Source: an uncultured Bacteroidota bacterium (GTDB lineage Bacteria > Bacteroidota > Bacteroidia > Bacteroidales > VadinHA17). Taken from it: DNA of 32,665 bases. Under the pieces are notes generated by a model. The model searched no databases. It saw nothing but the letters and a program-made list of their open reading frames with translations, and was not told where the DNA came from. A program made the position numbers and the translations under genes. Below, in pieces: positions 1-32,665 of the stretch. How positions within the stretch are numbered: position 1 is the stretch's first letter; each line of letters starts with the position of its first letter. The DNA lies in the NCBI GenBank assembly GCA_937864815.1, contig CALMJY010000341.1:1-32665 (forward strand), read 5' to 3'.

Positions 1-626
1 CCATAGAGCCTTGAGGCATTGATGATTGAAAACAATACATCACCAAGTTCCGACTCAACTTTTTCAGTATCGTGTTTTTCAACTTCTGTCTTTAGTTCTG
101 AAATCTCCTCAAGTACTTTGTCCCAGATCTGGTCACGTTTCTCCCAGTCAAAACCAACCCCTCTTACTTTTTCCTGGATCCTGTTCGCTTTCACAACTGC
201 AGGCAATGACGAAGGTACGCCTGATAATACCGGCTTAAAGCCATTATTTTCCTTTATCTTTAGCTTTTCCCAGTTATCTTCAACCTGCCTGGCACCTGAT
301 ACCTGTACATCTCCGAATACGTGAGGGTGTCTGTATATCAGCTTATTGTTGATTCCCTGAAGTATATCCGTCATTGTAAATGTACCTCTTTCCGAGCCGA
401 TTTTTGCATAAAATACCAGGTGGAGCATAAGGTCTCCAAGCTCATTTTTTATTCCCTCATCATTGTCCGATGAAATTGCATCAGCGAGTTCATATGTCTC
501 TTCAATAGTCAGTTTCCGGAGTGTCTCAAAGGTTTGTTTCATATCCCAGGGGCACTTTATCCTCAGTTCATCCAGAATACCCATCAGCTTTTCAAACTCC
601 TCAAGACTTTTTTTGTTGCTGTTCAT
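1..626 (-). CDS. mazG: MazG-type nucleoside triphosphate pyrophosphohydrolase (3' end cut by window edge)
   Basis: Translating the minus strand from the ATG at 626 gives about 208 residues that run off the window. The CPWD motif (residues 25-28) is followed by the metal-binding pattern IEETYELADAI (about 41-51, EExxExxD), then NELGD with more acidic residues, and a second MazG-like half with ELGDVLFSIINASRLY at the edge. This is the two-domain architecture of MazG, which hydrolyses NTPs and dNTPs to the monophosphate and PPi in the cytoplasm. E. coli MazG has about 263 residues, so roughly the last 50 are missing. It lies 12 nt downstream of the DUF62 gene on the same strand and is probably co-transcribed with it. 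The family assignment is firm; the cellular substrate is not visible. Confidence 0.93.
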   Translation of the reverse strand, partial: MNSNKKSLEEFEKLMGILDELRIKCPWDMKQTFETLRKLTIEETYELADAISSDNDEGIKNELGDLMLHLVFYAKIGSERGTFTMTDILQGINNKLIYRHPHVFGDVQVSGARQVEDNWEKLKIKENNGFKPVLSGVPSSLPAVVKANRIQEKVRGVGFDWEKRDQIWDKVLEEISELKTEVEKHDTEKVESELGDVLFSIINASRLY

Positions 627-638
627 TTGTTGTTTATT

Positions 639-1433
639 TTAAAACAATTTATTTGGTGATGCCGCTTTCCCGGAAGTATCTATTCTTAAAACCGACCCTG
701 TTTCTATACTAAGCAGTTCAGCAACATTTGCCCCGTTTATTGCAATTTCAAGCAGATCGAGCTGGTTGAATTTTGCAAGCATCTCACCAACCGGAACATC
801 GCTGTACCTTTCAGATATTTTATCAGTATAATTTTTATTGCTCTGTATCAGTATCCTGAAGTTCCTGTTCTCAAAAACCCTTGAAAATACCTCCCTGGTT
901 ATATTCGAAATCGCATTACCGTACGAATCAATGAATATGACGCTTCCGATTATTACATCTTTGTCTATTGTTGCCCTTAGCGGTACTCTTTCAGTAATTG
1001 CCTTTACCGGTTTACCAAGTTCAGACAATGCGGTTCCGTCTATCAGACGTGAGGCAGTCCTGGCAAATACATCCAGTTCATTATGCAGATCGCTCTTTTC
1101 TATTTTTACAGCTTCTTCCGGTTCAGAGTTCAGGATGAGATTGAAAATTCCGTTATCAGTGCCTATAAAAAAATGATTTTTTGCCCTGACTACCAGGTAA
1201 TCCTGATTCTTCAAAGCCTCAGAATGAACACATATAAGATGTACCGATCCTTCAGGGTAGTTGCTGAAAGTATTTCTGATGATAAAAGCCGCCCGTGCAA
1301 TATTAAATACAGGTATGCCGCCGGCATTTTCAACAATGATGGTTCCCGGCGATAAACTGCTGAGCTTTCCCTTTATGATTCCGTTGTAGATATCATCTGG
1401 CTTCCATTCAGTTGTTAATGTGATTACCGGCAT
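639..1433 (-). CDS. DUF62 / SAM hydroxide adenosyltransferase-like protein with diverged active site
   Basis: 264 residues, the usual length of the S-adenosyl-L-methionine hydrolase (DUF62) family. Recognisable family elements are ITLTTEW at residues 4-10 (usually ITLxTDFG), the DIYNGIIKGKL segment, TDNGIFNLIL (92-101), and a C-terminal beta domain starting near GSVIFIDSYGNAISNIT (163-179). The reading frame extends upstream to 1556, but ATG 1433 is chosen because homology starts there and a TAnnTTTG box lies 17 nt upstream. Characterised members convert SAM and water to adenosine and methionine with an Asp-Arg-His triad. Here the Asp-bearing VDPGVG segment reads VHSEAL (H70) and the FHGRD-type His segment reads FARTA, so that triad is not visible and activity is uncertain. 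Precedes mazG by 12 nt. Confidence 0.85.
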   Translation of the reverse strand: MPVITLTTEWKPDDIYNGIIKGKLSSLSPGTIIVENAGGIPVFNIARAAFIIRNTFSNYPEGSVHLICVHSEALKNQDYLVVRAKNHFFIGTDNGIFNLILNSEPEEAVKIEKSDLHNELDVFARTASRLIDGTALSELGKPVKAITERVPLRATIDKDVIIGSVIFIDSYGNAISNITREVFSRVFENRNFRILIQSNKNYTDKISERYSDVPVGEMLAKFNQLDLLEIAINGANVAELLSIETGSVLRIDTSGKAASPNKLF

Positions 1434-1449
1434 ACTAAAAAACTTGTAA

Positions 1450-1457
1450 CAAAGATA
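1450..1457 (-). promoter_or_regulatory. Bacteroidota -7 box for the DUF62-mazG unit
   Basis: The plus strand reads CAAAGATA, which is TATCTTTG on the minus strand, an exact match to TAnnTTTG. It ends 17 nt before the ATG at 1433, so transcription would start about 10 nt before the gene. No good -33 TTTG was seen at the expected distance. The box would lie inside the longer version of the frame, which supports the shorter start. Confidence 0.45.
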
Positions 1458-1578
1458 ATCTTCTAAGGAAAAAATAACCTTACTTTGCAGAGTCCGTTTT
1501 GAATTTTTATAAACCGACAGGCAAAGCAGGCTGAACCGGTTAAATAATAATGGCACGGAGATATTTTTAGATTATCTG

Positions 1579-2562
1579 ATGACAGAGATTACAATATTTC
1601 TTGAAGATGTAGATCCGGTCGTATTTTTCGGGCCAAATAACTCCCAACTGGAGAAGATACAGGGTTTCTTTCCGAAGATTAAGCTTCTTGCCAGAGGTAA
1701 TGAACTGAAATGCATGGGCGAAGAGTCTGAGATAACTCTTTTTGCAGAAAAATTCAATGAGATAATTGAATACTACAGGAAGTATCGTCGTCTGGAAGAG
1801 AATGATATTGAAAAGTATTTTCTTGATGCCGACCATATGCGTTCTGCTGCAAATGGTCATTTTGAAGATGTTATAGTATTCGGGACAAGCGGCAAACCAA
1901 TACGGGCCAGGACAGTCAACCAGTTGCAGCTGGTAAATGATTATAAAATCAACGATTTGATTATAACTGAGGGACCGGCAGGTACAGGCAAGACATATAC
2001 TTCCATTGCGCTGGCTGTAAAGGCTTTAAAGGATCGGGAGGTGAAAAAGATTATTCTGACCCGACCAGCAGTGGAAGCAGGGGAAAGACTTGGATTTCTT
2101 CCGGGAGATATGAAGGAAAAGCTTGATCCCTACCTTCAGCCTCTTTATGATGCACTTCATGATATGCTGCCATTCAAAAAACTTGAGACATGGCTTGAAG
2201 ACGGAACTGTTCAGATAGCTCCTCTTGCATTTATGAGGGGGAGAACCCTTGAAAATGCTTTTGTGATACTTGATGAGGCGCAGAATGCCACAATAAGCCA
2301 GTTAAAGATGTTCCTTACAAGGATGGGTGTCAGTTCAAAGTTCATTATGACCGGTGATTCCACCCAGATCGATCTCCCGAGAAAGAACGATTCAGGCTTG
2401 CTGCAGGCAATGAGGATTCTGAACGGAATAGAGGGTATCTCAATTATAAGATTTGATGAAAGAGATATTGTGCGGCATAAGCTTGTGAAAAAAATTGTGA
2501 GGGCTTACGAGTCTGAGGAGAATGTTAAGGAACTGACACAGAGAAAAAGCAATAATGACTAA
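1579..2562 (+). CDS. phoH: PhoH family P-loop ATPase
   Basis: 327 residues, typical for PhoH. A KH-like N-terminal part is followed by the ATPase core with Walker A GPAGTGKT (132-139), the TRPAVEAGERLGFLPGD segment, Walker B FVILDEAQN (about 228-236), and a C-terminal MTGDSTQIDLP motif. PhoH is a cytoplasmic ATPase related to the helicase core and linked to RNA metabolism; its biochemical role in Bacteroidota is not settled. It is transcribed divergently from the DUF62 gene across a 145-bp gap and is followed after 22 bp by purC. Family assignment is secure. Confidence 0.96.
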   Translation: MTEITIFLEDVDPVVFFGPNNSQLEKIQGFFPKIKLLARGNELKCMGEESEITLFAEKFNEIIEYYRKYRRLEENDIEKYFLDADHMRSAANGHFEDVIVFGTSGKPIRARTVNQLQLVNDYKINDLIITEGPAGTGKTYTSIALAVKALKDREVKKIILTRPAVEAGERLGFLPGDMKEKLDPYLQPLYDALHDMLPFKKLETWLEDGTVQIAPLAFMRGRTLENAFVILDEAQNATISQLKMFLTRMGVSSKFIMTGDSTQIDLPRKNDSGLLQAMRILNGIEGISIIRFDERDIVRHKLVKKIVRAYESEENVKELTQRKSNND

Positions 2563-2584
2563 ATACTGTTAATATTATAACACT

Positions 2585-3544
2585 ATGGAAAAAACAATTC
2601 TTCGTTCAAACTACAGCTTTCCCGGTCAGAAAGGTATTTATAAGGGAAAGGTAAGAGATGTATATAATATTGATGACAAGTACCTTCTGATGATTGTATC
2701 AGACCGTATATCTGCATTTGATGTTGTACTCCCCAGGGGAATTCCTTTTAAGGGACAGGTTCTTAACCAGATAGCAGCTAAATTTCTTGACGCCACCAGT
2801 GATATAGTTCCTAACTGGAAGATCGCAACCCCAGACCCGACTGTTACATTCGGACATAAATGTGAACCGTATCCGGTGGAAATGATAGTAAGAGCCTACC
2901 TTACAGGAAGTTCATGGCGTACATATAAGTCCGGAAAACATGAGATTTGTGGTGTCAGGTTGCCTGAAGGCATGAAAGAACACCAGAAATTTGATCATCC
3001 CATTATAACTCCTACCACCAAAGCTGAGCAGGGGAGACACGATGAAGATATCTCACGGGAGGAAATAATAAGTTCCGGACTTGTTTCTGAAACCGAATAT
3101 AAGCTTCTGGAAAAATACACTATGGATGTATTCTTAAGAGGGTCAGAAATAGCAGGCCGTCATGGCCTGATTCTTGTTGACACAAAGTATGAATTCGGTA
3201 ATAAGGATGGTAAGATTTATCTTATTGATGAAATAAATACTCCTGACTCATCACGCTATTTTTATGCTGACGGTTACCAGGAGAATTTTGATAAAGGTTT
3301 GCCTCAGAAGCAGTTATCGAAGGAATTTGTGAGAGAATGGCTGATGGCAAACGGTTTTCAGGGTCAGACAGGACAGGTTGTTCCGGAAATGACTGATAAG
3401 TTTGTAAACGAAGTGTCAGAACGATATATTGAACTTTATGAGAAAATCACAGGTGAAAAATTTATAAGGGCTGATATTTCCAATGTGCCGGAAAGAATTG
3501 AAACAAACTGCAGGAACTTCCTTAAGTCATTCCCGGAAAAATAA
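2585..3544 (+). CDS. purC: Phosphoribosylaminoimidazole-succinocarboxamide (SAICAR) synthase
   Basis: Catalyses ATP-dependent condensation of CAIR with L-aspartate in purine biosynthesis, in the cytoplasm. Signature segments are [20 protein letters not shown] near the N-terminus, [20 protein letters not shown], the [13 protein letters not shown] motif near residue 100, and [16 protein letters not shown] in the C-terminal half. At 319 residues it is the long form, rather than the roughly 235-residue E. coli form. The gene starts 22 bp after phoH and ends 13 bp before the LysM gene, so the three may be co-transcribed although their functions do not obviously connect. Confidence 0.97.
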
Positions 3545-3557
3545 AGTGAAAGCACAA

Positions 3558-5519
3558 ATGAGAGTCAGACATTCAGAAATAATTTTACTGATACTTCTTT
3601 TTACTTTCGGAACTGTAGCCTCCGGCCAGGTAATAGTTGAGAGGTCTGATAACAAGGTTGTAATTTCAGGGGTTGCTTATTATATACATCTGGTAAAAAA
3701 AAGTGAGACAGCCTATTCAATATCAAAAGCCTACGGAATAAAGGTAGAGGAACTTGTTAAGGAAAATCCTCCTGCACTTTATGGATTGACTGAAGGACAA
3801 ACATTAAGAATACCTGTTAATTCTGTTTCTGAAGCAGATGTAAAACCGGTTCAGCAACCTGTGAAAAAACAACGCGACGAAACCAATTTTATTTACCATA
3901 CACTTAATCCCGGCGAAACAATATACTATCTGTCAAAGCTTTATGGCGTGTCAGATAATGAAATCATCCAGAGTAATCCGGGGGTTGACATTACGCGGCT
4001 ATCGGTTGGAACAGAGATTGCCATTCCCAGGAGAAAGTTTATGAGTGACAGGCAGACATTTGATATCCCCGATAAAAAATATACCTATCATAAGGTTCAG
4101 AAGGGAGAATCCCTGGGTACCATTGCACAGCAATATGGTATTACAGTAAAGGAGCTCAGAAAGGAAAACAGGGATATGAGATTCCCTCAGGTAGGTGATT
4201 ATGTCAGGATCCCTGTTGTACAGGTACCCGAGGAAAAGGAGGTGGTAACAGAGAAGATAGATTCTGTCCCTCCTGTACCGACAGATGATATTAAACCTGT
4301 TGTGAGACCTGCCGGTTATACTAAGTTTACTGAACTTTCCGGCTCGCTTGATGTGGCTGTTTTACTTCCTTTTTATTATAAAGAAAATGCCGACAGAATT
4401 GAAATAGACTCATCAAGGATGCTAAAGGGGAAAAGAATTTATAAGGAAATAAAAAGACCTGATGACTGGATCTATCCCGGAAGTATTGACTTTGTTGAGA
4501 TGTATGAGGGGATACTGCTTGCCATTGACACATTGAGATCGCTGGGACTTGATATTAATCTCTTTGCCTTTGATATCAAGAGTGATACTATTGAACTCTC
4601 CAGACTTATCAGTAAAGGCCAGCTTGCGAATATGGATCTTATAATAGGACCTGTTTATTCAAACAATCTGGCCATGGTAACAGAATATGCACGGGGAGCC
4701 GGTATTCCTGTAGTTTCGCCGGTTCCACTTTTCAATAATTCGGTACTTTCGGGAAATCCGAACCTTTTTATGGCAAACTCATCCCTGGAGGTTGCACAAA
4801 AAGCCCTTTCCAAAAAAATCAGTGAATATGCAGATCATAATTTTGTTTTTATTCATTCAGATTCCCTGGGTGTGGATGAAGATGTAAAACGATTCAAGAG
4901 TATGATTATCACTGAATTATCCTCGTGGATGCCTTATGAAGAGATAAAATTCAGGGAACTTTTGTTTTTCAGCAGATCAAAGTTTGACAATGATTCAATT
5001 AACCGTCTGAGTCATACCCTTTCAAACCAGTCTGAAAATGTTGTAATAATTGCTTCAGAAGATCCTCCGGTTATAAGTGAAACCATAATGGATGTTCACA
5101 GCCTTCTGAAAAAAAATAATGTGAAAGTATTCGGATATCCGATCCTGAGGGAAATTGAAAATCTCGAACCACGTTACTTTTTCAATCTTGATATGCTGCT
5201 CTATACACCATTCTGGATTGATTATAAACAGTATGACATAAAACAGTTCAATGCCGATTTCAGGAATAAATTTTTAACCGAACCTTCTGAAATCAGCTTT
5301 GCCTGGCAGGGATATGATATTGCTTATTACTTCCTCAGCGGGCTGGCTTTACATGGCAGGGAATTTCTTAATGATCCCGGTATTCACAGACCCGATCTTC
5401 TGCATACTGATTTTGATTATGTTAGAAAATCAGATCAGGATGGATTTGAAAATCAGAAACTTTATCTTATCCATTTTACCAGGGAGTTTGATGTTATACT
5501 GGAAGAGGGAAAGAAATAG
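3558..5519 (+). CDS. Exported LysM x3 protein with periplasmic-binding-protein-like domain
   Basis: From ATG 3558 the protein has 653 residues: a signal peptide (hydrophobic 8-20, probable cleavage near ASG-Q at 21-24), three LysM repeats (about 42-87, 112-157 and 176-219), a short Pro/Lys-rich linker, and from about 264 a type-1 periplasmic-binding-like domain starting VAVLLPFYYKEN and including LIIGPVYSNNLAMVTEYARG. LysM domains bind N-acetylglucosamine-containing glycans, so the protein is probably held on peptidoglycan. The C-terminal domain resembles amino-acid or branched-chain ligand receptors, but its ligand is unknown. The frame is open from 3483 inside purC, but that extension lacks a signal peptide. 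A GTG at 3546 is a possible alternative start. Such fusions are common in Bacteroidota. Confidence 0.88.
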   Translation: MRVRHSEIILLILLFTFGTVASGQVIVERSDNKVVISGVAYYIHLVKKSETAYSISKAYGIKVEELVKENPPALYGLTEGQTLRIPVNSVSEADVKPVQQPVKKQRDETNFIYHTLNPGETIYYLSKLYGVSDNEIIQSNPGVDITRLSVGTEIAIPRRKFMSDRQTFDIPDKKYTYHKVQKGESLGTIAQQYGITVKELRKENRDMRFPQVGDYVRIPVVQVPEEKEVVTEKIDSVPPVPTDDIKPVVRPAGYTKFTELSGSLDVAVLLPFYYKENADRIEIDSSRMLKGKRIYKEIKRPDDWIYPGSIDFVEMYEGILLAIDTLRSLGLDINLFAFDIKSDTIELSRLISKGQLANMDLIIGPVYSNNLAMVTEYARGAGIPVVSPVPLFNNSVLSGNPNLFMANSSLEVAQKALSKKISEYADHNFVFIHSDSLGVDEDVKRFKSMIITELSSWMPYEEIKFRELLFFSRSKFDNDSINRLSHTLSNQSENVVIIASEDPPVISETIMDVHSLLKKNNVKVFGYPILREIENLEPRYFFNLDMLLYTPFWIDYKQYDIKQFNADFRNKFLTEPSEISFAWQGYDIAYYFLSGLALHGREFLNDPGIHRPDLLHTDFDYVRKSDQDGFENQKLYLIHFTREFDVILEEGKK

Positions 5520-5608
5520 AAATATTTTGAATCTCTTGCAGCCCAAAGCACATAATTTTCCTGTATTGGGAATAAAATCATTTGTTTTATTGTCTATTGA
5601 TCAGCAGG

Positions 5609-6172
5609 ATGGTTAACGAATCGCATAAGGGATCAGAAGACGAAGTGCTTGTTAAAGCAGTTCTGAATGGTGATAAATCTGCGTTCAGCGAGATTGTTAG
5701 CCGCTACCGCCGAATGGTTGCACGTACTGTTAAGGGGATGCTTGGAGACACGGTTTTTTCTGAAGATATTGGACAGGAAGTATTTATTAAATTGTATCAT
5801 TCATTGTCAGGTTTCAGGGGTGAAGCCAGGTTATCGACATATATCCAGAAAATAGCTGTCAACATGACTCTGAATGAGATTAAAAGGAGAAAAAGGTTTT
5901 TTTCAACATTTATTCATAAAGGGAATGATGAATTGTATGAAGTTGATATTGCAGATGAAAATAATACAGAAAGAGCCGAGACAAGAGAGATTGTATCCAA
6001 AGCATTGATGACTCTTGATCCAAAATTCAGAGTCATTGTAACGATGAGGATGCTTCAGGGATATTCAACAAAGGAAACAGCTGAAATACTCAATCTTCCA
6101 TTGGGTACAGTTCTTTCAAGATTGTCAAGGGCGCAGGAGCAATTAAAGGAAATTCTGAAAAACTATGAATAG
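5609..6172 (+). CDS. ECF-type RNA polymerase sigma-70 factor
   Basis: 187 residues from ATG 5609. Region 2 spans about 25-95, with SEDIGQEVFIKLYHSL followed by GEARLSTYIQKIAVN. Region 4 lies at about 135-183 with a helix-turn-helix YSTKETAEILNLPLGTVLSR. There is no region 3, as expected for an extracytoplasmic-function sigma factor. The frame is open from 5582, but the added nine residues do not resemble the family. It overlaps the following small membrane-protein gene by 8 nt, a usual sigma/anti-sigma arrangement, and is followed by a Spy-like periplasmic protein. The inducing signal cannot be read from sequence. Confidence 0.93.
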   Translation: MVNESHKGSEDEVLVKAVLNGDKSAFSEIVSRYRRMVARTVKGMLGDTVFSEDIGQEVFIKLYHSLSGFRGEARLSTYIQKIAVNMTLNEIKRRKRFFSTFIHKGNDELYEVDIADENNTERAETREIVSKALMTLDPKFRVIVTMRMLQGYSTKETAEILNLPLGTVLSRLSRAQEQLKEILKNYE

Positions 6173-6524
6173 TATGAAATCTTCAGAAATTAAGAAAAGG
6201 ATCATTGGTTCACTTGACAAAGAACCTGATAACGAACAGTCAGCAGCTGACATGCAGGAGGTACTTGCATGGGACTTCAGTGAAGGGTTTGAAGAAAGAG
6301 TACTTGCAGGACTAAGTAATGAGGGGAGCGAAGTAAAGCATGAATATGAGTTCAATCATAACCTGAACCTGGTGTTTTACCGGGTAGCCTTAACCGCTGC
6401 CGCTGCAATCATCTTTCTGATGCTTTCTATTTTCCTTAAGGAGGGATCTCTTTCGTTCGATTCACTGCTGGGTATGAGTGACGGATACAGTGAAAGCATT
6501 GTTTGTTTACTAACAGGAAATTGA
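6165..6524 (+). CDS. Small single-pass membrane protein, probable anti-sigma factor
   Basis: 119 residues, not assigned to a named family by sequence. It has a charged cytoplasmic N-terminal part (1-68, with FEERVLAGL), one membrane helix (about 72-90, VALTAAAAIIFLMLSIFL) and a short C-terminal tail. The start overlaps the last 8 nt of the sigma gene, which implies translational coupling. A second ATG three codons in (6174) is also possible. An anti-sigma role is inferred from position, size and single membrane span, not from a recognised zinc-binding or anti-sigma motif. Confidence 0.7.
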   Translation: MNSMKSSEIKKRIIGSLDKEPDNEQSAADMQEVLAWDFSEGFEERVLAGLSNEGSEVKHEYEFNHNLNLVFYRVALTAAAAIIFLMLSIFLKEGSLSFDSLLGMSDGYSESIVCLLTGN

Positions 6525-6540
6525 TATTTATCACTATTAT

Positions 6541-6993
6541 ATGAAAACAAGACCGGTCATTTTGGTGGTTGTTACCCTGGTAATAGGATTTTTATTGGGG
6601 ATGCTTACTTCAGCACAGATAAGGAACCACAGGTTAAAGCCTGTAAGAGTTTTTTATTCTGAAGAAAAATTCAGGGATGGTATGTACACGGCAATTCAGC
6701 CAACAGAGGAACAGAAGGTTAAAATTGATCAGATACTTGACAAATATTCAAAACTGAACAGTGAAGCGACTTCATCTTTCAGGAAAGAATTTGAAGCCCG
6801 TATGGAAAAGTTCAGAACTGAACTCGATTCAAATCTTACACCTGAACAGATTGTCCGGCTGAAGGAGCTGGATGCCCAGCGTCAGAAAATGATAAGATCC
6901 AGAAGGGGCAGCCATGGCATGGATTATCACGATAGAAGGCCTTTCGGAGACAGCCTGCGGAGTGATTCCATCAAATCAGCCGATACTAAATAG
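6541..6993 (+). CDS. Spy/CpxP-like periplasmic protein, membrane-anchored
   Basis: 150 residues with an N-terminal hydrophobic segment (about 6-24, VILVVVTLVIGFLLGML) that acts as a signal or anchor. It is followed by a mostly helical, charged region with PTEEQKVKIDQILDKY near 60 and LTPEQIVRLKELDAQRQ near 100. Repeated L/P-TEEQ/TPEQ helices of this type are characteristic of Spy/CpxP/CnrX-like periplasmic stress or metal-sensing proteins. Placed 16 bp after the putative anti-sigma gene, it could be a sensor or chaperone of the same response. Its 3' end overlaps the convergent TPR gene by 18 bp. Confidence 0.72.
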   Translation: MKTRPVILVVVTLVIGFLLGMLTSAQIRNHRLKPVRVFYSEEKFRDGMYTAIQPTEEQKVKIDQILDKYSKLNSEATSSFRKEFEARMEKFRTELDSNLTPEQIVRLKELDAQRQKMIRSRRGSHGMDYHDRRPFGDSLRSDSIKSADTK

Positions 6994-9207
6994 TATATAG
7001 TCAAGAAGAATAGGAAGATCATCCTGATTGACTCCCAGGGATATCAGCAGTTCCCTGTCAGCAGCAAAGTTACTCATGAACTGATCACTCGTAATATCTT
7101 CCATTGCAATGCTTTGGCGATAAAGATCTACAGCTTCCCTCTTGTTTCCCTTACAAAGTGCAAGATGACCCATATTAATCAGGTCATGAGCCGAAAGCTT
7201 CCCTGCTGAAAGCCTTTCATAATATTTCTCTGAATCGTCAAAGCGGCCAAGGGCAAAATAGCAATAGGCTATTGGCCTTAAAATCTTAAGGTTATCAGGT
7301 TCTGTGTATTCAATCCTGAAGTAATATTTCAGAGCTTTTTCATAATCATCAAGATCGAGGTAGCAATGTGCGGTCATTAATACAGTATGAATATTATCAG
7401 GGTCCATATCGATTGCCTGTAGATAATATTCGAGTGCCTCTTCAGTCTTCCCCAGTCTTCTCAGACAAAGACCGATCTTTTTCATCGTCCACGGTTTCCT
7501 GTCAATAAGCTCGGCTCTCCTGTAGTAGATGAGGGCATCCCTGTAATTATTATTCTCCTGGAAACAGTATCCTATCTTTTCATAAAGGGGAGCATAATCA
7601 GGTTTGCTGCTGACTTGTTTCAGGTAAAGTCCGAGTGCATCATCATAGAAGTTCTTGCTGAAAAAGTAATCTGCCAGCCCTGCTTCGGCTTCCTCAGCAT
7701 TTCCTGTCATTCTGAAGAATTCAGAATTATAGATGTCGAGTCTGCCGGAGAAGATATCTTCAAATTCTTTTTTATATGGTGATAATTTGAAGAACCTGTA
7801 TATGTCCTGAAGATATTGTGTAACATTTATCCTGAAGTTCCTGTAGGGGTCCAAAACTGATTCATCATCGCTAAGCTGCTGTAATCCTTCAAGTTCCATC
7901 CTGAATACCTTAAGCATCATGTTTTTCTGTGACGATGGAAGATATTTCAGATTAAGGAGAAGGGAATACTTATCGGAATTGCATATGAATGGTGTTTTAT
8001 AAAGGGCCTCGGCAAGTTCATTTGTACCCGGGCCAAGTATCTCATCCTTGTATATCTCATTTACTGTCTCATGATCAGGATAAAACGGAACAAACCAGTT
8101 CTGAAAATCACGGAAGAAGTCGAAATGTTTCATATTAGCGAATGCCGACATATATACGTCAGCACCCTCCATCTGCAGCTTTGTAAGATCCTCCATTGTT
8201 TTAAAGATCTCCTGCGAATCATTGAACATTGCGGACCAGTCGGGATTTTTACCTTCTGTTTTGTCCCTGGGCAAAATGTTATCCAGGTCGAGCTTCTCTT
8301 CAATCTGCGGTTTTAGTTTAGCAACCTGAGGCAGGATTTCATCATGAAGTTTGCGTGCCAGCATCTCAGTCTCACGAGATCTGATTGTCTGAAGAACAAT
8401 TATCCTGCAATGCTCTCTGAACCTTTCATTCCGGCTCAGTTTTTTAATTCTTTTTCCGATTTCAGGGTAGAGTTGAACCCTTCCGTTATAATAATGCAGG
8501 TTCAGGATGAGACCAGAAAGGGATCTTTCCATCACCTGTTCATCCGCTGCCTCATAAATATCAATCAGGTACATAAGTTTCTCAGTCTGCCATGTTCTCA
8601 GTGAACTGAGCGTAACAGCCGAAGTAAACAGACTGGCTTCATGCCATCTGAATTTTCCTGATTTGAGGATTATGCTTATAAGACTCAATTCGGCTTCCCC
8701 GTAATAATCAGTAAGCCATAAATGGTTAAAGATATTTTTTATCAGCAGTTTATGCCTTTTCGAAATCTCAGATTCCGGATCAGGATTTATCTCATTGCTC
8801 AGCTTCAGCCATTCATCAAGCTCTGACTTAAACATCAGGTCATCAACTGTCTCAACAATTGTCTTGCCGGTAAGTCTGAGTTCTTTTTCTGTCTGTTGCT
8901 TCACCCAGTAGGTATGCCATCCTGAAAAATGTGACAATATGTCCTGTCTGACACGGTCCGATAATTTAAGAATTGATTGTATAAGTCTGAGGTATATCTT
9001 GTTTCTTTCAGGGTCATTAATGCCGTCAATGGTATATGAAAGCATATTTCTGTAGGTCATAACAATGTTCTCATATTCATCACGCAGATCGCCTGATGAT
9101 GCCGATATAATCATTTCAGAGAGAATATCCAGACTCTGCTTTATCTTCTTCTCAGATACCAGTTTGCACAGTTTCCCATGCATTTTAATAACTTTTGCAA
9201 TTTCCAT
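6976..9207 (-). CDS. Large tetratricopeptide-repeat protein
   Basis: 743 residues without signal peptide or membrane helix, so probably cytoplasmic. The N-terminal 500 residues are helical and not assignable. The C-terminal part (about 505-705) has five to six TPR units, for example YAPLYEKIGYCFQENNNYRD, WTMKKIGLCLRRLGKTEEAL, and units containing YYLQAIDMDPDN and YYFRIEYTEPDN. TPRs mediate protein-protein contacts; no partner is evident. It lies 74 bp downstream of the patatin-like gene on the same strand, and its 3' end overlaps the Spy-like gene by 18 bp. Confidence 0.85.
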   Translation of the reverse strand: MEIAKVIKMHGKLCKLVSEKKIKQSLDILSEMIISASSGDLRDEYENIVMTYRNMLSYTIDGINDPERNKIYLRLIQSILKLSDRVRQDILSHFSGWHTYWVKQQTEKELRLTGKTIVETVDDLMFKSELDEWLKLSNEINPDPESEISKRHKLLIKNIFNHLWLTDYYGEAELSLISIILKSGKFRWHEASLFTSAVTLSSLRTWQTEKLMYLIDIYEAADEQVMERSLSGLILNLHYYNGRVQLYPEIGKRIKKLSRNERFREHCRIIVLQTIRSRETEMLARKLHDEILPQVAKLKPQIEEKLDLDNILPRDKTEGKNPDWSAMFNDSQEIFKTMEDLTKLQMEGADVYMSAFANMKHFDFFRDFQNWFVPFYPDHETVNEIYKDEILGPGTNELAEALYKTPFICNSDKYSLLLNLKYLPSSQKNMMLKVFRMELEGLQQLSDDESVLDPYRNFRINVTQYLQDIYRFFKLSPYKKEFEDIFSGRLDIYNSEFFRMTGNAEEAEAGLADYFFSKNFYDDALGLYLKQVSSKPDYAPLYEKIGYCFQENNNYRDALIYYRRAELIDRKPWTMKKIGLCLRRLGKTEEALEYYLQAIDMDPDNIHTVLMTAHCYLDLDDYEKALKYYFRIEYTEPDNLKILRPIAYCYFALGRFDDSEKYYERLSAGKLSAHDLINMGHLALCKGNKREAVDLYRQSIAMEDITSDQFMSNFAADRELLISLGVNQDDLPILLDYILFSIG

Positions 9208-9281
9208 TATACGCCTTTAAAGAGTATCTGACATAAAATCATAATACTGTCCTGAGTACCGTAAAGCAACAATCAGACCAA

Positions 9282-11567
9282 TCAGAAATTGTAACCAAAG
9301 CTTAAATAACCCTTCAGATCGTTAAAATAGGTTTTTCCGGGGTGAATACCATACATCACACCGGCTTTAACGGGGCCAATAATTGAATTATATCCTAGTC
9401 CCATTCCAAAACCATACAGGAGTACGAGCTCATATGGATAATCTTTGTCTTCCACAGCTGCAATGTCACCCATCAGATTAAGGTGCAGGTCCCTGAGGAA
9501 TTCGATATCTGCTTCTGTTCTGAATATGCTCATTCTTCTTACCTTGAGTTCGTTAGGGTTAAAACCTGTCATTGGAAGTGATCTCCATGTGTCAGATTGT
9601 ATACCGCCTAAAAGAAAAAAATTGTTCTGTGATGAAATGGTATCTGTATCTGTCATATAAAGAGTCTCAAAACCAATTGAAAAAGTTGTTCTTTTTCCTT
9701 TTGAAAAATAATTCCTGATGCCTGCCCTGATGGTATAGAAGCTCTCAGGGTCATATTCCGTATCATAAGTAAGTGGTATCTCAAGATTATCATAGAATTG
9801 TGAAGCATATCTCAGTCGTGAAATACCTCCTGATACATTAAGGACAATTCCTCTGTCAGGAAAGTATTTGTTGTTCAGAGTATTACGGGAGAATGATATG
9901 TCCGAAGCCCAGTAATCATAGGAATAATTTGTGATCCCCCGGGCCGATATAAAATCTGGTTTGAGGTTTGTTTCATAGTAGGTTCCTGATAATGTAATCA
10001 TATTATTCAGTCCTATGTAATTGTTGATGCCGGCATTAAATGTCTGGTTTCTGCTGAAAGTGTTTCCTGTTTCATAATTATGTTCAAGCCAAGGGAAAAG
10101 CGTATTGTCAGAGAGATAATTCAATGCAAATCCGAATCTCTGGTTTCTTCCCAGATATTGAAGGAATGATGTCTTAATCCTGTAATACTTACCCAGATAT
10201 GAATTAAAATCAATTACTGACCAGTTGAAAGGCATATTCTTCATGGTAAATCCCAGAATAATCCCGGTCTGTAATGAGTTGTCGTAATGTACAGATCCAT
10301 AAAGCATTGATTTGGATTTTTCAATGCAGTCAATTACCAGTATAAGCGAATCATTCCGTGGTATAATCCTGTACTTTACCTTATCAAACCAGGCTTTGCC
10401 ATAAAGCAGTTCTATCCTTTCGGTCAGGTAGTCCCTGTCGACAACATCACCTGCTTTTATGTCAAGGACCCCGGCTATCTGATCTGTGGAAAAAACTTTA
10501 TTGCCGTTTATTTCTATCCTGTTAAAGACATATTTATTTTTATTGAGGAGATATGGTAAATCTGCCTGTTTCCCGAATGCATTCAGGGAATCGGCCAGCT
10601 TCCTGAATTGTTCCCTGAAAGGAATTGATGCAATGTACCCTGCATTAACCAGTGAATCAACATTGTTGAAGTCAGCTACTGAAAATCTCTCTACATCCGG
10701 TTTTATCAGCAGGCTGACAAGTTTCTTTTCCTGATTGAAATCTTCAAGGCTTCTGAACATTGCTATTTGTTCAATAATGCCTGAAATTGTCTGTAACTTC
10801 TCAATATTGTTCTTTTCAAATCCGACATAGGATCCGATAAGTATATCTGAACCCATTTCCATTGCTTCATTGGCGGGGAAGTTCCTTATCAGACCGCCAT
10901 CGAGCAAAAGGAGAGTATCAACCTCAAGGGCAGTAAATATCGAAGGTACACTGAAACTGGCCCTTATCGCATCCGGAAGATATCCCTCCCTGAAAACTAT
11001 TTTTTTATATGTTATAATGTCTGTGGCATTGCATACAAATGGAACAGGTAATTTGGAAAAATCACCAATGTCAGCAACTGGCCAGGAATAGTAGCTCAGG
11101 GAATTCTCAATCAGTTGTCCGTTATTCAGTCCGGATGGTATGTTAACCTTCTTTTTTGCAATTGATAAGGATATAATGCTGTTATAGAATCTTGCTTTCT
11201 CAGGGTAAACAATCCTGTTCTCAGCCATTTTATTCGATAAGAGGTCATCCCAATTGATAGACTTTAAAAGCCAGAAGAGAGTATCGGATTTGTATCCTAT
11301 TGCATACATTCCACCGATTATGCTCCCCATGCTGGTCCCTGCTATATAATCAGGACGCAGTCCGGCTTCCTCCATAACCTTAATAACACCCAGATGTGCA
11401 ATGCCGTATGCTCCTCCTCCGCTCAGCACAAGTCCAACCTTTGGACGCTCTGATTGTGGTTGTGAATAGGAGGATATCTCTGTGGAAAATATCAAAATTA
11501 CAGAGATACAGAATATTAGTATAAATCTATTTACAAAAACGTATGTTAAATATGAGCTGTTTTTCAT
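9282..11567 (-). CDS. Patatin-like phospholipase fused to POTRA and outer-membrane beta-barrel
   Basis: 761 residues. A signal peptide (hydrophobic 14-28) is followed by a patatin domain with oxyanion loop SGGGAYG (49-55), nucleophile elbow GTSMG (Ser79) and the catalytic Asp of DGG (222-224), so the Ser-Asp dyad is intact. A POTRA-like domain follows (about 347-420, FNRIEINGNKVFSTDQIAG), then a BamA/Omp85-type barrel (about 425-761) ending in an aromatic residue (YNF). This is the layout of type Vd secretion proteins such as PlpD, in which the lipase domain is displayed by its own barrel. Lipid hydrolysis is expected from the dyad; the substrate is unknown. It is divergent from the ygiQ gene. 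Confidence 0.93.
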   Translation of the reverse strand: MKNSSYLTYVFVNRFILIFCISVILIFSTEISSYSQPQSERPKVGLVLSGGGAYGIAHLGVIKVMEEAGLRPDYIAGTSMGSIIGGMYAIGYKSDTLFWLLKSINWDDLLSNKMAENRIVYPEKARFYNSIISLSIAKKKVNIPSGLNNGQLIENSLSYYSWPVADIGDFSKLPVPFVCNATDIITYKKIVFREGYLPDAIRASFSVPSIFTALEVDTLLLLDGGLIRNFPANEAMEMGSDILIGSYVGFEKNNIEKLQTISGIIEQIAMFRSLEDFNQEKKLVSLLIKPDVERFSVADFNNVDSLVNAGYIASIPFREQFRKLADSLNAFGKQADLPYLLNKNKYVFNRIEINGNKVFSTDQIAGVLDIKAGDVVDRDYLTERIELLYGKAWFDKVKYRIIPRNDSLILVIDCIEKSKSMLYGSVHYDNSLQTGIILGFTMKNMPFNWSVIDFNSYLGKYYRIKTSFLQYLGRNQRFGFALNYLSDNTLFPWLEHNYETGNTFSRNQTFNAGINNYIGLNNMITLSGTYYETNLKPDFISARGITNYSYDYWASDISFSRNTLNNKYFPDRGIVLNVSGGISRLRYASQFYDNLEIPLTYDTEYDPESFYTIRAGIRNYFSKGKRTTFSIGFETLYMTDTDTISSQNNFFLLGGIQSDTWRSLPMTGFNPNELKVRRMSIFRTEADIEFLRDLHLNLMGDIAAVEDKDYPYELVLLYGFGMGLGYNSIIGPVKAGVMYGIHPGKTYFNDLKGYLSFGYNF

Positions 11568-11624
11568 TTATTATCAGAACTCTGTAGATTGCAGGAAATT
11601 GTTTATGCAAGTTAGTTAATTAAG

Positions 11625-11632
11625 TACCTTTG
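11625..11632 (+). promoter_or_regulatory. Bacteroidota -7 box directly before the ygiQ-like gene
   Basis: TACCTTTG matches TAnnTTTG exactly and ends 4 nt before the GTG start at 11637. The expected transcription start falls on or next to the start codon, so the message would be leaderless or nearly so. A TTG lies at about 11600-11602, only roughly at the -33 spacing. Confidence 0.5.
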
Positions 11633-11636
11633 CGAT

Positions 11637-13472
11637 GTGAAAAAGCAGTTACATTTTGGTAATATTTTTTTACCGACTAACCGCAAAGAGACAGAAGCTC
11701 TCGGATGGGATGAGCTTGATGTTATTCTTTTCAGTGGTGATGCTTATGTTGATCATCCCTCATTCGGGCCTGCTGTAATAGCACGCGTTATTGAAGCAGA
11801 AGGACTCAGGGTGGCAGTTGTGCCTCAGCCAAACTGGAAGGATGATCTCCGTGATTTCAGAAAGCTTGGAAAACCAAAATACTTTTTTGGTGTCACTGCA
11901 GGTAACATGGATTCAATGGTAAACCATTATACTGCTGCAATACGTCTGCGTTCAGACGATGCATACACACCTGGAGGCAAAGCCGGATTCAGGCCTGATT
12001 ATCCTACAATTGTATATACCCAGATACTCAAAAAGCTATTTCCTGATGTTCCTGTTCTTATTGGAGGTATAGAAGCCTCCATGAGGCGGCTAACCCATTA
12101 TGATTACTGGAAAAACAGGGTTGAACCTTCAATCCTTGTAAGCAGCGGGGCTGACATGCTTATCTATGGTATGGGAGAACAACCTTTAAGGGAACTCCTG
12201 GCGCTACTTGTGAAAGGTGTTCCTTTCAGCTCTCTGAAGACAATCCGGCAAACCGCAGTAACGGTTGGCAGTGATGAACCTCTTCCGGTGCAAAGAATGT
12301 GGAAGGACCTAACGCTTCATTCATTTGAGCAGTGCAGGGATGATAAAAAAGTTTTCGCAGATAATTTCGTGAAGTTTGAAAAAGAATCCAATAAGATTGA
12401 AGCCGGAAGACTGATCGAAGCTGTTGGCGACAGGAAAATCATAATCAATCCCCCTTTTCCTCCCATGAGTGAGGCCGAGGCTGACATGATATATGATCTG
12501 CCTTTTACTTACCGGCCGCATCCCAGGTATTTTAAGAAGGGCGATATTCCTGCTTATGAAATGATCAAATTCTCAGTCAATATTCACAGGGGATGTTTCG
12601 GTGGATGCAGCTTTTGTGCCATTGCCGCCCACCAGGGTAAGCAGATTATCAGCAGGTCAGAGGAATCGATCCTTAAAGAGGTTAAACTTCTTACATCCAT
12701 GCCCGATTTCAAGGGTTATCTTTCCGATCTGGGAGGACCTTCAGCCAATATGTACAGGATGAAGGGTAAGGATATGAAAATATGCAACACATGTTCTCGC
12801 CCATCATGTATCTGGCCCGCTGTATGCAAGAACCTTGATACCAACCATAAAAAGCTCACTGATCTGTACAGGAAGGTGGATGAAATCACCGGGATTAAAA
12901 AATCATTTATCGGTAGCGGGGTAAGGTATGACCTTCTTTTTCCGGAATGGAATAAAAATGCCGGAAGGGATGAGGGAGAGTATCTCGAGGAGCTTGTATC
13001 AAAACATGTTTCAGGTCGTTTGAAAGTTGCACCGGAACATACTTCTTCTGATGTGTTGTATGAAATGAGGAAAGCACCGTTTGACCTCTTCAGAAAACTC
13101 AAGACAAGGTTTGACAGTATAAAAAAGAGATACGGAATTAATTATGAGCTGATTCCTTATTTTATATCCTCACATCCGGGTTGTACAAATGAGGATATGA
13201 AATCACTTGCTGCTGAAATGAAGGTTCTCGGAATAAAACCTGAGCAGGTGCAGGATTTCACACCAACACCAATGACACTTGCCACTACTATGTATTATAC
13301 CGGTTTTGATCCATACACCGGGAAGAAAGTCTATGTTGCCAGGAGTATTGAGGAGAAGAGAAGACAGAAGGAGTACTTCTTCTGGTGGAACAAAAGTCCT
13401 CGCAAAGACGCAAAGATACAAAAGAGTAAGAGAAGGGGAGAAAAGGAGAGTGGGAGACGGGGGGATAAGTAA
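11637..13472 (+). CDS. YgiQ family radical SAM protein (UPF0313)
   Basis: 611 residues. The N-terminal region has FLPTNRKETEALGWDELDVI and GDAYVDHPSFG (34-44), hallmarks of YgiQ, followed by a B12-binding-like part. The radical SAM cluster motif is C320-x3-C324-x2-C327 (CFGGCSFC), which binds a [4Fe-4S] cluster and SAM. The reaction of this family is not established. The start is GTG: an ATG two bases earlier is immediately closed by TGA, and the next in-frame stop upstream is at 11613. The last 26 residues (586-611) are a highly charged tail whose DNA is a purine-rich repeat, so the original gene probably ended near WWNK. It is convergent with the next gene, 22 bp away. Confidence 0.92.
   Translation: MKKQLHFGNIFLPTNRKETEALGWDELDVILFSGDAYVDHPSFGPAVIARVIEAEGLRVAVVPQPNWKDDLRDFRKLGKPKYFFGVTAGNMDSMVNHYTAAIRLRSDDAYTPGGKAGFRPDYPTIVYTQILKKLFPDVPVLIGGIEASMRRLTHYDYWKNRVEPSILVSSGADMLIYGMGEQPLRELLALLVKGVPFSSLKTIRQTAVTVGSDEPLPVQRMWKDLTLHSFEQCRDDKKVFADNFVKFEKESNKIEAGRLIEAVGDRKIIINPPFPPMSEAEADMIYDLPFTYRPHPRYFKKGDIPAYEMIKFSVNIHRGCFGGCSFCAIAAHQGKQIISRSEESILKEVKLLTSMPDFKGYLSDLGGPSANMYRMKGKDMKICNTCSRPSCIWPAVCKNLDTNHKKLTDLYRKVDEITGIKKSFIGSGVRYDLLFPEWNKNAGRDEGEYLEELVSKHVSGRLKVAPEHTSSDVLYEMRKAPFDLFRKLKTRFDSIKKRYGINYELIPYFISSHPGCTNEDMKSLAAEMKVLGIKPEQVQDFTPTPMTLATTMYYTGFDPYTGKKVYVARSIEEKRRQKEYFFWWNKSPRKDAKIQKSKRRGEKESGRRGDK
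13399..13472. repeat. Purine-rich repeat forming the 3' end of the ygiQ-like gene
   Basis: Two direct CGCAAAGA copies at 13401-13416 are followed by a G/A-only tract with an approximate 8-bp period (GGGGAGAA, AAGGAGAG, TGGGAGAC, GGGGGGAT) up to the stop codon. The composition differs sharply from the rest of the gene. Like the other arrays in this window it sits at the 3' end of a gene, but here it is read in frame as codons. Confidence 0.55.
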
Positions 13473-13494
13473 ACACCCAGGACCTGCAAGACTT

Positions 13495-13806
13495 CTAACT
13501 AATCAGATACTTTATTGTTTTACCTGTATTTTTTGCATACTCAATCTCCCTCCTTGTCGATTCTCCAATATACCCGCCCGGATTTATAACAAATATCTCA
13601 TCGGCAAGATCAATTTTTCTGAGGTGCATGTCGTCAAGCATCTCCTTGGTTTTATCTGTCCATACTTCTGGGTCGCCAGAATGTCCGAAAAGGCCAACGC
13701 TGATAACGATATTTCCTTCTAGTGTAAGTTGCTTCTGAGCAGAAATAAATTCTTTCCTGAACCTGGTACTTCCGCAAAGAGTAATGATTTTATAATTCCC
13801 GATCAT
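13495..13806 (-). CDS. Small nucleoside 2-deoxyribosyltransferase-like protein
   Basis: 103 residues beginning MIGNYKIITLCGSTRF. The CGSTRF nucleotide-binding start, a central DDMHLRKIDLADEIFVINPG stretch and the GGYIGESTRREIEYA motif match the nucleoside 2-deoxyribosyltransferase-like fold, with the Glu of GESTRRE in the position of the family nucleophile. The protein is complete but small for a canonical deoxyribosyltransferase (about 150 residues). Members of this short group are generally annotated only by fold. No operon partner: it is convergent with the ygiQ-like gene and divergent from the cytochrome operon. Confidence 0.75.
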   Translation of the reverse strand: MIGNYKIITLCGSTRFRKEFISAQKQLTLEGNIVISVGLFGHSGDPEVWTDKTKEMLDDMHLRKIDLADEIFVINPGGYIGESTRREIEYAKNTGKTIKYLIS

Positions 13807-13966
13807 ACACTATTTATAATTAAATGAATTTTAAGCAAGTCTTAAAGTTACATATTTATTATTGTTGTCCTGGATCCATTGAATATGACAGAAATGAGTC
13901 TATAAATAAATCTTGTATATTTACCTTTATAACGCACCTCTTTCATTTAAGGAAATTCTGATTTTT

Positions 13967-14836
13967 ATGTCAAGTACTTTTCACAGGATTTACCTGTCTG
14001 TCTTTGTAGCTATTGTCTTTATTACTCTGGTAACCTTTATATATATGGGTACCTCATATTATTCTACCGGACTTGAGGAAAGAGTTTATCACACAGACCA
14101 TAAAGCTTTGAAACCCAGTGGATTCATTGGGCATGGACTTGGAATAGCAGGTTCTGTATCTATGATTTTGGGAGTAAGTCTGTATATGGCAAGGAAAAGA
14201 TATCGTTTTCTCTCAAGGGCAGGTCTTTTGAAACACTGGCTTGAGTTCCATATTTTCCTGTGTACACTGGGTCCGCTTTTAGTACTCTTCCATACTGCCT
14301 TTAAGTTCGGAGGCTTGGTTGCAATCAGTTTCTGGAGTATGGTGGCTGTATTTATCAGTGGCATAATCGGCAGGTTTATTTATCTGCAGATACCCCATTC
14401 AATTGAAGGCCGTGAGCTAAGTCTCAATGAGATAAGGGATATGAAAAGCGATATCGTATCTGTTGCGAAGGTTAAATATAAGCTTGATGATGAAACCTGT
14501 AATATTCTGGCTGATTCTGTAAAAAGAAAGACACTTATATACCACAGCAATGTATTTGTTCGTTTATTTAATAGTTATATTAATGATCTGAAAGTTAAAA
14601 ACTCTGTAAAGGCGTTATTAAAGAGAAAGAAAATCTCATCTTCTGAATCAAAGCAATTGATTGATCTAGTGAGTAACGATATAATGATTAACAGGAGGAT
14701 AGAACAGCTTGAAACAATGCAGAAATTCTTCAGGTACTGGCATGTGATTCATCTTCCCTTTGCAATAGTTATGCTGATAATTATGATAGTACATGTTGGA
14801 GTTACTATTCTGTTTGGTTACAGATGGATATTTTAA
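13967..14836 (+). CDS. Membrane cytochrome b-like subunit (first gene of cytochrome operon)
   Basis: 289 residues from ATG 13967; an earlier ATG at 13913 adds 18 residues without similarity to anything recognised. Five likely membrane helices lie at about 10-28, 53-73, 90-110, 116-138 and 262-283. Histidines suited to haem b ligation are H95 and H109 on helix 3, H259/H262 just before the last helix, and H276 in it. A soluble charged insert (about 145-255) separates helices 4 and 5. The layout resembles cytochrome b561 or ferric-reductase-like electron carriers that pass electrons across the inner membrane. The 3' end overlaps the Fe-S/FAD oxidoreductase gene by 13 nt, so the two probably form a complex. 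Quinol oxidation or transmembrane electron transfer is inferred. Confidence 0.75.
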   Translation: MSSTFHRIYLSVFVAIVFITLVTFIYMGTSYYSTGLEERVYHTDHKALKPSGFIGHGLGIAGSVSMILGVSLYMARKRYRFLSRAGLLKHWLEFHIFLCTLGPLLVLFHTAFKFGGLVAISFWSMVAVFISGIIGRFIYLQIPHSIEGRELSLNEIRDMKSDIVSVAKVKYKLDDETCNILADSVKRKTLIYHSNVFVRLFNSYINDLKVKNSVKALLKRKKISSSESKQLIDLVSNDIMINRRIEQLETMQKFFRYWHVIHLPFAIVMLIIMIVHVGVTILFGYRWIF

Positions 14837-16173
14837 CTATGGAATCATTTATTGAAAATGTACTGATTTATTCAATGGCAATCATCCTTTGCCTTGTTGT
14901 GGTTGTTATCTATCTGCGAAAGAAAAAGAAGGAATCAGGAATAGTTGAGGGTAAAATCAGGGAAGCAAAAGAAGCCGGTCTTCACGAACCTTTATCACTT
15001 CATCCATTTGTTGATCCCAACAGGTGCATTCAGACAGGGGCATGCATTTCAGCCTGCCCTGAAAAAGATATACTTGGTATAAGGGACGGTAAGGCAACAA
15101 TAATAAATGCTTCAAGGTGTATTGGACACGGTGCCTGTTTTCATGCCTGCCCTACTGAAGCGATAAGCCTTAGAATGGGTACTGAGAAGAGAGGTGTTGA
15201 ACTACCTCACGTAAATCAGAATTTTGAGACTAATGTACCCGGAATATTCATCGCCGGAGAACTAGGTGGAATGGGACTTATAAAAAATGCAGTAGAACAG
15301 GGCAAGCAGGCGGTGGAAAATATTGTAAAAAAATTGAAAAGAGACCATGCTGCTTCATTTGATCTGATTATAGTAGGAGCAGGACCGGCAGGGATATCAG
15401 GAGCTCTTACCGCAAAAAAGCATGGTCTGGATTTTTTAATCCTTGAACAGGATACACTCGGAGGAACAGTTTTCACATTTCCAAGGAAAAAAATAGTAAT
15501 GACCTCGCCAATGGATCTGCCTCTGTATGGTAAAATCAAGCTGTATGAGACCTCTAAATCCGAACTACTCGACCTCTGGCAGTCAGTGCTTGGGAAAAAT
15601 AATATCACTGTAAACGAGAATTCAAAGGTTGAAACCATTCTCTCAGAAGATGGGATTTTCAGGATTAAAACTATAAAAGGGACAGAATTTACAACAACCA
15701 CAGTACTTCTTTCAATAGGAAGGAGGGGGACTCCCCGCAAGCTGAATATACCCGGAGAAAGCAGGGAAAAGGTGGCTTATCGTCTTCTTGAACCGGAAGA
15801 GATTCTTGGAAAAAATATTATTGTTGTTGGGGGTGGAGATTCTGCTGTTGAATCAGCCCTTTTACTCAGTGACAATAATCATGTTATATTGTCGTATCGT
15901 CAGGAGGTATTTAACAGAATTAAACCTGCAAATAGCAACGCTTTGAATAAAGCCGTGGCTGAGGGCAAGCTGGAGGTTAAGCTTGGTTCAAACCTGTTGT
16001 CAATTGAAGATGACTCTATTCTACTTACAACGGGTAAGGAAGGAGAGGCAACCAATTATGCCAATGATCTTGTCTATATTTTTGCAGGAGGTGAATTACC
16101 CACACAGTTTCTCGAAAAGGCCGGCGTAAAGATCACAAAAAAGTTTGGCGAAATAGTTCTGAGTCATAAATAA
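14824..16173 (+). CDS. Membrane-anchored Fe-S/FAD oxidoreductase (thioredoxin-reductase-like)
   Basis: 449 residues: an N-terminal membrane helix (about 11-31), a ferredoxin-like domain (60-120), then a two-dinucleotide-fold flavoprotein with FAD motif GAGPAGISGALTAKKHG (185-201) and a second motif IIVVGGGDSAVESALLL for NAD(P)H. The two Fe-S motifs read C68-x2-T71-x2-C74-x3-C78-P and C99-x2-H102-x2-C105-x3-C109-P, so the second cysteine of each is replaced. A TNVPGIFIAGELGGMG segment (137-152), normally at the C-terminal end of such reductases, sits before the FAD fold. The CxxC disulfide of thioredoxin reductase is absent, so the partner is more likely the cytochrome b than thioredoxin. ATG 14839 is an alternative start. 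Predicted role: exchange of electrons between NAD(P)H and the membrane cytochrome. Confidence 0.85.
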   Translation: MDILTMESFIENVLIYSMAIILCLVVVVIYLRKKKKESGIVEGKIREAKEAGLHEPLSLHPFVDPNRCIQTGACISACPEKDILGIRDGKATIINASRCIGHGACFHACPTEAISLRMGTEKRGVELPHVNQNFETNVPGIFIAGELGGMGLIKNAVEQGKQAVENIVKKLKRDHAASFDLIIVGAGPAGISGALTAKKHGLDFLILEQDTLGGTVFTFPRKKIVMTSPMDLPLYGKIKLYETSKSELLDLWQSVLGKNNITVNENSKVETILSEDGIFRIKTIKGTEFTTTTVLLSIGRRGTPRKLNIPGESREKVAYRLLEPEEILGKNIIVVGGGDSAVESALLLSDNNHVILSYRQEVFNRIKPANSNALNKAVAEGKLEVKLGSNLLSIEDDSILLTTGKEGEATNYANDLVYIFAGGELPTQFLEKAGVKITKKFGEIVLSHK

Positions 16174-16175
16174 AG

Positions 16176-16205
16176 GGCTGAAGGCTGAAGGTTTAAGGCG
16201 CAGGG
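16176..16205. repeat. Heptad repeat after the oxidoreductase stop codon
   Basis: Two exact GGCTGAA units (16176-16189) are followed by diverged units GGTTTAA and GGCGCAG, all 7 bp long, starting 2 nt after the TAA at 16171-16173. The array fills most of the 57-bp gap before the first multihaem cytochrome gene. Confidence 0.6.
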
Positions 16206-16230
16206 TAATAAACAGGATTTAAAATTATAT

Positions 16231-17823
16231 ATGCAGAGAGTTTATTTGATACTGACTTTTCTTGTACTGTACAATATCAGTCCGGATGTGCTTAGGGCAC
16301 AGCTCTCCCCTGGCGATCTTTCAAATGTTCATGCCAATCTTGAGGGACTGTCTAATTGCACCCAGTGCCATGTGCTTGGAAATAAGGTATCTTCTGATAA
16401 ATGTCTTATATGTCATACTGAGATAAAGACAAGGATTGAATCAAAAAAAGGTTATCACGCTTCATCTGATGTTGCAGGAGGAGAATGTGCCTTATGTCAC
16501 AGTGAACATAACGGAAAAAATTTCAGATTAATAAACCTGGACACCGAAAATTTTGATCATGACCTGACAGGTTATCATCTTTCAGTCCCTCATGCTAAAA
16601 AGGCCTGCACTGATTGTCATACTCCTAAAAATATTTCTGATCCGAAAATCAGGGCAAAAAAGAAAACTTACCTGGGTGTTGGACAGGAATGCCTGACCTG
16701 TCATGCTGATTATCATGTTAGAACCCTGTCCTCAGATTGCCTGAATTGTCATGACCCGGAGAAATTTGTTCCTGCTTCAAAATTCGATCATAATGAGGCA
16801 AAGTTTAAACTTGCGGGTAAGCACAGAAGTGTTGATTGTGTTAAGTGTCATACAATAAAGTTAACTGATGGGGTTAAATTTCAACACTTCAGGGGAATTC
16901 AATATACCAACTGTACCAGCTGCCATAAAGATCCTCATAATAATCAATTCGGGCAAAACTGTCGGAAATGTCATAGTGAAGACTCTTTCCGGTCCGCACA
17001 GGGAATACCTGGTTTTGATCATAACCAGACTGGTTATAAGCTGGAAGAGAAACACCTGATTGTTAACTGTAAATCATGCCATAAAAATAAGCTGACAGAT
17101 CCAATCAAGCATGACAACTGTTTCGATTGTCATATTGATTACCATAATGGTCAATTTGTGAAAAACGGTGTCAGACCTGACTGTACCCAATGCCACAGTT
17201 TAAAAGGATTTACCACTTTTTCATATACTGTTGAACAGCATGATCAGGGTAACTTTCCTCTTAAAGGGGCTCACCAGGCAATCCCCTGTTATGAGTGCCA
17301 TAAAAAACAGGAAAAATGGAACTTCAGAAATATCGGGGTAAATTGTAAGGATTGCCATCAGGATGTACATAAGGCATTTATCCGTCCCGAAATCTATGCC
17401 GAATCCGGGTGCCGGGTATGTCATAATGAGATCAGCTGGAGCAACATAACCTTTGACCATTCAAAAACGGGTTTCCTGCTTACGGGAATGCATGTAAAAT
17501 CAGAATGCAGGAGTTGTCATTTCAGGGAATATGATGGCAGTATTCAACAGAAATTCAACGGATTATCACATCAGTGTTCCGCATGCCATGCTGATAAACA
17601 TTACCGGCAGTTTGAAAAAAATGGAATCACCAACTGTACAGATTGCCACAGCACTGACAATTGGAAAGCTTCCGGATTCGATCACAACTCTACCGCTTTT
17701 AAGCTTGACGGAAAGCATGTGAATGTTCCATGCTATAAATGTCACAAGCCCCAACAGGAGGGTAATATACTTTATACCAGGTACAAAATAAAGGAATTCA
17801 GATGCGAATCGTGTCATTCCTGA
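16231..17823 (+). CDS. Exported 20-haem c-type cytochrome
   Basis: 530 residues with signal peptide (hydrophobic 4-14; likely cleavage after LRA, before QLSPGDLS). I count 20 CxxCH haem-attachment motifs, from CTQCH near residue 43 to CESCH at the very C-terminus. Six irregularly spaced modules share the pattern F-x-H, then [FY]-x-L-x-G-x-H and C-x2-C-H, for example FDHNEAKFKLAGKHRSVDC and FDHNSTAFKLDGKHVNVPC, supplying non-motif histidines as likely distal ligands. This is a periplasmic cytochrome of the cytochrome c3-like superfamily. It follows the cytochrome b and Fe-S/FAD genes, so it is the likely first periplasmic acceptor. Its last 22 nt overlap the next cytochrome gene. Confidence 0.92.
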   Translation: MQRVYLILTFLVLYNISPDVLRAQLSPGDLSNVHANLEGLSNCTQCHVLGNKVSSDKCLICHTEIKTRIESKKGYHASSDVAGGECALCHSEHNGKNFRLINLDTENFDHDLTGYHLSVPHAKKACTDCHTPKNISDPKIRAKKKTYLGVGQECLTCHADYHVRTLSSDCLNCHDPEKFVPASKFDHNEAKFKLAGKHRSVDCVKCHTIKLTDGVKFQHFRGIQYTNCTSCHKDPHNNQFGQNCRKCHSEDSFRSAQGIPGFDHNQTGYKLEEKHLIVNCKSCHKNKLTDPIKHDNCFDCHIDYHNGQFVKNGVRPDCTQCHSLKGFTTFSYTVEQHDQGNFPLKGAHQAIPCYECHKKQEKWNFRNIGVNCKDCHQDVHKAFIRPEIYAESGCRVCHNEISWSNITFDHSKTGFLLTGMHVKSECRSCHFREYDGSIQQKFNGLSHQCSACHADKHYRQFEKNGITNCTDCHSTDNWKASGFDHNSTAFKLDGKHVNVPCYKCHKPQQEGNILYTRYKIKEFRCESCHS

Positions 17824-20800
17824 TATTGACCATTTTAAATCCTATGCAGGAGAGGACATCAAGTCCACATGGTACTGATTTCCGTATAACCTGCGGGACC
17901 TGTCATAGTTCTAAAGGATGGCATCTGGATAAGGAGATCTATACTTTCAACCATAGTGCAACCACATTTCCGTTAAGCGGGGAGCATAATAATGTAAACT
18001 GCAGGGAGTGTCATCCCACTCTCATTTTTAAAGATGTTAAGACTCAATGTTCCGATTGTCATAATGATATACACCAGGGAACAGTCGGGCTGGAGTGTTC
18101 ACGATGTCATACACCGAAATCATGGCTGGTTGAAAACATAAATGATATCCACAGAAGGAGCAGGTTCCCACTGGAGGGTGCTCACAGGACTGCCATTTGT
18201 TCCGATTGTCATAAGTCCGAATCAATGGTCCGGTTTGACGTACCGGGAGTAGAATGCATTGATTGTCACAGACAGGATTATCAGTCTGCTGAAGAACCAA
18301 ATCATGTACAGGGAGGATTTCCGGAGGATTGTTCTTTCTGCCATCAGGTTAACTCTATTCAGTGGACACAAACAGAATTTACTCATAATCAGTTCCCCCT
18401 TGAACAGGGGCATTCATCAGCAAAGTGTTCCGATTGTCATTTATCCGTTAACTATTCGGATGTTTCACGGGAATGTTATCAGTGCCATCAGGGTGATTAT
18501 ATTGAAACAAAGAATCCTGACCATAACGCTTCCATGCTGCCTACTGACTGCACAACATGTCACACTACGGTTAAAGGATGGAAGCCAACACTCTTTGACC
18601 ATACTGTCTTTCCCCTTACATTTGGTCACTCATCACCTGCATGTATAGAATGTCATATTGGCGGGAATTACACAAAAACCAATCCTGATTGTTTTTCATG
18701 TCATCAGCCAGATTTTACAGAATCAAAGAATCCAAATCATCAGGCAGCAGGTTTCTCTAAAGTATGCCTGACATGTCATACAACAAATCCTGGCTGGACT
18801 CCTTCCTCATTTGTACATTCACATTTTCGGCTTGAGCTTGCTCATTCAAAACCAGACTGCATCGAATGCCATGTCGGAGACAATTATACCACTCTCTCTT
18901 CTGATTGTTATTCCTGTCATACAAAAGATTATACATCTGCTTTAAATCCAAACCATTATGAAGCAGGATTTCCCCGGAACTGCCAAACATGTCACACTGC
19001 TAATCCGGGATGGGAACCAGCAAATTTTGATCATAACAGTTTTCCTTTAACACAGGGACATGCTACTCAGCTATGCTCGGATTGCCATCAGAACGGCAAT
19101 TTTACATCTACCTCCAAAGAGTGTTTTTCATGTCATAATGATGATTACCAGGCATCATCTAATCCGAAACATAGTGCAGCCGGATTTTCACAAGAGTGCC
19201 TGACCTGCCATTCTACAAGTCCGGGATGGAAACCGACAACATTCATTCATTCAATGTTTTCCCTGACAGATGGGCATTCTACACCTACATGCAATGAATG
19301 TCATACAGGCGATAACTATTCAACTCTGTCGTCTGAGTGTGTTTATTGTCATCAATCCGACTATAAATCAGCAGTTAATCCAAATCATACTGAAGCCCTT
19401 TTTCCCCTGAACTGCCTGTCATGCCATACAACTAACCCGGGATGGAAACCCACCACGTTTACCCACAATAGTTTCCCACTTGTCCAGGGACATTCGACTC
19501 CGGCCTGTGCTGATTGTCATAAAGCGGGAACCTATTTTGGACTTTCAAGTGACTGTTATTCATGTCATCAGTCAGATTTCAGGTCAACATCAAATCCTGA
19601 CCATTCTGCCGCTGCATTCAGCCAGTTATGTCAGACCTGCCATACACTTAATCCGGGATGGAAGCCAACATCTTTTTTACACAGTAAATTTTCACTTACC
19701 CTTGGTCATTCAGTTCCTGCCTGCATTGATTGTCACACAGGAGAAAACTATTCCGGTATATCTGCTGAGTGTCTGGCTTGTCATGAACCTGATTATGCTT
19801 CTTCATCAAACCCTAAACACTCGGCAGCAGGTTTTACAACATCCTGCCAGATCTGCCATACCGCTAATCCGGGATGGAAACCTACGATGTTTAATCATAG
19901 CAGATTCCCACTGACTGGAGGACATTCAACTGCAATATGCAACGATTGTCATATTGCCGACAATTACACCACATTACCGACTGATTGTTACGCCTGTCAT
20001 CAGCAGGACTTTCTTGGTGCCATAAATCCAAACCATGTGGATGCTATGTTTCCGCAGACCTGTGAAACTTGTCATACAACCAATTCAGGATGGAGGCCGA
20101 CAACATTCACACATGGATCATTCCCGCTTACTCTCGGCCATTCATCAGCAACCTGCAATGATTGCCACAAAGCAGGATACTATACTTCAACATCATCTGA
20201 ATGTTCTTCATGTCATCAGGCCGACTATGACAATTCAGTTGATCCAAAACACTCTGCAGCAGGTTTTTCTAATGTTTGTCAGGTTTGCCATACTACAAAT
20301 CCGGGGTGGAATCCAGCCACCTATAATCATTCTTTCTTTCCCCTTACTCTGGGTCATTCAGTACCAACCTGCAATGAATGTCATACTGGTGACAATTACA
20401 CAACCATAACTTCTGATTGCTATGGATGTCATCAGTCTGATTATACAGGTGCAGCTGATCCAAACCATGTAGCTGCATCTTTTCCACAGGTTTGCCAGAT
20501 ATGTCATTCCACTAATCCGGGATGGCAACCTACCATATATGATCATAGTACATTTCCTCTCACATTGGGTCATTCAATCCCTCAGTGTGCTGATTGCCAT
20601 ACAGGCGGCAATTATACCACGACACCTGCAGATTGTTATTCCTGTCATCAGACTGACTTTAATTCAACAGCAAATCCTGATCATACAGCTGCTGGTTTTT
20701 CACAATTATGTCTGACCTGCCATAATACAAACCCGGGATGGACTCCAACAACATTTACTCATACAGGTTTTCTCCTTACACTCGGACATTCAACGCCACA

Positions 20801-21419
20801 GTGCATTGATTGCCATACAGGAGAGAATTACACTACAACACCTGCTGATTGTTATTCATGTCATCAGGATAATTTCATAGCTGCAACAAATCCATCACAT
20901 GTGTCATCAGGTTTTCCTCACGACTGTCTGATTTGCCATACAACAAATCCCGGGTGGACTCCTGCAACCTATGATCATTCAAGCTTTCCGCTCACTCTCG
21001 GGCATTCCACACCTGCATGTTCAGATTGCCATACAGGAGGTAACTACACCACCACTCCAACTGATTGCTATTCATGCCATCAGGCAGATTATACCGCTAC
21101 TTTGAATCCCAATCATACGGCCGCAGCATTTTCCCATATTTGCCAGACCTGCCATACTACAGACCCGGGCTGGCAACCAGCTTCTTTCCTGCAGCATGAT
21201 AATCTTTATTTTCCGATATATTCCGGAAGGCATCAGGGGGTATGGGCCAGCTGTACAGAATGTCATACAAATTCTTCAAATTATAAAGTATTCAGTTGCA
21301 TAATTTGTCATGAACATAGCAATGTAACCGAGGTAAACGGTCATCATTCAGGAGTGTCCGGATATATTTATACTGCTACATCCTGCTATGATTGCCATAG
21401 GAATGGGAGAGTGAATTAG
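17802..21419 (+). CDS. Giant 49-haem modular c-type cytochrome
   Basis: 1205 residues and, by my count, 49 CxxCH motifs, about one haem per 25 residues. Layout: a short signal-like N-terminus (MRIVSFLILTILNP), an N-terminal region with 7 motifs, 13 tandem modules with 3 motifs each, and a C-terminal region with 3 motifs. Each module reads roughly C-x2-CH..NY..C-x2-CHQ.D[YF]..NPNH.AAGF..C-x2-CH..NPGW.P..F.H..FPLT.GHS, giving three non-motif histidines for three haems, as needed for bis-His ligation. The start overlaps the 20-haem gene by 22 nt. An in-frame stop 12 nt upstream (17790) excludes earlier starts. No transmembrane helix, lipobox or type IX sorting domain was recognised. Expected to be periplasmic or extracellular and to carry electrons over long distance; the terminal acceptor is unknown. 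Confidence 0.93.
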   Translation: MRIVSFLILTILNPMQERTSSPHGTDFRITCGTCHSSKGWHLDKEIYTFNHSATTFPLSGEHNNVNCRECHPTLIFKDVKTQCSDCHNDIHQGTVGLECSRCHTPKSWLVENINDIHRRSRFPLEGAHRTAICSDCHKSESMVRFDVPGVECIDCHRQDYQSAEEPNHVQGGFPEDCSFCHQVNSIQWTQTEFTHNQFPLEQGHSSAKCSDCHLSVNYSDVSRECYQCHQGDYIETKNPDHNASMLPTDCTTCHTTVKGWKPTLFDHTVFPLTFGHSSPACIECHIGGNYTKTNPDCFSCHQPDFTESKNPNHQAAGFSKVCLTCHTTNPGWTPSSFVHSHFRLELAHSKPDCIECHVGDNYTTLSSDCYSCHTKDYTSALNPNHYEAGFPRNCQTCHTANPGWEPANFDHNSFPLTQGHATQLCSDCHQNGNFTSTSKECFSCHNDDYQASSNPKHSAAGFSQECLTCHSTSPGWKPTTFIHSMFSLTDGHSTPTCNECHTGDNYSTLSSECVYCHQSDYKSAVNPNHTEALFPLNCLSCHTTNPGWKPTTFTHNSFPLVQGHSTPACADCHKAGTYFGLSSDCYSCHQSDFRSTSNPDHSAAAFSQLCQTCHTLNPGWKPTSFLHSKFSLTLGHSVPACIDCHTGENYSGISAECLACHEPDYASSSNPKHSAAGFTTSCQICHTANPGWKPTMFNHSRFPLTGGHSTAICNDCHIADNYTTLPTDCYACHQQDFLGAINPNHVDAMFPQTCETCHTTNSGWRPTTFTHGSFPLTLGHSSATCNDCHKAGYYTSTSSECSSCHQADYDNSVDPKHSAAGFSNVCQVCHTTNPGWNPATYNHSFFPLTLGHSVPTCNECHTGDNYTTITSDCYGCHQSDYTGAADPNHVAASFPQVCQICHSTNPGWQPTIYDHSTFPLTLGHSIPQCADCHTGGNYTTTPADCYSCHQTDFNSTANPDHTAAGFSQLCLTCHNTNPGWTPTTFTHTGFLLTLGHSTPQCIDCHTGENYTTTPADCYSCHQDNFIAATNPSHVSSGFPHDCLICHTTNPGWTPATYDHSSFPLTLGHSTPACSDCHTGGNYTTTPTDCYSCHQADYTATLNPNHTAAAFSHICQTCHTTDPGWQPASFLQHDNLYFPIYSGRHQGVWASCTECHTNSSNYKVFSCIICHEHSNVTEVNGHHSGVSGYIYTATSCYDCHRNGRVN
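18426..21251 (+). repeat. 13 tandem 3-haem modules, 216-bp period, inside the 49-haem cytochrome gene
   Basis: The first cysteine codon of each module falls at 18426, 18642, 18858, 19074, 19290, 19506, 19722, 19938, 20154, 20370, 20586, 20802 and 21018. All twelve intervals are exactly 216 bp (72 codons), with no indel. The thirteenth module is 234 bp because it runs into the C-terminal region (next motif at 21252). The modules differ in DNA sequence while keeping spacing and key residues, so this is an old or selected amplification rather than identical copies. Confidence 0.95.
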
Positions 21420-21444
21420 TAATATTGATAATAAAAATAAATTA

Positions 21445-22473
21445 ATGCAGATATTTATTCAATTCATAATCTATGCACTATCGCTAATTGCAACGCAGCA
21501 AATCAGCCATCCTCATGGTTCTGATTTTAAGGTAAGTTGCAGTCAGTGTCACAGTTCAGCAGGATGGCATTTTGACAAAAAGATCTATTCATTTGATCAT
21601 AACACAACTAAGTTACCACTTGTCGGCCAGCATACTGATGTTGATTGCCGGCAATGCCATAAGTCTTTAATATTCAAAGATGCTAAAACTGAATGCAATG
21701 AATGTCACAATGATATCCATCATGCAACGGTAGGACAGGAGTGTTCAAGATGTCATACTCCTGCATCATGGCTTGTAACAAATATTACTGAGATTCATTA
21801 TTTAAGCAGATTTCCTCTCCTGGGGGCTCACAAAACTGCCATGTGCAAAGATTGTCATAAATCTGAAAGCGTTGTAAGATTTGATGTGGCAGGAGTGGAT
21901 TGCATAGATTGTCACAGAGATGATTACAACTCAACCACAAAACCTGATCATGCCCAGGCAGGTTTTTCTGAAAACTGTATTGAATGTCATTCAATCAACG
22001 CATTTCAATGGGGAGGTGCGGGATTCAACCATAATTTTTTCCCATTGACCGAAGGTCATTCCCAACCTTCCTGTGCTGATTGTCATAAGGGAGGAAGTTA
22101 TACAGCTTTATCAAAAGAGTGTTATTCCTGCCATCAGACTGATTATAATAATACTACTAATCCAAAACATCTGACCCTGGGATTTCCGCAGACATGTGAA
22201 CTATGCCATACGCTTGCTCCGGGCTGGAAACCAGCAGCATACAAGGAACATGACAGTAAATCTTTCCCGATTTATTCCGGGAAACATAAAGGAGAATGGA
22301 ATGCCTGTACAGATTGTCATACTAATGCTTCAAATTATTCAATTTTTAGCTGTCTTACTTGTCATGAACATAATAAAGCCTCAATGGATAATACTCACAG
22401 AGAGGAAGGAGGATATTCATATGACAGTGCAGCCTGTTACAGATGCCATCCGAGGGGAGTGGCTGATGATTAG
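21445..22473 (+). CDS. Exported 13-haem c-type cytochrome, short paralogue of the 49-haem protein
   Basis: 342 residues with signal peptide (hydrophobic 3-16, ahead of SHPHGSDF). I count 13 CxxCH motifs: 7 in the N-terminal region, 3 in a single module, 3 at the C-terminus. It aligns with the preceding 49-haem protein without gaps at both ends. The distance from the Pro-His-Gly codons to the first module cysteine is 561 bp in both, and from that module to the first C-terminal haem 234 bp in both (using the last module of the long protein). It therefore lacks exactly twelve modules. It starts 25 nt after the long gene and meets the barrel gene at its 3' end. Possible roles are a cap, adaptor or barrel-associated cytochrome; these are inferences. 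Confidence 0.93.
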   Translation: MQIFIQFIIYALSLIATQQISHPHGSDFKVSCSQCHSSAGWHFDKKIYSFDHNTTKLPLVGQHTDVDCRQCHKSLIFKDAKTECNECHNDIHHATVGQECSRCHTPASWLVTNITEIHYLSRFPLLGAHKTAMCKDCHKSESVVRFDVAGVDCIDCHRDDYNSTTKPDHAQAGFSENCIECHSINAFQWGGAGFNHNFFPLTEGHSQPSCADCHKGGSYTALSKECYSCHQTDYNNTTNPKHLTLGFPQTCELCHTLAPGWKPAAYKEHDSKSFPIYSGKHKGEWNACTDCHTNASNYSIFSCLTCHEHNKASMDNTHREEGGYSYDSAACYRCHPRGVADD

Positions 22474-22480
22474 AAATTTT

Positions 22481-24106
22481 ATGAAGAAAGCGATTTTACT
22501 TTTTGCTATTTCTCTGGTTATTATTAACCTTTTCGGCCAGGCAGCTACAGAAAACCTGTCAGGGCAGGTCTCTTTTGTCTCATCAAAGAATGTATATGTC
22601 AAATTCAGCTCGACCAGTGGGATAACAGCAGGTGATACTCTTTACGCTTCGCAAAACGGGTCAGATATTCCTGTTCTTGTAGTTAATAATCTTTCTTCAA
22701 CTTCATGTGTCTGCACACCAATATCAGATAGAGTATTATCAGTTGCCGATAAGGTTTCAGCAAAAATCAGGCTGGCGCAGGATAAGGAATCTGCTGTTAT
22801 AAGTGATCCTTCACTTGCTGTTGCTGCCGTTCCGGTTCTGACTGATACGGTCCCTGTGAAGCAGACTTTATCTTCTGATACACCGAAACAACAGATCAGG
22901 GGCAGTGTGTCGGCATATTCATATTCTGACTTTTCAAATACAGGCGCAGATAATTCTCAAAGATTCAGATATACCATGTCACTCACTGCAAAGAATATCT
23001 CGGATTCAAGATTTTCATTTGAAAGCTATATCTCATTCCGTCATAAACTTGGCGAGTGGTCTGATGTTCAGCAGGATATTTTCAGTGCACTTAAGATCTA
23101 TAATCTTTCCGGGACTTTTGAACCTGATAAAACAATGCAGATCAGTATAGGAAGGAAGATAAACTATAATATATCAAGTATGGGTGCCATGGACGGGATT
23201 CAGTTTCAGAAAACATTTAAACGATTCTCACTGGGCGCTGTCGCAGGTTTTCGTCCTGATTATGAAAACTATGGGTTTAATTCAAGCCTCTTTCAGTACG
23301 GAGGTTTTGCTGCCTTCAAAGCAGGAAACACCAAAGCAGTGAATGAAAGTTCAGTGGCATTTATGCAGCAGATGAACGAATCGAAGACAGACAGACGTTT
23401 TCTGTATTTTCAGCACTCAAACTCATTCATAAAGGATCTTTATTTCATGGGAACTTTTGAAGTTGATTTATATGAATTAAAGATTGATTCACTTGGAAAT
23501 GAAACATCTTCCGGAACTTTCAGTCCCACGGGACTCTATCTTTCCCTCAGGTACAGGATTACTCCAAAACTAACTCTTTCAGGTGGTTATGATGCACGAA
23601 AGAATGTTATGTACTATGAAACTTATAAATCTTACATCGACAGGATTATCGATAATGAATTCAGACAGGGATTCAGGTTTAATGCCAGTTACCGTATAAC
23701 ACGTGACCTTTCTTTCGGATTAAACGGTGGTTACAGGTACATGAAATCTGATCCGCAACCTTCAACTAATCTGTATAGCTATTTTACTTACAACCAGATC
23801 CCTGTGTTGAAAATAACTGCAACTATTTCAGGAACATACCTCCAGTCAAGCTACATTAATGGTCTTATAGGAGGCCTAAACTTATCGCGAGATTTCTTTA
23901 ATGGAAAGATTCAGACCGGGATCGGTTACAGGTATATTGATAATGAAATCCCTGAGAATCTCAGTAAAATAAGACAGCATCTGGCTGACTTAAATTTTTC
24001 ATGGCAATTTTACAGGAAAATGGTTCTTTCAGTTAATTATGAGGGAACTTTTGAGGATCCCTACAGGTATAATATGATTTACGTCCAGGTGAGAAAGAGA
24101 TTTTGA
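22481..24106 (+). CDS. Outer-membrane beta-barrel protein of the cytochrome operon
   Basis: 541 residues from ATG 22481; ATG 22466 overlaps the previous stop by 8 nt and adds 5 residues. A signal peptide (MKKAILLFAISLVIINLFGQ) is followed by a small beta domain (about 20-95, SH3-like in pattern: GQVSFVSSKNVYVKF...GDTLYAS), a Pro/Thr-rich linker (about 100-130), and about 400 residues of alternating amphipathic strands with aromatic girdles ending in Phe, as in outer-membrane barrels. There is no CxxCH. The frame is open from 22196, but that part is the antiparallel reading of the cytochrome gene and is not coding. As last gene of the operon it is a candidate sheath or channel letting a multihaem cytochrome reach across the outer membrane, by analogy with porin-cytochrome conduits. 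I recognise no similarity to MtrB. Confidence 0.8.
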   Translation: MKKAILLFAISLVIINLFGQAATENLSGQVSFVSSKNVYVKFSSTSGITAGDTLYASQNGSDIPVLVVNNLSSTSCVCTPISDRVLSVADKVSAKIRLAQDKESAVISDPSLAVAAVPVLTDTVPVKQTLSSDTPKQQIRGSVSAYSYSDFSNTGADNSQRFRYTMSLTAKNISDSRFSFESYISFRHKLGEWSDVQQDIFSALKIYNLSGTFEPDKTMQISIGRKINYNISSMGAMDGIQFQKTFKRFSLGAVAGFRPDYENYGFNSSLFQYGGFAAFKAGNTKAVNESSVAFMQQMNESKTDRRFLYFQHSNSFIKDLYFMGTFEVDLYELKIDSLGNETSSGTFSPTGLYLSLRYRITPKLTLSGGYDARKNVMYYETYKSYIDRIIDNEFRQGFRFNASYRITRDLSFGLNGGYRYMKSDPQPSTNLYSYFTYNQIPVLKITATISGTYLQSSYINGLIGGLNLSRDFFNGKIQTGIGYRYIDNEIPENLSKIRQHLADLNFSWQFYRKMVLSVNYEGTFEDPYRYNMIYVQVRKRF

Positions 24107-24117
24107 TTAATATGCAG

Positions 24118-24245
24118 AGGCTGTCTAATAAGTCTGATTTTACCCCCAAACCCCCCAAGGGGGGCTTCAAATCATGTGATTTTCAATAAGTCCCCCCTGG
24201 GGGATTTAGGGGTCGATTTAGAAAATTAAACTTTTAAGACAGCCT
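24118..24245. mobile_element. MITE-like 128-bp inverted-repeat element between convergent operons
   Basis: The left end AGGCTGTCTAATAAGTCTG at 24118 matches the reverse complement of the right end (AGGCTGTCTTAAAAGTTTA, ending at 24245) at 19 of the first 23 positions. Inside, a CCCCCAAACCCCCCAAGGGG block is mirrored by CCCCTGGGGGATTTAGGGG on the other side of a short A/T-rich loop. The ends resemble terminal repeats of IS1182-type elements (from memory). There is no coding capacity and no clear target-site duplication. It could also end transcription of both flanking operons. Confidence 0.6.
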
Positions 24246-24279
24246 ACTTCAAATAAACTAAAACCAAATCTAACTATTG

Positions 24280-24762
24280 CTATTCATATTCCTTTAGTAT
24301 CCCTTTTACATCATCGGGGGCAACCCTTCCGTATGTTTTGTCACCTACAAGAACCACCGGAGCAAGTCCGCAGGCACCTACGCATCTCAGACTTGAAAGA
24401 GAAAACTTGTTATCTTTGGTACTTTCCCCAACCTTGATTCCAAGCTCCTTCTTGAACTCCTCAAGTACTTTCTCTGCGCCTCTTACATAGCATGCAGTTC
24501 CCATACAGATGCTTATCGGATGTTTGCCTTTTGGAATCATGGTGAAAAATGAGTAAAAAGTCACCACTCCGTATATCTTGGCAACCGGCACATTCAGGTA
24601 CTCAGAAATTACTTCCTGTACTTCAGCCGGTAAATAACCAAAATGCTCCTGGCAACCATGCAGCACATTGATAAGTTCCTGTGAATCATTATTAAACTTT
24701 GAACATGTTTCTTTAATGAAGTCCACATCTTCTTTCCTTAATTCTATTTTTATACTGGACAT
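24280..24762 (-). CDS. hndA: NuoE-like [2Fe-2S] subunit of bifurcating-type [FeFe] hydrogenase
   Basis: 160 residues with the thioredoxin-like [2Fe-2S] fold of NuoE/HydC/HndA. Cluster ligands are C86 and C91 (CMGTAC) and C127 and C131 (CVGAC). The helical N-terminal part reads LINVLHGCQEHFGYLPAEV and the fold core VAKIYGVVTFYSFF. It passes electrons between the NuoF-like subunit and the other Fe-S centres in the cytoplasm. It is the last gene of the four-gene unit, 37 nt after the catalytic subunit. The subunit set is closest to the NADP-reducing hydrogenase HndABCD of Desulfovibrio, although gene order differs (B-C-D-A). Confidence 0.92.
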   Translation of the reverse strand: MSSIKIELRKEDVDFIKETCSKFNNDSQELINVLHGCQEHFGYLPAEVQEVISEYLNVPVAKIYGVVTFYSFFTMIPKGKHPISICMGTACYVRGAEKVLEEFKKELGIKVGESTKDNKFSLSSLRCVGACGLAPVVLVGDKTYGRVAPDDVKGILKEYE

Positions 24763-24799
24763 GATCGTGAATTTTTATATTGTCTGTTATTCTTATGTA

Positions 24800-26578
24800 C
24801 TATTTTTTGACGAGGATCTTATCTTTTCTGTCAAAGTAATGAGTGTGAAGCAGATGATGTGATTTCTCACTTCCCGGCTTACCTAAATACTCTTCATAAA
24901 GCTTGATTATGAAGGGATTCTCATGAGACTTTCTCAGTGGTTTTTTCCTGTCCTCAGTGTAAATAGCTGCTGCCCTTGCCTTGATGATCTCTGAATCACC
25001 ATGGTGCAGAGGTTGTCCTCCACCTCCTATACAACCACCAGGACAAGCCATTACTTCGATTGCAGTGAACTCTGATCTTCCATGTTTTACATCATCCAGC
25101 AGTTTGCGTGCATTACCCAGTCCGTGTGCAATCCCGATTTTTATTGGAGTGCCATTGAAATCAAGTGTTGCAGAACGTACACCTTCCATGCCCCTTAGTT
25201 CTGTAAAATCAAGCCTGTCAAGCTTTTTGCCTGTAAATATCTCATAAGCTGTACGGCAGGCAGCCTCAATCACACCACCGGTAGCACCAAAAATAACGCC
25301 GGCTCCGGTTGATTCCCCTAAAGGTGAATCAAAATCCTCATCATGCAGGTTTCTGATATCAATATTGGCCTGCCTGATAAAAGCTGCGAGTTCCCTTGTT
25401 GAAATTGAATAATCAACATCCGGATTACCATCAACCGAGAATTCATCCCTCTGGCATTCGTATTTCTTCGCAAGACATGGCATTATTGATACTACAACCA
25501 TATCCTTCCTGTTGATACCAATCTTTTCAGCGAAATATGACTTTGCAACTGCTCCGAACATCTGTTGCGGTGATTTTGCCGTTGAAGGAACATCCTTCAT
25601 ATCAGGATAATAGTATTCAAAGAAATTCACCCAGCCCGGACAGCAGGAGGTAAGAATAGGTATTCTTGCGGATTTGTCACCTTTGAGATGCCTCGATAAC
25701 CTGTCGAGAAGCTCAGTACCCTCTTCCATGATTGTAAGGTCTGCTGCAAAATCAGTATCGAATACATAGTCAAATCCCAGAGCCCTCAGAGCTGCTGTCA
25801 TCTTGCCTGTGACAAGAGTTCCCGGTTCCATCCCGAATTCTTCACCAAGAGCGGCACGTACTGCAGGAGCAGTCTGAACTACAACTGTCTTTGTCGGATC
25901 ATTTAGGGCCTTAAGTACCTGGGGAACATGATTTACTTCAGTAAGTGCCCCTGTAGGACAAACGGCCACGCACTGACCGCAATAAGTGCAGGATGAATAT
26001 TCAAGGTTCTGCTCAAAAGCAGGTCCTACAGCTGCTGTGAATCCCCTGTTGAATGCAGAAAGTGCACCTACAGTCTGAACATCATTGCACATCATTTCAC
26101 AACGTCTGCACATTATACATTTGTTGAGTTCCCTGATTATGGAAGGAGAGGTGTCCTGTCTGTAGGTAGACATCTCAGCAAATTCCTGACCGGGTATCTC
26201 CCTGATTCCAAGACGGTGAGCCATGTCCTGAAGTTCGCAGGTGCCTGATTTAGGGCATATGAGACAGTCCTTCGGATGATCCGAAAGGATGAATTCCATA
26301 ACTGTTCTGCGGGCATTCAGCACCCTTGCCGTATGTGTTTTTACTACCATGCCCGGTTCGCATTTGGTCGAACAGGTAGGAGCAAGGTTTCTTCTTCCCT
26401 GTACTTCCGCAACACAAATCCGGCAACCGCCGGGTTTATTTTCAATGTTGAGATCATGCAGGTCCATATAGCAAAGAGTAGGGATCTCAATACCCAGCTC
26501 TTTTGCTGCTTTTAATATTGTGGTACCCCTGGGTACTTCAATCTCTTTATTATCAATAGTAAGCTTTACTGTTTCCAT
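24800..26578 (-). CDS. hndD: [FeFe] hydrogenase catalytic subunit
   Basis: 592 residues. From the N-terminus: plant-type [2Fe-2S] (C36, C52, C55, C69), His-Cys [4Fe-4S] (H101, C105, C108, C114), two [4Fe-4S] (C154-C164 and C197-C207), then the H-cluster domain with TSCCPGW (310-316), MPCLAKKYE (366-374) and ACPGGCIGGGGQP (511-523). All H-cluster ligands are present: C313, C368, C512, C516, plus C312 as likely proton relay. It makes or consumes H2. The length matches HndD-type enzymes and lacks the extra C-terminal [2Fe-2S] domain of Thermotoga HydA. It lies 11 nt after the NuoF-like gene. No hydEFG maturase genes are in the window; they would have to be elsewhere. Confidence 0.97.
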   Translation of the reverse strand: METVKLTIDNKEIEVPRGTTILKAAKELGIEIPTLCYMDLHDLNIENKPGGCRICVAEVQGRRNLAPTCSTKCEPGMVVKTHTARVLNARRTVMEFILSDHPKDCLICPKSGTCELQDMAHRLGIREIPGQEFAEMSTYRQDTSPSIIRELNKCIMCRRCEMMCNDVQTVGALSAFNRGFTAAVGPAFEQNLEYSSCTYCGQCVAVCPTGALTEVNHVPQVLKALNDPTKTVVVQTAPAVRAALGEEFGMEPGTLVTGKMTAALRALGFDYVFDTDFAADLTIMEEGTELLDRLSRHLKGDKSARIPILTSCCPGWVNFFEYYYPDMKDVPSTAKSPQQMFGAVAKSYFAEKIGINRKDMVVVSIMPCLAKKYECQRDEFSVDGNPDVDYSISTRELAAFIRQANIDIRNLHDEDFDSPLGESTGAGVIFGATGGVIEAACRTAYEIFTGKKLDRLDFTELRGMEGVRSATLDFNGTPIKIGIAHGLGNARKLLDDVKHGRSEFTAIEVMACPGGCIGGGGQPLHHGDSEIIKARAAAIYTEDRKKPLRKSHENPFIIKLYEEYLGKPGSEKSHHLLHTHYFDRKDKILVKK

Positions 26579-26589
26579 TATTTTCCTGA

Positions 26590-28383
26590 TTAACTGATAT
26601 ATATTGCATCAAACTTACATTTCTCATAACAGGCGCCGCATTTAATGCATATTTCCTGGTTGATAAGGTGTACCTCTTTTCTTTCACCTGTTATTGCATT
26701 AACTGGACAAACTCGGGCACATGCAGTACATCCGACGCAATTTTCGGCATTTATTATGTATTTCATAAGACTCTTGCACTGGCCTGCAGGACACTTTTTA
26801 TCTGTTACATGAGCCAGGTATTCATCCCTGAAGTTTTCCATCATCGACAGAACAGGATTTGGTGATGACTGTCCCAGTCCGCATAATGATGTATCTTTTA
26901 TTACAACGCTCATATTCTTCAACCTGTCAAGATCTTGAATTTTGCCTTTTCCTTCGCAGATCTGTCCAAGAAGCTCATGAAGCCTCTTGTTGCCGATACG
27001 GCATGGTGCACATTTCCCGCATGATTCCTCAACTGTGAAGTCAAGGAAAAATTTTGCCATCGATACCATGCAATCATCCTCATCCAGTACTATCATTGCA
27101 CCTGATCCCATCATTGAGCCCGCAGCAATCAGGTTATCAAAGTCTATAGGAGTATCAAGGTGTTTCTCTGTAAGACAGCCTCCTGATGGACCACCTGTCT
27201 GAACGCCTTTAAATTTCTTTCCGTTTTTGATTCCTCCGCCTATCTCGAAAATAACTTCCCGAAGGGTTGTCCCCATGGGAACTTCAATTAAACCGACATT
27301 ATTAATCTTTCCTGCAAGTGCAAATACCTTGGTACCTTTTGATTTCTCAGTCCCTATACTTGAATACCATTTTGCACCTTTAAGTATAATTGCAGGAATT
27401 GAAGCAAATGTTTCAACATTATTTACGTTGGTAGGTTTTCCAAGGTAGCCCGACTCCGCAGGAAATGGAGGTTTAATTGTTGGTTCTCCTCTTAATCCTT
27501 CCATAGAGTGTATGAGAGCAGTTTCCTCTCCGCAGACGAAAGCACCTGCACCATATTTCAGCGAAATATCAAAGCTGAAGTTTGTACCGAAGATATTATT
27601 TCCGAGCAAACCATTCTCCCTTGCCTGGTTAATGGCAATCTTAAGTCTCTGAATTGCAAGAGGATACTCAGCTCTGATATAAATAAGACCTGTGGATGAA
27701 CCTATGCAGTAACCACAAATTGCCATTGCTTCAAGAACTGAATGAGGATCACCTTCAAGCACTGACCTGTCCATAAATGCTCCGGGATCTCCCTCATCAG
27801 CATTACAAACCACATATTTCTCATCAGATACACTCTTTTTTGCAAGCTCCCACTTAAGACCCGTTGAGAATCCGCCTCCTCCGCGACCTCTCTGTCCTGA
27901 TTCTTTAATCTCTCTGATCACCTGGTCGGGTGTCATTTCGGTGAGTACTTTGCCCAGAGCCTGGTAACCATCCCTTGCAATGTATTCATCAATATTTTCA
28001 GGATTAATAAAACCGCAGTTCCGGAGTGCTATCCTCATCTGCTTCTTATAGAAATCCATGTGTTTTGAGTCAGATACTGCTTCTTTTGTGGATGGATCCT
28101 TAAAGAGCAGCCGTGTTACTTTTCTGCCTTTGATGATGTGCTCATCGATAATTGTCTGGGTGTCTTCGGGCTTAACCTGAACATAGAATGTATTGTCAGG
28201 CATTACTTTAACTATAGGTCCTTTTTCACAGAAACCAAAGCAACCGGTTTTGATAACCTGTACTTTATCCGTCAGTACCTTTGCTTCCAGTTCATCCCTG
28301 AGATTGCAGACAATAGCATCGCTTTCTGCAGCGTGGCAGCCTGTACCGCCACATACCAGAAGATGCATACTGTATTTCGACAT
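26590..28383 (-). CDS. hndC: NuoF-like flavin/NAD(P)H-binding subunit of [FeFe] hydrogenase
   Basis: 597 residues in three parts. An N-terminal thioredoxin-like [2Fe-2S] domain has C11, C16, C48 and C52. The NuoF core has the glycine-rich NADH/FMN loop RGRGGGGFSTGLKWE (about 165-179), VVCNADEGDPGAFMDRS, and the [4Fe-4S] motif SCGKCAPCRIG. A C-terminal ferredoxin domain has two [4Fe-4S] motifs (CVGCTACARVCP and CIKCGACYEKC). This is the HydB/HndC subunit that oxidises or reduces NAD(P)(H) with FMN and is the proposed bifurcation site in this enzyme class. It lies 12 nt after hndB and 11 nt before hndD. The C-terminal ferredoxin domain separates it from complex I NuoF. Confidence 0.96.
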   Translation of the reverse strand: MSKYSMHLLVCGGTGCHAAESDAIVCNLRDELEAKVLTDKVQVIKTGCFGFCEKGPIVKVMPDNTFYVQVKPEDTQTIIDEHIIKGRKVTRLLFKDPSTKEAVSDSKHMDFYKKQMRIALRNCGFINPENIDEYIARDGYQALGKVLTEMTPDQVIREIKESGQRGRGGGGFSTGLKWELAKKSVSDEKYVVCNADEGDPGAFMDRSVLEGDPHSVLEAMAICGYCIGSSTGLIYIRAEYPLAIQRLKIAINQARENGLLGNNIFGTNFSFDISLKYGAGAFVCGEETALIHSMEGLRGEPTIKPPFPAESGYLGKPTNVNNVETFASIPAIILKGAKWYSSIGTEKSKGTKVFALAGKINNVGLIEVPMGTTLREVIFEIGGGIKNGKKFKGVQTGGPSGGCLTEKHLDTPIDFDNLIAAGSMMGSGAMIVLDEDDCMVSMAKFFLDFTVEESCGKCAPCRIGNKRLHELLGQICEGKGKIQDLDRLKNMSVVIKDTSLCGLGQSSPNPVLSMMENFRDEYLAHVTDKKCPAGQCKSLMKYIINAENCVGCTACARVCPVNAITGERKEVHLINQEICIKCGACYEKCKFDAIYIS

Positions 28384-28395
28384 AATATTTCCTCC

Positions 28396-28797
28396 TTATT
28401 CTTTTAAGTCAATTATCTGATAATTTACAGGGATGATACCATCGACCAGTTCACCTGTCTTTATATACTTTTCAATAATCTGATCTGCCCGTTTCAGGTC
28501 GACATAACCGAATACCACCGGATACTGGCCCGGGAGTTTCACTTCAATTGTCGGTTCTGCATAACAGTAACCCATACAACCGGTCTGGGTTACAACTGCT
28601 GACACGTTCCTCCTGTCAAGATGCTCAAGGAAGAATTCCATGATGGTTTTTGCTCCGCTTGCAATACCACATGTGGCCATAGATACTTTGACCTGTACAA
28701 TTCTTTCAGGATCAAGGGCTTTTGTCCGGATGTCGAGCCCTGTCTTCATTTCTTCGCGTCTCTTATTCAGATCCGCAAGTGATGTGATTTTTGACAT
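28396..28797 (-). CDS. hndB: Thioredoxin-like [2Fe-2S] ferredoxin, HndB-like
   Basis: 133 residues, first gene of the hydrogenase operon. The C-terminal two thirds form a thioredoxin-like ferredoxin domain with C43 (MATCGIASG), C74 and C78 (TGCMGYC). The position where the fourth ligand of C-x4-C types would lie is occupied by Gly/Ser, which I recall as usual for HndB proteins. It is the small electron-transfer subunit found with HndA, C and D. Family membership is clear from TCGIASGAKTIM and TGCMGYCYAEPTIEV; its exact role in the complex is less certain. Confidence 0.88.
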   Translation of the reverse strand: MSKITSLADLNKRREEMKTGLDIRTKALDPERIVQVKVSMATCGIASGAKTIMEFFLEHLDRRNVSAVVTQTGCMGYCYAEPTIEVKLPGQYPVVFGYVDLKRADQIIEKYIKTGELVDGIIPVNYQIIDLKE

Positions 28798-28828
28798 GCT
28801 GTTATTTATTAGGTTTTCAATGATCTAT

Positions 28829-28847
28829 TATTGATCATGCATCAATA
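28829..28847. promoter_or_regulatory. FNR-like inverted repeat upstream of hndB
   Basis: TATTGAT-CATGC-ATCAATA is a perfect 7-5-7 inverted repeat, with core TTGAT-n5-ATCAA. FNR/CRP-type sites usually have four spacer bases (TTGAT-n4-ATCAA), so the match is close but not exact. It lies 32-50 nt before the hndB start. It could be an operator or a small hairpin in the 5' untranslated region. Confidence 0.4.
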
Positions 28848-28928
28848 TTTAATATAAAGTCTCCATTTTAACAGGGTTTAAGATAGTCTGGAAATTTGAC
28901 ATACCCGATCCCGGTTTTAATTATCATG

Positions 28929-28936
28929 CAAATATA
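28929..28936 (-). promoter_or_regulatory. Bacteroidota -7 box for the hydrogenase operon
   Basis: CAAATATA on the plus strand is TATATTTG on the minus strand, an exact TAnnTTTG match. The predicted transcription start near 28922 gives a leader of about 125 nt before hndB. The expected -33 position falls within the inverted repeats at 28946-28970. Confidence 0.45.
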
Positions 28937-28953
28937 TTTATTATATGTGAAAA

Positions 28954-28970
28954 TATTAACACTGTTAATA
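28954..28970. promoter_or_regulatory. Perfect 17-bp inverted repeat, candidate operator of the hydrogenase operon
   Basis: TATTAACA-C-TGTTAATA is a perfect 8-1-8 inverted repeat centred at 28962, about 40 nt upstream of the predicted start of the hnd transcript. It overlaps a second imperfect palindrome at 28946-28961 (TGTGAAAA/TATTAACA, 12 of 16 symmetric), whose half-sites resemble those of Rex or Crp-family regulators. Apart from these sites and the repeat hairpin at 29047-29144, the 348-bp gap from 28798 to 29145 shows nothing I can assign. Confidence 0.5.
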
Positions 28971-29046
28971 AAATAACAGAAATTTATATTCATTCTAAAT
29001 AATATTTGTTAAATGAAGCTCTGGGTGGTATTGTTAGAGGTGTTAA

Positions 29047-29144
29047 GTACCAGGTACTTGGTGCTGGGTTCTGGGTGCTTGGTGCTTGGTGCTGAGAAGA
29101 ATAATCGAGATCCTGACACCCAGTACCCAGCACCCAGTGCCCAG
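29047..29144. repeat. Heptad-repeat hairpin downstream of the M28 peptidase gene
   Basis: The left arm (29047-29094) is built of 7-bp units such as TGCTGGG, TTCTGGG and TGCTTGG. The right arm (29117-29144) has complementary units CCCAGTA, CCCAGCA and CCCAGTG. They can fold on each other around a loop of about 22 nt. The right arm ends 1 nt from the stop codon (29146-29148, minus strand) of the M28 gene. Confidence 0.7.
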
Positions 29145-29145
29145 T

Positions 29146-30780
29146 TTATCTGTGAAACTCCGATCCCTTTTTCCACTGAGGGAAATAGTCTGTCGTGGCA
29201 AGTCTGTAACCTGCATAGAATACTAACCTTGCATCTTCTGCGATACCTTCCAGATTCCAGGTATCAGGTTCAAAGTTATCGGAAGGCCGGTGATACCTGT
29301 TGTCAATATAATCTCTTTCCATCCTGGCAGCCCATTCCTTACCTTGCTCACGGCTGTCAAGATTGCCTCTGACGAACGCAGAAGGAACACCTTTACGTGC
29401 AAAAGGGAAATGATCGGAACGGTAAAACATACCGGTATGGGAATTTGGATCAGGGACAATATACCTGTCCTGTCTTTCTGCGGCTTCTTTTATCATTTCA
29501 TCAAGAGAAGAATGTCCGTATCCGGTTATCATAACATCCTTCATTCTCCCGTTCGGGAGCATAAGATCATTATTGAAGCAGGCAACTGTTTTTTCAACAG
29601 GGAAGGGGGGATTTTCAGTGTAATATGATGATCCCAGCAGACCCTGTTCCTCGGCTGTGGGGTAAAACAGGATGACTGACCTTTCTGGTTTTTTCCTGAT
29701 TTTTGTGAATGCCTCACCGATCTCAAATACCCAGGCCATAGAAGTTCCGTTATCAACGGCACCATTATAGATTGAATCGCCATTCTCTTTTTCACCAATA
29801 CCAAAATGGTCCCAGTGTGCAGAAAATACAATACACTCATCGGCACGTGAAGTTCCCCTTAGAACACCTGCAACATTTGTTGATGTATTAAATGACATGC
29901 TGTTTTTAACTGATAATGAAATCCTGCTTTTTAATTTAAAACCTTGAAAATCTCTTTTACATGCTGCTTTTCTGAGGTCTTCAACTTTAAAGCCTTCCTG
30001 AGCAAACAGGGAATCGGCGGCAGCGGCCGATAACCATCCTGTGAATGAACACATAGTACGGTTACTGTCAGCAGTCTGCATGTACAGCTTCGGTGAGATA
30101 GCACTCTTACGGGGTATAGTGTACTGATAACCTGCTCCTTCTGTTTCATGGATAATCAGTATCCCCTCAGCCCCTTGTCTGGCTGCCTCTTCAAATTTGT
30201 AGGTCCATCTGCCGTAATAAGTCATCTCACGGCCTTTGAAGAGTGTTGAATCACCGGTATAAAGCCCGGGGTCATTTATCAGTACCACTATTGTTTTGCC
30301 CTTTACATCAAGATCCCTGAAATCATCCCAATTCTGATCAGGAGCTGATATTCCGAATCCTGCAAAGACCATTTCAGATTCTTTTATGTTTACCTCATCT
30401 GAAATCCTGGGGGAAGTTACGGCAATATCATCCGGAGAACTAAGTGCGATTTTATTTATTCCATTTGCTATTATTGTCTCACCGTTTACCTCTGATTTTA
30501 TTTCAAGCATCGGGACCTCCTGAAAATAACTATCACCAAAAACCGGTTCATATCCTATTCTTTTTAACTGTTCAGCAAGATAATCCACGGTTTTCTTCTC
30601 TCCCGGTGTGAATGGTTTACGTCCCATGAATTCATCCGAAGCCAGACTGCGGATATAGCTCTCCATGTCCTTAGAATTGATACTGTCTTCACCACGCTTC
30701 AGATCATTATCATTACATGAAAGAGAAATAGCTACTATTGAGGTCACTAATATTGCTGATAACAGCTTTGTTTTATTCAT
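29146..30780 (-). CDS. M28 family metallopeptidase, likely lipoprotein
   Basis: 544 residues. The N-terminal hydrophobic segment ends ISLSC (Cys22), a possible lipobox. A protease-associated-like region (about 115-290) interrupts the fold as in other M28 exopeptidases. Zinc and catalytic residues are all present: H322 (AHWDH), D343 (VDNGTS), E377/E378 (TAEEQG), D405 (NNDLM) and H457 (RSDHFPF). It is predicted to release amino acids from peptides in the periplasm or at the cell surface. It lies 185 bp downstream of the partial M14 gene on the same strand, so both may serve peptide breakdown. Confidence 0.93.
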   Translation of the reverse strand: MNKTKLLSAILVTSIVAISLSCNDNDLKRGEDSINSKDMESYIRSLASDEFMGRKPFTPGEKKTVDYLAEQLKRIGYEPVFGDSYFQEVPMLEIKSEVNGETIIANGINKIALSSPDDIAVTSPRISDEVNIKESEMVFAGFGISAPDQNWDDFRDLDVKGKTIVVLINDPGLYTGDSTLFKGREMTYYGRWTYKFEEAARQGAEGILIIHETEGAGYQYTIPRKSAISPKLYMQTADSNRTMCSFTGWLSAAAADSLFAQEGFKVEDLRKAACKRDFQGFKLKSRISLSVKNSMSFNTSTNVAGVLRGTSRADECIVFSAHWDHFGIGEKENGDSIYNGAVDNGTSMAWVFEIGEAFTKIRKKPERSVILFYPTAEEQGLLGSSYYTENPPFPVEKTVACFNNDLMLPNGRMKDVMITGYGHSSLDEMIKEAAERQDRYIVPDPNSHTGMFYRSDHFPFARKGVPSAFVRGNLDSREQGKEWAARMERDYIDNRYHRPSDNFEPDTWNLEGIAEDARLVFYAGYRLATTDYFPQWKKGSEFHR

Positions 30781-30850
30781 ATTTTCCTTATTTTAACATG
30801 GAGTTGTAATGAGTTTCACTGGATACTGGACTGAGAACCTGAAAAACCCA

Positions 30851-30873
30851 CCCCTAACCCCTCCCTGGAGGGG
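30851..30873. repeat. CCCCT/AGGGG hairpin repeat between M14 and M28 genes
   Basis: CCCCTAACCCC precedes a hairpin CCCCTCC-CT-GGAGGGG (30858-30873) with a 7-bp stem. The sequence resembles the C-rich/G-rich block inside the MITE-like element at 24118-24245, in the same CCCCTAA-n-CCC form, suggesting a dispersed family. There is no T-tract, so a role as intrinsic terminator is doubtful. The rest of this 185-bp gap is taken up by A/C-rich AACCAGC-type repeats and the heptad array. Confidence 0.5.
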
Positions 30874-30902
30874 AACCAGCAACCAACCAGCAACCATAGC
30901 AA

Positions 30903-30965
30903 CCAGTACCCAGTACCCAGTACCCAGTACCCAGTACCCAGTACCCAGTACCCAGTACCCAGCAC
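30903..30965. repeat. Heptad array (CCAGTAC)8 abutting the M14 stop codon
   Basis: Eight exact copies of CCAGTAC (30903-30958) are followed by one variant, CCAGCAC (30959-30965). The array ends exactly where the stop codon of the M14 gene (30966-30968, minus strand) begins. The unit is the same as in the array downstream of the M28 gene at 29117-29144. Confidence 0.95.
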
Positions 30966-32665
30966 CTATCTTAACACAACATTTCCCACGAGAACCCGGC
31001 CACTCTTCCAGAAAGCCCTGAAATAGGGATTATCTGTGATATAAATCACTTCACCCTTTCCGATATTTTCGGATCCGATAACCAGCGTATTTTTTATCTT
31101 ATCCTTGTATTTAAACCCGGCAAATCCTGAAAAAGGCTCCCTGTCAGGAATATATCCAATGTTATTACCGGCCGGCAGGAATGGATAACCGGCTGTTCTT
31201 TTCATAATGAACCACTCCCTGCCCAGACCAAAAGCATAGGGATGCGTTTCATCAATTTTTACCCTGTAAATGCTTCCTGCTGAGCGGCTTGAGATCGAGT
31301 ATCTGCTCTCGGTTATGTATTCGAATTTTCTGAGATGTATTGTATCGTCACTCTTAATTTTCTTCTCAGCAGCTTTATCCTCAGCACTTTTAGTTTCAAC
31401 AGCTTTTCCGAGAGATGTAAGTTTTGGATTGTTGAAGACCGATATTGCATTCTCTAAAGCCAGAACTCTTCCGCCTCTCCTGACATAGTCTGCAATTGTA
31501 TCCTTCATATTAGAATAGCTCCCTGATGTCAGAATAAGCAGATCATAATCAGAAAGATCTGCCTGTGTGGCATCCTTTGTATTGATAAGTGAGACAGGAT
31601 AATTGAGTTCTCTTTCAAAAAAATACCAGAGTTCGCCAACTGATGATGAGGAAGTTCCCTCTCCGCATAGCATTGCAATTTTCCTTTTTTTCTGAAGAGG
31701 AGAATATGCTGAACCGAAATCCTTCCCTGTTTCAACAAGTCCGGTTTCAACAGAGACAAGGCGGATATTTGCCTCATCTGCTGCTTTTCTTATGATACCG
31801 TCAAATCTGTCACCGGTATTTTTATTATCTCCCCTGGTTACAATAATAGTTCCCCTGTTGAAACCTGTCCCGTTAATTTTGAAAGGTTTCATGGAATACC
31901 TGATTTTGATGTCACTCCTGTAAAGTGCTGCCACAAATCTGAGTTCATCAAAACCCTGATAGTTTGCTATATATGCATATGGTTTGGAGGCAGCAACTTC
32001 ATTTTTAATTTCAGGTATAATCACTTTACCGGTATCAGGTGTTATCTTTTCTTCAATTGCATATGCTTTCAGGTTGTAAACATATGGGAGCGCCCAGGCC
32101 GAAAGGTCGTATGTGATTGAATCACTTGCCTTGCTGTCAGGTTCGAATAGTACCTGAACAAATCTGGACTGGGGCTGGAAGGCACTTACAAGGATATCTC
32201 CCTTCTCGATTGTAACTTCACCATCCTTATTGACCGAATAGTCAAATCCTTTTACTTTTTTCCCGGTACTCCCGGCATAACTGTACCTGATCTGATGATT
32301 GTCAAACAGTTGGAGCATATTTCTGATGTTCGATTTTTCGTTTGATCCTTTTATGATTATCGATTTATACTGGAATGCAGGATTTTTACCATTATCAGAA
32401 AAGTATTTATTGAATTCGGAGATAAGCTTTTCACGGTTTTCATATGAGACTTTTATTGTTGCCATGGCTGCGGTGAAATGCCCGTCAATTCTGTCCTTTA
32501 ATGTTAATGTATCTCCGGATTCAAGCTTGTATGATAATCCTGATACCCCTCCGCCTGACTGTTCAAAAGTGAATCCCATAGCACCGTTAAATAGCGGCCA
32601 TGTATCGCCGTAGCTCGGATAGAAAAGATCGAAGCTCTCTTTTGTAAAGTAGAGTTTGTATTTGT
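30966..32665 (-). CDS. M14 family zinc carboxypeptidase-like protein, C-terminal part (N-terminus beyond window)
   Basis: The frame is open from the window edge to the TAG at 30966, about 565 residues. The edge reads KYKLYFTKESFDLFYPSYGD followed by TWPLFNGAMGFTFEQSGGG, which I recognise from the region after the catalytic core of Bacteroidota M14 carboxypeptidases of roughly 800 or more residues. The rest contains a flavodoxin/glutamine-amidotransferase-like domain (KIAMLCGEGTSSSSVGELWY followed by DYDLLILTSGSYSNM and VRRGGRVLALE) and a C-terminal beta region. The zinc ligands (HxxE...H) would lie outside the window, so activity cannot be judged. An internal ATG at 32579 is not the true start. 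Confidence 0.78.
   Translation of the reverse strand, partial: KYKLYFTKESFDLFYPSYGDTWPLFNGAMGFTFEQSGGGVSGLSYKLESGDTLTLKDRIDGHFTAAMATIKVSYENREKLISEFNKYFSDNGKNPAFQYKSIIIKGSNEKSNIRNMLQLFDNHQIRYSYAGSTGKKVKGFDYSVNKDGEVTIEKGDILVSAFQPQSRFVQVLFEPDSKASDSITYDLSAWALPYVYNLKAYAIEEKITPDTGKVIIPEIKNEVAASKPYAYIANYQGFDELRFVAALYRSDIKIRYSMKPFKINGTGFNRGTIIVTRGDNKNTGDRFDGIIRKAADEANIRLVSVETGLVETGKDFGSAYSPLQKKRKIAMLCGEGTSSSSVGELWYFFERELNYPVSLINTKDATQADLSDYDLLILTSGSYSNMKDTIADYVRRGGRVLALENAISVFNNPKLTSLGKAVETKSAEDKAAEKKIKSDDTIHLRKFEYITESRYSISSRSAGSIYRVKIDETHPYAFGLGREWFIMKRTAGYPFLPAGNNIGYIPDREPFSGFAGFKYKDKIKNTLVIGSENIGKGEVIYITDNPYFRAFWKSGRVLVGNVVLR

Follow-up and report, generated by a model that had tools for sequence, protein, structure and literature searches.

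A 49-haem cytochrome of repeated trihaem modules, probably part of a PCC3-like electron conduit in Bacteroidota

Main finding

The window analysed here is a stretch of 32,665 nucleotides from an uncultured bacterium of the Bacteroidales (contig CALMJY010000341.1), and it holds a gene cluster (13967-24106) centred on a single open frame for a 49-haem cytochrome, hereafter the elastic cytochrome. Our preferred reading, to which we give a probability of about 0.6, is that the cluster encodes a PCC3-like trans-envelope conduit, with a fixed arm across the periplasm and an outer arm that evolves in trihaem steps. The elastic cytochrome is no one-off and belongs to a widespread set; its probable role is that of an electrical lead of adjustable length in the cell envelope. 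New here are the spread of this family over Bacteroidota and beyond, the ladder of its haem numbers, which keep to 1 mod 3, and its near-constant partner of 20 or 23 haems. Haem numbers throughout are counts of CxxCH motifs, each presumably loaded. The features of the cluster are as follows:

13967..14836, + strand: inner-membrane b-type cytochrome-like protein (IMP), with two WX3HX13H motifs and SGIIG
14824..16173, + strand: oxidoreductase with a 4Fe-4S ferredoxin domain and a FAD/NAD(P) pyridine-nucleotide domain (Pfam Pyr_redox_3 6.2e-41, Fer4_10 4.8e-10)
16231..17823, + strand: 20-haem cytochrome (20 CxxCH), partner of the 49-haem cytochrome
17802..21419, + strand: 49-haem elastic cytochrome, whole ORF, single frame from ATG to TAG, 1205 aa
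17802..18425, + strand: its N-terminal cap, 7 haem sites; the short hydrophobic N-terminus is, by eye, a weak signal-peptide candidate
18426..21155, + strand: its array of 12 complete 72-residue trihaem repeats (18426-21017) and a 13th triplet (21018-21155)
21156..21419, + strand: its C-terminal cap, last 3 haem sites
21445..22473, + strand: 13-haem short paralogue (13 CxxCH), with caps like those of the 49-haem cytochrome and one module
22481..24106, + strand: predicted outer-membrane beta-barrel, 541 aa, with an N-terminal all-beta domain, a C-terminal Phe and 22 strands in the model

Architecture of the 49-haem cytochrome

The first-pass annotation of this DNA had reported 49 CxxCH motifs within 1205 residues of one frame, and this holds (500 shuffles of the residues yield 0.7 motifs on average and at most 4), the ratio of residues to haems being low, at 24.6. 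The motifs are spaced 36-16-16-34-19-25-32-16-25, then (31-16-25) repeated, and finally 37-15-29. As to the 13 modules at 216-bp steps that had also been described, the 13 triplets (start positions 18426 to 21018) do follow one another at exact 216-bp steps, 13/13 in frame, whereas the complete 72-residue repeats number 12, since the 13th unit merges into the C-terminal cap and is changed in its last part; before them lies a similar module of 73 residues. The three extra histidines ascribed to every module are likewise nearly, and not wholly, constant: that of NPxH/DPxH is found in 13/13 units, and those of F/Y-x-H and GH in 12/13 each. For the complete modules, this gives one extra histidine per haem, and the image of regular modules along one long chain is thus retained. 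The caps recur in the 13-haem paralogue (122/206 aligned residues identical for the N-terminal cap, 47/99 for the last 100 residues), and this paralogue plus 12 modules gives 13 + 12 x 3 = 49 haems.

By eye, two module types seem to alternate along the array (F-P vs F-S). A strict two-module (6-haem) super-period is not claimed for it (lag-2 over lag-1 identity, p = 0.055); such a period is strong in the relatives L058, L060 and L092 (p = 0.0005, the lowest value that 2000 shuffles can give), and none was found in L026, L029, L059, L065, L093 and L094 (p 0.18 to 1.0).

Is the array real? The host genome is a draft of 348 contigs, which might speak for an assembly artefact or a pseudogene; we regard this as extremely improbable, given that the longest exact repeat within 17802-22473 is 19 bp, that module identity by codon position (0.70/0.72/0.45) follows the pattern of a conserved protein, and that many other genomes, as well as a plasmid whose record is marked complete, show the same architecture. 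A collapsed or misassembled repeat, the concern raised together with the original description, is ruled out by that 19-bp limit and by the DNA identity among modules, which is 50-70% (mean 61%), with 42-67% (mean 54%) at the protein level. These identities, the longest repeat and the codon-position pattern indicate that the modules are old and conserved as protein, and not a product of short-read collapse. Tandem Repeats Finder does not list the array.

Family of the trihaem module

Its sequence places the module among c7-like trihaem units. When a profile of the single module was compared with the PDB, the top matches were 3ov0, 3oue, 1rwj and 3ouq (E 0.0013 to 0.23); the best of them, 3ov0, is Geobacter GSU1996, and we take the other three to be pieces of the same protein. 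The extra histidines of the module presumably lie elsewhere than in c7 (c7 numbering). NCBIfam TIGR04257 (nanowire_3heme), a family of tandem domains with three CxxCH per ~70-80 residues, into which the 72-residue module fits, gives the whole protein 59.3 bits (cut-off 40, in a score that sums the repeats), and the best single module 25.6, below that cut-off. The c7 label is not exclusive, because the whole protein also passes the Pfam cut-offs of Cytochrom_c3_2, Cytochrom_CIII and the MtrC/MtrF II-IV domain; NCBIfam decahem_SO, with a cut-off of 192, reaches only 70.7 bits.

GSU1996 (PMC10138318) has a solved structure, with four trihaem domains (12 haems) on one chain, and is grouped with the 27-haem GSU2210 as "nanowires of hemes". 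It shares with the elastic cytochrome the single chain and the tandem trihaem domains, whose CxxCH align with those of the module, and differs from it in having 4 domains instead of 13 and one His-Met haem per domain, whereas the module, as read from sequence, has three invariant extra histidines and no invariant methionine. A haem wire within a single chain, as set out in the first-pass annotation, is not new, being already in print both in those proteins and in PCC3, whose repeat-built giant cytochromes of up to 85 haems were called "molecular wires" (He et al. 2017, PMC5566968).

With the whole 49-haem protein, phmmer found no PDB match at 0.01. A profile of four modules matched UndA best (2e-8), with GSU1996 not first; UndA was set aside as top relative, its alignment leaving part of the CxxCH unpaired. 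For four modules, the AlphaFold model is poor (pLDDT 59.6, pTM 0.30) and had no match in the PDB. A further explanation is that the 49- and 13-haem proteins are subunits joining end to end into longer filaments, with which their common caps and the two or three elastic-type genes in 17/96 loci would agree. We find this most improbable. OmcS, OmcE and OmcZ, which are small subunits that polymerise, are absent among the matches listed for the single-module and four-module PDB profiles; the ORF here has 1205 aa.

The haem ladder and the near-constant partner

The haem number of the elastic cytochrome equals 1 mod 3 in 91/100 distinct complete proteins, ranging from 10 to 94 haems (57/65 in a first set, which combines a draw from the order with relatives and named contigs; 34/35 in a phylum sample fetched afterwards), under a class rule written after the sequences had been seen and with proteins that come from related genomes and are hence not independent, so that binomial values for the count serve as a rough guide. 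The count leaves out ORFs truncated at contig ends or containing N, exact duplicates (L096 and L059 are a single contig) and ORFs that by spacing fall in neither class, namely two in the first set and eight in the second (four partner fragments or shortened frames, one unrelated 10-haem ORF and three 9-haem ORFs), and keeps three near-duplicate pairs (91-99% identical). Nine proteins are off the ladder: in four, a missing motif leaves gaps of 42 residues, three contain 12 haems at a different spacing, L103 shows several gaps of 48 residues and L155 a changed end. Duplication blocks of 1, 2, 3 or 4 modules are visible (from lag identities and by eye), and the arm would lengthen or shorten in evolution by whole trihaem modules, one at a time or several together, because of which the haem number would stay at 1 mod 3. 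The partner type is present in 87/96 loci holding an elastic-type gene, and its distinct complete proteins, also 87, have 20 haems in 76 cases, 23 in 10 and 19 in one.

A near-fixed cytochrome beside a variable, repeat-built one recalls PCC3, in which the first large cytochrome has few fixed sizes (21, 24, 27; median 21) and the second is larger, repeat-built and variable (median 34) (PMC5566968, PMC10734462). Unlike the elastic cytochrome, the outer PCC3 cytochromes do not keep to 1 mod 3 (10-18, 26, 28, 29, 33, 35; Gallionellaceae survey 2023, PMC10734462), and the partner here has 20 or 23 haems. At the upper end, the 94 haems of the largest elastic cytochrome (L093, a MAG) exceed those of the very large single-chain 86-haem cytochrome that Desulfuromonas acetexigens expresses under extracellular respiration (PMC12133095), a likeness of size and single chain. 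The accessible part of a study of humic-lake Bacteroidetes (He et al. 2019, PMC6344600) reports novel PCC-like clusters, with a 51-haem cytochrome in a putative PCC, and contains no module or ladder analysis; likened by description, these may belong to the same family.

Neighbouring genes and the proposed conduit

The likely start of the IMP, ATG 13967, was picked by eye, given that the alignment of most homologues begins only at residue 15-24; the frame itself is open from TTG 13913. The IMP has no Pfam or NCBIfam match at the limits used, and its motifs are well kept: full-length homologues hold both WX3HX13H in 47/49 and SGXXG in 49/49 (with one contig, as L059 and L096, entering twice). 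A homologue was found in 51/64 loci scanned, several of them contig-cut, and a frame with both motifs in 29/37 loci of the phylum sample and not in the other 8/37. Homologues of the oxidoreductase lie near cytochromes in relatives. The profile of the 20-haem alignment matches 3ov0 (6e-9), high-molecular-weight cytochrome c, 6r2q_A, NrfB and others. The barrel gene adjoins the cytochromes and is conserved, and its model resembles known barrels by fold comparison; MtrB-type barrels are absent among the best 50 matches listed in each of two such comparisons, and prefoldin, the sole match of the barrel profile among PDB sequences (E 0.55-0.68), is noise.

In the conduit that we propose, electrons would pass from the Fe-S/flavin oxidoreductase to the b-type inner-membrane protein and from it to the 20-haem cytochrome, likely the trans-periplasmic arm, which at a near-fixed length would span the periplasm towards the predicted barrel. 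They would then reach the 49-haem cytochrome, a putative outward and surface-exposed arm of stacked c7-like modules with two histidines per haem, and the 13-haem paralogue might be a short version serving as tip, adaptor or alternative partner. The resemblance to PCC3 concerns gene layout, motifs and haem counts, the Sideroxydans and Leptothrix PCC3 being compared by description: besides the pair of cytochromes, there is a barrel gene next to them (22481-24106), an inner-membrane protein of ~300 aa with two WX3HX13H and one SGXXG, and a low residue/haem ratio, a wire role having been proposed for PCC3 as well. The clusters differ in the oxidoreductase added to this operon, in the barrel (22 predicted strands here, up to 42 in PCC3 porins, by another predictor) and in the hosts, here mostly Bacteroidota, which is where most searches looked. 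OetABI, MtrCAB and OmbB-OmaB-OmcB (PMC10553843, PMC5566968) also combine a barrel with inner and outer multihaem cytochromes, and differ in cytochrome sizes and in modular design; the cluster is not classed as one of them.

In PCC3, the first cytochrome is placed in the periplasm and the second outside the cell (PMC5566968). A surface location of the 49-haem protein is tentative, because by eye it shows neither a lipobox or surface-export signal nor, in its signal peptide, a clear AxA site. It might instead be a periplasmic reservoir, whose length sets capacity and not reach, as proposed for GSU1996, the best solved match of the single module and, in the accessible text of PMC10138318, a periplasmic capacitor; the missing surface signal would fit, and a freely variable length suits storage as well as reach. 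Yet storage alone needs no barrel, and here the barrel gene is adjacent and conserved, while the 20-haem partner might already serve in the periplasm. We hold the reservoir to be unlikely, if the strongest of the competing readings. Less likely still is the same conduit run in the opposite direction, with uptake from Fe(II), a partner cell or a reduced solid to the inner membrane, the model first proposed for PCC3 in Fe(II) oxidisers (PMC5566968); the source genome has two COX1-family genes, but the oxidoreductase of the operon suits export driven by NAD(P)H or ferredoxin at least as well.

Within the outward conduit, a more specific proposal, whose chances we put a little short of even, is that the width of the periplasm holds the partner at 20 haems and leaves the single-chain wire free to grow from 10 to 94. 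Nature would then offer one covalent wire on a single socket in a series of lengths, from very roughly 10 to 90 nm. To our knowledge, conduction over tens of nanometres by long single-chain cytochromes is an open question, and natural variants of 10 to 94 haems, with similar caps, a near-constant partner and a barrel, make reach or current as a function of length directly testable.

Hosts and accessible members

The family suggests that electron conduits exist in many Bacteroidota seldom regarded as electroactive. Within the genus of the source genome it is patchy (strong matches in 3/35 genomes, and only weak ones in two more); the source genome itself has, for cytochrome maturation, two Cytochrom_C_asm (PF01578) frames. 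The family is made accessible by Labilibaculum isolates and by a type strain, Emticicia oligotrophica DSM 17448, with the whole gene row on a plasmid. The cluster is present in Labilibaculum euxinus A4, there with 22 and 20 haems. Four Labilibaculum strains have been described as reducing Fe(III) oxides, and one as slowly reducing Mn(IV), with other cytochromes named there; the link of this physiology to the cluster is at genus level.

The Emticicia plasmid (pEMTOL02, record marked complete) has the same gene row with 40 + 23 haems, its 40-haem protein being on the ladder and outside the 100 counted, and ccsA is the first gene of the row. It was the one close cluster among the 19 records of a plasmid search aimed at proteobacterial PCC3; four of the other 18 were examined and hold distant IMP homologues in other settings.

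Module architecture of the 49-haem cytochrome

The first-pass annotation had described one frame with 49 CxxCH motifs in 1205 residues, thirteen CxxCH triplets at 216-bp steps and three extra histidines per module, and this is borne out by the intact frame:

17802-21419, + strand: 49-haem cytochrome ORF, intact, 1205 aa, 49 CxxCH

The 13 triplets start from 18426 to 21018 with a step of exactly 216 bp and, in the frame matching the c7 domain, the 12 complete modules share P9, H11, C20-C23-H24, G29, W30, P32, H37, F40, L42, H46, C51-C54-H55 and C67-C70-H71 as invariant residues. Each complete module thereby carries three CxxCH and three further His, which is enough for two His per haem (104 His against 49 haems in the whole protein). 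The modules differ from each other in 30-50% of their bases, the longest exact repeat in the array region is 19 bp, and module identity by codon position is 0.70/0.72/0.45. On this sequence evidence, the array is old and maintained by protein-level selection, and an assembly product, including the collapsed or misassembled repeat that the annotation had named as a danger, is ruled out.

When the module profile was searched against known structures, as had been proposed, the first matches were 3ov0, 3oue, 1rwj and 3ouq (E 0.0013 to 0.23), with unrelated chains lower; 3OV0 is, according to a figure legend (PMC10138318), GSU1996, the Geobacter single-chain cytochrome with four trihaem domains. 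The 49-haem protein passes the Pfam cut-offs of Cytochrome_C7 (181.3 bits, cut-off 24.8), Cytochrom_c3_2, Cytochrom_CIII and the MtrC/MtrF II-IV domain, while that of TIGR04257 (nanowire_3heme) is reached by the whole protein only.

Published precedents

The conduit operon (13967-24106) resembles porin-cytochrome cluster class PCC3, as compared by features from the published description, in its predicted barrel, its near-constant and variable large cytochromes and the motif of its inner-membrane protein. For the barrel, 22 strands are predicted, against as many as 42 that a different predictor gave for PCC3 porins. The idea of a haem wire within one chain, put forward in the annotation, is plausible but not new: in PMC5566968 the large PCC3 cytochromes are already described as repeat-built, with as many as 85 haems, and as wires. 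Other sources report PCC3 haem numbers of 21/24/27 and 10-35 with long linear AlphaFold models (PMC10734462), unplaced PCCs in Bacteroidetes (PMC6344600), six multihaem genes clustered with a barrel gene in a Bacteroidetes MAG (PMC8258643), and gene neighbourhoods whose motifs number more than a hundred (PMC11475568). A Burkholderiales cytochrome with 49 haems appears in PMC7399161, where CxxCH domains are inserted or deleted among homologues, variation in haem number is termed largely unexplored, and a Chloroflexi figure legend suggests motif gain or loss in pairs or multiples.

A haem-number ladder beside a near-fixed partner

Complete cytochrome ORFs were sorted by CxxCH spacing into the elastic type (the 49-haem protein and its homologues of variable length) and the partner type (that of the 20-haem cytochrome at 16231..17823). 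The haem number of the elastic type is 1 mod 3 in 57/65 distinct sequences of a first set (relatives, order draw and named contigs, window included) and in 34/35 of a phylum sample fetched later, the on-ladder values rising by threes from 10 through 13 and 16 up to 49, then 55, 58, 61, 64, 70 and 94. Of 87 distinct complete proteins of the partner type, 76 have 20 haems, 10 have 23 and 1 has 19. Counted by locus, the partner type is present in 87/96 loci holding an elastic-type gene. Two or three elastic-type genes occur in 17/96 elastic loci, commonly a long copy with a short one, like those of the window. The top of the ladder is found in a Saprospiraceae MAG:

L093, 6249-13343: 94-haem ORF, 2364 aa

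Its 94 haems exceed 86, the record for a single cytochrome of electroactive bacteria according to PMC12133095. What is new is that so regular a size ladder stands next to a partner of almost fixed size in Bacteroidota and neighbouring groups, so that the effect of length can be tested. Searches of open-access literature with few subscription journals, worded in terms other than the ladder itself, gave no account of a 1 mod 3 ladder or of the near-fixed 20-haem partner, and neither did the passages covered, including those of PMC10138318, PMC10553843, PMC5539420, PMC5760507, PMC12977616 and PMC13374861.

Lag identities and inspection by eye suggest that arrays grow by blocks, which seem to comprise one module (L029, L059), two (L058, L060 and the tail of L092), three with a C-cap included (start of L092) or four (L065). 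Judging from module likeness, some members have grown recently and the window copy is at rest: modules are up to 94% alike in the congener G009 and some are identical in L092, whereas those of the window reach at most 71% in the alignment used for lag identities.

Proposed electron route

Electrons would pass from an oxidoreductase to the b-type protein, the 20-haem arm, the barrel, the 49-haem arm and an outside acceptor. The 20-haem gene is nearly constant in length across phyla and the elastic gene is variable; since a periplasm of fixed width should call for a constant length and open space need not, we infer that the former would bridge the periplasm and the latter would lie outside. The variable length is, however, explained equally well by the main rival, in which the elastic cytochrome is a periplasmic reservoir. 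GSU1996 holds 12 haems in about 12 nm, i.e., about 1 nm per haem, and with such spacing an outer 49-haem arm would reach roughly 45-50 nm. Electrons may flow either way: the history of PCC3 favours uptake, whereas export is favoured by the Fe-S/flavin subunit and by the Labilibaculum strains that reduce Fe(III).

Distribution and possible mobility

The 49-haem protein is matched at E 0.001 or better in 9/60 nearest relatives (own genome counted in), with strong matches in 3/35 same-genus genomes (G008, G009, G017) and weak ones in 2 more, and at E 1e-20 or better in 40/393 genomes and 35/206 genera of an order draw. The 20-haem protein is matched at 1e-60 in 38/395 genomes and 31/171 genera of a phylum draw (own genome counted in both draws). 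By these sequence matches, the system is widespread yet patchy. Scanning of named genome contigs gave 22 loci, from Saprospiraceae, Bacteroidales, Labilibaculum, Melioribacteraceae, Ignavibacteriales, Calditrichia, Rhodothermales, Acidobacteria, Deltaproteobacteria and others. A locus also lies on plasmid pEMTOL02 of Emticicia oligotrophica DSM 17448 (record marked complete):

L124, 754-12552 (plasmid pEMTOL02): entire conduit, including its own ccsA cytochrome synthase

There, ccsA, an inner-membrane protein in which the two motifs are present, an NAD(P)-binding protein, 23-haem and 40-haem cytochromes and a 538-aa protein, by eye the barrel, stand in one row. Since the complete conduit, ccsA included, lies on a plasmid, the system may be able to transfer as a whole.

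In L058, L060, L077, L092, L093, L099, L105 and L124, the barrel is followed by a ~240-270-aa protein with a tail that looks, by eye, like YDI-hydrophobic-MEE (a 'GW dipeptide domain' protein in L124); no such gene follows the barrel in the window. Plasmids of Alteromonas, Methylophaga, Variovorax and Spirosoma (L125, L165, L166, L167) carry distant homologues of the inner-membrane protein, next to an oxidoreductase of the Fe-S or FAD type and, in 3/4, to an annotated cytochrome as well, in hydrogenase, heavy-metal or copper neighbourhoods.

Rest of the genome and window

The genome holds two Cytochrom_C_asm frames, for haem attachment, and two COX1-family genes. Further multihaem cytochromes are possible, and weak trihaem-profile matches lie at C62:4517-4723, C241:20220-20348 and C133:5803-5937 (E 0.004 to 0.009). 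Two other features of the window are:

24280-28797, - strand: genes for an [FeFe]-hydrogenase (Fe_hyd_lg_C, Complex1_51K, 2Fe-2S_thioredx), in convergent orientation to the conduit operon
30903-30966: 7-mer CCAGTAC repeated nine times in tandem (98% match), with an ORF of the minus strand on either side

The hydrogenase set looks like the trimeric NADH-linked bifurcating type, and the CCAGTAC array could be a slippage-prone spacer.
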